The notes beneath the pieces are model-generated. The model was not told the DNA's origin, searched no databases, and saw only the letters and a list, made by a program, of their open reading frames with translations. From Eutreptiella sp. 'Long Island Sound 2002' (lineage: Eukaryota > Euglenozoa > Euglenophyceae > Eutreptiales > Eutreptiaceae): a stretch of DNA of 64,000 bases. Location: assembly GCA_964036045.1 (NCBI GenBank), contig OZ038382.1:149618961-149682960 (forward strand). Direction: 5' to 3'. How positions within the stretch are numbered: the stretch's first letter is position 1; the number at the start of each line of letters is the position of its first letter. A program made the translations under genes and the position numbers. Of the stretch, positions 1 to 64,000 are shown piece after piece.

Positions 1-2
1 AC

Positions 3-1710
3 CAAGAAGACACCAACACCCGAAAGAAAGCAGAGCTAGGCAAAATGCGTGACTTCTACAAATGGTTGAACAATACGCTTGCACCGGACTTTGAGGGCGC
101 GGCGACTACCACCAATTGCAAATATTTTTTTGAGAACGGAGAAGCCCTTCGTGCACCACACCCCAATTATTATCGGTACGACTATACCATGGCCCCAGCT
201 CTTGCAAACCAACTTATGTCTGTGGCTTTGGAGCATGGAGATTTCTTACGAGGGCGATTCTATGTGATTGAAGTGGCAAAAAAGGATTGACCAACACTCT
301 TTTTTTGTGAACCCGTCACGCAACGAGAGAAATCGCCACAGGGGAGAATTTACACCCACCGAGGTCATGAACACCCTCATGGGCCACATGATTGGGGGAC
401 GAGGGCGCACCCGTGTCATGGGCACGTCAATCAAGAGCCGGGATAGCGTGATAGTCCAATTGGACCTTAGCAATACCCCAAGCGACGAAGGGCGCTCGCC
501 TCTCTCTACCTTTGCCTCTTTCCTCCACACAAATGGAGCGATGGTAATGTGCACCTCAAAGGACGGAGCGTTGATCACCTTCAATGCATTTGGACAAGGA
601 GGCAAGCAGGATGCTCACCCTAAATCTCCGCCGACCATGGTCTCTATTCCGCCGCCGATGCCTAGCCAGAGAGAGCCAAACGAAGTGGATGTCCAAGTGC
701 CCAACACGACCTCACTTTTTGACATTCAATGTGCGGCGGGTCTCCTAGGCCCATTCACGCGGTTTGAACTCCACTCGAGATCCGAAAATCCTCCTATAAG
801 CTTCTACTCCGTCACCTATGAGAAGCTCCAATCCGCTCAAGTTGCCACGGGTTTTGCTATGGGCCCCATTTCCTTTCACCTGTCCCAACCTTATCTACAG
901 GTTGACACACTCCTACAACGCGACCCGTCGGTGGCTGAGCAGGATCGCCCGGCGGAAGCACGAGTGCGAGCGGGCCTGAACGTCGGCGCGGGGGCCTTCC
1001 TCAAGGACTACATCGCCAACTACAAGGAGCATCAAACACTCCTACGCCCGCCTCGCCGCCCGCCGCGACAAGAAGATCGACAACCGGAGGACCTCACGGA
1101 GGAAGACCTCCCGGGCTTACGCATTATCGAGGACGTCATCGACATGACTATGGAGACCACCCTAATGGCCTACCTCGAAAAGCAGGAATGGGAGCGAGAG
1201 ACCCGAAGAGGCAAGCTGCACTACGTATGGAAGTATGTGGATGCCTCCCACACCCTCGAACGGGCGGAGGAGCTCCCCACGGAGCTCATGAATCTCATCG
1301 ACAACCTCATGGACGCTAAAGACTCGGAGGACATCCCCCTGCTAGCGGTACAGCCGAACCAAGTCAGCGTGAACGACTGTGAACCCGGGGTGGGCATAGG
1401 ATGGCATAAGGACATCGATGACCTGGGCGACACTATCACCTCGATTTCACTCATGGGGGCTACCACCATGGAGTTCCGTAAAGGAAATGGCCCGGTGGTG
1501 AGTGTGCGGGTACCACGATACTCAGCCCTCCAAGTCACCGGAGAACTTCGAGAACGATGGCAGCATCAGGTGCCCTACCGCATGAGCGATATGGTGGATG
1601 GGGCCGAAGTCCCTCGGGAACGGCGAGTGGCGGTCATCCTTCGCAACGTGCAGTGTGCTCTGGATGCCGAGCCCGACGCCGAGACTCAAGACGGCAGCGG
1701 GCAAGCTTAG
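3..1710 (+). CDS. LINE ORF1: nucleic-acid-binding region plus AlkB-like 2OG-Fe(II) dioxygenase domain (partial, one frameshift)
   Basis: Frame 3 is open from the window edge to 290 and continues in frame 1 from about 280 to 1710; the change falls at an A6 run (278-285). The part to about residue 250 of the 480-codon main frame (268-1710) matches nothing I recognise; by position it should be the RNA-binding ORF1 part. Residues about 288-462 form an AlkB-like domain: the iron ligands are H380 and D382 in GIGWHKDID and H433 in WQHQVPYR, and the 2-oxoglutarate arginines lie in RERRVAVILRN (450-460). AlkB enzymes oxidatively remove alkyl groups from DNA or RNA. The end overlaps ORF2 by 113 bases in another frame. 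The AlkB call is strong; activity is inferred. Confidence 0.85.
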
Positions 1711-4700
1711 CGAACTGCTTCAACGCCTCGGCGTCCCTCAACCCAGCGCGCATCGTTTGAGCACCCCCCCTCCATCCTCTGAACCCCTCCGCCCCCGCCC
1801 CACTCCTAAAAACCCGCGACCATCACGCTTGCCCGACCTGGCTTGCTTTGGTCTTGAGCCCCCTCCCGTGACCAGTTGGAGGCAAAGCAAGGGATATGTG
1901 CGCCCAGCTGCAAAGGTCAACAACCCCCCGCCCCCCACGCTCAAAATCCTTTCACACAACCTGGAAAAGAAACCCCCCACCCCCTTCATTTTCCACCACC
2001 TACAAAAAGGATACCATGTCTTGCTCCTCCAGGAACTGAACGAAGAGCCCAGCCTCCCACACATCTTTAGCCACGGGGGGGGGAAATGCAAAGTTTTCAC
2101 CAACATCAACAAGAGAGAGAAAGAGAATGGCACTGCCATCGTGGTCTCTTCGGCTTTGCGGCCCTACATCAAGTTTGTTCCGAACTCAGACAACGATGGA
2201 CCCATGTGCTCGGTTGAAATAACCCTCCCGGGCGGCTCCCCCACACTCCTCACATCTCTCTACTCTCCCCCACCCGCAATTACCAGGCGCCCCCTGATTG
2301 AAATCTACCTGTCGAGTCTTCTTTCCCGATACCCTTACCATGTGGTGGGAGGTGATTTCAACTGCATCTGCAATCCCCATCTAGACTCCTTACACGCCGA
2401 CTCCAACCCGTGGGCCCGGGTCACTTCCAAAACATCGGGCAGTAACCCGTCATGGATTGATACGTACCGTCACATGCATAGCACTGCCCTCGGGTGGACC
2501 CGACCGGCGTCCAAGAACAGATTGGACTACATCTTTGCTTCGAGGAGCCTCTTCCATGACCAAAAAATTGCTGACGCTTCAATTCTCTACGGTGATTGCT
2601 CTACCGACCACCACCCTGTCACAGCACAACTGCACTCACTCCTCATCCCCACACAATCCCCCCCACCCCCCCGTAAACGCTTCCGAAGGCTAAAGAAACA
2701 GGAATTGCTCCGTCTTCAAGGGGGACTGCAACCCCTCGAGAAATGGTGTGAGGACTTTAACAAACACCTCCCTGCCGTTCCGACCTCTGACCTGGTCCCG
2801 ATAGTGGACGCCATTCTCCGGGAGTGCTCGGAGGCCTACCACTCAATTACCACCCCGGCGGGAGGGACAGCCCCGTCCAAACTTCAGAAAGAATTCACCC
2901 AATTGGCCAATGCCCTCTTCCCAGCCTCCCACCCCCGTTTTGGAGAAAAAATGAGGCAGCTCAATGACTACCTCGATGAATGGCAAAAAGCAAAACAGAA
3001 ATCGGCCCGGACCGCGGTACACAGAGCGATCGTCCAGGGCCGCCAACTCAAGGGTGCCATCCAGAAACACCTCCAACCCCCAGATCAGGCTCCAATCTCC
3101 CTCAGGCGCTCTGACGGAACCCTTGCCACAGACACCAAAGAGGTTGCAAAGATATTTTCGGATACGCTCCTCCACTTGGGGGGTTCCCCTGACTACAGCC
3201 CCCCCGACGATTTCACAGAGCGCCTCCTGAGCCACACCCCCCAGTGCCCTTCGGGCACGAGAACTCAGGACATCCCCGACATGACATGGTCAGAGTTTAC
3301 CGACATCCTCCATTCGGCCAACCCGCGCAAGTCAGGAGGAGACGACCACACCAACACCTACCTGCTCTCCGTCCTCCCCCCCCACCTGCAAACGCTCTTC
3401 TTTCTGGTGGTAAATCGCTTCCTGCATGAGCCCCTGCCTCCCCACTGGACGACCGCCCAAGTATGTTTGATCTACAAGAAAAAATGCCCCCACGACCCCG
3501 CAAACTACCTCCCAATAGCCCTTTTAAACACTGTCTACAAGCTAGTGGCCCGACATGCCGCCTCCGCCCTCCAAACCTTCATCAGAGATCATTCCCTCAT
3601 GCACCACAGCCAACACGGGGGCATGCCAAATTTCCGAACCATGGACCATCTCTTTCACGTCACGGCGGAAATCACCCGAAACCCCCAGGCCTACCATTTT
3701 TACATTGATTTTAACAAGGCCCTTAACAGCGTTCCCCACCCCACGCTCCGTCGGGTCCTCCACCACTATCGAATGCCGGCGGGGCTGGTAGACCTGATCA
3801 GTGGACTCTACGCCCACCCCCAGGATGCCCCTCTTGTCAACAATGTCACACCCTACCACTACCTCCAAACTAGGGGCCTCCGCCAGGGCTGCCCCATGTC
3901 CCCTGTCCTGTTCATCCTTGATTCTAATGTGCTGCTCCATGCAGCCCCCCAACCCTCTCCGTCGGAGAGACCCGCCGAGACCTCAGCACACGCTTTCATC
4001 GATGACAAATTGTACCGATCACCCTCCCAGACCTACATCCAAAAGTTAATTGACTTCTATGACACGGACGCCAGGACATGGGGGCTCCAAATGAACTGTG
4101 ACAAGTCAGAGGTGCACGCCCTGGGTGGCGTCCCACAGCATGACTTCCAGAGCCCAAGCGGCTTCACACTTTCTACTGTCGACCCGGTTACCAAGCAGCC
4201 ACGGAAGGGCTACACATACCTGGGTGTTTACATCTACAACGGTAAGCACCCCCCGCAACTCCGACACCAAATACACTCGGAACTGAACAGCTACTTCGTA
4301 CACCTTTCCCCGCTTCGCCTCACCCTCCCTGAGCTGGTTAAACTGGTGAATGTCCAACTAATACCAATCCTCACCTACCGCCTCATTGCCCACCCTTTTC
4401 TCCCCAGCGAAATAGATGAGCTCACGGCAGCGGTCTGGAAAGGGCTTGCTACGCATGGCAGAATCTCGCCCAAAGTCTCCACTAAGGACATTTACCAGCC
4501 ACGTGCTAAACTGGGGCTAGGCCTCCGCCACCTGGGAATAGCGGTTCACAAGTCTTTTGTTGAGGCGGGACTAAGGTACCTGAACCAAGACGGACCCCCG
4601 GCCAGTTGTGTGGCAGTTAGAGACGCCCTCCTTTCGACACGGCAAAATGCCCTTCAAGAAAGCTTCCTGGATGCGGCCAACCGCCTGAGTCTTCGATTCC

Positions 4701-4921
4701 ACGCCCCTGGACCATGGAACCTCTGCCTCCCCTGTGAACTACACGAGCGAGAACGACTGTATGCTGCACCCCGAAATGCCCCCCCCTGCCTGGCCACGGT
4801 TACCAAAGTCTACAAAAAAACAGCCACCATTTGCTTCGACACCGGGGAATCCGCTGGCATCACGGAACGGAGTAATTTCACCTTCGGCCCCCCCCAACAC
4901 CCCCCCTCTCCCCCCGGGTGA
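1598..4921 (+). CDS. LINE ORF2: endonuclease and reverse transcriptase
   Basis: 1107 codons from the first ATG; translation may begin further downstream because the endonuclease starts near residue 113. EEP (APE-type) endonuclease, residues 113-350: N121, E146 in LLLQELN, D253 and N255 in GGDFN, D310 in RLDYIF, D337 and H338 in STDHHPV. It nicks target DNA for target-primed reverse transcription. RT, about residues 600-850: D704 in YIDFNKALNSV, the GLRQGCPMSP motif at 760-769, and catalytic IDD at 801-803. KALNSV replaces the usual KAFDSV but the metal-binding aspartates remain. ORF2 stops in a C-rich stretch (4886-4918); the RNase H domain continues in another frame, so this stop is probably an indel artefact or decay. 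Confidence 0.92.
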   Translation: MGPKSLGNGEWRSSFATCSVLWMPSPTPRLKTAAGKLSELLQRLGVPQPSAHRLSTPPPSSEPLRPRPTPKNPRPSRLPDLACFGLEPPPVTSWRQSKGYVRPAAKVNNPPPPTLKILSHNLEKKPPTPFIFHHLQKGYHVLLLQELNEEPSLPHIFSHGGGKCKVFTNINKREKENGTAIVVSSALRPYIKFVPNSDNDGPMCSVEITLPGGSPTLLTSLYSPPPAITRRPLIEIYLSSLLSRYPYHVVGGDFNCICNPHLDSLHADSNPWARVTSKTSGSNPSWIDTYRHMHSTALGWTRPASKNRLDYIFASRSLFHDQKIADASILYGDCSTDHHPVTAQLHSLLIPTQSPPPPRKRFRRLKKQELLRLQGGLQPLEKWCEDFNKHLPAVPTSDLVPIVDAILRECSEAYHSITTPAGGTAPSKLQKEFTQLANALFPASHPRFGEKMRQLNDYLDEWQKAKQKSARTAVHRAIVQGRQLKGAIQKHLQPPDQAPISLRRSDGTLATDTKEVAKIFSDTLLHLGGSPDYSPPDDFTERLLSHTPQCPSGTRTQDIPDMTWSEFTDILHSANPRKSGGDDHTNTYLLSVLPPHLQTLFFLVVNRFLHEPLPPHWTTAQVCLIYKKKCPHDPANYLPIALLNTVYKLVARHAASALQTFIRDHSLMHHSQHGGMPNFRTMDHLFHVTAEITRNPQAYHFYIDFNKALNSVPHPTLRRVLHHYRMPAGLVDLISGLYAHPQDAPLVNNVTPYHYLQTRGLRQGCPMSPVLFILDSNVLLHAAPQPSPSERPAETSAHAFIDDKLYRSPSQTYIQKLIDFYDTDARTWGLQMNCDKSEVHALGGVPQHDFQSPSGFTLSTVDPVTKQPRKGYTYLGVYIYNGKHPPQLRHQIHSELNSYFVHLSPLRLTLPELVKLVNVQLIPILTYRLIAHPFLPSEIDELTAAVWKGLATHGRISPKVSTKDIYQPRAKLGLGLRHLGIAVHKSFVEAGLRYLNQDGPPASCVAVRDALLSTRQNALQESFLDAANRLSLRFHAPGPWNLCLPCELHERERLYAAPRNAPPCLATVTKVYKKTATICFDTGESAGITERSNFTFGPPQHPPSPPG

Positions 4922-6562
4922 CATAACCCACTACCACCTTTTCCCACCCTTCTCTTCCCCGCAAAACCGCAACCCCGACATCCTGGTTCCTCTTCAAGCG
5001 GACCTCATGGATAGCACCTGTGAAGGACACTGGTTCCACCTGCCTAACCTCCGCCACGTTCTAAACCATGAGGATCTAATGGGGTGGGGGTGCATTCAGG
5101 TGGCTAACCTCGTCGCTGAGCTCCCCTTTGATGACACGGCGTGGATCTATACGGATGGGAGCTCGGGTGATGGGGGCCATGGCAGCGCCTTCGCTATCTT
5201 CTGGCAACAACAGTGTTACGTCCTCTGCCGCTCGTCACCCTCGCCCACTTCAGGGGGCTCCGAGCAATGGGCCATGGCAATGGCGTTGGCACACCTCCCC
5301 AACATCCTCCCCGATAATGGGTGGTGATCTTGGGTGATAACCTTGACACAGTCGAAGCGGTCAACCGGGCCCTTTCCAGCCCCCCCCCAGCGAGGCCGTC
5401 CACTTACACACAGGGCACACGAGACACTGCCTACACATCCCTCCTCGCCCCCCTCCCCCACCTGATCCATGTGGCTTGGATCAAGGGCCACGCACACTTT
5501 ATGGGAAACGAGCTCGCGGACTATTTCTCCAAATGGGCCGCACAAGCATTACTGTGGCACCCCTCCCTCCAACCCCCCCCCCCCTGCGGGAGTGGTCACT
5601 AGTGGGGGCCTAGCCCTCATCTCAAAAATTCCGAAACACCACACCCGCTCCCTCTTCCCGACCCACCCACACACGCGCCTGCATTTCGGCACCAGCGCAA
5701 GCTTTCTCCGACAGAGCAGCTTCATCTCGGCAATCGCATTCAAGTGGGTGTCAGGCACGTATGGTTGTCAGGACTACAGACCTCATTGGGACACCAGTGA
5801 CCGAACATGCCCTAAATGTCAAGAAGTGCACCCGATGGATCCCATCTCATTCTGCGCCCTCTGTCCCACGATGCAGTGGTTTCAGCAGTGTCTCTCCAGC
5901 GCCTGGCCCCCCCCTTTTGATAAATTAGCACTCGAATGGTGGATAGCCAGCGACCGTGGGGACAGACGACTCGCTACCAGAACCCTCGTCCCAAAAACGC
6001 TCCACACAACGCTTGCAACGTCCCTGTCAGGCAAGGACCCCGCTATGCATGCTAAGGACTTTGACAGCGCCCTGGTTAAACGCAATAGGGCGCTCACGCC
6101 ACTCATCGAGGACGCCAACAAATTTCTCCACGACAACCCACCCGGGGCCATCGGCCCACCAGTAACCAGAAACAATTATTTTGATTCCCTGGGTGAATTC
6201 AGTACCTCCAGAGGCCATGCCCCCCGGGACCCGCCAGAATACGTTCCCCCCTCGGCCCTGCCTGTGACGGTGTTGACACCTCTGAAGCGCAAAGCCTCGG
6301 ATCAACCACAGCGGAAAAAACGCCCCCCCCCCCCGGCACCGCCCAAGCCAGCAAAGCCCAGCGCAGCGCAACGCGCTCTGGACGCCTACCTGCAGCCTAT
6401 TGGCTCCAGTCCCCCCCCCCCTCCTCCCCCTGCGCCACCCCGACGTGACGAAGCCCAGGCGCAGCACAAAGGGCGAAAGCGCAGTGAACCCCCCCCCCCC
6501 CGGCCGCACACCCTCCTGATCCCAAACAGCCTCGGATCGACAGATTCTTCCCCCCGAACTAG
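4922..6562 (+). pseudogene. LINE ORF2 C-terminal part: RNase H, CCHC finger, proline-rich tail (frameshifted)
   Basis: The frame moves from 0 to 2 near 5320 and back to 0 in the C run near 5570, then to 2 in the C run at 6489-6501. RNase H residues are all visible: D in YTDGSSGDG, E in SEQWAMAMA, D in LGDNLDTVEAV, and the last D in GHAHFMGNELADYFS. RNase H removes template RNA during second-strand synthesis. A CCHC-type motif, CPKCQEVHPMDPISFC, follows as in many LINE C termini. The tail is lysine-, proline- and alanine-rich and ends at the stop 6560-6562 with a PIP motif. I infer that these pieces are one protein with ORF2. Confidence 0.8.
6524..6562 (+). other. PCNA-interacting (PIP-box) motif at LINE ORF2 C terminus
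   Basis: Frame 2 reads KQPRIDRFFPPN then TAG. QPRIDRFF fits the PIP consensus Q-x-x-hydrophobic-x-x-aromatic-aromatic exactly and sits at the extreme C terminus, a common place for PIP motifs. A weaker match, QRALDAYL, lies upstream in frame 0 (about 6370-6393). Reaching QPRIDRFF from the upstream coding frame needs a shift in the C run at 6489-6501. Confidence 0.6.
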
Positions 6563-7464
6563 CGGCCTGAACCTGTTGTATGTCTCTCCTCATGCCTCCA
6601 GTAATTCCACACGATGTAGCTAGCTAATCGACCCTGACCACAGCCGAAAGTACCCTCTGTTAGCCAAGCTTCGCTTACAGTCTCGAATGCACATCCAACC
6701 CCCATGATATATTGCATATATCACCCCCTCATGTGCCGGCGGACGCCCTGCAGGATCTTGAGGCGCCGAGCACCCGAATTTCCACTGACCCAATGGCGTA
6801 AGGGGCATCCATCGGGTGACTCTGCCTACTGGGTTCTACTGTAAAGTAGTTTTGCAGTGTAAATTTGATCGAACAGTCTTCACCGGACTCAAAATGTGTC
6901 TACGTGCAAAAAAAAACCCCATGACACACTTTGTGACATGCAAAATGCGCTTCACAAGGTGTGTCACACCTATTCTTGAAACTACTTGACACTGACGCGG
7001 ATAAGAGGCAAATGCATTCGGTGCCAAGTGTTGCCCGTTTGTCCTGAATGGTTTGAAATATGTTTTTGCTTTTCAACAGGGTTGTTTTCGCTGTTTTGTT
7101 CCATGGACTGTTTGTGACACGCTTTGGGACACGAATATGCGTGTCCCAGAGCGTGTCGCTGGCTATCCCTTCTTTTGTACCTCTGCAGAGGCCTTTTGAA
7201 ATTTGTTGCCACACCATTTCCTCTTTAAAACAACAATGAAGCACATTTTTCAAAGAGGGATGCCTGAGATACACCCACAGCCCCACATAGCACAGCAACA
7301 GCAAATTAGCACACAGATCACCGTGAGTCATCTGCCATGTGTCAAAGTCTACAGTCTGACTATCAACGTGGAGGTTGAAACACAAAAGGCACCTGATATC
7401 CGAGTTGTGGAAGTGCTTGGGACTGCTGGCCCTGTTGCTGGCTCCCAGTCTGGGCCACCATCGA
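6563..7464. other. Non-coding interval with two related imperfect palindromes
   Basis: No gene seen. Two hairpins of similar sequence occur: 6923-6941 pairs with 6947-6965 (about 15 of 19 positions), and 7116-7133 pairs with 7140-7157 (17 of 18, loop AATATG). Both arms begin GACAC and contain CTTTG. They may mark a small fold-back element. Confidence 0.5.
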
Positions 7465-8902
7465 TGGGATCAAGATATGTGGGGCACCGAAGTATGTACT
7501 TACATAACCGACTTGGGTCATGATGTCAATTGAGCACAACGCTGAGATATAAAGTCGCCACTTGACATCATGAGGGCCCAAAAATGGTAAAATTCATGAA
7601 ACAACACGCAGAATGCACTTGAAATTCCCACAATTATATTACAATATCTCCAGCCTGAATTGAGTAGCTGCAATTCCCTTCACACACTATGTCTTGGTAC
7701 CATGGACGTTCGATTCCACGCTTGGGGTCCACTTGGGGTGCCATGGATGGTTACTTGCGCGGCTCCCCAAGTGGGCACGTGGAAAAATGGAAAAATGCAA
7801 ATAACACACCTTGCTTGTAGCGCATCGCTTCGGGTGTGCTCTCCACGGGTCCTTGAGTAGAGGTTAGACTTTCAAGTGTTGGTTTGGTTTAGGAAGGGCT
7901 CCGCTTAATATGGGGTGCATTAGCGGGTTCGTCTTGGAATAGTACACCCGCCAAATGGGCACACGAAGTGACCCATATTTGACCAACAACCCTACCCAGC
8001 CCCTATGTACCCAACCCAGTGGCCTAGGACCAAAGGTTACCTATATTCTTATGTAACGTTGGTCCTTGAACACACATGCAAGTGCTTGGGTTGAAAATCG
8101 ACCTCATTTCGGAAAGTCGATTTTTGGCACGCAAGCACACAATGTGGCGAAGTGGGTTGTAATGGACCTATATGCACACTCCGGGGAAGGCAAGTGATAT
8201 GACCCGGGTGTTAAGGCATGCAAAGAGAGAGATTATACCAACTCAACATATTTCTACATGTACTTGGGCGCCAAGTACATGAGAATGCCCAAGTTTTGAA
8301 AAATCCCAAAAATGTATAACCCTTTGGGCATATTGAGTTGGGAGCCAATGGCCTCAATATGAGGGTGATAGGGCCAAACCCTCGTCAATAGTGCCTATGA
8401 GGCACATTAGGTCACCCTAGCGGGCTTGAACGCGCGAATCCCTTGTCATTGGAGTTGGGGGATTAAAGCGCGTGTCGAGACTTTTCTTCACGGGAGAAAT
8501 CGGCGACTTATGGTAAAAATTAGAGGAAAAAATTGCGGAGCACTCGAAGGGTGTTGCGCCGTTAAGTTCTCAAAAAAATTACTGTATAAATTTGGCTCAT
8601 CAGAGCTGTGGCACAGGCAACGCCGTCATTTGCAACTGCGACGACGGGCGGCTGTGGTCACCATTTGACCCTGATTGAAATTTGATGAAATTTGATTACC
8701 AACATAAAATTGTTGGAATTTCTGATTGCCTGATGCCACTCACGGCAATTAACGACGATGTTGGGAATCGAGAATTCTGCATCAACTGCAGACAAGAAAA
8801 ACTTGGTATCTCAGCGGAAAGGCAAGATACCTCAGCGACGTCGTAAGTCTCCTTGTGGGGAGCCAAAGAGGCGGCCCTCACAGGCTTGTCAATCCCACAA
8901 CA
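7465..8902 (-). repeat. 3' LTR of Gypsy family 1
   Basis: About 1438 bp, collinear and clearly similar to 33710-35150. It begins TG and ends CA on the + strand; the outer boundary may be off by about 13 bp. Internal landmarks shared by both copies are an inverted repeat with 12-bp arms TCATGATGTCAA (7518-7529 and 7562-7573) and a palindrome CATGTACTTGG / CCAAGTACATG near 8257-8281. No long reading frame. Confidence 0.8.
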
Positions 8903-8914
8903 CTCCCCCCCAAA
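8903..8914 (-). other. Polypurine tract of Gypsy family 1
   Basis: On the - strand, TTTGGGGGGGAG lies directly before the LTR start TGTTG. Its position next to the 3' LTR fits plus-strand priming. A similar CACTCCCCCC occurs again near 9029. Confidence 0.6.
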
Positions 8915-10385
8915 GACACAAGTAGGGCGTGTGTCTGGGAGGACCATTTGGGAATGACCCAGCAGAAATGCACAATAGGGAGGGAAGGGTGTGTGTTTTA
9001 ATTCCCAGACCAGCTGTGATTTACCTAAACACTCCCCCCACCAGCCCCAAGTATCCCGGAAAGGCATACTTGGGCGGAACATATCCTTGAGGTTAGGTAA
9101 TTCACCCTCACCAACCGACACATGTGCTCTGCACACAAACAGGACAAACATGGCACCATCGCAGGCGACGCCCGCGTATGGCAATCAGCAATGCACACTG
9201 CAGTGACGACAGTAGACAAAACAGAAACTACACACCCAGTCACGTGTGGGTAGACCCCAAAAACAGGCCGGTAACCTGAAAACAAAGCACACCGGCTGGG
9301 ATTCGGCCCAGAGGGTGCCGCAGCTTGGTTTTCACCCCCCTGTAGGGGGGACCCTCTGGCGCTCGAGGTTCCCGGGGCGTGATCACACAGGATCTACACA
9401 ACTGTGGCATCACATACGTTCCCCTAGCCCCGGCAGCTGTCTTACCTGCATCGATTGGCCAGTGCCGGTTTCCTGGTCCCTTTTAACCCGTATTTGTGGG
9501 CCAGGAACAAGGTTGGCCCACGTACAATGTGGGTAGCGTCTGCATAGTTTTCCTGAACTCAATTGAATTCAGGATGCGAGTTCCTGTAACCGCACCCACG
9601 TAACTGGATTCGACACTCAGCGAACCACAGGTCTCGCTGTAATAACGCTCTGTAATGTACAATTCATCTGTGTCAGTGCATAAAACACCAATCACATCCA
9701 CTGCCGGCTGCAACAGTCACTCCTGAGGAGGGCAAACAGTCAATGCTGGCTCAACGGTGTGTCAACGGGGCGACACGCCAAGAAGAGGGGAGAGACAAGC
9801 GAGAAAGGATGGAGAGTAACTAAACAACGTAACAAAGAGACATGCACGAATCCATGTCTGGTTGCACAGCCCTGACAGAGGTGCACACCAACACTGTCTC
9901 CATGCCAAGGCACGTCGGAGCGTCATAGCCTGTCGTGGCTGGAACAGGCTGTGCCAGGGGCACACATTCGGGGTGGCCTGTGCGGACGATGCCTGTCTAC
10001 TAGGCCGCTCAGGAACTAAGCCATTGTGAGACGGCGAGTCGCAGACCGCCTCTCAGCCGTTCGACGATGTGTGTCTCTGCGTGCACTCCTGGACTTGACA
10101 ATTGTACTGCCCTATAGAATGTCCAGGAGGATGTGACTCGGCGTAGAAACAGGGACAGAGCTTCGACCACATAACATACAAACAACAATGATGAGAAACC
10201 TGATGACAACTGACCCGAAAGGCTGTACAAAAGAGTGCTTCCCACTCCCGAATTCTGGGAGGGCCCACGTGCACCACTGGGTGAAAAAATAGAAAACAGC
10301 ATAGGGGTTCAGATCAGTCAGCCAGCAAGCAGGCAAAACAGCGTCAGGAGAAGTAGGCACAATCCTGCGTCCAGTGAACTCACCA
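8915..10385 (-). other. 3' untranslated region of Gypsy family 1
   Basis: About 1.5 kb between the end of the chromodomain frame and the PPT. No reading frame resembles a known protein. The high density of short frames on both strands looks random. Confidence 0.5.
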
Positions 10386-11100
10386 TTATATCAGGAGCGT
10401 GTCCGCGTACAGCGACAAGAAAGGCGATTCACCACCATTCGCAGCCAGAACTGGTTCACCATTCCCTTGGGATGGTCCTGCATTCCAGAGATTCTGGAGG
10501 GTATCAACCAAAGACCCCCCCTGAGGCTCAGGCTGAGACTCATGCTCAGGCTCAGGCTCAGGTTCAGGCTCAGGCGGCCAAGAGGGAAGGCGGTTGACCC
10601 CCAGTCGCCATTTAAATGGAAAATCATCCACTTGGACAATCCGCACATTAACGTGACTGAGGTCCACGTGGAGTCCATGCTGCATATTATATTTCATCCA
10701 CGTACTGTTGATGTCGTGGAGGAAACTGGCGGCAGGGTGCCATTCCAGGCGGACATGATCTCTAAATTTAACATACCACCAAGGCTTGGCACCGGGAAAA
10801 GGTTGGCGGGCGCGTTTCTCGTGGCCATTGGCCCCTTTTCCACGCCATTCATGCTTGTCGACCCGCTCCAACACATACGAATCGTCGTGAATCTCATGAC
10901 GCTCCGCATACTAATGCAGTGGGGGCTGACCTCCGTCATGGAGCTTCACAAAGGGCTTCGGCCATTCGACCGATAGGTCTTGCTGCACCCCATTGTGGTA
11001 AACGGAGTCAGAGATCTTGTCAATGATCTCAGCTGGTCCCTGCCATACTCTACCCAGCTTTTGTCGTTCTTCATCTTTTCTTTTGCATTGTGCCTCCCAG
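10386..11100 (-). pseudogene. Gypsy family 1 integrase C-terminal part: GPY/F-like region, chromodomain, PE-repeat tail
   Basis: A frame running to 10911 contains LGRVWQGPAEIID, matching the GPY/F module after Gypsy integrases. After a frame change, the segment PWWYVKFRDHVRLEWH followed by ASFLHD and WMKYN aligns with the chromodomain of the 43-61 kb element (WEVKFQGYPETEWH, ESFLHD, WQKYN). Chromodomains steer integration to particular chromatin marks. A run of alternating Pro and Glu follows, coded by tandem GGCTCA units at 10530-10575. Frames are broken, so it is not expressed intact. Confidence 0.7.
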
Positions 11101-11997
11101 CTATCCGGATGGGGGCTCCCGGTGTTCTTCAACTTTGTTCTCGACCCATACCCGGTCACCGGCAACGAAAACAGAGGGAGGGTGTTCCTTTAGGAAGTTG
11201 TCCAACTGTTTTTTGTGTATTGCCTCCAACGTTTCCTGTACCAACTCCCTTTCCGCAGCCACCCTCTTAGAAAACTGGGTGGCGTCCTCACAGCCGTCAC
11301 TGTCCACTACCGGGGGTAGGTCGCCCACCCCTATGGGGTCACAACCACACACCAGCCGGTGGGGCGAGTAGGGTGCCACTGCCCCAGGGAGGTCATTGAG
11401 ACCCCATAGGGCCAGTGGCAACACCTCTAGCCAACTCATCTTCCTGCTGAGGAGGTACTGCCGCAGAGTATTGACAGTACTCTGCGCAACCCTCTCAGCC
11501 CTGCCATTGGACTGAGGTCTATATACAATAGACTCCGCCTGCTCAATGCCGGCAAGATTGCACAGAGCATTGAAAAAGGTGCTGCTGATAATCGACTGAT
11601 TGTGGGCTTGGATTTCTCTGGGTAAACCTATGAAAAATCCACACCTATGCAGGAAAAGCTCAGCGGCCTTACGACTGGTGAGCCCCACTTTACAGCAGGG
11701 TATGGCCATCAGATATCCTGTCAACCGGCAAACTATGACCATGGCATAGTTGGCCAAAATTTCAGTCTTGGTTGACTGGTTTTGGACTTCAAGTAAATCC
11801 ACAGAGTCTATGGCCACTGAACTGAAAGGAAACGAGGGTACGGGAATTGGTTTGCAGAAGTCAGGATGTGGGCCGCGTCTAGCTTTCGCTTGTGCGCAAA
11901 CCACACAGTCCGACAATGCCTTGTTCACGGTTTCCCGCAGCCGGGCATGGGGCATGTCAGCTCGAAAGCGCCGTAGAAATAGCTCCAGGGTACTTGC
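11101..11997 (-). pseudogene. Gypsy family 1 integrase zinc-binding and core domains, degenerate
   Basis: In frame with the RT/RNase H segment upstream, separated by one TAG at 11998-12000. The zinc-binding CVVCAQAKARRGPHPD and the core first aspartate in VAIDSVDLL are present, and NGRAERVAQ supplies the glutamate. The expected second aspartate (SDQD in the 43-61 kb element) is replaced in EIQAHNQSII, so the catalytic triad is broken. It ends at a TAG at 11101, after which the frame changes. Confidence 0.8.
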
Positions 11998-13932
11998 CTA
12001 ACCCGGGTGGGCACATGCACGTGCCGCCTGGATGACCTGAGGCACAATGGACTGCGGGACACAAATTTTACCAGCCCAACGAATGTGGGGATGACTCCAC
12101 TGTGGTCCCTTGGCCCAGAGGTATCCATCCATGGAAACCTGATTCTCCAGACCCCTATTCAGGAGTCGTTTGTACATTCTGTCTGCCCTGTAGTGGGGCA
12201 TCCAGTCATTGTACAGTATTTTGGTCTCAGGCGGCACTTTGACCTCAGTGAGGTTCGGAAAGACGCTAGCGGCAACCCAGGTAGGGTCTCCCTCATTGTA
12301 GCACAGTGGGGAGACATCATCCGTCTCATCCGATACATTCCAGATGGCCTCATCAGGGCCTACACTGGATTCCGCTTCAGACGAGCAGTCCTCGTCGAGG
12401 CTCATACTCACCTGACTGAAGCAAGACGGAAAGGGGCAACAGGGTTCACAGTGGTCAGACACACGCTCGACAGCATCCACTGCGGGGTGGTCCGGAAGCG
12501 AACTGCTGTCATAATGTACACTGTTATGCAACCTGTTGACCTGCAACAGCAAATAAGAGCGCTCCCGCTGTTCCTGCATGTCCTGTGGTGAGGGACGTCC
12601 CTTAGGGGCTCTCACCTCCAGAATTTTGCGGGGATGTTGGTTTGCTGCGATGAGCTGTTGCTCCTTTTCGCGCCCAGAGGCCTCCCACTGGGTCACCCCT
12701 TCCAGATCGGCGTCCGAACCGTGAAAGTTCGTGTCATCAGCCAATCCGACTGGGTAGGCCCAGCGGGACATTTCATTGGCGGCATCGTTTTCCACTCCCA
12801 GTTTGTAGACAACTACAATGTTAGACCGGGAGAGGAATTCATGCCACCGGCCGCGACGTCCCAATGGACCAGCCATGGTACACAGCTCTTCGTTATACCA
12901 TGACTCCAGGGACTTATGGTCAGTGAAAACAGTGACCTGGCGCCCTGATATCCAGCTTTTGAACTTCAAAAGACAGGACTCCAAGGCGTAAATCTCCTTT
13001 TCCCTCACTGACCATGCTCTCTGGCCCATATACCCCAGGACATTCTCGTCAGCATCGTATGTGACGCTGCCCTGTAGTTTTCGAGTGAAAAAAGCACAGG
13101 GACGCCAGTCTCGCTGGTCCTCCTTCTGTTGCAGGACAGTGCCAATGCCGAGGTCCGACGCATCCGTATGGATGCCGAACTCGCCTTGGTCACTGGGTAT
13201 ATACAGGCTGCAGGCCTCACATAGGGATGTGTTGATCTTCTTGAAGTTCCCACGCATCAGATCAGTCCAACTGAGGGTTTGCTTCTGCGCTGGAACTTTA
13301 CTGGTGCGTTCATCAGGATCGCACCTATACTTTCCGGCAAGTGAATCCATGAGCGGCGCCGCCAGTGACACGTAGTTCGGGATATAAATCCAATACCAAT
13401 TGCAGATGTCAACAAAGTTTTTCATCTGCTTTGGTGTCCGAATCATATCCTCGGAACACTCGCGCACTGCCGCAACCTTGCCAGGTGCCGGAGAGCGTTG
13501 GCCTTCTTGCAAGATGTGGCCAGCGTACTTCACCTGAGTGTCGAAAAGGAAACATTTTTCCTTTTTAACTTGCAAGTCGCACTCCTTTAATAGCTCGAAC
13601 AATTCGCGCACGAGTTTATAATGTTCCATTATGGCTTGCGAATCGAGAAGTTTCCCTTTGCCACTGCAAGTGGGTGGCGTGCCTACTAGATTGTCTTTTA
13701 TATAGGCTCTGATATGGGGTTTAAGGCGGCCAACACACCAGCTCACAAGGCGCTGAAAAGCCTGTGGCCCAACCTTAAACCCCATGGGCAGGACCTTCCA
13801 CTCAAATGTCCCTACGGGAGTGCAAAAGGCGGTTAAATGCCTGCACTCCTCCACCAGGGGCATCTGGTGGAAACCATGTTCCAGATCCAGAGGGGTCCAG
13901 AGATGGTTTCCCGCCTGCCCTTGGAGAAGGTC
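11998..13932 (-). pseudogene. Gypsy family 1 reverse transcriptase (catalytic half) and RNase H
   Basis: One frame, 621 codons from the first Met at 13863 and readable from the TAA at 13933-13935. RT motif A survives as LDLEHGFHQM. The YxDD box reads AYIKDNLVG, so its first aspartate is lost. RNase H: D in HTDASDLGIG, E in EKEIYALESC and D in VFTDHKSLE are present. It is followed by LGRRGRWHEFLSR, also found in the other element, then an acidic spacer and the integrase HxxxH start at CAHPG. The lost YxDD aspartate alone would inactivate the RT. Confidence 0.85.
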
Positions 13933-15381
13933 TTAGATCACCGGTAGTGGGAACTCATGTCCCTCGAGACACGAGTTCAGGTACCCGAAATCGATGACCA
14001 ATCTCCATTTGTTGGTTCCTGGTTTAGGAACCAGGAACCCTCCCGCGACCCAGGCACTGCCGGATCGGACAATGCATCCTTTATCAAGGAATCCTTTGAT
14101 TTTTTGGTTCATCTCCTCTTCCTTGATTCCCTCAGCCCGTATGGGGTTGCATGCTCGGGGTTGAGAGCAGGGCTTCAACTCCAATTTGCAGAAACTCACG
14201 TCCTTTGGACCCCGCTTTAAGGCATGGGCCTCGATTTTCTGCCATTCCTTCCCCGTAGGGTTGAATACCGAATCTGCGAAGTCCTCATAGATGCGGTTGT
14301 GAAGCTGGGTGGCCAACTCACCAAGGAGCTCACCATCAGCTTCAATCACTAAGCTAACACTACGTTCTCTGTCCTGAAACAAAGCGGTAGGGGGCGCCAA
14401 GTCGGATCCCATGAGCGGTATGGGCTCTCTGAGTATGGGATCCGCCTTGGTGCGCCACTGAGAAACCTTTTGACATGATCGTTTGTGCTTATCCAGCGAC
14501 GGGCCATGCTTGCTCGGCTCGGCGAAGGAGCGAGCCATCCAAGCCGGTGGGTCAGTTTTCGCCCTGAGGTCTGGTCCTGTGGGTGTACCCTTGTCGGGAA
14601 CCACACCTTGCCCATCAGTGGAGCAGACTTGGGTGAGTTTCGCTGAGGCCTCCTGAAACTGGTCCGGGGCCTTGGTCTCAGCTAGCTGCAACTCACTGAT
14701 TTTATAGCGGGCATTCATCTCAGGAGCTGGGAGCTGGACCAAGGGTTCCGGCACTAGTGGACGACTCTCCTCGGACAACCCAGGGTCTAGCGTATCCACA
14801 GGGCCCTGTTTGAGGAGTGCCACCTTGTGGCACTGGAGCCTCCACTGTTTGCGGTCCGTACCCTTGGGCCTTTTCCCAAACAGGTTAGTACTTTGCCGAG
14901 GAGAATGAATATTCTGCCCTTTGCGGGACGTCGGGGTCCCAATAACCTCGTCGAACCCTTCCTCAGAGTCCAGATTATACCTTGGACGGCGCTTCCAGTC
15001 GGTACAATTCACGCCTTCCTGTTGGTCACCCAAGTAGTCGAAGGCTATGGCCCGATACTGAGTATCAGGCTCCTGCATATGTTTTCCCCCATGGACATCC
15101 TGAAAAATTGGTTCATCCTGGAGAAGGTCCCACCAATTGACGGTAACTTCCCCTAATGAACGGAACCAAGTTTCCTTGGTTCTGACCGGGCCAATTATTA
15201 CTCCCGTCGCGCCATCCCATCGGCTTTTTTTGACTTTGCCAGCAATCTCGGACTCCTTGGAATGCACAAACAATGTGTGGTCACTCCAGGGTACAAAATA
15301 ACCCCTGGGGCGACCGTTTTGGTCACGGGTCTGCTGTCGCCTACTAGAGGTTGACAACGGATTCGGTTTGGAAGCATGGTC
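13933..15381 (-). pseudogene. Gypsy family 1 pol linker, end of the extra domain, and RT N-terminal part
   Basis: 474 codons from 15357, in the same frame as its neighbours, closed by TAA at 13933. The first 113 residues belong to the extra domain shared with the other Gypsy family (landmarks ETWFRSLGE and FDYLGDQQ). The middle is hydrophilic. The end is the RT fingers: FLVPKPGTNKWRLVIDF. The linker is much longer than in typical Gypsy pol proteins. Confidence 0.75.
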
Positions 15382-16347
15382 TCACTGAAACTTGGGCAAG
15401 GGGTTAAGGTCCGGCCGAAGCTCTTCCCCGGCCCTGTGGCAGATCACTTTATACCACTCGGGGGTTAAGATACAAGATTCCCCGGTGGATCTCACATATC
15501 TGGATCCGCCCTTGCGGTGGCAAATCCTCAGGACCTTTCCCTTAGCGCGTCGGGCTGGTTTCCTGGAAACAATTTGGGCTTGATTGCCCTGGACATCCAT
15601 ATTTTCACCATCATCAGAAACTGGTGACCGGACGAGGGTATCACCAGGTAGGTCCTTGGACTCATCCCGTGTATCCATCTCCACATCCGGGGGGTGCTCT
15701 TGAGATACATGCCGCTGGCGGCTTTGTGGGTCTGGACCCACATAATCAACCGACATCTCCATAGGGCCCTCAGAATCACACAAATAGCCGAAGTTTCCCA
15801 TAAATTCCCAGGGTGGGTCGAAACCCAACGACCCTTCGTCGCTGGATCCATCGGAACAGGGATCATTGCCATCTTCCGTCTTGGCGCCATGTTCCTCTGG
15901 ATAGTCCAGCACTGCGGCTATGTCTATGTAGTAATCCCAAGCTTTTTCTTTTCCTCCACCCGTACTTGGCTCTGGGGTCACCATGACTGCATCAGGCGTG
16001 GGATCTCTCTTGGGGTGTGGCGCACTCTGGTCCGCATCATCACTGTTTATATCCAGATCCTCACCCTGTGAATGGGATGTATTTGACACCTCATGGACAT
16101 GAAAAATGGGGCTGGATTCAGTCAACTGATCCTGACCCTGAACCTGAGTAATTTGGGATTGCAATCAGCCAACTGATTCTCATCCATCAGGTTCTGCCCT
16201 TCAGGCTCCACACCTGAGTGCTGGTCCTCAACATCTTCTGAGGGCTCATCTGGTATGTGCTCCTCGCGCGGGGCGTCATCAAACACGAGGGAACCCCGTG
16301 TGCGACTCAGTGTAAGGCCATAACGGGCAACGAAAGGGTATGCCAGA
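15382..16347 (-). pseudogene. Gypsy family 1 protease C-terminal strand and acidic linker, start of the extra domain
   Basis: The 260-codon frame from 16164 ends at TGA (15382-15384). Just upstream a different frame reads LAYPFVARYGLTLSRT at 16300-16345, which aligns with the protease ending ILGFPFLSAYRLAL of the 43-61 kb element. The segment in between is acidic (aspartate, glutamate, serine) and unrecognised. LTPEWYKV near the end begins the extra domain. The right edge is the exact insertion point of the 12.5-kb element. Confidence 0.65.
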
Positions 16348-16387
16348 CACCTATGATTTTAGCAGCTGTTTTTTCCCAAAATTCAAA
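16348..16387 (+). repeat. Left terminal inverted repeat
   Basis: 40 of 40 bases match the reverse complement of 28799-28838. It starts CACCTATG and the match stops abruptly after 40 bases. Confidence 0.9.
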
Positions 16388-16924
16388 AAGTCGACAAAAA
16401 GGGGTTTTTCGCGAGAAATGACCTATTTTTTTGGTTTCCACGGCCCCAAAATAGGGGGGGGGGTCCTCCTACCCGACTTTTGTCCAAAAATATCAAAAAC
16501 CCTAAAATTTGGCCTATTTTGGGGTATTTTTGCCTGCTCTGGGCTGGTCCTGCAGAACAGTGCTGCACACCAGTGTACCTGCCTATAGAGGATTTTCGAC
16601 AGAAATTCCAATTTTCTTTGGATTCTCTGGCCCCAAAATAGGGATGGGGGGGTTCCGAGCTTTCTCCCAAACCATCAAAAACCCTGGAATTCGGCGCATG
16701 TTGGACTATTTTTGTCTGCTATGGGGTGGTGCAGCAGAACAGTGCTGCACACCAGTGTACCTGTATAGTATAGTATAGGCACGAAAAAACCATGAAAATA
16801 GGTTTTGTACCCAAAAAGACCAAAAGTAACCTTTTGTTTTAATTATACAGCCCGCAAATAGCAGGGGGGGGGGGGGTTCCTCCTACCCCATTGTTCCCCA
16901 AAAATAACAACCTAAGCCTCAAAC
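16388..16924. repeat. Three degenerate repeats of about 190 bp
   Basis: Shared landmarks recur: CCCCAAAATAGGG plus a G run, then CAAAAACCCT, then CAGAACAGTGCTGCACACCA (16554 and 16738). They look like an older, diverged array related in layout to the satellite that follows. No gene. Confidence 0.6.
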
Positions 16925-17080
16925 ATGTGTGTGTACGGTGATAGGCACGCAAAAGCCTACCTATGAACCATATGGAAATGGACCACAAACGGTGCAAAAT
17001 AGGGCCAAAAACACCTCAAATGTTCATCGCTCATCCCATTCTTATGCACATACTATCATATTTTATGTAGTTCTTTGGCG
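16925..17080 (+). repeat. Single stray monomer of the 190-bp satellite
   Basis: From ATGTGTGTGTACGGTGATAG to TATGTAGTTCTT this matches the 190-bp units that form the array 7 kb to the right. It abuts the 187-bp array. Confidence 0.8.
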
Positions 17081-17084
17081 TATT

Positions 17085-18990
17085 TCGCTTTTTTGCAACG
17101 AGCACCCTCCAATCGGGAGGGGGGGGGGGTTCAGCTGCTTGTTTCAGGGCTAAAAAAAACAAACAATTTTTGATAAAAAAATGGCTATTTTTCGCCGATT
17201 TTGTTGAAAAATGGCAGATTTTGGGGCATAAGAGTGCTGTAAATTGTGTTTGGGCAATCGGTGTGTCCACACAGTATGCTTTTTTGCATCCAGCACCCTC
17301 AGAATGGGGGGGGGGGGGCTCTGCAACTGCCTGTCTGAGGCCAAAATACTCAATTTTTGACCAAGAAACGGCCATTTTTGGCAGTTTTTCCATGAAAAAT
17401 AGCAAATTTTGGTGCATACAGATGCTGTAGATTGTGCTTTCGTAGTCCGTGTGTGCATACAACTTGCTTTTTTGGATCCAGCATCCTCAAAATTGGGGGG
17501 GGATCCTTCAACTGCTTGTACGAAGCCAAAAAAAATCGATATGTGACCAGAAAAGGGCCATTTGTGGCCGTTTTTTTCGTGAAAAACGGCAAATTTTGGT
17601 GCGTAAGGATGCTGTAAATTGTGTTTGCGTGATCTGTGTGTCCCTACAATCTGCTTTTTCGTATCCAGCACCCTCAAAATAGGGGGGCAGTCTTCAACCG
17701 CTTGTCTGAGGCCAAAAAAAATCATTTTTTGACCAAAAAATGGCCATTTTTAGCCATTTTTTCCATGAGAAATGGCAAATTGTGGTGCATACGGATGCTA
17801 CAAAATGTGTTGTCATGATGTTTGTGTGACCACAACTTGCTTTTTTGCATCCAGCACCCTCAAATTGGGGGGGGGGGGTCCTTCAACTGCTTGTACAAAG
17901 CCAAAAAATCAATATTTGACAAAAAAAACGGCCATTTTTGGCCGGTTTTCATGAAAAATGGCATATTTTGGTGCGTACGGATGCTGTAAATTGTGTTTGC
18001 GTGATCTGTGTGTCCCTACAATCTGCTTTTTCGCATCCAGCGCCCTCAAAATAGGGGAGAGCCCAAAAATCCCACCTTTTGACCAAAAAATGGCCATTGT
18101 TGGCCGTTTTTTCATGAAAAATGGCTAATTTTGGTGCATACGGATGCTGTAAATTGTGTTTGCGTGACCTGTGTGTGACTACAACTTGCTTTTTCACATC
18201 CAGCACCCTCAAAATAGGGGGGGGGTCTTCAACCGCTTGTCTGAGGCCAAAAAAAAATCATTTTTTGACCAAGAAATGGCCATTTTTGGCCGTTTTTTCC
18301 ATGAGAAACGGCAAATTGTGGTGCATACGGATGCTACAAAATGTGTTTTCGTGATCTTTGTGTGACCACAACTTGCTTTTTTGCATCCAGCACCCTCAAA
18401 ATAGGGGGGGGGGGGTCCTTCAACTGCTTGTACAAAGCCAAAAAATCAATATTTGACAAAAAAAGCGCCATTTTTGGCCGGTTTTCATGAAAAATGGCAT
18501 ATTTTGGTGCGTACGGATGCTGTAAATTGTGTTTGCGTGATCTGTGTGTCCCTACAATCTGCTTTTTCGCATCCAGCGCCCTCAAAATAGGGGAGAGCCC
18601 AAAAATCCCAACTTTTGACCAAAAAATGGCCATTGTTGGCCGTTTTTTTCATGAAAAATGGCTAATTTTGGTGCATACGGATGCTGTAAATTGTGTTTGC
18701 GTGACCTGTGTGTGACTACAACTTGCTTTTTCACATCCAGCACCCTCAAAATAGGGGGGGGGGGGGTCTTCAACTGCTTGTCTGAGGCCAACAAACTCAA
18801 TTTTTGACCGAAAAACGGCCATTTTTGGCCGTTTTTTCATGGAAAAACGGCAGATTTTGGTGCATACGGATGTTGCAAATTGTGTGAGTCACGATCTGTG
18901 TGTCCCTACAATCTCTTTTTTCGCATCCAGCACCCTCAAAATAGGGGAGGGGGGTCCCTGACCTGTTGTTCAGGGGGCAAAGGCAACATT
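17085..18990 (+). repeat. 187-bp satellite array, about 10 units, with a 3-unit higher-order repeat
   Basis: The landmark CATCCAGC(A/G)CCCTC recurs at about 17288, 17474, 17660, 17848, 18035, 18198, 18386, 18569, 18736 and 18925. Most spacings are 184-189; two are about 165 because of a short deletion. From 17660 the pattern repeats every three units (about 538 bp). Each unit has a G run of 7-12 and a CTTTTT..GCATCCAGC block. The short reading frames here are by-products. Confidence 0.92.
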
Positions 18991-19549
18991 TTGGTACAGC
19001 CTGAAATATGGGGGGGGGGGGGCTTGGGATAATCTTTTTTTCAAACGCAACAAATGATGCCCAAGACGTCTTCCTTGTGGAGAAGGGGACCACCTTGAGA
19101 AATACAGAACCTGCATCCATCCCTGTGTGCACCATGGTCCGCACATGTTGACTGATCATTTGAGGACATTTGGAAAGAGCAACAACTTGAGCATGAAATT
19201 CTGGGCCAATCTGTGCACTGAGCAGTGCCTGCACTGAGTAATGCATTTGCCCCATGGGGTCCCTCCCTCCTCCAAGGAGCACAGCATTCCTGCACCCAAG
19301 GCCAATACTCATACTGCATTGGACTGTATGCACTGGCTAGCAGAGGTTTGCTCGACGGCTTGCCAAACAAGATGATCTGAAACACCAGAATTAAATTAAA
19401 GACCACGGTCTCCATGCTCCCCAATAGGAGTGGGATTTGTTTTCAGATCCAGGAGGCCTCCATGGAGTAGGCCAGAACGGATGCCCCATAGAGAATGTTC
19501 CCAGGTATGGCCAACAAAAATCAGTAAATACAGAGGTCCTGCCAAAAGA
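18991..19549. other. Interval without recognised gene
   Basis: Unique-looking sequence between the satellite and the 22-bp minisatellite. Frames on the - strand up to 178 codons exist but show no family resemblance. Confidence 0.4.
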
Positions 19550-19925
19550 CAGTGCAGTGTGCACAGTGCATGCGTACGGTGTGCACAGTGCGCATGTTCA
19601 CAGTGCGTGTGTGAAGTGTGCGGAATGCGTGCATGCGCACAGTGCAAATGTTCACAGTGTGTGCGTGCAGTGTGCACAATGCGGGCGACGATGAGTGCGT
19701 GCAGTGTGTACAATGCGTGCGTGCAGCGTGCACAGTGCGTGCGTGCAGCGTGCACAGTGCATGCGTGCAGTTTGCACAATGCGTGCGTGCCGTGTGCACA
19801 GTGCGTGCGTGCAGTGTGCACAGTGCGTGCGTCCAGTTTGCACAATGCGGGCGTGCAGCGTGCACAGTGCGTGCGTGCAGTTTGCACAATGCGGGCGTGC
19901 AGCGTGCACAGTGCGTGCGTGCACA
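19550..19925 (+). repeat. 22-bp minisatellite, main array of about 17 units
   Basis: The unit is about GTGCGTGCGTGCAGYGTGCACA, with frequent single-base variants. 22 is not a multiple of three, so the unit cycles through all frames and keeps several open on both strands; the Cys-, Val- and Ala-rich frames are artefacts. Shorter runs of the same unit lie at 20567-20680, 21850-21905, 22120-22175 and 22325-22400. Confidence 0.9.
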
Positions 19926-19975
19926 CTACAAACATTTTCATCAAGCCCCCATCCCCCATTTGGTTGCGTTAACGC

Positions 19976-20569
19976 CACCCTGCAATCGACGCTGCCGTAA
20001 CCATTTGCCCAAATATCAAAAAAGCTGTCATAATGGTTGCCATGATAGCAACCACTGCCGCCATCGCTTTTCCTAGGGATGAAAAGTTGGAATGTGTTGT
20101 GAGAGGCGTTGAGGGACTCACTTACCGCCATGCCAGCGACCGCGCATCACAGGGGGTAGGTACCGAGGGTGGCAGAAACTGGATTCCTGCTTGCACAAAA
20201 CAAAATTCAAAAAACAGTGAGACCCACAGACTGATCACTGTATTCTGTCATGTGTTGCGGCCATGCAACTTTTTCGCATGAAATGCAATCCCTGCATGCG
20301 GTGGCATTACGTATTCCTACTGCCTTGATAACCAATGCGCAATGCAACAACGTACCGCTTCAATGATCGTAACCACAACATTTCCAATCCACTCAATGAG
20401 CCCAAGCTTTTCGAGACGTGCATGAGATGTGCATGAGCACAAAGAGTGCTGCAAAGAACAAGAGGGTGCCCCACTCAAGGTGCTCCAGCAGGGGCTCCCT
20501 CTCTGTGTCTGCCAGCAGCACCAGTGTCATGAATCCAAGGATTGCAATCCAGAGAGCGTCAAATGCAGC
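19976..20569 (-). pseudogene. Transporter gene fragment, copy 1 (two exon-like pieces)
   Basis: The first piece, 20569-20356, reads [19 protein letters not shown] and then [15 protein letters not shown], the pattern of ion transporters of the P-protein/ArsB/NhaD superfamily. A 10-base insertion relative to copy 2 shifts the frame after FVLMH. The second piece, 20072-19976, follows an AG acceptor and codes a hydrophobic helix (AAVVAIMATIMTAFLIFG). The fragment ends directly in the 22-bp minisatellite on both sides. Family call is good for piece 1, tentative for piece 2. Confidence 0.6.
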
Positions 20570-20729
20570 GTGCACAATGCGGGCGTGCAGCGTGCACAAT
20601 GCGTGCGTGCAGTGTGCACAGTGCGTGCGTGCAGTTTGCACAATGCGGGCGTGCAGCGTGCACAATGCGTGCGTGCACACTACAAACATTTTCATCAAGC
20701 CCCCATCCCCCATTTGGTTGCGTTAAGGC

Positions 20730-21313
20730 CACCCTGCAATCGACGCTGCCGTAACCATTTGCCCAAATATCAAAAAAGCTGTCATAATGGTTGCCATGAT
20801 AGCAACCACTGCCGCCATCGCTTTTCCTGGGGATGAAAAGTTGGAATGTGTTGTGAGAGGCGGTGAGGGATTCACTTACCGCCATGCCAGCGACCGCGCA
20901 TCACAGGGGGTAGGTACCGAGGGTGGCAGAAACTGGATTCCTGCTTGCACAAAACAAAATTCAAAAAACAGTGAGACCCACAGACTGATCACTGTATTCT
21001 GTCATGTGTTGCGGCCATGCAACTTTTTCGCATGAAATGCAATCCCTGCATGCGGTGGCATTACGTATTCCTACTGCCTTGATAACCAATGCGCAATGCA
21101 ACAACGTACCGCTTCAATGATCGTAACCACAACATTTCCAATCCACTCAATGAGCCCAAGCTTTTCGAGACCGTGCATGAGCACAAAGAGTGCTGCAAAG
21201 AACAAGAGGGTGCCCCACTCAACGTGCTCCAGCAGGGGCTCCCTCTCTGTGTCTGCCAGCAGCACCAGTGTCATGAATCCAAGGATTGCAATCCAGAGAG
21301 CGTCAAATGCAGC
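20730..21313 (-). pseudogene. Transporter gene fragment, copy 2 (two exon-like pieces)
   Basis: Piece 1 (21313-21110) continues beyond copy 1: [20 protein letters not shown], then WIGNVVVTIIEA, then a GTACGT donor. Piece 2 (20826-20730) starts after a CAG acceptor. Copies 1 and 2 are direct repeats offset by 754 bp and nearly identical outside the 10-base indel. The intact relatives are multi-pass membrane transporters; only one to two helices' worth is present here, so this is a captured, non-functional fragment. Confidence 0.62.
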
Positions 21314-22440
21314 TTCAGCACATTCTTGATGTTACTGATTCCCATGAAACAGTACCCTTGTAGCCAGGTCCCAAAATAATGCGGTACATGCACATGTTGT
21401 ATCTTGGACACGCGGCACCTTGAACAGGAGGGGGAGGAACGCCGCCAAGGCCTCTTGCATCCTCAATACCAAGGCGTCATCCGGCCTCAACGCCTCAACG
21501 GCGGCATATGAACCGACGGCAACATGTATCGGCGACTGGCCCTGTGTGATGCACAGAAGGGGATGCAAAGCTCATCAGCGTGTCTGTCACAATGCCGCCT
21601 TTCGCAATGAACAGACTTCAACTTTCCTTTTGCGCCAGCGCTCATTCGGGCAGGAGTGCTCACAGTGGGTCAGTTTTTGGAGGATGACTTGAACGAGTGT
21701 CTTCGCCCCCATGTGGCACCCTATTTATCGCAAAGCGATCGCAGAATTTGCTGCATCTGCAGTCCGGAACGCGCCGTTCCAGCATGCCTTGCATCGAGTC
21801 CACCCCACAAAAAAAAATGGGTTAAGAGGCGATGGCCAAGAGAATAAGATGCGCGCAGTGTGCACAATGCGTGCGTGCAGTGTGCACCGTGCGTGCGTGC
21901 ATACTTCGTGTACTCGAGGAAAGTTTTGGCTTCCTTAACCCATCCCTAAAACCCTTTCCCATCTCTCTCCATTTCAAGGTCGTGCAGGGCCACTTGGCTG
22001 GCGTCGTTCATGGCATCATTTCGGAATGCTTGGATACACACCCGCCCTGTGCCCCGAAGCCCCCCCAACATCACAAAGCATGCACAGGGCACGCACAACG
22101 CATGCATGCCCCACCTCTGCCGCGTGCGTGCAGCGTGCACAATGTGTGCGTGCAGTGTGCACAGTGCAAAACGCAATGCCAAAGGCACGAGCAAAAGCTC
22201 CACAGTGTCAAAAAGACATAATCTGAGTCGGGAACGGACAAACAGCGAAGGTGTTCTGTCACCCAGACCCAGAGATTTTCGCTGAAACTCTTAGCAGACA
22301 GAAGGCACTAATATTGTGACACACTGATATTGTGCATGCGTACGTGCATGCAGTGTGCACAATGCGTGCGCGCAGTGTGCACAGTTGGTGCGTGCGTGCA
22401 ACATGGGATGTGCACGGGGCACACAGTGCATACCATCAAG
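21314..22440. other. Mixed interval: possible further exon fragment and short 22-bp minisatellite runs
   Basis: On the - strand, 21568-21332 reads GQSPIHVAVGSYAAVEAL after a CACACAG acceptor-like sequence, faintly like one ankyrin unit. I do not call it a gene. Minisatellite runs occur at 21850-21905, 22120-22175 and 22325-22400. Confidence 0.4.
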
Positions 22441-22577
22441 AGCCGAGGCGTGATACGTTGCTACTTCTTGTTTTCTCTTGATGCGTTGGCCGCAAGCTCC
22501 AACATCTCATTGCTCAGGAACTCCAACACAGCAGCCACATGCACAGTTGCTCCCTTGCCAACACTGGAAGAGTACCG
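22441..22577 (-). pseudogene. Histone H2A fragment
   Basis: The frame reads [33 protein letters not shown], then TAG, then QRITPRL. This matches the conserved H2A core (AAVLEYL, EILELAGNA, RITPRHL), from the alpha-2 helix to the start of the C-terminal region. It is about 45 residues against about 130 in a full H2A, has an internal stop, and runs straight into the 22-bp minisatellite. It is a captured fragment, not a working histone gene. Confidence 0.8.
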
Positions 22578-23631
22578 CCAATTTGCGGGATAGACAACAT
22601 TGCTTTGAGAAGAGAAGTGGAGCATCATGCATCATGCATCATGGATTGCAACCGCAGCAGAATTATCAACCACCACAACGGCAAGCCAAACCACCACTTG
22701 AATGGAGAGATGGGACAGGCGGGCAAAAAATGACCGACACAACTGTGATATTTCCTCTGCGATATTTCAACTATGATATTTCAAGCACGGACCCACAAGC
22801 TCCCTAACGGTTGCTTCTATCCTCCACCACTGGGTCGAATTTAAGCATTCCCATACAATTCACCCAACATACCATCAATATGCAAATGCAAATGTGTGTG
22901 CATGCATGGAGTTATCTTGTTGGGTTCCACAAATCACTCAGGTTGGTAATCACGACGAAATCACAACGAAATCACTCTAATCCACATTTGTGGCTTCAAA
23001 AGTGCAAATATGGCTATTCAGGGGCACTTTTTGCACCCTCCGGAAGATTATCTTGAGTAAAAGGCATGTAGGGTCACAATTTGTTGCTTGGCAAGCCTAA
23101 CCGAGCTCTAGGGAAAAATTTCATCAATGCCAAATCACACGAAAGCACAGCGACAGCAATGAAATCAACCATTGTGGGTTCAAAAGTGCAAATACAGCTG
23201 TTTGGGAGATTGTTGCCACCAAGTGTTTCTAGGACATTGCCTAAGCCGGCTCTTTGGGTTGCCATGCAACGCGCGTTGCAATGCACATTGGTACATTCCA
23301 CTGAGTGCGTGTGGTGTGTGTTGTGTGTGTGATATTTCATCTGCCCATAACGAGACACATGACATGGGCAACCATCCAATTTGAAACCGGATGAAATTTC
23401 CCCCATACCTCGTTAGGTCACAAACATGATATGAGTGCGATGTGGGCAATGAAGCAATGGCAGCGCAAACACAAAGCCAGGCAATGTTCTCAAACTGCCT
23501 CATCTACGTCAGCATAGGAGCCATTGCTTAGCCCTGTGGGTTGTACCAAAGGGAAATCACATTTGGTTGCCATGCATGCTCGCAATTCACTATTCCCTCA
23601 CTGTCTTTTGACCATTCGTTCACCCTTAGTT
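22578..23631. other. Interval without recognised gene; two diverged direct repeats
   Basis: TCAAAAGTGCAAATA followed by a similar flank occurs near 22997 and 23180, suggesting an old duplication. Nothing else supported. Confidence 0.4.
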
Positions 23632-23945
23632 CACTGTCTTTTCACCCTTTGCTCACCCTACCTAGGAAGGCGTAATACACAGGACAAGCCTCCTCTTGGC
23701 ACAAAAAGCACGCAACAAGGGCATGAAGGCAGTGAGACAATCTTTGTATATTAGAATATGTGGTGTGGAGCAATGTCATGTTCGATCACCGTCTTTTCAC
23801 CCTTCGCTCACCCTACCTCGGAAGGCGTAATACACAGGAAATACCTCCTCTTGGCACACAAAGCACGCAACAATGGCATGAAGGCAGTGAGACAATCTTT
23901 GTATATGATTATATGTGGTGTGGAACAACGTCAGGTATGACAAGA
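23632..23945 (+). repeat. 157-bp tandem duplication
   Basis: Two copies, starting CTTTTCACCCTT near 23636 and 23793, each containing GAAGGCGTAATACACAGGA and CAGTGAGACAATCTTTGTAT. Confidence 0.85.
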
Positions 23946-25690
23946 AATTTGCAATACTTGTCCACCGTGGATATGGACCACAAAAGGTGCAAAAATGGGC
24001 CGAAAACACCTCAAATCTACATTGTTCAACCCACTCCTGTGCACATAGTATCATATTTCATTTATTACCTAGCATTCAAATACTTATAATACCATCTTAT
24101 GCCCCAAACATGTGTGTGGACGGTGATAGGTGATCAAAACCCTACCTATGAACCATATGGATATGGAGCACAAATGGTGCAAAAACGAGCCAAAAACACC
24201 TCAAAACTACATTGTTCATCCCATGCTTGTGCCCGTAGTATCATATTTTATTTCTTACCCAGCATTCAAATGCTTACAATACCATCCTATGCCCCAAACA
24301 TGTGTGTGGACGGTGATAGGTGATCAAAACCCTACCTATGAACCATATGGATATGGAGCGCAAAAGGTGCAAAAACGGGCCAAAAACACCTCAAATCTAC
24401 ATCGTTCATCACATTCTTATGCCCGTAGTATCATAGTTTATGTAGTTCTTATCATTCAAATGCATACAATACCAACCCAAGCCCCAAACATGTGTGTGGA
24501 CGGTGATAGGTGATCAAAACCCTACCTATGAACCATATGGATATGGAGCACAAATGGTGCAAAAACGGGCCAAAAACACCTCAAAACTACATTGTTCATC
24601 CCATGCTTGTGCCCGTAGTATCATATTTTATTTCTTACCCAGCATTCAAATGCTTACAATACCATCCTATGCCCCAAACATGTGTGTGGACGGTGATAGG
24701 TGATCAAAACCCTACCTATGAACCATATGGATATGGAGCGCAAAAGGTGCAAAAACGGGCCAAAAACACCTCAAATCTACATCGTTCATCCCATTCTTAT
24801 GCCCGTAGTATCATAGTTCATGTAGTTCTTATCATTCAAATGCATACAATACCAACCCAAGCCCCAAACATGTGTGTGGACGGTGATAGGTGATCAAAAC
24901 CCTACCTATGAACCATATGGATATTGGACCACAAACGGTGCAAAATAGGGCCAAAAACACCTCAAAACTACATTGTTCATCCCATTCTTATGCACATACT
25001 ATCATATTATATGTAGCACCTATCATACAAATGCTTACAATAACAACCTAAGCCCCAAACATGTGTGTGTACGGTGATAGGCACGCAAAAACCCACCTAT
25101 GAACCATATGGAAATGGACTACAAAACGGTGCAAAATAGGGCCAAAAACACCTCAAATGTTCATCGTTCATCCCATTCTTATGCACATACTATCATATTT
25201 TATGTAGTTATTATCATTCAAATGCATACAATACCAACCCAAGCCCCAAACATGTGTGTGGACGGTGATAGGTGATCAAAACCCTACCTATGAACCATAT
25301 GGATATTGGACCACAAACGGTGCAAAATAGGGCCAAAAACACCTCAAATGTTCATCGTTCATCCCATTCTTATGCACATACTATCATATTATATGTAGCA
25401 CCTATCATACGAATGCTTACAATAACAACCTAAGCCCCAAACATGTGTGTGTACGGTGATAGGCACGCAAAAGCCTACCTATGAACCATATGGAAATGGA
25501 CCACAAAACGGTGCAAAATAGGGCCAAAAACACCTCAAATGTTCATTGTTCATCCCATTCTTATGCACATAGTATCATATTTTATGTAGTTCTTATCATT
25601 CAAATGCATACAATACCAACCCAAGCCCCAAACATGTGTGTGGACGGTGATAGGTGATCAAAACCCTACCTATGAACCATATGGATATTG
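23946..25690 (+). repeat. 190-bp satellite array, about 9 units
   Basis: GCCCCAAACATGTGTGTG recurs every 190-191 bp (about 24101, 24291, 24481, 24671, 24861, 25051, 25242, 25433, 25625). Two subtypes differ at TGGACGGTGATAGGTGATCA versus TGTACGGTGATAGGCACGCA. Units 24112-24491 and 24492-24871 form near-identical 380-bp dimers. Both satellites in this insertion have nucleosome-sized periods. Confidence 0.93.
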
Positions 25691-26466
25691 GGCCCCATGG
25701 TGCATGAGAAAGGGATGAATAGCCTAGAATAAAGGCAAAACATCGCTTGTCATGTAGGCTTCTACCAATGGTGATGACAATTTGTTCATATATCACCTCT
25801 ATACCACCTCTTCCAGCCCTGTAAGGCCCTCTACATGGCCTCCATAGACCCTAAAACCATGAAAAAGAGTGGTTTTTGGCTAGAAAACACTATAGCACCA
25901 GCTGGACATAAAGTCGATTCGGGTTCTTGCACGATCTGTGCATATATCTATATAGAGAATTTTAATGCGGATCGATTCATGCTAAATTTCTAGCACTTTC
26001 GTGGCCGTTTTGATGGATTTCGTAATTTACAGGGTTGTCGAAGCTCGAATTTTTTGTGTCGATTGTATCAATTAGATGACTGTTAGTTGTTTGCGAGCGT
26101 TTCTGGCACCATTTGTCGTGTTTCGCAATGAATGACTGTATCGCAGAGCTTGTTTTCATGTGTCGCCTTTGGTTGTGCTTGGCACTTGGTTTCGTAGCTT
26201 TTCTGGCTGTGGCGCACTTCACCAATATGTCCGAAGGTATGGCCTGTGCTTACCATATGTTCAAATCTAGCAAGGTCAAGTTGCGATTTCAAGGGTAATT
26301 TGTGATTTTGGCATGAATGATGACATTATGGTCCTGGTTTGTGAGGGTTGTCTTTGTTGTTCAATTTGAATCACGAACAGCTTTGTGAGATGCTTCCTTG
26401 TGCATTTCCGATTTCGTCATTGCCACAATTTAGAGTTCCAATTTGTTGTGTCCTTTTTGTTTGCAG
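25691..26466. other. Upstream region of transposase-like gene; possible intron
   Basis: No protein recognised. It ends with a pyrimidine-rich stretch and TTTGCAG (26460-26466), a plausible splice acceptor for the next feature. Confidence 0.45.
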
Positions 26467-27975
26467 GTGGTGACAAGCCAACCTTCAAGACCACCGCAGG
26501 TTGGTGTGTGGCTCACCGCAAAGGGTTTGCTTGGAAGGAGTGCCGTGAGTTGACTCCTAGGGAAAGGAACATTGATTTTGCGGATGGTGTTGCCATGGCC
26601 ACAGCCAAGAAAATTACCAAGTTGCTTGTAATTTGTAGGCAATGTGATTTGAACTTGCCACAAAGGGTGCCTACCACTCCTGAGGGTAAGAACTCCGAGG
26701 TTTGGGACACCCAATTGTCCTCCAAGCGCCCTTTGGAGCCTTCCCCTTCCCCAAATGAGCCCTCTCAAAAGAAAATTGCCACACCTTCTTCTGATTCTTC
26801 TTTTTCCACCCCTCACAAGGCCATCGCCCCCAAGGCATTACTTTTTGCCACACCCTCTTCCAACTCCAAATCTAAGGAACCACCGATGGCACGAGAGTTA
26901 AAGGCCTTGCTATCTCAACTTGAAGAGTGGCAAATGGCCCGGCCGGAGGCCGATTTGTTAGAGGATTTGGAAGAGGCTAAAGAGGCGGATTGCCACGGCC
27001 GAAGGGTATGGGTGGCTCCCCACTCGTGGAGAAGGCCGCAAGCAACGGGAGAGACGTGCTTTGTGGAGAGATGTGGCAACCCAAAATGAGTTGCCGGAGA
27101 AGGAGGAAGAGGTGCGTAGGTTGAAAAATGCCGATGGCATTGCCAATGAGGCCCTGGAAACCGCAAAGCGTGAGTTGCATGAGGCCGAGGTGAGCTATAG
27201 TAAGGCAGACGGAATCCATGTGCAAGCATACAAGGCTGCGTTGGCCCATTTTGGCATCTCAAAAACTGCCTATTTTGGGCATGCCTACATAGGCAAATAT
27301 TGCAAGCTCCTTTGCACACAACGCATAGCCGTAGCCATTAGTGAGCCTTGCTTGCGGCGGTGGTCGGAACAACGGAGAAGAGTTGTCGCTCTCCGTGGAC
27401 GAATTAGTTTTCTAAATAACCAAATCCGCAAGGCCAAAAGGCAAGGGCGGTGGGATGATGTTGCGGATCTTGAGTTCCGGTTGCATGACAAGAGATTTGC
27501 ATATGCATTGGTTGGGTCTAACCTTAAGCGCGATGTGGAGTACCAAGCTGCCTTGCGAGTTCGGCAGAGATGGTTGCACCGATTCACAAAGTGGGCGGCT
27601 CTGCAACGCCTGATGGGGGGTAGCATTGATTACACGGCTAACCCTCACCTCATTGAAATGCTCATTGTTCGCGCCGCCAGCTTCTCGGGTTTCTTTGCAT
27701 GCAACTTCCCGAACGAGAAGCCTACCCCTAAGCTTTACCTTGCCCTAACCCATGGGATCCAATTCAACATGCTCCACAAATTTTGCGGGTATGCTGATGA
27801 AGAACCCATGGAATCCCAACACGCTGACCATAACCGCATCCGTGTACGGTCGAGGCATTGCGTAAATCAACAAGTTGCTATGCTTCATGGTGTAAACACT
27901 TTGTTGGTGCGCAACAATGTCAATTGTTGCATTACTGCTGGCAAGCTCCGGGACGAGCGCAACGAGCTTGGGTGA
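26467..27975 (+). pseudogene. Transposase-like protein (frameshifted), candidate mover of the 12.5-kb insertion
   Basis: Frame 0 (26467 to about 26985) begins KPTFKTTAGWCVAHRKGFAW and continues into a Ser/Pro/Lys-rich stretch. One frameshift near 26980 leads to frame 1, which runs to 27975. That part has a coiled-coil region, then FGISKTAYFGHAYIGKYC, and ends with TPKLYLALTHGIQFNMLHKF, then EEPMESQHADHN. The order Y-x-G-x-x-x-G then PKL-x-x-L then E-x-x-x-E-S-x-H-x-x-x-N resembles the C-terminal halves of transposon proteins I know from cnidarian genomes, whose last glutamate would complete a DDE triad. Earlier aspartates are not assigned. Family identity is inference. Confidence 0.5.
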
Positions 27976-28128
27976 GGTGGAATGAGCCTAACCCTGAACT
28001 GGAGCCAATGTGGTGTTGCGGAGGGCCCAACCCTAGCCCTAAATGATGGTTTCCTACTCTTTTCTTTGGTACAAGGGAGAACTCTATGCTAATGGTGGGC
28101 CCTTTGGGAGTAAAAGCAAATTTAGCAG

Positions 28129-28154
28129 ACCCTAACCCTAACCCTAACCCTAAT
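28129..28154 (+). repeat. Interstitial telomere-like repeat (CCCTAA)n
   Basis: Four tandem CCCTAA units. Degenerate copies (CCTAACCCTGAA, CCCTAGCCCTAAA) lie at 27980-28045. Confidence 0.85.
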
Positions 28155-28798
28155 GACACATGTGTGGGGGGCAAATCGGACTACCGATGTGATTGCAATG
28201 GTTGAAAGACATTGGATGATCATTTATGTGCACTAAATCGAAGAAATCGACATTACATTGTGTCCTACATTGTTGCATGATGTGAGCATTTGTCATTTCA
28301 GAGGGATTTGGACAGAGCAGGGTGCTGGGATTGCCATCCGTCACGATTTTGCCCGAAAAACCACCCCTAACACTAGGCAATTGTGAAGAGATCGCATTTT
28401 TGTCATCCCGTAGGGTCCCTTGGGCCATCCGCATCATCTCTTCACACTTAGACTTTTTGTCCGGGATTCCTTGATTTGGTGGGGTAGTGAAAAGTGTGCA
28501 TTTCTCAAAATCTGTGCCTGCCAATCTGGATTTTTTTAGGTCAGCAGCAAGGTATTGATCTCGGGGACACGCTCATGCCTTTACTTTGCTTCCAACTGCG
28601 AAAAAAAGTGGACTTTTTGGCGATTTTCTATTGCGCACGGCGGTCGGGAATCTGAAACTCGCGTACGCGGCAGTTGTTGACAGTTGATATGCGGCTCCAG
28701 CTTCAGCGACCGCATAATTTTGTTAAAATTTTGAGAAAACACAAAAACAACAGTACTACTGTGTACACTTTGGTATCGCCGTTCTGAAAATGCATGAC
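28155..28798. other. Right subterminal part of the 12.5-kb insertion, no gene
   Basis: AT-rich sequence between the telomere-like repeat and the right TIR. No frame resembles a protein. Confidence 0.4.
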
Positions 28799-28838
28799 TT
28801 TGAATTTTGGGAAAAAACAGCTGCTAAAATCATAGGTG
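28799..28838 (-). repeat. Right terminal inverted repeat
   Basis: Exact reverse complement of 16348-16387 (40 of 40). The next base, 28839, is back in the Gypsy protease. Confidence 0.9.
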
Positions 28839-29301
28839 AATAACTCTGGGCCCAACGGAGGCAAAACGGACAGTGACTTGTACACACTTCACTGTCACAT
28901 ACCTCCCATCGTGCCAAACCGGCTATGACACGCTGCATATCACTACTTGGCTCCCGCCAGCCAATCTGTTCTTGCCGGCGCCAACCAAGCTGATGGGAAA
29001 CTCAGCTTTTGGTATAGTGAATTAGATCAAAACTTTCCCACCCCGCAACGGCCAATACCTTGCATCCCAAATCTATGAGGTTTGCGATATCCCGGAGGAC
29101 ATTTTCAGGTGTATTATCTATAGTATATGCACCTGAAAGTATTAGTCCTTTCCGCGGCCTTTTGGGATTGCTCGGTCGGGGCTCCCTGAGCCGGGTCGGC
29201 TCACCATCGGTGAGTTGCACTGTAAAAAGACGAGCTCGTTTCAGCCCCAACACCAAGTCCACTTTCAAAAGTGGCTTCTTAACATGCGACCCTGGCGTCA
29301 C
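28839..29301 (-). pseudogene. Gypsy family 1 protease, N-terminal part
   Basis: 99 codons from 29301. The segment NLIDLGCKVLAV matches the retropepsin active site (usually D-T-G), with the threonine replaced by leucine. The stop at 29002 and a frame change near 28900 precede the last bases SVLPPLGPELF, which join LAYPF on the far side of the 12.5-kb insertion. Retropepsins cut Gag-Pol into mature proteins; this one is broken. Confidence 0.65.
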
Positions 29302-29322
29302 TTTACCAGACCGCTGACGCCC

Positions 29323-29823
29323 CTAGGACTTGGTCCCTTTTGCCGCTCTCTTCGCTTCAAATTCAGCCTTAAGGTGGGGTTCCTTCTTCCAGCACTGATC
29401 CACCAGGTGGCCTGTCCTTTTGCAATGGGAGCATTCTTTGGGCGAACCTGTGCCCTTGGGCGTAGGGTTTCCTGGTCCTGTTCGCGACTTGGGCTTGCCG
29501 GGTTTGAAAATCAACGGCTTTCGGAGGTGTGGGTGTTTCTTCCAACACCTATCCTCCGTATGCCCCGGAAAACCACAAAAAGGACATTTAGGCCCTATGG
29601 CATTCACATACCATTCATCCCACTCGTTAGGTGGTTCAAAAACCTGGGCATCATTTGCGTTAGGCGGAGCCTCCGACTCCCCAATTGCATTCACCTGTTC
29701 CTCCACGGGCTCGGCAGCCATGAAATTCAAAGATGCCCAATTGGGGCGCTTATCCAAGGGCAACGATCGCCATTTGTGGTGATCCTGATGACACTTGACA
29801 GCGTCTGTCTGTCTGAGTTCCAC
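29323..29823 (-). pseudogene. Gypsy family 1 Gag nucleocapsid: two CCHC zinc knuckles
   Basis: CPFCGFPGHTEDRC and CSHCKRTGHLVDQC both fit C-x2-C-x4-H-x4-C. Each is followed by WKK(H/E)PHL, so the two may be a duplicated module. Zinc knuckles bind the element's RNA. The stretch between is Lys- and Pro-rich. The frame is shared with the protease segment downstream. Confidence 0.9.
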
Positions 29824-30689
29824 GTGGCAGAAAAGCTACAAGGTGAGGTAGGTGAATTCAAGTCCTCCCGACTTGTTCTCGTCATTAGAAATTTTATAAA
29901 TGAGGACATCATGGTGGACCAACGCGTGCAAGAACCTTTGTCGGGCATGACCAAATGTAACCCCCTCTCATACTTGACTGCCCCAATAAATGAAATCCTC
30001 CATGAAGTGGGAGAGCTCACCTACCAAACAGTTCTTAGGAACGGTTAGCCCATGGAAAACATGGTCGGGGACATTTCTGTTCACCCGGCGGTTGGCTTAC
30101 CGCAAAACACCCTCCTTCACTTGGGCATAACTCAGGTTCCTACGGATCACCCTCTTGTCGAGCGGGTCCACATCGTCTTTCGGGATTGCTCCCAAAAGCG
30201 TTGGGATAAGCATTCCGTTGCCGAGCGCCACCCCCACGTCTCGCTGCCACCTGGCATAGGACAGAACCCAGTTTTACGCCTTCACCCCGTCGCAGTCCGA
30301 GGTGGGAACGACGTCCCGGACTTGTACATCCTTCAGAGCACGGGGGTCCAGTAGGGGCGTGGCCATGGTGTTATACACCCCCGGACCATACCACGGGATT
30401 CCACCTCCACCGGGATACACATCCGTGGGAGTGGGGTTTAGTGGTGGCCCTGAGGGCGTGGGCGCCTCTGAAAACGCAAAGCCTCTCAAGGGACCCATAA
30501 TGCGTTTGATCTTGGGCAGTTTTTCGCCCTGGGGGAAATGATCCATTGTCTGAGTTTCAAACCTACCCTCGTCATCAAAAAACCTGAGATCACTTCCGCA
30601 ACAATGCCTGAAATCGGCATTGGGGTCTCGGTTTCCCCTCGGTGAATGCCATCATGAGTTGGGACCCGATGGTCTGGGACTCCATCGTA
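29824..30689 (-). pseudogene. Gypsy family 1 Gag capsid-like region, broken
   Basis: Readable segments include WVLSYARWQRDVGVALGNGM and PLDKRVIRRNLSYAQVKEGV, separated by stop codons. Position between coiled coil and zinc knuckles fits a capsid domain, but I cannot assign it by motif. Confidence 0.45.
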
Positions 30690-32305
30690 TCAAGGCGTCT
30701 CATAATGGAAAGCATCAGGCCGGTCCGGTTGTGGATACATGAACGGGTTGCTTGGCCCTGCCTCAGACACCCGTGAGGGTTCGGAGAAATACCCTCCGAA
30801 AGGTCCTCGCGGGCCCGGTTCCGCTCCGTCAGGGTAATAACTTCGGTCCATGGGGTTAACTCCCTTGGGCCTGAGGTGTTCCTCCTGCGGTTGGGCCTTC
30901 AGGGCGTCCATATTGTGCCTGAGTGTCCTTATTTGCCCCTCGGAATAAAACTTGACCTGCCCTAGCTCCCATGCAAGATGAGCTACAGCATTTGGGTCAA
31001 AGCCTTCGGGCGGCCCTGGGGCTGGGGATGTCTTCGGGCCTTCAGTTTTGCTCGTGAGGTCCTCCAACGCTTGTACCCGCGCTTCTATCTGGCCAACTTG
31101 GTCTGGACCCTTCAGTCCTCTGGGGTCTTCTTCAGTTTTCAGGATCCTCAGTCCTAGTTGGAGGACCTGGTCTTGAGTTTTTTCTGCGGACTTCTTCCAG
31201 GCGCCGCTGCGTGTTGGTGGTGGCCCCCTTGTACTGAGCATGTTCCTGCTCAAGTCTGGCCAGGGACTCCAACAACACATTGACCTGGCTGGGATGAGCA
31301 TTCCCCGCTGTTTCGTTGGTGGCACCCAAGGCCTCTATTCGACTCAACCGAGTCTCTATGGCCTTGATTCCCTCCATCTGCAGCTGGAGTTGTTCTGCTT
31401 GTGCCACTACGGTTGCGGCGGTTTGGTCCATCTTGCTGCTGATCACTTTCAGCTGATCAGACGCCGCTCTGACCGCTTCGTCGGCTTGGTCCGCCTTTGG
31501 CGTTCATCGACTGCCCTCAGGCCTAAACTTCTCCTAGGCTCTGTAGATGATCACCTTGCACCTGGGAAAGGCCGGCGATCTCCTGCTTCAGGGCGGCCAG
31601 ACCGGACTTCAGGACCTCCAGTTGATTCTCCATAACGTCGATCCGGTTGTCCAGCCCAGCGCGTCCGGGGGCTTGAGCTCCAGATAGTGTCTCCACCTGA
31701 CGCATTACCTTCTCCATCTGGTCCTTCAGTTCAGCAACTCGGAGATGAAATGGATGTCCTTCCGACCAATGCAAATCCAAAGATTGCATGGTGGTTTGCC
31801 GCATCCCATCCGTCAGCTGGCGTAGCTGATGGATGGCCATGATGGTCTCGTTGGTGATCTCCTCCATGGTGGTCCGATACCCGGCGAAGGTCTCCGTCAG
31901 GTCCCGTAGTTGGGCCATTGCCAGGGAGGCGTCCATTTGGAAGTCCACAACCCGTACGCGGCGCACTCAGCTGCCATCAATTGCCGTCCACTCGAGGGCA
32001 TCCATCATTCGGCTTCGGTTGGGGTCCTCCTGGGTCCAGGTTGCCCTGCCGAAGCCATTTGCCATCCGCGGCTCGTTCGCCGGGTACTGTTGCGTAGTCA
32101 GGGGCCTATACATGGGCCCTACCAACGCACCGGCAGTCTGCGGGTTGCTGTAGGTCAACCTCAGCATCGGGCTGGGCATATGCTCGTTGGAAGATGAGTC
32201 CGACGGATGCCCACCCATGGGAACGACGCGTGTCCTCAGTGGTGTCGGTCCCATCTCGCCAGTGACGTTCAGTTCCTCAAGTGTGGGCTGGTCGGGGTCG
32301 TCCAT
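30690..32305 (-). pseudogene. Gypsy family 1 Gag N-terminal part: coiled coil
   Basis: Starts with MDDPDQPTLEEL at 32305. A stop at 31967 is followed in frame by 147 codons of heptad-rich sequence (for example LKDQMEKVMRQVETLSG). Two further frames (31446 and 31325) continue the coiled coil and then a Pro/Gly-rich region. The start is chosen because the frame upstream holds no similar sequence. The coiled coil parallels the long coiled-coil ORFs of the 43-61 kb element. Confidence 0.6.
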
Positions 32306-33709
32306 GACGATAGATCTTGTAGTTGCTCTTCTTGTTGTTCTTCTGCTCTGCAGGTTGTTCTTGACCTTCTCTTGTACTTTTGGTGCTAGAGGAACCAGAA
32401 ACTGCCTCTGCTATCAACATTTACCCCTCGACTCCTTTCTTCATGAGGGAAGGATGACCTTGTCCTAGTCACCCTTGGATCACCACCACGACACTGCAAT
32501 GCAACAAGAGCAAGAAGTCCACACTTGAATCTAAATCGAAGTATCAACAATAATACAAATAAGAATCAGACGTTTCCTGAGAGGAAGGGAAGAACAATGG
32601 ACAAATATGAACACAAGACCTTATACCTGACCTACGTGCAAATGGGCAGTTTCCGCTTTCCATTGGGTAACGGAATATAGAGTCCCAAAGTGCCCTAAAA
32701 ACACACCAAATTCAGCAATTCTATTTTACAATAACACTGTCCTAATGGACTGCACACAAGGTCCCACAGCAAAAGCAATGGAGCAATGGGCAATCAGGAC
32801 TTAGGCCTCAAACATCCACCAATAGTGCATCCGAGGGGGCGCCCATAAGGGTGCACTAAGGACCTCACAAAATGGCAAAAATAGGGAAAATTGAGGTAAG
32901 TCCCATGGGTGCCTCGGGCAGCCAAGGGGGGCCCATGACTCATGGGATAGGGCGCAGGACCTAAGACTCATATCTAAGTGCAAGACGTGAAGATAGGTCC
33001 GGGCTCCTCATGGGCAAAAAGATATGGGGCCGCCAATTGACCACATGGGGGGCTGAAATTGAGGTCCCCGAAATGGGTGTTTTGGCATACCCAAAAATGA
33101 GCCAAAATCGACAGTATCCCCAAGGGTATTCCTCCATGACGGCTTGGAGACGGGACTCAACGTTCGGTGTGAAATCCAATGGGAGTCCAATGTGGGCCCA
33201 TACGTACTTTGGTCCCAATGATCTCCATGGGCCATGCCATGGTGAAAGGAAGAATTGTACCTACAAGTGCCAAAATGGCAAAAATATCCACACACACCGT
33301 AGCATAGCTCCTTATGGGTGTGCGCTTCGGTTCCCCCACGTGGTGTGTGAGTCAACGGGACCAATGTGCATAAGCTACATACCATATGTGGTTCATTGGT
33401 CCATGCATCCGGTGTGCACGGGGGGGCTGAACATAGTGCGTGTCGGGCCAAAAATATAGAAAAGGGCAGAAAATGGCCAAAAATGCGCACACTCATGATG
33501 GGGGCAAATGGAGCACATGTCCGACTTGGACCGGGGTATGCCCTAGAATTGAAACCAAGTTCTATGTGTCCAACACACCTTTTTGGGCGTCGACTAAACC
33601 CCCCTCGACTTCGGAAGGGCAGGGTCGCCAATGCAGCCCATGATTTTGGATTGACCCAATTCCCCCACATGGTGGCCTTGCTGTGCCAAGCCCAAGGGGA
33701 GTTATTACA
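32306..33709 (-). other. 5' leader of Gypsy family 1
   Basis: 1.4 kb between 5' LTR and Gag. A 272-codon - strand frame (33826-33008) crosses the LTR boundary and looks accidental. At the LTR edge the - strand reads CTTGGTATCATG; TGGTATCA matches the start of the common initiator-Met-tRNA primer site, and CTTGGTATC is also complementary to a 9-nt stretch in the LTR, so the priming mode is unclear. Confidence 0.5.
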
Positions 33710-35150
33710 TGATACCAAGATATGTTGGGCACCGAAGTATGTACTTAGATAACCAACTTGGGTCATGATGTCAATTGAGCAGAACGCTGAGATGTAAAGT
33801 GGCCACTTGACATCATGACGGCCCAAAAATGGTAAAATTGATGAAAAAACACGCAGAATGCATTTGAAATTCCCACAATTATATTACAATATCTCTGGCC
33901 TCAATTGAGTAGCCGGCAATTCCGTTCACACACTATGTCTTGATACCGTGGACGTTTGATTCCATGATTGGGGTCCACTTGGAGTGCCATGGATGGTTAC
34001 TTGCGCGGCTCCCCAAGTGGGCACGTGGAAAAATAGAAGAATGCAAATAACACACCCTGCTTGTAGTGCACCGCTTCGGGTGTGCTCTCCATGGGTCCTT
34101 GAGTGAAGGTTAGACTTTGGAGTGTTGGTTTGGGTTAGGAAGGGCTCCGCTTAATATGGGGTCCATTACCAGGTTGGTCTTGGAATAGTACACCCGCCAA
34201 ATGGGCACACGAAATGACCCATATTTGACCAACAACCCTACCCAGCCCTTATATGCCCAACCTAGTGGCCTAGGACCAAAGTATACATATATTCTTATGT
34301 AACGTTGGTCCTTGAACACACATGCAAGTGCTTGGGTTGAAAATCGACCTCAATTCGGAAAGTCAATTTTTGGCATGCAAGCACAAAGTGTGGCGAAGTG
34401 GGTTGTAATGGACCTATATGCACACTCCGGGGAAGGCAAGTGATATGACCCGGGTGTTAAGGCATGCAAAGAGGGAGATTCTACCAACTCAACATATTTC
34501 TACATGTACTTGGGCGCCAAGTACATGAGAATGCCCAAGTTTTGGAAAATCCGAAAAAATGTATGACCCTTTGGGCATTTTGAGTTGGGACCCAAAGGCC
34601 TCAATACGACGGTGATAGGGGCAAACCCTCATCAATAGTGCCTATGAGGCACATTAGGTCGCCCTAGGGGGCTTGAACCCGCGAATCCCTTGTCATTGGA
34701 CTTGGGGAATTAAAGCGCGTGTCGAGACTTTTCTTCACTGGAAAAATCGGCGACTTATGTCAAAAACTAGAGGAAAAAATTGCGGAACACTTGAAGGATA
34801 TTGCGCCGTTAAGTTCTCAAAAATTTACTTTATAAATTTGGCTTATCAGAGCTGTGGTACAGGCAACGCCGTCATTTGCGACTGCGACGACAGGCGCCTG
34901 TGGTGACCGATTAGACCCTGATTGGATGTTGATGAAATTCGATTACCAACATAAAATTGTTGGAATTCCTGATTGCCTGATGCCACTCACAGCAATTAAC
35001 GACGATGTCGGGAATCGAGAATTCTGCATCAACTGCAGACAGGGAAAACTTGGTATCTCAGCAGAAGAAGGCAAATACCTCAGAGACGTCATAAGGGTCC
35101 TTGTGGGGAGCCAAAGAGGCGGCCCCCACAGGCTGGTCAATCCCAAAATA
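33710..35150 (-). repeat. 5' LTR of Gypsy family 1
   Basis: About 1441 bp, collinear with 7465-8902 including the 12-bp-arm inverted repeat and the CATGTACTTGG palindrome. The outer end reads TA where the other copy has CA. It is followed by unrelated + strand integrase sequence. Confidence 0.8.
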
Positions 35151-35423
35151 CCTGTTTGCTATGCCCGAGGTAAAGGTTGAGGGGGAAATATATGATTGTA
35201 TTATCTCCGCCGGGGCCCGGCATAGCGGGTATATTGTGGCCGTTCCGGGTCAGATATCCAAGAAGAAGGACAAGAAGGACAAGCATGTAGTGGGTCTCCA
35301 TGCCAAGACCGTCACCCGAGCCATGACTAGGCATTGGCTGACAATTTTCCACGTGCCCACTGTGATTGGTAGCGACCGGGGGGGTCACTTTATGGGCTCC
35401 TAGCTCAAGAGCATGTGCAAGCC
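35151..35423 (+). pseudogene. Gypsy integrase core fragment (another element)
   Basis: Reads MPEVKVEGEIYDCIISAG, then YIVAVPGQISKKK, then VVGLHAKTVTRAMTRHW, and IGSDRGGHFMGS: the middle of a retroviral integrase core with the second catalytic aspartate (SDRG). A TAG at 35401 stands where a tryptophan or similar is usual; LKSMCK still follows. It is cut off by the LTR at 35150 on the left and by family X at 35424 on the right. Confidence 0.8.
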
Positions 35424-36222
35424 CAGGACACCGCACACACAACACAACACACCGTTCGGGCACACCGGTGAACAGGAGCCAAGTGGCCCAGGACACCGCA
35501 CACGCAAAACAACACACCGAGCGAGCACACCGGTGAACAGGAGCCAAGTGGCCAAGGACACCGCAGACGCAACACAGCAAACAGCGCGGGCACACCGGTG
35601 AACAGGAGCCAAGCGGCCCAGGACACTGCACACACGTAGGGCGGCTGAGGGACAGGAAAGAACCAACACTCCGTGGGTCGGACGCACTGGGGCGACCCAG
35701 CCGACCCACCGGGCCAGGGGCAGGAGCGGTACTCCAAGGCCACTGGTCCGAGCCCGACCAGGCTGCATCGGGGACCATGGCAAACGTCACCCGGAGCCAT
35801 TAAGAAACCAGTGACAGGCGACCCGGTACACAGTCCAGGAGGGGGTCGCCTGCCATGCAGAGTGGCCCCGCAACTCAAGCCACAAGGGTGAGGCGGTCGT
35901 ACCGTAGACTAGCGGGAGCAATACCCCTTGTGGTGAGAGATACTCCACACGGCTGGGCAGCCCCCAGAGCTGCTGCCCAAAGGAGGGGGCATGTGGCCCT
36001 ACCCATGGACACATGTGGGGACACCCTCCCACCCGGGACACATGGACCGGGTGGCCGCGACAATGCCTTCCCAAGCACAATTGGGGGCGGCTCAAGAGGC
36101 ACCTCACATAGGGCAGTGGGAGGGACAGGACGTCCCCTTGGTAAGACCTTCTTCCTGCAATGTTAAAAGAGGCATCCCGAGCTCCCGAAAATACCTACCT
36201 ACCTACCTCTCCTGTGGATGAA
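35424..36222 (+). repeat. Family X repeat, copy 1 (65-bp array plus unique tail)
   Basis: About 3.2 units of the 65-bp repeat (35424-35630), then a tail of about 590 bp ending GAGCTCCCGAAAATACC and (TACC)n. The tail is nearly the same as 39091-39669. It sits inside the integrase reading frame of the surrounding Gypsy fragment, and integrase residues expected between the two sides are missing. Confidence 0.85.
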
Positions 36223-36855
36223 CCATGGAAAGATTGCTCGGGATGCGGACACCATAACGAGTGAAGCGGATGCCATGGCGGCCAAGGTTTGCAAGTCCTT
36301 GCAAAATGAGCATGAGCAGAGGGCCAAGTACTTCAAGGAAGGCAAGATCCACAGGTACTCCCTCAAAGATACTGTTCGGTTGGAGCGCCATCGCAAGGAC
36401 GTGCTGACCCGGCATCGCCAGCAATCCTGGTATATGCTAGAGGTCATCGTGCACAAATGTGGACAAGATGTGTGTGACTGTATGCCGTCCTGGTGGGGGA
36501 CAAAAAGATCCTGGATCGGGACCATACACAACTCCAACCACGGGCGCCAGATCCCAGCGCGCAAGCGGTGAGGTTTGAGTTCACAGCGGGAGACCAAGAC
36601 TTCGACAATGACGGTGAGGAGTATGACCATACCGCGGAGTGCATCTTAACGGACAAGCTGGACCCCAGCACGCCGGGGGGGTGGCTATACAAGGTTCGTT
36701 GGAAAGGATTTGCCGCTTCGCGGGACTTATGGGAGCCTCCGAGCAGTTTCGTTCCGAGGTACACCACGGTGTGGCTGGACTATCTCAAGAACAAGGGAAT
36801 TAGTCTGGATGTCCAGAATGTCTTGGTGCATTTGATCATGCATGAACGGGATTGA
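36223..36855 (+). pseudogene. Gypsy integrase C-terminal part and chromodomain
   Basis: First frame: DADTITSEADAMAAKVCKSL, then AKYFKEGKIHRYSLKDTVRL, the usual stretch after the integrase core. After a frame change, the frame ending at 36855 has YDHTAECILTDK, then WLYKVRWKGFAASRDLWEPP and LDYLKNKG, a canonical chromodomain with its aromatic cage positions (Y, W, W). It belongs with the integrase fragment at 35151-35423. Confidence 0.85.
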
Positions 36856-37675
36856 GATAACTCTCCCTTAACCCTTGACACTATACTTGTTACTGCTTAA
36901 TTTGCCGCAGGAATGCACATACCATGGCTCAATGCATCCCAAGTACCCCCCGTCCCAGTTTCCTTGACATGAGATGACCATATGGAACCAAGATCAGTAT
37001 TGGACTGTGTCAATGCTTTTTGTGTGCACGGTCGGTCACCGCTTGCTCAGGAGATTCCCACGGATGAATATTTGTCAAGACCTACTCATTCTTCCTATTT
37101 TTTTGTTGGAGCCTCTGGTAAGTGCGTCAGCAGGAGCGACACCCCCGCTATATGGGATCCTTCGTGGACTTCTGGGTTGGAATTCCACACTTTGCGGGGG
37201 TATGAAGTTGATATTTTTTTGCTTTGCTCTTCCCAACCACATTGCTTTGTCGCTTTGGGTTTGCCACTCTCTGGAGCAATTCGACCTATTTGGAGGTTGC
37301 AGGACACAGTCGGGACCACTGTATGTGCTGGTTCTCTTCCAAAGTGCTATGTCTATTTTTAGCACAACACATGCTATTTTTAGTACACTTGTTCTATTTT
37401 GAGAACCCGTTCCCTCCAGCCCTGTTTCGCGTTTCGTCTGAATCCGCAGCCTCCTGATATGTGTCTTGGTTGCATTGGTGCGGTGCGTTTCCCTTCAGGG
37501 TCCCTCAGTTTCAAGATTTGAATTTTTTGTCTGTGCTATTTTTAGTAACAAATGTTACTCTTTTCAGTGCAACACTTTTATCTCATTTCTCCACATTGTG
37601 GGCACCCTGGGTCATGAGAACCAGATCCACGACCATGCTCTGCAAGCCGAACGCAATAGCGATGTTGGTTTCCGC
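36856..37675. other. Interval without recognised gene, probably 3' part of the chromodomain element
   Basis: T-rich sequence on the + strand with frames up to 142 codons that resemble nothing. No LTR pair could be matched. Confidence 0.4.
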
Positions 37676-37928
37676 TCATCTCGCATCTGGAGTCCGATTT
37701 GGAAAATTGGACCCCCCAAAGAAAAGAAATTGCGGAAAGTTCTTCTTTCCGAAGACAAAACAACAAAAAAAACCTTCTCCATTGTTTGTGTCTACGCTTG
37801 TCATGATGCGGTCCCATCTCCCCCCCCCTGCAAATGCCAATGTCTCCGGGAGGTGATCCATTGCTCTCATGTATCTTGGTGGGAGTGTGGGCATGCAAGA
37901 GGTTGTTGCTGTGCATGTCAGGCACCAT
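37676..37928 (+). repeat. 254-bp direct repeat R, left copy
   Basis: Begins TCATCTCGCATCTGGAGTCC and ends TGTCAGGCACCATA; roughly nine in ten bases match 39670-39921. It abuts the 65-bp array. Confidence 0.88.
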
Positions 37929-39090
37929 AACACAACACACCGAGCGGGCACACTGGTGAACAGGAGCCAAGTGGCCCAGGACACCGCACACGCAACACAA
38001 CACACCGGACGGGTGCACCGGTGAACAGGAGCCAAGTGGCCCAGGACACCGCACACGCAACACCACACACCGAGCGAGCACACCGGAGAACAGGAGCCAA
38101 GAGGCCCAGGACACCGCACACGCAAAGCAACACACCGAGCGGGCGCACCGGTGAACAGGAGCCAAGTGGCCCAGGACACCGCACACGCAACACAACACAC
38201 CGAGCGGGCGCACCGGTGAACGGGAGCCAAGTGGCCCGGGACACCGCACACGCAACACAACACACCGAGCGAGCACACCGGTGAACAGGAGCCAAGTGGC
38301 CCAGGACACCGCACACGCAACACAACACGCCCAGGGGGCGCACCGGTGAACAGGAGCCAAGTGGCCCAGGACACCGCACACGCAACACAACACACCGAGC
38401 GGGCACACCGGTGAACAGGAGCCAAGTGGCCCAGGACACCGCACACGCAACACAACACACCGAGCGAGCACACCGGTGAACAGGAGCCAAGAGGCCCAGG
38501 ACACCGCACGCGCAAAGCAACACACCGAGCGGGCGCACCGGTGAACAGGAGCCAAGTGGCCCAGGACACCGCACACGCAACACAACACACCCAGCGGGCG
38601 CACCGGTGAACGGGAGCCAAGTGGCCCGGGACACCGCACACGCAACACAACACACCGAGCGAGCACACCGGTGAACAGGAGCCAAGTGGCCCAGGACACC
38701 GCACACCCAACACAACACGCCCAGGGGGCGCACCGGTGAACAGGAGCCAAGTGGCCCAGGACACCGCACACGCAACACAACACACCGAGCGGGCACACCG
38801 GAGAACAGGAGCCAAGTGGCCCAGGACACAGCACACGCAACACAACACACCGAGCGAGCACACCGGTGAACAGGAGCCAAGTGGCCCAGGACACCGCACA
38901 CACAACACAACACACCCAGCGGGCGCACCGGTGAACGGGAGCCAAGTGGCCCAAAACACAGCACACGCAACACAACACACCGAGCGAGCACACAGGTGAA
39001 CAGGAGCCAAGTGGCCCAGGACACCGCAGACGCAACACAACAAACCACGCGGGCACACCGGTGAACAGGAGCCAAGTGGCCCAGGACACT
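37929..39090 (+). repeat. 65-bp tandem array, about 18 units, with a 390-bp higher-order repeat
   Basis: The unit contains CACCGGTGAACAGGAGCCAA and GTGGCCCAGGACACCGCACA. Variants (for example GAGGCCCAGG with CGCAAAGCAA at 38071 and 38461; GGTGAACGGGAG at 38216 and 38606) recur exactly 390 bp apart, so the array grew in blocks of six. All three - strand frames stay open for about 500 codons each because the unit lacks stops in any frame. Confidence 0.95.
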
Positions 39091-39669
39091 GCACACACGT
39101 AGGGCGGCTGAGGGACGGGAAAGAATCAACACCCCATGGGTCGGACACACTGGGGCGACCCAGCCGACCCACCGGGCCAGTGGCAGGAGCAGTCTCCAAG
39201 GCCACTGGTCCGAGCCAGACCAGGCTGCATCGGGGACCATGGCAAACGTCACCCGGAGCCATGGAAGCAACCGGTGACAGGCGAGCCGGTACACAGTCCA
39301 GGAGGGGGTCGCCTGCCAAGCAGAGTGGCCCCGCAACTCAAGCCACAAGGGTGAGGCGGTCGTACCATAGACTAGCGGGAGCAATACCCCTTGTGGTGAG
39401 AGATACTCCACACGGCTGAGCAGCCCCCAGAGCTGCCGCCCAAAGGAGGGGGCATGTGGCCCTACCCATGGACACATGTGGGGACACCCTCCCACCTGGG
39501 ACACATGGACCTGGTGGCCGCGACAATGCCTTCCCAAGCGCATTTGGGAGCGGCTCAAGAGGCACCTGACATAGGGCAGTGGGAGGGACAGGACGTCCCC
39601 TTGGTGAGACCTTCTTCCTGCATCGTCAAAGGAGGCATCCCGAGCTCCCGAAGGTACCTACCTACCTAC
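39091..39669 (+). repeat. Family X tail, copy 2
   Basis: Matches 35631-36217. It ends GAGCTCCCGAAGG and then (TACC)n, directly followed by the second copy of R. Confidence 0.88.
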
Positions 39670-39921
39670 CTCATCTCGCATCTGGAGTCCGATTTGGAAA
39701 ATCGGACCCCCCAAAGAAAACAAATTTCGGAAAGTTCTTCTTTCCAAAGACAAAACAACAAAAAAACCTTCTGCATTGTTTGTGTCTACGCTTGTCATGA
39801 TGCAGTGTCATGCCCCCCCCCCTGCAAATGCCAATGTCTCCGGGAGGTGATCCATTGCTCTCATGTATCTTCGTGGGAGTGTGGGCATGCAAGGGGTTGT
39901 TGCTGTGCATGTCAGGCACCA
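39670..39921 (+). repeat. 254-bp direct repeat R, right copy
   Basis: Same start and end as 37676-37928, so R flanks family X with no extra bases on either side. Confidence 0.88.
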
Positions 39922-40128
39922 TATACCCTTTTGTGGTCTTTTTATGTAGACCGGTCGACGACGTACCTTTTGTCTATCTTTGATCCTCCGAGCCTATGTT
40001 TATAGGTTTAGTGGCGTCAGAAGGGAGGTCAATGTTTTGAGTTCTTTCATCCCCTCCCATTATTTGGGCGGCTGGCCACGGTGTCTGTGGTACCCTCGCC
40101 CATTTGATTCGGGCCCCGCGTCGTTTGA
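39922..40128. other. Short unique interval
   Basis: No gene or repeat recognised before the 11-bp array. Confidence 0.4.
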
Positions 40129-40595
40129 CGTCATCCTGACGCCATCCTGACGCTAAATTATCCTGACGCCTTTCTGACGCCACCCTGACGTCTTCCTGAC
40201 GCATCCTGACGCATTCTGACGCCATCCCGACGCCTACACCACTACCCTGACACACCTGCAACGCCTGCCTGACGCCATCCTGACGCATCCTGACGCCATC
40301 CTGGCGCCATCCTGACGCCATCCTGACACATCCTGGCGCGTTCCTGACGCAATTTGACAATCCTGACGTTCCCTGACGCCATCTGGACGCCATCCTGACG
40401 CTTTCCTCACACTTTCCTGACGTCATCCTGACGCCATCCTGACGCCAGCCGAACGCTACCCTGACGCTTCCTGACGCATACGTGAACCATTCCTGACGCC
40501 ATCCTGACGCCATCCTGAAGCCATCCTGATACCATCCTGACGCCTCCCTGAAGCCATCCTGACGCATCCTGACGACATCCTGACGCACCCCGGCC
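40129..40595 (+). repeat. 11-bp minisatellite, first block
   Basis: Unit CATCCTGACGC with many 10- to 12-base variants. On the - strand it yields Trp/Arg/Gln/Gly-rich frames, which are artefacts. Confidence 0.93.
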
Positions 40596-40626
40596 CTCAT
40601 CTAGCTCGGGGCCCCAACCTAACATT

Positions 40627-40655
40627 TGTGTGTAACCCTAACCCTAACCCTAACC
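40627..40655 (+). repeat. Interstitial telomere-like repeat (CCCTAA)n
   Basis: Four tandem units, between the two blocks of the 11-bp minisatellite. Confidence 0.85.
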
Positions 40656-40802
40656 TCAGTTAATTTGTTGCAAAAATCGTTTAGTTCGGTGAAAAAATCA
40701 TCCTTTTGCCAACCAAGGAACCTATTCTATTTCTGAAGCTTATCAATCATGTTGCTTTTTTCAGCCCATGCTTTTGCCAATGCAAAATAGGTTTCAATCT
40801 AC

Positions 40803-41035
40803 ATTCCTGACGCTCCCTGACGCCATCCTGATGCTATTCTGCCGTTTTCCTGACGCCGTCCTGACGCATCCTGACGCAATGTGACGCCATCCTGATGCCA
40901 AACTACCCATCATCCTGACGGCATCCTGACGGCGATCCTGAAGCATCCTGACGCCATCCTGACGCCATCCTGATGCCATCCTAACGTCATCCTGACGCTA
41001 TCCTGACGCCATCCTGACGCCATCGTGATGTCTCT
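40803..41035 (+). repeat. 11-bp minisatellite, second block
   Basis: Same CATCCTGACGC unit as 40129-40595, separated from it by the telomere-like repeat and about 150 bp of AT-rich sequence. Confidence 0.92.
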
Positions 41036-42863
41036 ACGTCGCAGGGCCGGAATCAAATAAGGGGAGCGCCAGGGGGACAGCCGGGATGCCTCCGTCCCCT
41101 TTATGTCTTTCTGAGCAGGTGACAATGCTGTGGGCAGGGGAGTGAAGCCGGTTCAGAGCGCGTTTGGCTGCACTGTTCTTATTTCAGCAATTTAGCGATT
41201 GCAGCGATTCGGGGTATAATTTCACGAGAATTCCGAAATTATACTATCTATAATTGACAGGATGAAGGATTGGACTTTTCTGGTTCAGATCTCGCCTGGT
41301 GTGTGTGCGCGCGCCCTTCTCGTGTTCCTGATGGTGTGACCTTGCTCTCTGTTCTTCAATGCGGGCCGATTGTCTGAAAAGTCTTCCCAACGGGTGCTAA
41401 TAGTGTTAGATTCCCAACCTGTTGCTGAAATAGATGCAAACCGGAAGCTAGGGCAACTCCAGTGGATGATAGAAGGCCCGGACTTAGTATCTGGCCAAAC
41501 CCTGGTGTGGTGCCTCCGCCCACACCGGCAGGCCCGGTAAAAAGGGATTGGTACGCGTCAATGGGCGCATCTGCTTCGGCATTTGCCACGCCTACGTGTA
41601 TGGGGGATCACTAGTCCCCTGAAGCTGGAGAAGCCCTAATGGAAGAGGAGTGAAGTGGAAGTGGCTGAGGTAGGCGCCCCAGGCGGGAAGAAAGTAATTC
41701 GGTCATTGCTCCGCCATAAATGTCTCCTAATTTTCTTCTTTGTCCCTTGTTTGCCTTCCGTTTGAGTCATGATAAATCAATCATTGGAGATGGCGTGTGT
41801 GAAACATGCTGTGTGCACGTTCAAGGGGTAGACATGCTAAAGATGGTGAATGGCACTTATGCTAATGTTTGACGCTACCCTCTCATTGGGGTGTTGCTGG
41901 TTCACTTCATTGATCTCCAAGAAGTGTCTGAATGACGATTTCCTATCATTCGTCGAACACGAGTGGTGATCCACTATCCCTCTCTTGTGAGCATGCAGTA
42001 GGGCATGAGTTCAGCTAATTTGGCCATTGGGTAGAGGGATAATGTTCGATCAAGGTTGTGGATTCTCACTTTAAGTGCATGCATGCTCTCATGGGTCATG
42101 GCTAGGCAAAAGTCTCTCTCCATATGCATGCTGACATGGGTTTTGGCCAGGCTACGCTCTCTCGATTGGGTTCTGGTGAGGTTATCTCTCTCCGGCCATG
42201 GATTGGTTAGGTTCTCTCGTGGGCATGGACTGGTGAGGGTCTCTCTCTCAGGGCATGGACTGGGGCGGGACCATCTCTGTTAAGGCCTGGATTGGCGCGG
42301 GACTATCCCTCTTTGAGTTGGGACTATCTCTCCTTGGGATAGGACAATCTCACCATGGACGTGCTCTCATTGGATCCGGGATATCTCTGCATGTGCAATC
42401 ACTCTGCGGGCCGGGTCCAGGTCTCTTCATGTGACCCGGGGCAGCCTCTTACCCAATCTCTCTCTAACTAGCATGCATTGAATTGGTTCGGTATCACACA
42501 AACATGCAGATAGACAATACTGATTTCACATGTCCATGTATGGATGGTTTCTAATGCACATGATGATTTGTGTTTGCTAATGCTTTCGGTTCCCAAGCAA
42601 CTAGGCACCAGGTGAGGGGACTGAGTGGCATGTCCAAGCATGTGAAGGCATGTGGTATATGTTGTTTGTTGGCTTTGCACTGTAAGCATGCTTCTGGTTC
42701 GCGACACTCTAACCGCAGAAGCCCAGCAATTGGTATGTAGCATACACTAAACAGGTGAGGTTTGGCCGGCTGGCCCATCTTGATGCCTTGTTCTCGAGCC
42801 GCAAGTAGATCCCCCAAGTTTATTCACTTGCTGGCCATTGTGTATGATATTGCTGAGTAATAG
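41036..42863. other. Interval without recognised gene; degenerate ~30-bp minisatellite at 42090-42300
   Basis: Around 42090-42300 the phrase GGGCATGGACTGG with TCTCTCTC recurs at about 30-bp steps. A 77-codon - strand frame at 41356-41589 is unrecognised. Confidence 0.45.
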
Positions 42864-43089
42864 GCGACTGGCGCTCGGTGTGAAGTACGGAGGCATTGCC
42901 AGCATGATATGCCTGCCCCTGAATGGAGCAGTTTCTTGTCCATCGTTGATGGCTCTCTGAACTCCATATTGGTGAGTGACCTTGACAAAGAGGTGCTCAA
43001 GGAGTTGATGGCCGGCAATCGAGGGCTTACTTCCCTGAATCTCAAGAAGAGATCGGGGTATTCTTCGGTCACCACTACAGCAGTCCCTA
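42864..43089 (+). pseudogene. Older + strand reading frame, left half, disrupted by the 18-kb element
   Basis: Frame 0 is open from after the TAG at 42861 and has an ATG at 42909. It runs into the CCCTA target duplication at 43085-43089. Removing the 18-kb element and one CCCTA joins it in frame to 61375-61577 (AVP joined to TPVADAND). Function is not recognised; because the sequence beyond 61610 looks like Gypsy pol, this is probably an older retroelement polyprotein. Confidence 0.6.
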
Positions 43090-44099
43090 TGTCATCTCGG
43101 TGTCTATTTGTGGTGGTGATATTGGTGAAGTGACACACACATCCCACTTTTGCAAAATAAAATCCACCAAGGTTCCCGAATGCACCCAATGCACAATGGA
43201 GGTCACGAGGTATACCGCAAAGGCCAAATTCAAATCCACTTCTGGATTATTGATAAAATAATGTCATCTTGTGCTTATCTACAAAGGAGGCAACACAAAG
43301 ATAAGCACATTCCTACCAAACACGAAGACATGAGAACGAAATCAATACTCAATTCAACACAAAGCTACATAACAAATGATTCCAAAAAGGAATAAACTCA
43401 AAACAATATCAAAGCAAATTCAACCAACAAAGTAAACCATCAAGACATGAAAGGATACCAACACCAAAACACACAAAGAGGACAAGAGGAGAAGAGAAGC
43501 AAGCATTGTGATGACAACATGCCCCACATCACAATGCAACAAACATCCACGCAAACTACAATATAGGCTTGCAAACTCCAAACAATTCATACATCTCAAA
43601 ATGAATTTGGGGAGAGAAAGCCAAACATAACTCAAGCAAACATGACACATCAAAACCTCAATATCTCAAAGACCATGAAGCCATCACCTCTATCTAAGAT
43701 GATTACTACTCTAACGACTAATCATGGCACATAACTGAAGGTCCTTCGATGATACCAAGGGAGATTGACCAAGAATCACCAACTGAATCGTGCATGACCC
43801 AACCAAACAGGATCTCCCTTATCAGCTAAATCTAATTGTCGTTGCCCCTCAATCTCCCAACATACGGCCATGAAACTCTGGTGTCTACTCGGCCTAAACA
43901 CAAATCCGTGACAGAGACTAATAATTCACCAAATTATTTGTCTACATAGAACACATCGTTCACGCTCTGTGAATGATTGTCTAACAATTCCTTCTGCTCC
44001 TCCTCGGCGTCGCGTCGTGCATTTGCGACTGTTCTTCTGTCTGTCAGTCTGTCTGTCTGGGCGTCTGTGGACCAACAGAGATATTCCAGCCCTATTGCA
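43090..44099 (-). repeat. 3' LTR of Gypsy family 2
   Basis: 1010 bp, TG...CA, same length as the right copy. It holds the primer-complementary stretch ATCTTGTGCTTATC (+ strand, 43266-43279). Confidence 0.95.
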
Positions 44100-44110
44100 C
44101 TCCCCTCCCA
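44100..44110 (-). other. Polypurine tract next to 3' LTR
   Basis: - strand TGGGAGGGGAG directly before LTR start TGCAATAGG. The surrounding 19 nt CACTCCCCTCCCAAGCTGG (44098-44116) recur at 51606-51624. Confidence 0.85.
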
Positions 44111-44204
44111 AGCTGGACACCAGGCTGTACAGCTGAACAACCCTCTGATAGGGCTGGACATAGCCGTGTCCATCCTGTACCAGACGCAGACATTGCCCGG
44201 ACCC

Positions 44205-44395
44205 TGCAGGGGGGGGGGGGGGGGGGTCCAGTCTGCACCTAATAGACACTGTCTGGACACTGCAGGGGGGGGGGTCCAGTCTGCACCCAGTAGACACTGT
44301 CTGGACACTGCAGGGGGGGGGGGTCCAGTCTGCACCCAGTAGACACTGTCTGGACACTGCAGGGGGGGGGGGCTCCAGTCTGCAGAAAAAAGACA
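44205..44395. repeat. G-run tandem repeat, about 47 bp, 4 units
   Basis: GTCCAGTCTGCACC, then TAGACACTGTCTGGACACTG, then a G run of 8-17, repeated. Located in the 3' untranslated part of the family 2 element. Confidence 0.85.
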
Positions 44396-44419
44396 CTCAG
44401 CTTGAACATGCAGAATACT

Positions 44420-44665
44420 GTCTGTCTGTCACTCCTGCAGCCTGCCTGTGATGTCTGTGGCCTGTCTGTGATGCCTGTGGCCTGCCTGCAATGCCTCTGG
44501 CCTGTCTGTGATGTCTGTGGTCTATCTGCGATGCCTGCAGCCCGTCTGCGCTGCCTGCATGCCTGCAGCCTGTCTGCGAGATGCCTGCAGTCTGTCTGCG
44601 ATGCCTGCAGCCTGTCTGTGATGTCTGCAGCCTGTCTGCGATGCCTGCTGCGAAGCGTCTGTACG
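44420..44665. repeat. CTG-rich degenerate tandem repeat
   Basis: GCCTGTCTGYGATGYCTG with variants at about 20-25-bp steps. Non-coding. Confidence 0.75.
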
Positions 44666-45147
44666 GGACGTCGGCCTGAGAATATCCATTGCCTCCTGTC
44701 AGTGATCCAGGTGCGGGGGGGCGGAGGGGTGGCGTCAGCACAAAGCAAAAATCTGCAAATCCATGCTGAAGGCGGCCCCCAGTCCGCTCACTCTGACAGC
44801 TGACTAGATATGTACAAAGCCCTCATCGAACTCATTGAATTAAATTAGGATTCCGCTGACGTTGTCTCCCGAATTCAGATCCACGCTCTGCCCCTGAGAG
44901 GAAAAACAGAAATACATGCACGACAGACACACAGGGAACTCCGCGAACTGCAAATGAAACATAACACCACCAAGGATCATGGAGAAGGAGAGGGGGGGGG
45001 GGGGGGTGCTACTCGCGCACTAAAAGGCATTCCACATCCCTGAGGATGGGCCCTACCTGCCATCGGTAGGGGGAAAAAATAGAAACAAATAAGAGATCTC
45101 TCCAATGATCCGAGGGGGGGGGGGTATAGACTCAGCCCTTGAACCTG
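44666..45147. other. Non-coding 3' region of family 2 with long G runs
   Basis: G runs at 44993-45006 and 45115-45124. No gene. Confidence 0.5.
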
Positions 45148-46662
45148 TCACCGGGAGTGCACAGTTCTGATGTGCTGATGCAGCCGGTTCTGACTGCTGA
45201 ACTGTGCAGCACACATCTGACATACCCCTGACCTTTGCCGCTCCTCCCTAGGAAGCACTGTACCCTGGTATCCCTGTTTCTGAGAATGTGCATGCCATGA
45301 GTCATATAAGTGCACATACTGTAGGTCCTGCCACAGTATTTGCCGAAGGGAAGCAGGATACTCTCGATGCGATAACGGAGTGAATGGGGACTGTTTCTTT
45401 GCATTCTCTACCAATCGCTGGATCTCCCTGACGGCCCTGCCATTGGTGATTTTAGTGGTAACCCACTTACCACCCTGTAACGTGGATTCCAGCCCATGAG
45501 TGGCATTATATTTCTGCCAATCCTCATTCACATCGTGTAGAAATGACTCCACGGAATGCCATTCAGTCTCGGGGTACCCCTGAAATTTTACTTCCCATTC
45601 CACCTTCTTGCCCCGATTTCGGTGACGTAAAATCTTTTCGACAATGAAGCTCTCAGAGTCCACCATCTCCTCCCTGTCAGTGTAAAAATGCAGGGGTACA
45701 TGGTTCCCAGAAACAGGATCCCTAAAGGGTTTCATGATGGAGACGGGGACTATGGTCTCACCCTTCTCAGCACTGATGCGGTACCGTCCCCGCCCCACAC
45801 GCTCCATGACCTCAAAAGGCCCATTCCAGAGCCGCTCCAATTTATTCATCCCCCTGTCCCTTCCCTTGGGATCGCGACGAATGAGCACACGCTCCCCCGG
45901 AGTGTATACAGTGAGCGGGAACCTGTGGTTGTGTGCTTCAGTGAGTTTGTTGTGTATTGCAGTCAGTTTCTTCCTAACCTGAGCCCGCTCGTTCAACAGC
46001 CTTTGGAAGAACGTGCGAGCGTCTTCAGATCCCTGTGCCACAGAAACTGGCGGGCAGTCCCCAAACCCTATCGGGTCCCGACCAAAGACCAACCGATGGG
46101 GGGAGAATCCTGATGGCGCCCGTAGGTCATTAAGACACCACAGGGCCAGTGGCAGCAGCTCCAGCCAGTTGGTAGCTCTCTTCTGCACTAAAGACTTGCG
46201 GAGACTGCTTATAACCAGTTGCACAGCACTCTCCGCCCTGCCATTGGCCTGTGGCTGATAAGCAGAGGACTGCACCGACTCAATGCCCGACATTTGGGCG
46301 TATGTCTGAAAAAATTTGGAATTGACCAAGTGATCCTGGTCAGAATATACCTCCTGTGGTAACCCAAAGAAGCACCCCACGCGCTGCAGAAAAAGCCTGG
46401 CCAGTTCCTCTGCTGTAATATGAGTATTACAGGGGATTCCCAAAATGTATCCCGTAAGTCTGCATACCACAATGAAGATATAATTGTATGTGTGATTGTC
46501 TATTGTGATGGGATTGCTCTCGAGGCTCAAAAAATCCATCGAGAGCGAAGAGAAGGGGTATTCAGGTATTCGATAGTAATGCAATGTGTCTGGCTGTGGA
46601 CCCCTGCGTGGTTTCACCACCGGGCACACCCCACAGTGATTGCAGACATGTGCCACCTCCTG
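45148..46662 (-). CDS. Family 2 integrase with chromodomain and C-terminal C2H2 finger
   Basis: Continues RT/RNase H in the same frame after one TAG (46663-46665). Zinc-binding CNHCGVCPVVKPRRGPQ; core catalytic residues D in SMDFLSLE, D in YSDQDHLVNSKFF and E in NGRAESAVQ are all present. Next come GPY/F (LWNGPFEVMERVGRGRY), then a chromodomain at about residues 330-390 of 502 (SFIVEKILRH, WEVKFQGYPETEWH). The very end is C479QMC482...H495IRTVH500, a perfect C-x2-C-x3-F-x5-L-x2-H-x4-H zinc finger, unusual at this place. It inserts the cDNA into chromatin; chromodomain and finger probably guide the site. Confidence 0.93.
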   Translation of the reverse strand, partial: QEVAHVCNHCGVCPVVKPRRGPQPDTLHYYRIPEYPFSSLSMDFLSLESNPITIDNHTYNYIFIVVCRLTGYILGIPCNTHITAEELARLFLQRVGCFFGLPQEVYSDQDHLVNSKFFQTYAQMSGIESVQSSAYQPQANGRAESAVQLVISSLRKSLVQKRATNWLELLPLALWCLNDLRAPSGFSPHRLVFGRDPIGFGDCPPVSVAQGSEDARTFFQRLLNERAQVRKKLTAIHNKLTEAHNHRFPLTVYTPGERVLIRRDPKGRDRGMNKLERLWNGPFEVMERVGRGRYRISAEKGETIVPVSIMKPFRDPVSGNHVPLHFYTDREEMVDSESFIVEKILRHRNRGKKVEWEVKFQGYPETEWHSVESFLHDVNEDWQKYNATHGLESTLQGGKWVTTKITNGRAVREIQRLVENAKKQSPFTPLSHREYPASLRQILWQDLQYVHLYDSWHAHSQKQGYQGTVLPREERQRSGVCQMCAAQFSSQNRLHQHIRTVHSR

Positions 46663-49600
46663 CTACAGTGCCGTATGGCCCTTGGAGGTCCAGAAGCGCC
46701 TTTTGAAAAGCTGCAGTAGCTTTTCCATCCCGGGATGCGCATAGCAATGTAGGGCCTCCAACACCCCCCTTAAAATTTTACTAGGCACTACTATGCGTCC
46801 CTCCCTGCGCACTTTGCCATCACAATAGACGTATGGGTGCAGCACCCTATCCTGCTGCAGCTGAGGCCAAATGGGACCAATGATGTCATCTGACTGATAA
46901 TATACCTCCCATGAATCGTGTAAAATTTTGATCTGAGCTGGGAGCTTGACAGCCTTGACTGGTCCCATGTTCAGCAGCTCCAGCCCAGGTACGTGCCAGC
47001 TCATGGAGCTCATTGCTGCACTGAGATTCACCCTCCTGTGCTGGGATGTATACCTGCTGTGGATTTTCCGTCGCTTGCGCTCTGCCCGCGTGGGACCGGC
47101 ATCTGCGACTCCCTGCGAAGCAACGCAAAGTGCATGGGGATATTCGCTCAGATCAGACGCAGCATCAGTCCACATGTGTCTCAGTGATCGATTGTATGAA
47201 CGCACAGACATGAATTCCTGGTCCTCAGAGGCATCTCCCTGGTCGGCAGGGGGGTGAGGGGGTTCATCAGAACGCTCAGCCATTATCCTGAGCAGCGTCG
47301 CTTCTAGCTGGAAGAGCTCAGGGTGATCCTGCTTTAGCTGTTGGCGCCCCCGCTCAACTGCTTCCCTTTCATCCCTGCCCCAGCCCTCCAGATCCAGGTC
47401 GGACCCATGAAAATTTGAATCCTGCGCTGCCCCCGCAGGATACGCCCATCTGGACAAACAGTCCGCGACGACGTTTTGCTCCCCTGGGTGGTACTCGATT
47501 GTTAAATTAAATCGAGAGAGGAACTCGTGCCATCGGCCCCGTCTCCCCAGGGGTCCCGAGATGGTACACAAGTCCTCCTTGTACCACTGGAGGATACTGC
47601 CATGGTCAGTTTTCACCATGACCTCAGCACCCCCAATCCATGCCTGGAATTTGAGAAGGCAACATACCACAGCGCATGTTTCCTTCTCACGGGGGGTCCA
47701 TCCACGCTGACCCTGAGCTCCATGTCCTGTGCCCGTCCCCTGGAGCTTCTTTGAAAAAAATGCAACCGGGTGGAAGCTCCCATCCGGTTGCTCTTGCTCG
47801 AATGTTCCCCCCACGGCATAATCACTGGTGTCAGTAAAAATACGCCATCTACCTTCGGGGGATGGGATATAAAGATTGACCGCGTCCACCAAGGAATCCT
47901 TGATTGCCCTGAATCCCACTCTCATGGCATCGTTCCACACGATGCGTGATTCCTTGGCGGACAACTTGACCCTCTTTCTTTTCTTCAGGGGGGTGCCATC
48001 AGGGTTCAGGCGTCCATTGGGGCCCAGAGCCGCTGCCTCAAACTGATATTTCCCCCTTAAAGCCTCCATGAGGGGCGCAGCGTGCTGTGCAAACTTGGGT
48101 ATGTACAGGGCATACCAGTTTGCTAGCCCCAAGAACCCCTTTAGCTGTTCGGGGGTGGTGATGTCCCCCTCCTGCCATTCCCTGATTGCCTCAGTCTTGG
48201 CAGGGTTGGGCATGCGTTGCCCAGCCTGCAGGACGTGTCCCACATACTGGACAGTGGTCCTGAAGAAATGGCACTTCTCAGGCTTGACGGTTAGCTCCGC
48301 CGCAGCCAAAGCCGAGAACAATGCACGCACTGCCTGGAAGTGCTCATTCAGATACTCCCTGACCACTGCCTTGTCCTCTGGCCTGTTAGACTTCATCAAG
48401 TCCATGTATGCCCTGCTGTCCCTGAGTTTACCCTTACCTACCACGTGTTTACCCGTGCCAGTGAGGACATCGTCGATGTATGGTCGACTAGAGTCTACCC
48501 CCGCCCTGGTAAGTATGTAGTCGACCATATGTTGAAAACCTTGTGGTGCCACCTTGACACCCATGGGCAGGACGCGCCACTGGTATACCCCGAAAGGGGT
48601 AATAAACGCAGTGTACTTGCGACTGTCCTGTTCCACGTGCATCTGGTGGAACCCGTCCTCTAGGTCCACCAGCGTCCACAAAAAATTGCCATGCTGGTTG
48701 GCAATTTGATCCTCAATAATGGGGATCGGAAAATTTTGTCCCTTAAGCTGTGTGTTTACATACCTATAGTCTATTACTAAACGCCACTTACCGTTAGGCT
48801 TAGGGACTAAAAACGCTCTACTCACCCACTCAGTATTTTTGGAGCAGGGCTCAATGTACCCACGTTCCAAAAATGTTTGTATTTTCTCGTACAGCAAGGC
48901 TTCCCGGATACCCACTGTCCTGATCGCCTTCTGTGATTTCGGGGTTGCTCCCTGTATCGGCGTCAGCTTAACTTGGCTGATCTCCTTGGGACCCCTCTTC
49001 ACCCAGCGATCCTCCTTGAACTTCAGGGGGGTGAAAACTGACTCCCTGAACTCCTGCATAATTAGTTCCCTATACCAGGCACAGTCTGGGTGCTCCTCAT
49101 CAGCCTGAATTACTGACTGGATACTACGCTTATAAGAATCAATCAACACCCTGCTCTCTCTCTCAGAAAGACTCTCGTCACGATTCGGCAAGTAAGCGTG
49201 CCCTCCTTGAGTTGCTGAGCGTGAGGCATGCTTACGATATTTTTTGTTCCGGCGCATATACCTAGGTATATCGCAGTCTGTGTGGGAACTGGCCTTATAT
49301 GATCCTGAATTATCCTCAGGACTACTTGTGTGCGTGTAACCACGTCGCTCTGACGCGGTATGATTGGTATCATACAATTCCGTTCTCTGCGTTATTTTCT
49401 GTGCTGATGTCTCATCTGGCGTTGCATGGCAATCACCCTTACAAGTATCTGCGGTTTTGTGAACTCGCTGGGGTTGTGGCTCTTGGCCACTGACAGTACT
49501 CGCGGAGACCGCAGAGAGGGCCTCACAGTTCTGGACTGTGGAATCATTGTGACGTAACCTGTCACCTTGAGCAGTACATCCATCAGTAGGCTTCCAATGA

Positions 49601-51495
49601 GCCTGTCTGGCCCACTCATCGGCCGGTGCTGAAGACTCGGGCAATTCCATGGGAGGATGCCAATTAGTATACCTGTGTGGTTGCGGTTGCTCAGTACGGA
49701 CTTGTTGCTCCGGCTCCGGTGTATTGTTGCCGCCGTCTTGTTGATCACCTACAGCGTCAAAAACGACAATGGGCCATTGAGCATGTCCAGGGGTGTGCAA
49801 GGGGTCGCCATGTGGGGTTTCAAACAGGGGCGCACTCTGAGGTACGTCCACCCAGTCTAAAATGCATTCCCCAAACGCCCAGAACCAGGGACAGTGTTTT
49901 CTGACGGGGAGAATTGCAATGCCCCTGCATCCCTCTGCCTGCAGTTTCTGCACTGACTGTCTGTACAATGCCGTGGGCGGAAAAAGCCAAAGTGTTCGCC
50001 CTGACCAATTTACAGACAGTCCGTCCTGTTTCGGACCCTGAAACTGAGGGGCTTTGGCCGTATGTACAGACTGTGCAAATGGGTCCAGATCAGGGACCAA
50101 TTCATATTGTGCCGCCCAGGCAACAATGCGTCTGTACACTTCTGGGCGGACACACAGGTCTCCACTGTGGTCATAATGACCATAAGGAGAGGTGTAGCGT
50201 CGATATTTCTTTTTGCGCTGTTTCTGCAACTTCAAACCCTGTGTGCTGTGGACTATAGTCTGGTCACCGAGATGGTCCTGTCTTGGTGGGGATCCTGCCA
50301 CCGGTCCCATTTTGTGCCTGGCTGCCACTGCTCTGACCTCGGACTTATCTGACCCTTCCTCTGGGGACTGTGAATCATTTTCAGAGGTAATGCCCTCCAC
50401 TGAGTCTGTCCACAAGTCCAGCGAGGTCAGGTCTGTACCTGTATGTTTCTCCTGTATCTGTGGCAGCTCCTTATGGCAGAGGGTCATTAAGTGCCTAGGA
50501 TACCCCCAACCACCCATGAAGTAGTCAGGAGCCCACTGCTTGTCAAGATGTGCTGTGTCCGATTGTGAGGAGTCATCCTCCGACGACATCCCTGGATCCG
50601 ACGCACTCATTGGTGTGGGATTCTCCCACAGCTGGTCTAGCTGTTTGCTGTCAGAGATTTTCGGATACAGTCCAGGGTCTCTCTCTTGTCCTGGCTGATC
50701 CATGTCAATTGCAGCGTGTAAAATTGCCGCCGCTCGCTGGTCCTCCACAGTCCAGCACCTGTGAGTTTGTGCCATATGCCGTGGGACCAACGGTGTGGTC
50801 TTCTGTTCTGGGGTTGGTGGATACTCAGTTCCACCACCTAGCTTCATCGTGTGTGACAATCTGCATACTGCCAACGCCAGCACAGGCGAACTGAGTACAC
50901 CAAAGGCCACACACCCAGCGGCCAGTATTACTGCAAGCTCAGTGGCTTCTGCCTTCTCAGAGTCACTCTGGCCCGCTCTCGTGTCCCCTTGGATCTGACT
51001 TACCCGTGCGGTTATGGGCTCTATATACACACTGTCCCCATCTGTGCTGGCATGTAAATGTGCCAGCGTGTCCCGAACACAGGACTCCCCTGTGCACCTG
51101 TGACAGGATTCAAACTCATGGCGTTCAGCCAGAACAGTGCGTACTGCTCGGCACGCCGTTTCGATGCTTTGCTGGTACTTTGTTGTTGATGCCTTCGCCC
51201 GCGTCAATGGTGAAACAGGCAGGGCAATAGGCATCAGTGTATGGTCTCGCTGTGGACAGGGGGTTTTCTCCAGCCCACTCGTTCCCTCCCTCTGGTGACA
51301 GGGGGGGGGTCGGGTGTGCTGAACACTGTCTGTCCTGCGCAAGGGGGGGGGGGGTTCTGGCAGATTCCTGAGATTTCTGAACTGAACCGGGGCTTTGCGT
51401 TTCACTGGGGGTGGGGGGTTGGTCATCGTCCTGTTGATCAGGCAGGGCGCCCCGATAGTTATAATGTGCCCACTGGTCCTTGACCGACCCCCCAC
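46663..51495 (-). CDS. Family 2 Pol: linker with extra domain, reverse transcriptase, RNase H, integrase N-term
   Basis: 1610 codons. Residues 1-440 are mostly hydrophilic, with a hydrophobic stretch at 187-212. Residues about 450-590 form an extra domain (DLDPFA, DGLSVNW, LWLFPPTAL, WFWAFGECILDW) shared with family 1. RT: FLVPKPNGKWRLVIDYRY at 895-912, D944 in TLVDLEDGFHQM, YIDD at 1006-1009. RNase H: D1222 in FTDTSDYAVG, E1272, D1297 in KTDHGS. Integrase HxxxH begins at LHCYAHPG near residue 1587. All catalytic residues are present. It ends in TAG, beyond which the same frame continues. Confidence 0.95.
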   Translation of the reverse strand: MGGRSRTSGHIITIGAPCLINRTMTNPPPPVKRKAPVQFRNLRNLPEPPPPLRRTDSVQHTRPPPCHQREGTSGLEKTPCPQRDHTLMPIALPVSPLTRAKASTTKYQQSIETACRAVRTVLAERHEFESCHRCTGESCVRDTLAHLHASTDGDSVYIEPITARVSQIQGDTRAGQSDSEKAEATELAVILAAGCVAFGVLSSPVLALAVCRLSHTMKLGGGTEYPPTPEQKTTPLVPRHMAQTHRCWTVEDQRAAAILHAAIDMDQPGQERDPGLYPKISDSKQLDQLWENPTPMSASDPGMSSEDDSSQSDTAHLDKQWAPDYFMGGWGYPRHLMTLCHKELPQIQEKHTGTDLTSLDLWTDSVEGITSENDSQSPEEGSDKSEVRAVAARHKMGPVAGSPPRQDHLGDQTIVHSTQGLKLQKQRKKKYRRYTSPYGHYDHSGDLCVRPEVYRRIVAWAAQYELVPDLDPFAQSVHTAKAPQFQGPKQDGLSVNWSGRTLWLFPPTALYRQSVQKLQAEGCRGIAILPVRKHCPWFWAFGECILDWVDVPQSAPLFETPHGDPLHTPGHAQWPIVVFDAVGDQQDGGNNTPEPEQQVRTEQPQPHRYTNWHPPMELPESSAPADEWARQAHWKPTDGCTAQGDRLRHNDSTVQNCEALSAVSASTVSGQEPQPQRVHKTADTCKGDCHATPDETSAQKITQRTELYDTNHTASERRGYTHTSSPEDNSGSYKASSHTDCDIPRYMRRNKKYRKHASRSATQGGHAYLPNRDESLSERESRVLIDSYKRSIQSVIQADEEHPDCAWYRELIMQEFRESVFTPLKFKEDRWVKRGPKEISQVKLTPIQGATPKSQKAIRTVGIREALLYEKIQTFLERGYIEPCSKNTEWVSRAFLVPKPNGKWRLVIDYRYVNTQLKGQNFPIPIIEDQIANQHGNFLWTLVDLEDGFHQMHVEQDSRKYTAFITPFGVYQWRVLPMGVKVAPQGFQHMVDYILTRAGVDSSRPYIDDVLTGTGKHVVGKGKLRDSRAYMDLMKSNRPEDKAVVREYLNEHFQAVRALFSALAAAELTVKPEKCHFFRTTVQYVGHVLQAGQRMPNPAKTEAIREWQEGDITTPEQLKGFLGLANWYALYIPKFAQHAAPLMEALRGKYQFEAAALGPNGRLNPDGTPLKKRKRVKLSAKESRIVWNDAMRVGFRAIKDSLVDAVNLYIPSPEGRWRIFTDTSDYAVGGTFEQEQPDGSFHPVAFFSKKLQGTGTGHGAQGQRGWTPREKETCAVVCCLLKFQAWIGGAEVMVKTDHGSILQWYKEDLCTISGPLGRRGRWHEFLSRFNLTIEYHPGEQNVVADCLSRWAYPAGAAQDSNFHGSDLDLEGWGRDEREAVERGRQQLKQDHPELFQLEATLLRIMAERSDEPPHPPADQGDASEDQEFMSVRSYNRSLRHMWTDAASDLSEYPHALCVASQGVADAGPTRAERKRRKIHSRYTSQHRRVNLSAAMSSMSWHVPGLELLNMGPVKAVKLPAQIKILHDSWEVYYQSDDIIGPIWPQLQQDRVLHPYVYCDGKVRREGRIVVPSKILRGVLEALHCYAHPGMEKLLQLFKRRFWTSKGHTAL

Positions 51496-52496
51496 AGGGC
51501 AGTTCGGCAGGCCGTTGGGTGCGCTTCAGCGCCGTGGATTTGCGAACAGCCACGGCGTATTGCTGGTCGCCTGGACTGTCCTCAGGGATCCTTATAGTAC
51601 ATTCCACTCCCCTCCCAAGCTGGCCTTCGAGGGACCCAGGGATTTCGTGAGACCGTGCGCCACGCGTGCTCTGTGTGAAACTCAGGGGTTCTGTCAGAGC
51701 ACACCTGCATCGGCTCACGTTCCCGCTGGATTCCGATTGGTCGCTCTGGCTCGTCAGCCTCGGGGGCGGAGATCCTGTGGTGACAATCACCAGTGGAATG
51801 TATTATGTGTGTTGGAAATTTTTCAAGAATGCATGGACGAATACGTCCACCATACACGAGAGGGCTGTATGCGTCGTCGTATTCATGTACTATCCATGAA
51901 GACTCAGGAGAGAAACTGACCTGGTGTCCTGTCGTACCTTCAGCACATCGCTCTGTGCTGCCTTCCGTCTGGCCCTGACTGGCGTTGCCACCCTGATCTC
52001 CCTTGAACATCTCTGAATAATGTACATCATTGCGTTGACGACTGTCCGTACGTGCGTCGTATGTATGCACAGAATATGGCGAATGCACAAAATGAGGCGA
52101 ACTGAGCTGTCTGTCCCTCGGACCTAGCACCCCTGGAGACCCCTGGCGACACATCTGCTTGTGTGGGCGCTGGGCTGTAGTTGTACTGGTCATCTCGGAT
52201 TCGAACTTCTGTGTTCTCTCCGTGGGTTCTGTGAAAGTGGGAGCAGCATATGGGCTGAGGCCAGCCAAAGCAAGAGCTGAAGGTCGAAGGATGCACTTGA
52301 CCTTCACTGGGGGAGGGGGAAGGGGGAAGGGGGAAGAAGGAAAATCAATACAGGAGGAGGGGGGAGATGTTTCAAGCTGAGCGATTTTTGCATGCCCCCG
52401 CAAAACACTCACACGATGGTGGAAGGGACAGATGGTATTACACTGGCAGTGTTTACACCCGTGACCCTGATAAACTGTGGGTGTGGTGGTGAGTGT
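51496..52496 (-). pseudogene. Family 2 region between protease and Pol, frames overlapping
   Basis: The protease frame continues after one TAG (52497-52499) for another 276 codons to 51582. A different frame covers 51790-51125, and Pol proper is open from 51495. No domain recognised. It contains the internal PPT copy at 51606-51624. Whether Pol is reached by frameshifting or splicing cannot be seen. Confidence 0.5.
51606..51624 (-). other. Candidate central polypurine tract
   Basis: 19 of 19 bases identical to 44098-44116, the PPT/LTR junction. On the - strand it reads CCAGCTTGGGAGGGGAGTG. Central PPTs start a second plus-strand in some retroviruses and retrotransposons. Confidence 0.65.
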
Positions 52497-53429
52497 CTAA
52501 CGCAAATATTCAACAGGAACAAGATAAGGCAAGCCCGGTATGAGGGCCAATCGGTATGCTGACAAAAATGGGAAGCCCAGGATGAGCCTATTTCCCACTT
52601 CCACTTGCCAAATATACACTGACTGACAGTCCATGGTAACTGGACCTCTTGGGGACCAAACAGTGACTGAAATTGTCGCTAGGGCTCCGTGTTGGCCTCC
52701 AGCAATGGCTGCCTCTCCAGCCCCTTTGACTTGCAGTGCCAGTTCTGCTGGCGCCCCGCACTTGGCTGGCAACAGGGAGCTTCCTGCCGCCCCTGGTAGT
52801 TCCGATCCGGTGTCCTGCAAGGCATCCACCTCGATGGGGACTATGTCAGGCATCCCCTGCGAGCGCAAACTCACAGGCGTAATCATAGATTTCTGTGTTC
52901 TGCACTTGGCCACCTTTGTGGGACGACGAGTAATGGCTTCGATCCCTTGCTTGACTCTCATTGTAGACCGTGGTATCTCTTCCCACTGATTAATGGACCG
53001 CGCTCCGACAGAGCGAACAAATACATGTCGCACCTCACCCTTGGTGGGGGCAGTTGGCGGCGATATGGCCCGGGCGGCCACATTTATGGCATTTGAGGGC
53101 TTCAGGGCACTCTCTGCTGAAGTGCCCACGTTTCCCGCAGGTGTGGCAGTTGGTTCCCTGAGACTGTCTGGAGGTATTGCTCCCCCGCGAATTTGAGCGG
53201 GACTGGTCTCTGGGCCCCTCTCCGCGCTGGTCGGGCCTGGCGGAGCGTTGTCTGTCCTCCTGTCTCGGCGTGGATGGCGTGTCCGATTTTCGTTGGAGAT
53301 GCTGCCGCGGGTTATCTCTGCCCTTGCCCTTGTCCGCAGGGCCTCCGCCCAATGCGCCTTTGCCATCCCCTTTGGCTCCTTTGCCGCCCTTGGGGCCCCG
53401 CTGGGTTGAGCCCGGCTGTGCTGGATCAT
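52497..53429 (-). CDS. Family 2 aspartic protease (retropepsin)
   Basis: 310 codons in a frame that overlaps the end of Gag by 395 bases. The active site is ALQDTGSELPG (D-T-G), and the second landmark LILGFPFL lies 83 residues from the aspartate. Retropepsins act as dimers and cut Gag-Pol. The Arg/Pro-rich first 150 codons are the shadow of the Gag zinc-knuckle region, so real protease coding begins late in the frame. Access is probably by ribosomal frameshift from Gag. TAG at 52497. Confidence 0.85.
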   Translation of the reverse strand: MIQHSRAQPSGAPRAAKEPKGMAKAHWAEALRTRARAEITRGSISNENRTRHPRRDRRTDNAPPGPTSAERGPETSPAQIRGGAIPPDSLREPTATPAGNVGTSAESALKPSNAINVAARAISPPTAPTKGEVRHVFVRSVGARSINQWEEIPRSTMRVKQGIEAITRRPTKVAKCRTQKSMITPVSLRSQGMPDIVPIEVDALQDTGSELPGAAGSSLLPAKCGAPAELALQVKGAGEAAIAGGQHGALATISVTVWSPRGPVTMDCQSVYIWQVEVGNRLILGFPFLSAYRLALIPGLPYLVPVEYLR

Positions 53430-54267
53430 CCCGTCGTCCTCCGCCAGCCCCCCTCTTCAATTCAGGATGCAGTATGAAGCATGTCTCCCGGAGGTGAACA
53501 TATTCTTCGCAATGGGTGCAGAACTTTTCGTTTTTTCGGCCTCCCTGGTCCTTGTGTTGGATGGCCTTCACGTCTGCCTCATCATCTACCCATTGTTCAT
53601 CGCCGTCGAGGCACCATTCTGCCTCCGTTTCCCAGGCCATTTCTGCTTCATCGTCTGCCGTTTGCACATTGCGCACATGTGCATCCTGTCGGTGTTCATA
53701 AAACTCAGCATAACTGTATCCTTTGTGGACCTTCGTCGCCGCATTTGCCCGGAGGTGATCCATGATAACAGGGTACAGCTCGATGTATGTGTATGCCATG
53801 CCTGTTTCTGACATTTTGTTGATGACATTTTGTCGCATGAGCGCCCATCCTGCTGTGGCACCATATTCTTCATGGTGCAGCATGACACCCATCAGTTGAC
53901 GGTGAGCCCGCGCATGCGGTACTCCTCCAGCCACCTCTGCACCCCTCTGCAGCCAGTCATTGAACCAGCCAGCCATGGCATCAGGGTCGAGCTGTCGAGG
54001 TAGCCGTGCCGACGTCCAGTATGCTTCAGCCTGGCCCGGGTCCTGCTCACTGTACCCAGCTTCACAGATAAGCTGATATAGCTCGTGGAATGTCAGTCCG
54101 GATGCCTGCTGGCGGTCATTCCACTTCTTTTGTCGGTACTGGCCCGTTTCTGGCATGGCTGCCACCAGGGCTCGCACTTGCATTTTAGTTGTGAGATGTA
54201 CCCCCAACTCGCTATACCAGATGCGGAAGAGCTTATCCCACTCCGGGAGGTCCGCCAGCTTCCCATT
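53035..54267 (-). CDS. Family 2 Gag C-terminal part: capsid and three zinc knuckles
   Basis: The frame is open below a TGA at 54268-54270. The capsid-like part begins LPEWDKLFRIWYSELGVHL and continues with helical sequence to about 53600. Three knuckles follow: CTHCEEYVHLRETC, CHTCGKRGHFSREC and CHKCGRPGHIAANC, separated by a Gly/Lys/Arg-rich stretch. All fit C-x2-C-x4-H-x4-C. Gag forms the particle and packages RNA. It is in frame with 56996-58692 once the nested element is removed, apart from the TGA at the join. Confidence 0.9.
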   Translation of the reverse strand, partial: NGKLADLPEWDKLFRIWYSELGVHLTTKMQVRALVAAMPETGQYRQKKWNDRQQASGLTFHELYQLICEAGYSEQDPGQAEAYWTSARLPRQLDPDAMAGWFNDWLQRGAEVAGGVPHARAHRQLMGVMLHHEEYGATAGWALMRQNVINKMSETGMAYTYIELYPVIMDHLRANAATKVHKGYSYAEFYEHRQDAHVRNVQTADDEAEMAWETEAEWCLDGDEQWVDDEADVKAIQHKDQGGRKNEKFCTHCEEYVHLRETCFILHPELKRGAGGGRRDDPAQPGSTQRGPKGGKGAKGDGKGALGGGPADKGKGRDNPRQHLQRKSDTPSTPRQEDRQRSARPDQRGEGPRDQSRSNSRGSNTSRQSQGTNCHTCGKRGHFSRECPEALKCHKCGRPGHIAANCPHQG

Positions 54268-54276
54268 TCAACAGGG

Positions 54277-54532
54277 TGCAGGTGTGCAGTGCCAGGCAGC
54301 AGACCAGAGTGCGCAGATCGCAGATCGCGTGTGCGACAGACAGACTGTAATATTCGCAGTGAAGAAACAGGATAATACTATGTATAGTGATTTGTGGATT
54401 ACGTCTTTTGTTTAGGCATGAACAGTCCTGATCGCTAAATCAGCTGATCGCTGATTTTGGATTTTGATAATTGGAGTTTGAGATTGCACGTCTTGGTGTG
54501 TGCTCTGCTTGTGAAGTTCGTGTAGTCCTACA
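54277..54532 (+). repeat. 5' LTR of nested element
   Basis: Starts TGCAGGTGTGCAG, ends GTAGTCCTACA. Contains GATCGCTAAAT at 54430-54440, the partner of the primer site. Confidence 0.95.
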
Positions 54533-54543
54533 ATTTAGCGATC
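54533..54543 (+). promoter_or_regulatory. Self-priming primer-binding site of nested element
   Basis: ATTTAGCGATC immediately after the LTR is the exact reverse complement of GATCGCTAAAT (54430-54440) in the LTR. It does not begin TGG, so tRNA 3'-end priming is unlikely. Confidence 0.75.
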
Positions 54544-54597
54544 TTAAACTGCTGCATTTACGACTGGATTGGCCGAATTGCGTACTGTGTGTTTGAC

Positions 54598-55140
54598 ATG
54601 TTTGACCTCGATCGCCCGCTGCCTGATGAAATTTTTGAACACTCGTTCCTACGGCGTGGAGAAGATGGGGTATTGCGCTTGTACCAGTCTCCGGCAGACC
54701 AAAGTCCTCATCGGGTGGATGTTCAGCCCTGCCCGTGCAAAACGGAGTTCGACAGAATGGTCAGAGGTGTGGCACTGCAGCGTCGTTACGCCCTTCAAAA
54801 CCGTGCTCAAGCAGAAGGACGCGAAGTGAGAGTGTATGAATCTGTGCTTGGAGCCGGGTATATTGGGCTGGAGCCGGTCATGTTAGTGGATGACCAGTTG
54901 GTTACTCGACAGACGGAACGTGTTGGTTCTTTTGCCGTGGATTACGGGCCCGAGGCTATGGCTCGCGTACGGCGCCTGGTTGGGCAGGATGACGAACCAC
55001 GTGTTGGGAAGGTTGGCAGTGACGAGCCTTGTGGGACGTCAACGACGACAAGTGGAGATCAAGAAGACCGGAAACTTCAACGCAAACGAGGAACACGCGC
55101 GGGGCGTGAAAAGAAGCGCCGCGCAAGATGTGATCAGTAA
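54598..55140 (+). CDS. Unrecognised ORF of nested element
   Basis: 180 codons from ATG 54598, starting MFDLDRPLPDEIFEHSFLRR. I recognise no family. The first two thirds are mixed alpha/beta-like sequence with regular charged residues; the last 30 residues are strongly basic (RKLQRKRGTRAGREKKRRAR), suited to RNA binding or nuclear targeting. Its place right after the primer site is where Gag would be, so a Gag-like role is possible but unproven. Confidence 0.55.
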   Translation: MFDLDRPLPDEIFEHSFLRRGEDGVLRLYQSPADQSPHRVDVQPCPCKTEFDRMVRGVALQRRYALQNRAQAEGREVRVYESVLGAGYIGLEPVMLVDDQLVTRQTERVGSFAVDYGPEAMARVRRLVGQDDEPRVGKVGSDEPCGTSTTTSGDQEDRKLQRKRGTRAGREKKRRARCDQ

Positions 55141-55170
55141 GGTAGTATTTTTTTTCTGTTCAAGTGGGAC

Positions 55171-55296
55171 GGGGGCTGCTGTGAGCGCCGCTGTCAGTAG
55201 CGTAGGTCAGTAGCGTAGAGTTGGCGGGGGCTGCTGCAAGCGCCGCCGCCCGTGGCGGTTAGTGTTGTTCTAAGGTGGGGGCTGCTTTGAGCGCCG
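55171..55296 (+). ncRNA. Three repeated hairpins (candidate RNA signal) in nested element
   Basis: GGGGGCTGCTnnnAGCGCC occurs at 55171-55190, 55226-55245 and 55277-55296. GGC and GCT pair with AGC and GCC around one bulged T. The stems are identical while the loops differ (GTG, GCA, TTG). Confidence 0.55.
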
Positions 55297-56728
55297 CTAC
55301 CGTCTTTTGGCTCTGTGTTCTGTGCTGTTACTGTTCTTTGTTGGTACGCATTTTTGTTGCCTTTTTTTCAGTGCCTCAGTGAAACGAAGCTAGTGAAGCC
55401 ACGCATGCCAGTCATACTGGTATGTGTTTGGGTGCTTCGTTGATTGCTGCTTCGTCGTTTCTGGTCTTTTCGTTTTTGTTGTTGCACTCTTTGTGGCGTT
55501 TTTTTTATGTAGCTCTTGTTGCAGCGAGCTGTTTTTTTGTCGCTGCATTGACTGCCTTGTCTTGCTGGGTGTGTAGGAATGCTCAGAATCTGAAGTGAGT
55601 TACAGTGGAGAATGATTTGTTGTTGGAGCAGGAAGACACTTCTTTTTTTTAATGGGTGTGTCTGCTCTGTGCTTTGCGTTTGTTGTGGTCTCTTCGTCGT
55701 TTTCGTCTTCTTCGGTGTGTTTTGCTGTCCTCGCTATTTGTACCATGCGAATCTGATTTGTCATCTGAATTTTCGAGTTTCTGCCTGTGCGCTGGAAATC
55801 TCTGAGAGGTACATAATTCGTGTGATGGTATAGCAGAGACATACGTGCTTGCTTTCGTTTTCGCCCGTTGTCCATTTTTGGCATCTGTTGGGGTATGGTT
55901 TTTCTTCGTCGTTAGCGGTGGTGTTTGGTCTTCGCTCGCCGTTGCTTTTGCTCGTCTGAAGCCAGCAGACAAACAGGTTGCTCCTTCGGTCCTCTATGGA
56001 GCAGCAGCGTGTCTTGTCTTTTTGTTTTGTTCTTTGTGTCTCAGGCAAGCCTGAGAACAGTGCAGGCAACGAAGTTCCTGGCGAGCTGCTGAGTGTGGAG
56101 AAGTAATTTAATTTGAAGCCCTGAGGACTTTTTCTGTACGTTATTAAGTGTGGCGCTGAGCTCGGTGAGAGCTTGCACCTGGTCCGCAACACTGTTTTCT
56201 TTTTCAGACTCCACACTCGTGCTCAGCCCTGCTTGTTGTTGCTTTGTGGGTTGCGTTTGAGTGGCGCATGTGTTATTTTTCGACTTGGCCTTCTGTTGTT
56301 TTTGAGTTTGTGAATTTTGTTTCAACTTCAAGCTGAGAATACAGTGGCGTGATGGCCACATGGTGCCCTTGTGAGGGTTTGCTGGTTTTCGTAACAGATA
56401 TATGCTTTTCTTTTGAAAGAGTGACAGGTAGGCAGCACAGCTTGCGGCTGTGTATGAGTTATCGTCTACCGGGGAACATGGGTTCCTTTGTACAATACCT
56501 TGGGTAGACAGCACAGTATGTCTCACATGCGTGGGTGCTGTGTATGGGTTATAGTTTACCAGGGATATATCTGCAGGCACGTATTGGCAGTGCACTGAAA
56601 CTGCATCGTTTTGTTTTGAATTCCATGCAAAAGGTTTTTGTAGGGCCAGGTGGCCGCAGCCATTGGTAGGCCTGAGCACTGCACCCCCTGGTGACTTTTC
56701 GGCCATATGCACCCCAGTGCAATGGTCC
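55297..56728. other. Internal region of nested element, no clear gene
   Basis: T-rich on the + strand. A 223-codon frame on the - strand (56712-56041) has no recognisable features and is probably chance. Confidence 0.45.
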
Positions 56729-56739
56729 TAGGAGGGGAG
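56729..56739 (+). other. Polypurine tract of nested element
   Basis: AGGAGGGGAG directly before the 3' LTR. It ends GGAGGGGAG followed by TGCA, exactly as in family 2. Confidence 0.85.
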
Positions 56740-56995
56740 TGCAGGTGTGCAGTGCCAGGCAGCAGACCAGAGTGCGCAGATCGCAGATCGCGTGTGCGAC
56801 AGACAGACTGTAATATTCGCAGTGAAGAAACAGGATAATACTATGTATAGTGATTTGTGGATTACGTCTTTTGTTTAGGCATGAACAGTCCTGATCGCTA
56901 AATCAGCTGATCGCTGATTTTGGATTTTGATAATTGGAGTTTGAGATTGCACGTCTTGGTGTGTGCTCTGCTTGTGAAGTTCGTGTAGTCCTACA
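56740..56995 (+). repeat. 3' LTR of nested element
   Basis: Same 256 bases as 54277-54532 by eye; followed by CAGGG (56996-57000). Confidence 0.95.
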
Positions 56996-58692
56996 CAGGG
57001 CATCTGCAGTTTGTCCTCCAGTGACGCAAATGCTCTGCATCCCATCAAATCTCTCATGGACTGTTTCCAATTTCTTTTGAACGCCCGCCGGTGTTCACGT
57101 GAGGCCTTTTGAAGAGACAATTCTGCTGGCCTGCGGGGCATGACTTCATTGAAAGCCCATGCCATGGGTCTCCCTGTAGGTTTTATGGGCCGTCGCAGAG
57201 AAGTTCGCGGTGGCTTCAGTGCCTTGTATGGGTCGAAGTACCCACGTTTGTTGTAGCACCATGCCTGCTGCTCCCATGCCAGCCCGCCACTGGAGCCATA
57301 CCCGCCCAGATCAGGCTCTTCTGACCGGCGCCTGTCGTTCCGGCGTCTGTGATGCCCTCGTTTGCGTCCATCGCGTCGATGACCATGTGCCGATGACCCA
57401 CTGTCAGTTTCTGTGTCACCGTCATCCCATCGTCCTCTCCGACGATCGTCCTTACTGCTGTCCGAAGAGCTGGAGTCCTCAGAATCATCTGGGTCTCGGC
57501 CTCCTCCACGTCCAGAACGACCCTCGTATCGTCGCTGCCCAGGGTGTTCCCACTCGTCCGAGTCGCCGTGTCCATGCCCTCCGCGCTCTGTGCGATGACT
57601 GTGACGTCGTGAGGAGGGTCGTGATTTCTCGTACCCCCTGTAACGTGTGTGATCAACTGTACGGCCCCTATCACGCCCTCGCCCTTCATACCGCGATTCC
57701 TCGTCCGTCGTGTCGTCGTGCTCCGCTGTGACGGCCCGCGCCTTGTCCTGGAACAACCTGCATGCACGGGGCGGAGGGTCCTTGCTGCTTAGGTGTTTCG
57801 GCGGCACCGCCCAGACTTTGTCACACCTGGGCCGTCTCCCAGATCCATCACTGTCACTCTCCTGCTCTGAGGTTGATAAACTTGAAATGGACGGCGTATC
57901 TTCCATTTGCCGTACCCGTCGGCGCAATTGTCGCAGTGCCTCCTGCAACTTCTGGACGTCCCCTGACTGGCGTATTCTGTGGACTCGCCCCGATCGGTCC
58001 TGCAGCTCCTCAGCCAGTCCTGCGTGCACTTCCTTCACACGCTGTTCGACATACCGGTGCATATCTTGTTGCGCCTGTTCTTGTATGCCACTGCCTTGGC
58101 TTTCAACCTCTGTCATGATCTTTTTCAGGTCTTGCTCACGCTGACGTCGTTGCGCAGTTGTGGCGGCACTGATCTGGTTGTCCACGTATTCAGTGACTTG
58201 CCTGACAGCCTCACGCACCTCGTCCTTCATTGCGTGTTCCATTTCTTGTACCGCCGCAATCTGCTCCCCCAGGCCCTGTAGGTCGATTAATACTCCTGTC
58301 TGCAATTTCTGCATTTGCCGATCAGCATGCTGTTGAATTTCCCGTATTTCACCCTGAAATGCCGTCCATGGGTCCTGCACCCCGATCTTTCGCTCTAGCG
58401 CCCTCTCGGAGTCGGCCAGTTGTTTTTGGACCCCAGTAGTCAGCGTATCAGCGTGTGCCTGGATGTCCCGCTGCAAGGTCTCCTGTAACCTTCGACCTGT
58501 TTCTGTCACTTGTTGATCAACATATGTTTTCAACTCGGCTGTTTGCGTGGATCCAGTCACCCGCATCTCTGCGATCTGGTTGCTCAGATGTTGCACTGCA
58601 GGTTCCCACTGACCCATTGTGCCGCGGGAGTCGTCAGCCCCGTGTACTGTGTGCTCCTTCATCTCTTGCCATGTCGTGAGCTCCGTCTGCAA
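56996..58692 (-). CDS. Family 2 Gag N-terminal part: coiled coil and Arg/Ser/Asp-rich region
   Basis: About 565 codons from 58692 to the nested element. Residues 1-270 are heptad-rich coiled coil (for example VQKLQEALRQLRRRVRQMED). Residues about 290-480 are low-complexity Arg/Asp/Ser/Gly/His, resembling RS-type RNA-binding regions. The end (MPRRPAELSLQKASREHRRA) leads into the capsid half at 54267. The nested element (2,719 bp plus 5) is a multiple of three, so the frame is kept; a TGA lies at the join. Confidence 0.75.
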
Positions 58693-58736
58693 CCTCGCCA
58701 GATCTCTTTACACGTGGTGACGTGTCCCAATGCATT

Positions 58737-60263
58737 TTATACTTCTTCCTGTACGTTGGCGCATGTTGTTTCCCACTCACGGGCACACTGCTTCACCTGC
58801 TTATCCATGTTCGGTGCACTCCTGGTGCATGCCTCCATGCTCACTTTGGTCTGCGCCGCCAACTCCTCTCGTGCTCGCACACCATGCTGTATATCGTCAT
58901 TAATTTGTCGGTGTGGTTGTTCCACTTTCTTGGCCACTTGGCTGCATGCATCCAGTTTGATCTCTATCATGCGCTCCACATCCATGGACCGTTCTTGTGG
59001 CATATGACCAACAGCAAGTGTGGGCAAATCAGTTTTGCGCTCCACTTTTATAATCCAATCCGAAAATTGATCCATCCGTGCACTATCTTGCGAAGTCTGC
59101 TCACGGCGTTGCTTATCAGTGTCCGTCAACCACTCTTCAAGTCGCCCAAATCTGATATCCCACAATTTTCTCTCTTCGCCCAATTGCTCCGTTAGGATGC
59201 GTACTTGCGTCTCATATATTTCTCTCCCCATTTGATCAACCCGTTTGGTCAATGCTTGACCACTCTTGTGCGCCTCTTCACTCGCTGTGTTCGCTTGCTG
59301 CACCAATTGCTCCAACCCTCGCACTTTGGATTCCATAGCCACGTGTTTTTGTTGCAACTGTTGCCGATCGTGGTGTATGGACTCTGTGACTTGTCCCACT
59401 CGCAGTGCAAGCCGTTCTTGTGTACGTTGGCCGTCCTCCATTTGGTGTTGCAAACGCTCTTGATCACCATGTGTGCTCGTCATACCTTGTTTCATGGTGT
59501 CCTTCAATTGCATGATATCATTGTCTTGGCGTTCCATGGCACTCCTAAGCTCTTGTAGTTGGCTGGCGAGTCGTTTGCATTCTCCTTGTCCGGCCATGTC
59601 GGATTGTATTCCACGCAACTGTCTCTCAAGGCGCCGTGTATCTCCTTGATGCTCCCTTGATTGTTTGACATCTTCGTCGTGTTGATTCAAGCGCGTTTGA
59701 AGGTCTCGAATGTGTTCTTCCATCCGCTCATGATCAATTATTTTATCATGTTCGCTCTCCATTGGTTCTTGTTCCAATTTTTCAACACGTTGCACGAGCT
59801 TCTTATATTCTTGATTCGGTGTCATGCGTTGTAACACATCTCCCATCACCTGGTTATGAATTTTCTTGGCTATGGCATTCACGAGGCTCTTGGGCACATG
59901 CACAATTGCATTTTCGGACCTTTCATATGCTTCATCTCCATCTTCGGTTTGTGAAACGCGGCGCTTTTTTGGTTTCTTAAAGCGCACCGAGTGGTCCTTT
60001 CCCCTTGGTGTGATACCCATTTTGAATAACGGTCGCCTTGTATCGCCAAACGACACCCGTCGATTTGATCGACTCCCAGATTTGTCAACCGAAGCGTGTT
60101 GACTCGGCGTCACGTATTGGTCGTGTAGGGCATCGAGTAGTGCCTCAATAGACGAATCAAATTGCCGACCTTTCTCCGTGATTACCTTCGTTGTAACCGA
60201 TGCATCTTGACAATCAATGGATTGTGAGGCTTGCTCGTCGTGATATTCCACCGATTCGCTCAT
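58737..60263 (-). CDS. Family 2 first ORF: long coiled-coil protein
   Basis: 508 codons from ATG at 60261-60263 (MSESVEYHDEQ), chosen over the earlier Met because a pyrimidine-rich TTTCTTTTTCTTTTGC precedes it. N-terminal 130 residues are Ser/Lys/Arg-rich; nearly all the rest is heptad coiled coil (for example RMEEHIRDLQTRLNQHDED). No known domain. It is the first frame after the primer site and differs in frame from the Gag segment that follows, so it is either an extra ORF or the N-terminal half of Gag with a frame change near 58720. Confidence 0.7.
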   Translation of the reverse strand: MSESVEYHDEQASQSIDCQDASVTTKVITEKGRQFDSSIEALLDALHDQYVTPSQHASVDKSGSRSNRRVSFGDTRRPLFKMGITPRGKDHSVRFKKPKKRRVSQTEDGDEAYERSENAIVHVPKSLVNAIAKKIHNQVMGDVLQRMTPNQEYKKLVQRVEKLEQEPMESEHDKIIDHERMEEHIRDLQTRLNQHDEDVKQSREHQGDTRRLERQLRGIQSDMAGQGECKRLASQLQELRSAMERQDNDIMQLKDTMKQGMTSTHGDQERLQHQMEDGQRTQERLALRVGQVTESIHHDRQQLQQKHVAMESKVRGLEQLVQQANTASEEAHKSGQALTKRVDQMGREIYETQVRILTEQLGEERKLWDIRFGRLEEWLTDTDKQRREQTSQDSARMDQFSDWIIKVERKTDLPTLAVGHMPQERSMDVERMIEIKLDACSQVAKKVEQPHRQINDDIQHGVRAREELAAQTKVSMEACTRSAPNMDKQVKQCAREWETTCANVQEEV

Positions 60264-60345
60264 TGCAAAAGAAAAAGAAAGCAAGCACCCTTCTTGAAAT
60301 GTTCAAAGCCTTGATAAACCCAAAGGGGACGTGTCTCGTCACACC

Positions 60346-60359
60346 GATAAGCACAAGAT
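60346..60359 (-). promoter_or_regulatory. Self-priming primer-binding site of family 2
   Basis: On the - strand ATCTTGTGCTTATC follows the 5' LTR with no gap. Its exact 14-nt reverse complement lies in the same LTR (60536-60549). No TGG-type tRNA site is present. Confidence 0.8.
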
Positions 60360-61369
60360 TGTTATCTCGGTGTCTATTTGTGGTGGTGATATTGGTGAAG
60401 TGACACACACGCCCCACTTTTGCAAAATAAAATCCACCAAGGTTCCCGAATGCACCCAATGCACAATGGAGGTCACGAGGTATACCGCAATAGCCAAATT
60501 CAAATCCACTTCTGAGATATTGATAATATAATGTCATCTTGTGCTTATCTACAAAGGAGGCAACACAAAGATAAGCACATTCCTACCAAACACGAAAGCA
60601 TGAGAGCAAAATCAATACTCAATTCAACACAAAGCTACATAACAAATGATTCCAAAAAGGAATAAACTCAAAACAATATCAAAGCAAATTCAACCAACAA
60701 AGTAAACCATCAAGACATGAAAGGATACCAACACCAAAACACACAAAGAGGACAAGAGGAGAAGAGAAGCAAGCATTGTGATGACAACATGCCCCACATC
60801 ACAATGCAACAAATATCCACGCAAACTACAATATAGGCTTGCAAACTCCAAATAATTCATACATCTCAAAATGAATTTGGGGAGAGAAAGCCAAACATAA
60901 CTCAAGCAAACATGACACATCAAAACCTCAATATCTCAAAGACCATGAACCCATCACCTCTATCTAAGATGATTACTACTCTAACGACTAGTCATGGCAC
61001 AGAACTGAAGGTCCTTCGATGATACCAAGGGAGATTGACCAAGAATCACCAACTGAACCGTGCATGACCCAACCAAACAGGATCTCCCTTATCAGCCAAA
61101 TCTAATCGTCGTTCCCCCTCGATCTCCCAACATACGGCCATGAAACTCTGGTGTCTACTCGGCCTAAACAGAAATCCGTGACAGAGACTAATAATTCACC
61201 AAATTATTTGTCTACATAGAACACATCGTTCAAGCTCTCTGAATGATTGTCTAACAATTCCTTCTGCTCCTCCTCGGCGTTGCGTCGTGCATTTGCGACT
61301 GTTCTTCTGTCTGTCAGTCTGTCTGTCTGGGCGTCTGTGGACTAACAGAGATATTCCAGCCCTATTGCA
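60360..61369 (-). repeat. 5' LTR of Gypsy family 2
   Basis: 1010 bp, TG...CA. Contains the primer partner at 60536-60549 and a hairpin with 10-bp arms (60540-60549 and 60570-60579) that involves it. Confidence 0.95.
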
Positions 61370-61577
61370 CCCTACTCCTGTCGCTGATGCTAACGACAAC
61401 CTAAGTGAGGTCGCCAGCTCAACACCGCCGGTGGACCCAGAGCTGTTGACTCTGATGCAAAGTGTCTCCCTAGCACAATTGCTTATGGAAGCGGTGGATC
61501 TCGGTCAGCCCACCCCTGATGGGTCTCATAATCACACTGTATTTTCAATGTGTGACTCAGATGGCTCTGCAGGTTAG
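61370..61577 (+). pseudogene. Older + strand reading frame, right half
   Basis: After the CCCTA duplication the frame reads TPVADANDNLSEVASSTPPV and SVSLAQLLMEAVDLG, ending TAG at 61577. It joins 42864-43089 in frame. Function unknown. Confidence 0.6.
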
Positions 61578-61607
61578 GTATCTGGCACTAAACCCTCACA
61601 TTACAGC

Positions 61608-62103
61608 ATGCCCGTCTCTGAGCACCATGTGCAAGTCATTCAACAGGTCCTATGGGCTAAGGCTGGGGTAATCGAGCAAGAGGATCTGGAAAAACGCTTT
61701 ATGAGCCAAGGAGGAGGATGAGGCGATGAGTCTTCCTGAACCTGAGACAGCCCTGGTCTACTCTCTTCACTATGCTCAGCAGGGTCCCTAAGACTGGGAG
61801 GATGAGCTGCCCCCTGAAACTGTGGGGCGCATCAAGAACCATAAAAAAGGGAAGCACAGCCTCCACTCCAAGGAGGATTTTGCTGACAACCTGCAGAGCA
61901 TGAACTTTTATCCCTGTCACAGTAAGCTCATCCAAAGATACCACGAGCTTTTTGGAGGCTTGCCCCCACCCCTGTATTGCGAAAAAGTGGTCCAGTTGGA
62001 CCTGAAGCGCAAAACAGAGTTCGAAGGGTCTGTGGTAAGACGGCGTTTCTACCCCACGCGAGAGGAACGAATCAACGAGATCGAACACCAGGTAGCTAGG
62101 TAG
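61608..62103 (+). pseudogene. Gypsy-like Pol fragment just upstream of RT
   Basis: Frame 1 from 61726 contains one TAA (near 61789) and then 93 codons ending at 62103. RYHELFGGLPPPLY, then RRRFYPTREERINEIEHQVA matches the stretch before Gypsy RT (YxDxFxxLPPxLP, then RxYxLSxxExxxxxxQV). RT itself is absent: the frame stops in GTAGCTAGGTAGGTAGGT, where a family X-like sequence starts. Probably continues the older element of 61370-61577. Confidence 0.65.
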
Positions 62104-62450
62104 GTAGGTCATCTTGGGACTGCAGTTGCCCTCGAGGAGGATTTTACCAAGAGGGCTTTTGCTCACCCACCCACTGCCCTACTTCACGTGCCCCCACAAA
62201 GCGGCACCCCCACTAGGGTGGGAGGCGGCCGCCGCGATCAGTACCCTACAGCGGGTTCTGCCCGGAGAGGTAGCCCATGTTCAACCGTGGTCTGACATTC
62301 CTCTCGTTTGGGCGGATAATACTTTGGGGTGGGTCCCTTGGCACCTCCTCATGAACCCCCGGATTCCGGGGCCCAGGGGGCGGGGGGCCTGCTTCCTGGC
62401 AACCCCCAGCTGGGTGGTTTTCAGTAGGCGTGAGACGACTTGAAGAAGCA
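62104..62450 (-). repeat. Diverged family X-like end
   Basis: (AGGT)n at the left edge, then ACCAAGAGGGCTTTT and CCCACTGCCCTACTTCACGT resemble the reverse complement of the family X tail (CACCAAGGGGACGTC, CCCACTGCCCTATGTCAGGT). It interrupts a Gypsy frame, as family X does at 35424. Confidence 0.5.
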
Positions 62451-64000
62451 CGTGCTATGGGACTCGCATGCCCTGATGCGTGCCAACGCCTCCTGCCTCC
62501 GTCAACCTTGCGCTCTCCCAGGGGGCCGGGGGGCTTGGAGTAGTTTGTTGACATCTGTTGGTAAGTTGCATAGTGGTAGAGTTGCGGTGTTCTGTTGTGC
62601 TCGTTGGTTTGTTCGTTGGCGGGCGTGGCGCACCATGGTGACGCCCACCTGTTGGACGCCGTTCCCATTTCAACCGTTGCATGCCTGGCTGGTTTGGTGT
62701 TGGCCAGCTTGCGTGTGGTCTGTTGATGGTCTTGTTGTTGTTTCTGCAGCAATTTTGTTGGTGCATGGTTGTGTTAGCCGCCTGATGGTCGGTTCTCGTG
62801 CCTGTCGCATTCGCCTATGCGTGTGCTGCTGCCTTAGACCAATCTGGATATTGTGGTCTGGCGTTGGTCAGTGTGGTGGCTCGCTGGTGTGTAGGGCTCC
62901 CCCTCTGCCGGTATAATCGTTTCTTGACACCTTGCCCCTGTAAAAAACTTTCTTGAAGGTTAAGTTTGCTGACGGTGGTGTTTTCCCGCAGCGCGGTGTG
63001 CATCGCCCGGCGTAGCAGTCCTGAGTGCCGTGGGAGGGAGCCGGCGGGCTGTCGGGCCTTCTGGATGCCCTGGCGCGTGTGCCTTGTAGAGCGCCTTGTG
63101 TCTCCCCGGAGGATTCTGTGCCCGACCCTGAAAAAGTCCGCTCTCGCGGCCGAAATGTGAGCGCCGACGCACCTCGTGGTGCAGTGCGCTCCCCTGTTTT
63201 GGCGTTGCTCCGGGTGCAAGCCCGTGACGGGTCCTGTTGATCCGTCAGGGACGGGGCTGCGGTCACCCCCGGTGCAGGTTGGCGGGGCTGCGCGTGTTGC
63301 GCTACAGGGGGCGATGGAGGCGCTGACCATGCGGCTCGCGCCCGTTGACTTTGTCGGCTGCCGGTGCGGAGCTGGCGGTCGGGTCCGCAGGAGCGTATTG
63401 GTTCAACAGACTTCATCTCGCCTTGGCGGTAACATTCGGGCCCACGGAAGGAGTGGTACACCCATGGGACACGCTGGAGGGAGTGGTGCTGTAGTTAGCG
63501 AGCCCCCTTCGTCCCCTGGGTCCCCGTTATGTCCTCGTGTCGCTAGTGGAATTTCCGAGGCTGGCCTGTGTTTATGAGCGCTCATTGCCCGGCGTGCTCA
63601 GCCCGGCGTAACGTTCATGGCCTCTACGGGTTATAAGCCGTCCGGCAGGTGTGCGTGGCTGGTGTTTATGGCGTCGTCTGGTGTTTGGGGCCCGGATCGC
63701 CGCGGGACTCCGCGTTGCGGGAGCTCCCGCCCATGACGCGGGCTCAGTCGCCGCCGGTGCCGGACATGCTTATGCCGTACCATAGCGTTCGGCGCCCCGT
63801 CGCGCGGCGGATGGGGAGCAGCGAGTGCAAGCTGGATTGAAGCGGCCCCAATGGTGCTGCGTCGCATCCCCACCCCTGTGGATGGGTGGGCTGGCGGTTT
63901 CAGCGGTGCGCCTGGGGTCTCACGGTGGTCACTGTTGTATCACAGCAGTCATGATGATCTACAAGTCAGGGGGAGGGGGGGGTCCCAGGGTTGTGGCCCG
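62451..64000. other. GC-rich interval without recognised gene
   Basis: Several frames of 100-197 codons exist on both strands (for example - strand 63461-62868), but none shows a domain, motif or clear coding bias. They are probably consequences of high GC content. Confidence 0.45.

Follow-up and report, generated by a model that had tools for sequence, protein, structure and literature searches.

A satellite-carrying element with 40-bp terminal inverted repeats and a 1-bp target duplication interrupts a Gypsy retrotransposon in Eutreptiella

The window analysed here, a stretch of 64,000 nucleotides from the euglenophyte Eutreptiella sp. 'Long Island Sound 2002' (contig OZ038382.1), contains a Gypsy retrotransposon that is split by a 12.5-kb insertion with perfect terminal inverted repeats (TIRs) of 40 bp (Table 1). 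These TIRs, described as 40/40 identical in the initial annotation and recovered as such by our repeat search, form the sole inverted pair of at least 25 bp reported in the 14–31 kb region of the window (14-base seed). Between them lie satellite arrays of 186-bp and 190-bp units—both anticipated by the initial annotation—as well as minisatellites, transporter-like exons and, towards the right end, a second transposon with ends of its own. Scanning the window for Rfam families and tRNAs gave no hits.

Table 1. Features of the interrupted retrotransposon, the TIR-bounded main element and the nested transposon (window positions).
Feature	Position	Strand	Evidence
Interrupted Gypsy retrotransposon, downstream part; reverse transcriptase and RNase H at 11998-13932	11998..16347	-	Pfam PF00078, PF17917, PF17919
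Left copy of 1-bp target duplication (A)	16347..16347	.	11/11 Gypsy copies, one-base overlap
Left 40-bp TIR	16348..16387	+	703 exact genome matches
Subterminal direct repeats, spacing about 185 bp, common to other copies	16400..16763	+	Repeat families D11 and D12, copy comparison
Lone outlying unit of 190-bp satellite	16903..17075	+	Repeat family D4
186-bp satellite array, about 10 units	17154..18984	+	Repeat search
22-bp minisatellite arrays and tandem duplication (spacing 744-754 bp)	19548..21313	+	Repeat search
Two CitMHS-like transporter exon copies	20378..21289	-	PF03600 and repeat family D10; best stretch 21122-21289
155-bp unit, two copies	23626..23935	+	Repeat search
190-bp satellite array, about 9 units	23968..25688	+	Repeat search
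Left 4-bp target duplication (AAAA) of nested transposon	25884..25887	.	Uninterrupted in 6/6 other copies
Nested Chapaev-type transposon, CACTATAG...GGTGGGGTAGTG	25888..28489	+	Lacks about 1.1 kb relative to L091 copy
Broken transposase gene of nested transposon, two overlapping open frames	26370..27975	+	Sequence comparison
Right 4-bp target duplication of nested transposon	28490..28493	.	Same comparison of copies
Right 40-bp TIR	28799..28838	-	Inverted match to left TIR
Right copy of 1-bp target duplication (A)	28839..28839	.	Same Gypsy flank comparison
Interrupted Gypsy retrotransposon, upstream part, gag-like	28839..31400	-	Zinc-knuckle motifs by eye

The TIR is by no means unique to the window. 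A genome-wide search, as the initial annotation had proposed, returned 703 exact matches to the 40-mer, 353 on the plus and 350 on the minus strand, compared with none for the reversed control. Among the 100 of these 703 places that were listed, 21 of 23 neighbouring pairs less than 30 kb apart face inward, and independent searches with the left and the right end gave nine further pairs on other contigs spanning 1.4–18 kb, the window included. The ends are also sharp: 39 of the 40 scored end matches begin at base 16348, the first base of the left TIR.

Once the nested transposon is subtracted, the main element of the window measures 9.89 kb, similar in size to other copies. The longest of three such copies, L081 (9923 bp), covers L082 (9803 bp) and L083 (9699 bp) over their entire length, and in its unique core the window copy is 99.3–99.8% identical to all three, a near-identity suggesting that the element was amplified recently. 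Four short copies (L016, L056, L057 and L080; 0.9–1.4 kb) are internal deletion derivatives; L056 and L080 had been considered as a separate family, which was rejected because they are the same element in opposite orientation. Foreign insertions lie in the right 8.5 kb of L084 and L085 (16–18 kb) and in the first 10 kb of L115 (12.7 kb). One of these foreign insertions has a piggyBac-like frame, as judged by eye.

The Gypsy retrotransposon provides an empty site. Of 39 other Gypsy matches scored, 11 copies were fetched; in every one of them the sequence crosses the insertion point uninterrupted, and the matches to the two flanks share precisely one base. For the upstream part, this alignment to uninterrupted copies covered the first 662 bases. 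The boundaries of the element thus coincide with the break in the Gypsy element, as originally proposed. Since other copies are uninterrupted at this point, the junctions at 16.35 and 28.84 kb are unlikely to be assembly joins, and an assembly artefact was rejected on the strength of the 703 TIRs and the empty sites.

The one-base overlap reveals a 1-bp target duplication, where the initial annotation had stated that there was none. The base preceding the element equals the base following it in 25 of 30 paired copies, as against 22.9% of mispaired flanks (binomial p 3.9e-12), and a repeat of 1–4 bp abuts the element in 29 of the 30 (29% when mispaired). The five pairs without a matching base comprise three of less than 20 kb, which show 2- or 3-bp repeats, a 24.9-kb pair with a 2-bp repeat and a 23-kb pair with none. 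Moreover, the target is palindromic, approximately CCMNNNKGG, with the duplicated base at its centre. Across 83 distinct half-sites, G or T occupies position +3 in 73, G position +4 in 52 and G position +5 in 39; further out, at +10 to +13, A is depleted and C enriched, though less strongly (p 0.013 to 0.00025).

With regard to the cargo, 35-mers of the 186-bp and 190-bp satellites have 311 and 2124 exact genome matches, respectively. The expectation that both satellites occur mainly between such TIRs holds in part: of the 27 clusters sampled for each satellite, 18 have an exact TIR within 15 kb and 9 have none, and 5 of the 6 multi-hit clusters of the 186-bp satellite lie apart from TIRs. The duplicated transporter exons are citrate-transporter-like (CitMHS-like), matching Pfam PF03600 in two stretches of the minus strand (E 4.1e-15); the place of the second copy, at about 20378-20545, is deduced from the 744-bp repeat spacing. 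They may have been captured from a host gene. Two other coding claims fared less well. A supposed histone H2A piece was rejected, as the Pfam scans of the element's frames, which between 23900 and 28838 covered two minus-strand frames in their entirety and two plus-strand ORFs, gave no such match at E<=1. The spacing of about 83 residues between the motifs of the interrupted protease was not confirmed either; a six-frame search of 28839-33900 did not find the D-S/T-G-A/S/C pattern.

The annotated transposase-like gene does not belong to the main element. It sits within a 2.6-kb segment that ends in CACTA...TAGTG, is flanked by its own 4-bp duplication and is absent from that point in all six other main-element copies examined, whose sequence there is intact. 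The 12.5-kb unit is therefore composite—the 9.89-kb element plus a nested transposon—and the gene was rejected as the main element's transposase. Elsewhere, in L091 and L087, the nested transposon has 12-bp TIRs (CACTACCCCACC), and two of three copies show a 4-bp duplication (AAAA in the window, TTGA in L091, none in L087). The genome also contains related genes with long open frames, 988 aa long at four of the loci; one of these paralogues, L090, matches PF06918 (DUF1280; E 8.6e-15), and so does a database protein, P0009, that shares the C-terminus of the window gene, while neither the 906-aa frame of L091 nor the window ORFs gave a PF06918 match. Its CACTA...TAGTG ends, its 4-bp duplication and the PF06918 domain of its paralogue liken the nested transposon to Chapaev (CMC) elements as described in PMC3985635, from which the 9.9-kb main element differs in its termini, its 1-bp duplication and the lack of a recognisable DUF1280 gene. 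A TIR search around the 988-aa family gave no convincing pair. Nothing in the PDB matched the sequence of the L090 frame at E<=1, and nothing in a phage collection matched window positions 26300-28300.

No transposase was recognised among the frames listed for L081, L082 and L083, the longest stop-to-stop frame being 210 aa, and the main element thus appears to be non-autonomous, although such a scan could overlook a gene interrupted by numerous introns. In the window frames, Pfam gave only a chance-level transposase match near 22587-22808 (PF01610, E 0.14, 12.4 bits versus a cut-off of 23). Likewise, sequence comparison and inspection by eye recognised no transposase at 11 TIR ends with another interior (L104-L114), of which several are old or deleted copies and some may be chance. 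Four more ends of this kind turned up.

Taken together, the main element is very probably a non-autonomous transposon of the cut-and-paste type, about 9.9 kb long, with 40-bp TIRs and a 1-bp duplication, that later received a nested Chapaev-type insertion. The initial proposal of a TIR-bounded mobile element carrying satellites and host-like exons is borne out in this form by the hundreds of ends, their inward pairing, the empty sites and the shared interior. A transposase encoded elsewhere would move the element in trans, presumably by cut and paste rather than by copying. The element entered the Gypsy retrotransposon at a palindrome, CCM N [N] N KGG, and since a single base was duplicated, the strand cuts would be staggered by one nucleotide. 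Each jump would spread the satellite arrays, minisatellites and transporter exons because they are carried in the body of the element. The Chapaev-type transposon probably landed in the window copy afterwards, extending it to 12.5 kb, and then decayed.

How does this element relate to known systems? In Pack-type non-autonomous elements, the TIRs enclose exons that seem to derive from a cellular gene. The CitMHS exons resemble this arrangement, yet the body of the main element consists mostly of tandem repeats. Its CACCTATG termini and 1-bp duplication separate it from CACTA/En-Spm elements (CACTA termini, 2-4 bp duplications), the latter also from Polinton/Maverick elements (6 bp). The Drosophila virilis foldback DNA transposon Tetris is likewise an apparently non-autonomous TIR transposon with tandem repeats; these are about 220 bp long and also form longer satellite-like arrays (PMC4079207). 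However, the Tetris repeats lie inside its TIRs, whereas the arrays of the main element are internal, the first starting about 0.8 kb inside, and its TIRs measure only 40 bp. The host differs as well; the 1-bp duplication and transporter exons are noted here for the main element.

Among the alternatives, the main element might be a non-autonomous member of the PHIS superfamily (Harbinger, ISL2EU, Spy, Nuwa, Pangu), which is stated to have 'no TSDs or 1 bp to 4 bp TSDs' (PMC10045372) and in which Spy, ISL2EU and NuwaII favour short palindromes as targets (PMC4482050). Yet the targets named in these accounts (AAATTT, A|AT|T, TWA, ANT, CWG and C|TNA|G) differ from CCMNNNKGG with its CC/GG outer bases, and a PHIS affiliation, judged here by targets, is rather unlikely. 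Still more doubtful is that a Chapaev-type (CMC) transposase encoded in this genome mobilises the main element in trans, with an altered stagger. The four 988-aa loci, including the one that matches DUF1280, could supply such an enzyme, and termini starting with CAC are common to both elements; but the TIRs differ beyond this start, two of the three nested-family copies checked use 4-bp duplications, and CMC duplications are reported as 2-4 bp in PMC4482050.

Two further readings are largely contradicted. That the whole 12.5 kb forms a single autonomous transposon with its own transposase gene at 26370-27975 is highly improbable: the gene does lie between the TIRs, belongs to a multi-copy transposase family and comes with TIRs that also begin with CAC, but its segment has ends and a 4-bp AAAA duplication of its own, is missing from the six intact copies and occurs elsewhere with its 12-bp TIRs, and searches of L086, L087, L088 and L091 did not detect the start of the 40-bp TIR. 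Equally hard to sustain, and if anything less credible for the TIR-bounded copies, is the idea that the satellites came first, with the TIRs as part of them, and spread by recombination or segmental duplication; the clusters away from TIRs would fit, as would two right ends on C22 (L018 and L019) whose 20 flanking bases are identical, so that duplication may account for some copies, but flanks otherwise differ among copies, the ends are defined to a single base, one base is duplicated and empty sites exist.

The 1-bp duplication is rare, though not without precedent, among eukaryotic cut-and-paste transposons. An exact-phrase literature search for a 1-bp duplication found no paper that used the phrases in question; we do not claim it as unreported because PMC10045372 gives 1 bp for PHIS elements. 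Tentatively, the family may represent an undescribed eukaryotic cut-and-paste group, with a 1-bp duplication at a 9-bp palindrome, CCMNNNKGG, and a new or much altered transposase, that would also be a main vehicle seeding two satellite families across the 2.28-Gb genome. The length of a target duplication mirrors the distance between the two strand-transfer sites; a single base marks the lower end of the range and would call for transposase and target to be arranged in an unusual geometry. To test this, the family supplies hundreds of TIR ends, a number of them from recent copies. The family is, moreover, a clear case of satellite DNA dispersed within a transposon, alongside 186-bp arrays that also stand apart from TIRs.

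The 12.5-kb stretch bounded by 40-bp terminal inverted repeats (TIRs) bears the hallmarks of a DNA transposon that moved through these TIRs: the ends are sharp, a base is duplicated, targets are palindromic, empty sites exist, flanks differ between copies, and internally deleted copies retain both ends. The two arms are perfectly complementary and, with a 14-base seed, constitute the sole reported inverted pair of at least 25 bp between 14 and 31 kb of the window. Across the genome (2.28 Gb in 2205 contigs, some chromosome-size), the 40-mer has 703 exact matches, split almost evenly between the strands (353 and 350), compared to none for its reversed control. A subset of 100 of these 703 places, listed for contig 1 and a portion of contig 2, contains 23 pairs of neighbours separated by less than 30 kb; 21 of these face inward and two outward, in keeping with the inverted pairing envisaged in the initial annotation. 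The inward pairs span 0.9–24.9 kb, seven of them 9.6–10.4 kb. Separate searches with the left 153 and right 149 bases, in which the best 40 of 1046 and the best 40 of 826 candidates were scored, yielded nine pairs including the window.

The initial annotation had also proposed that the insertion splits a Gypsy element and left no target duplication. The 200-base left flank of the element was used as query, and 40 matches including the window were scored. Eleven other Gypsy copies were fetched, and in every one the two flanks adjoin, their matches sharing exactly one base. The split of the Gypsy element in the window is therefore real, and one base (A) was duplicated upon insertion. The paired copies (n = 30; the 21 inward-facing neighbour pairs and the nine pairs from the end searches) agree: the bases before and after the element are identical in 25/30, versus 22.9% of all mispaired flank combinations, and in 25/28 once two pairs above 20 kb are dropped, while an abutting direct repeat of 1–4 bp is present in 29/30 versus 29% of mispaired flanks. 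Such a 1-bp duplication appears rare rather than unheard of, since an excerpt of a 2023 paper gives either none or 1–4 bp for PHIS elements (PMC10045372).

Read outward from the TIR, the 83 distinct half-sites (from 51 right and 33 left flanks after removal of one duplicate) have a free first base, G or T at the third position in 73 (p = 1.5e-10), G at the fourth in 52 (p = 4.1e-13) and G at the fifth in 39 (p = 9.9e-5; chi-square, assumed background 24% A, 24% T, 26% C, 26% G). Combined, the two sides form a palindrome, approximately CCM N [N] N KGG, with the duplicated base at its centre. From +10 to +13, A is depleted and C enriched (p 0.013 to 0.00025), a weaker, unexplained bias.

One further copy, L081 (9923 bp), covers the copies L082 and L083 along their entire length and shares with the window a 186-bp array, minisatellites, a duplicated transporter-exon stretch and a 190-bp array. 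The spread of the element was recent, as the unique stretch of the window copy is 99.3%, 99.8% and 99.3% identical to L081, L082 and L083, respectively. Four short copies (L016, L056, L057, L080), compared from end to end, are internally deleted versions of the element, and three longer, partly read copies (L084 and L085, right 8.5 kb each; L115, first 10 kb) are again this element with foreign insertions. Both satellite arrays and the duplicated transporter exons (Pfam CitMHS, E 4.1e-15, two minus-strand stretches) are confirmed as cargo; for the supposed histone H2A piece, Pfam found no histone domain in the window frames scanned.

The transposase-like gene initially ascribed to the element sits instead in a nested transposon (start CACTATAG, end GGTGGGGTAGTG, AAAA on each side) interrupting GGCTAGAAAAGTGTG, which is intact in all six other copies examined (L016, L081–L085). 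Another copy of this transposon, L091, is bounded by CACTACCCCACC...GGTGGGGTAGTG and flanked by a TTGA duplication; a third, L087, is without a clear duplication. The window gene is broken, missing ~1.1 kb relative to L091. Its family has 145 genome matches (112 of 400 candidates scored), including a 906-aa open frame in L091, and a relative in Eutreptiella gymnastica (P0008; 40% identity, 93% of the query). The genome matches also include four loci of a more distant relative with 988-aa frames, which possibly represent a still intact Chapaev-type family. The 988-aa frame of L090, where the ends of this family were not found, matches PF06918/DUF1280 (E 8.6e-15), which is assigned to Chapaev transposons and grouped with RAG1 in an excerpt of PMC3985635; the L091 frame, without such a match, is 32% identical to the L090 frame over the main aligned part. 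A reverse-transcriptase frame in L091 looks DIRS-like by eye.

Coordinates of features in the window and at other genomic loci (C, contigs)
Feature	Position	Strand	Remarks
Main element	16348–28838		9.89 kb without nested transposon
TIR arms	16348–16387; 28799–28838
Unique stretch	20700–23960
PF01610 DDE_Tnp_ISL3	22587–22808	+	E 0.14, chance-level; inside 9.9-kb element
Nested transposon	25888–28489		Chapaev-type
Its gene	26370–27975
Telomere-like repeat	28129–28153		four ACCCTA copies behind nested gene
2OG-Fe(II) oxygenase-like frame	268–4921	+	overlaps start of endonuclease/reverse-transcriptase (LINE-like) frame
65-bp tandem array	37929–39096		18 units
Smaller array, same unit	35421–35633		2.3 kb from the former
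Second long Gypsy-like element	45148–54267	−	1620-aa frame with reverse transcriptase and RNase H; zinc knuckles; another frame with weak, sub-cut-off integrase-core and chromodomain matches
988-aa frames	C10:65648179; C10:23565358; C5:111096710; C2:79654717		distant relative of nested gene
Repeated palindrome AGTATACGGCCGTATACT	L091:7796–8749		beside reverse-transcriptase frame, adjoining Chapaev-type copy
TIR ends, same orientation	C3:96764771; C3:96772234		7.5 kb apart; diverge from family just inside TIR
186-bp-type array	C1:117785092–117791527		~534-bp higher-order spacing; >1 Mb from any exact TIR
Exception to 1-bp duplication	C1:60187107		AT; tandem-repeat target
Exception to 1-bp duplication	C1:72201963		TTG
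Exception to 1-bp duplication	C26		AGC
Exception to 1-bp duplication	C1:145420911		CT; pair 24.9 kb
Exception to 1-bp duplication	C2:13875170		none; pair 23 kb

In the three whole copies (L081–L083), stop-to-stop frames reach at most 210 aa and none was recognisable as a transposase, from which we infer that the main element would move in trans, with its transposase encoded elsewhere. Alternatively, a transposase gene within the element may be cut up by introns. Eleven TIR ends with another interior, inspected by eye, revealed no transposase; four more such ends were detected. The mobilising enzyme may be of PHIS type, the stated range of which includes the 1-bp duplication, or of Chapaev type.

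As to the satellites, an exact 35-mer of the 190-bp unit occurs 2124 times in the genome and one of the 186-bp unit 311 times. On contig 1, 18 of 27 clusters of the 190-bp satellite (from 100 listed matches) have an exact TIR no more than 15 kb away, compared to 0.45 on average and 4 at most in 2000 random draws; the 186-bp satellite (46 of the matches listed) likewise has 18 of 27 such clusters, versus a mean of 0.28 and a maximum of 3 at random. In both counts, a copy whose TIR is mutated would be scored as 'away'. The notion that both satellites reside mainly between TIRs is only partly borne out: five of the six multi-hit 186-bp clusters (10, 4, 3, 3 and 2 exact matches, spaced mostly by ~534 bp) have no exact TIR closer than 0.1–3.4 Mb, and the remaining one (3 matches) is 1.3 kb from a TIR. 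The 186-bp satellite therefore also forms arrays of its own, somewhat as the independent satellite arrays reported for Tetris of Drosophila virilis in an excerpt of PMC4079207.
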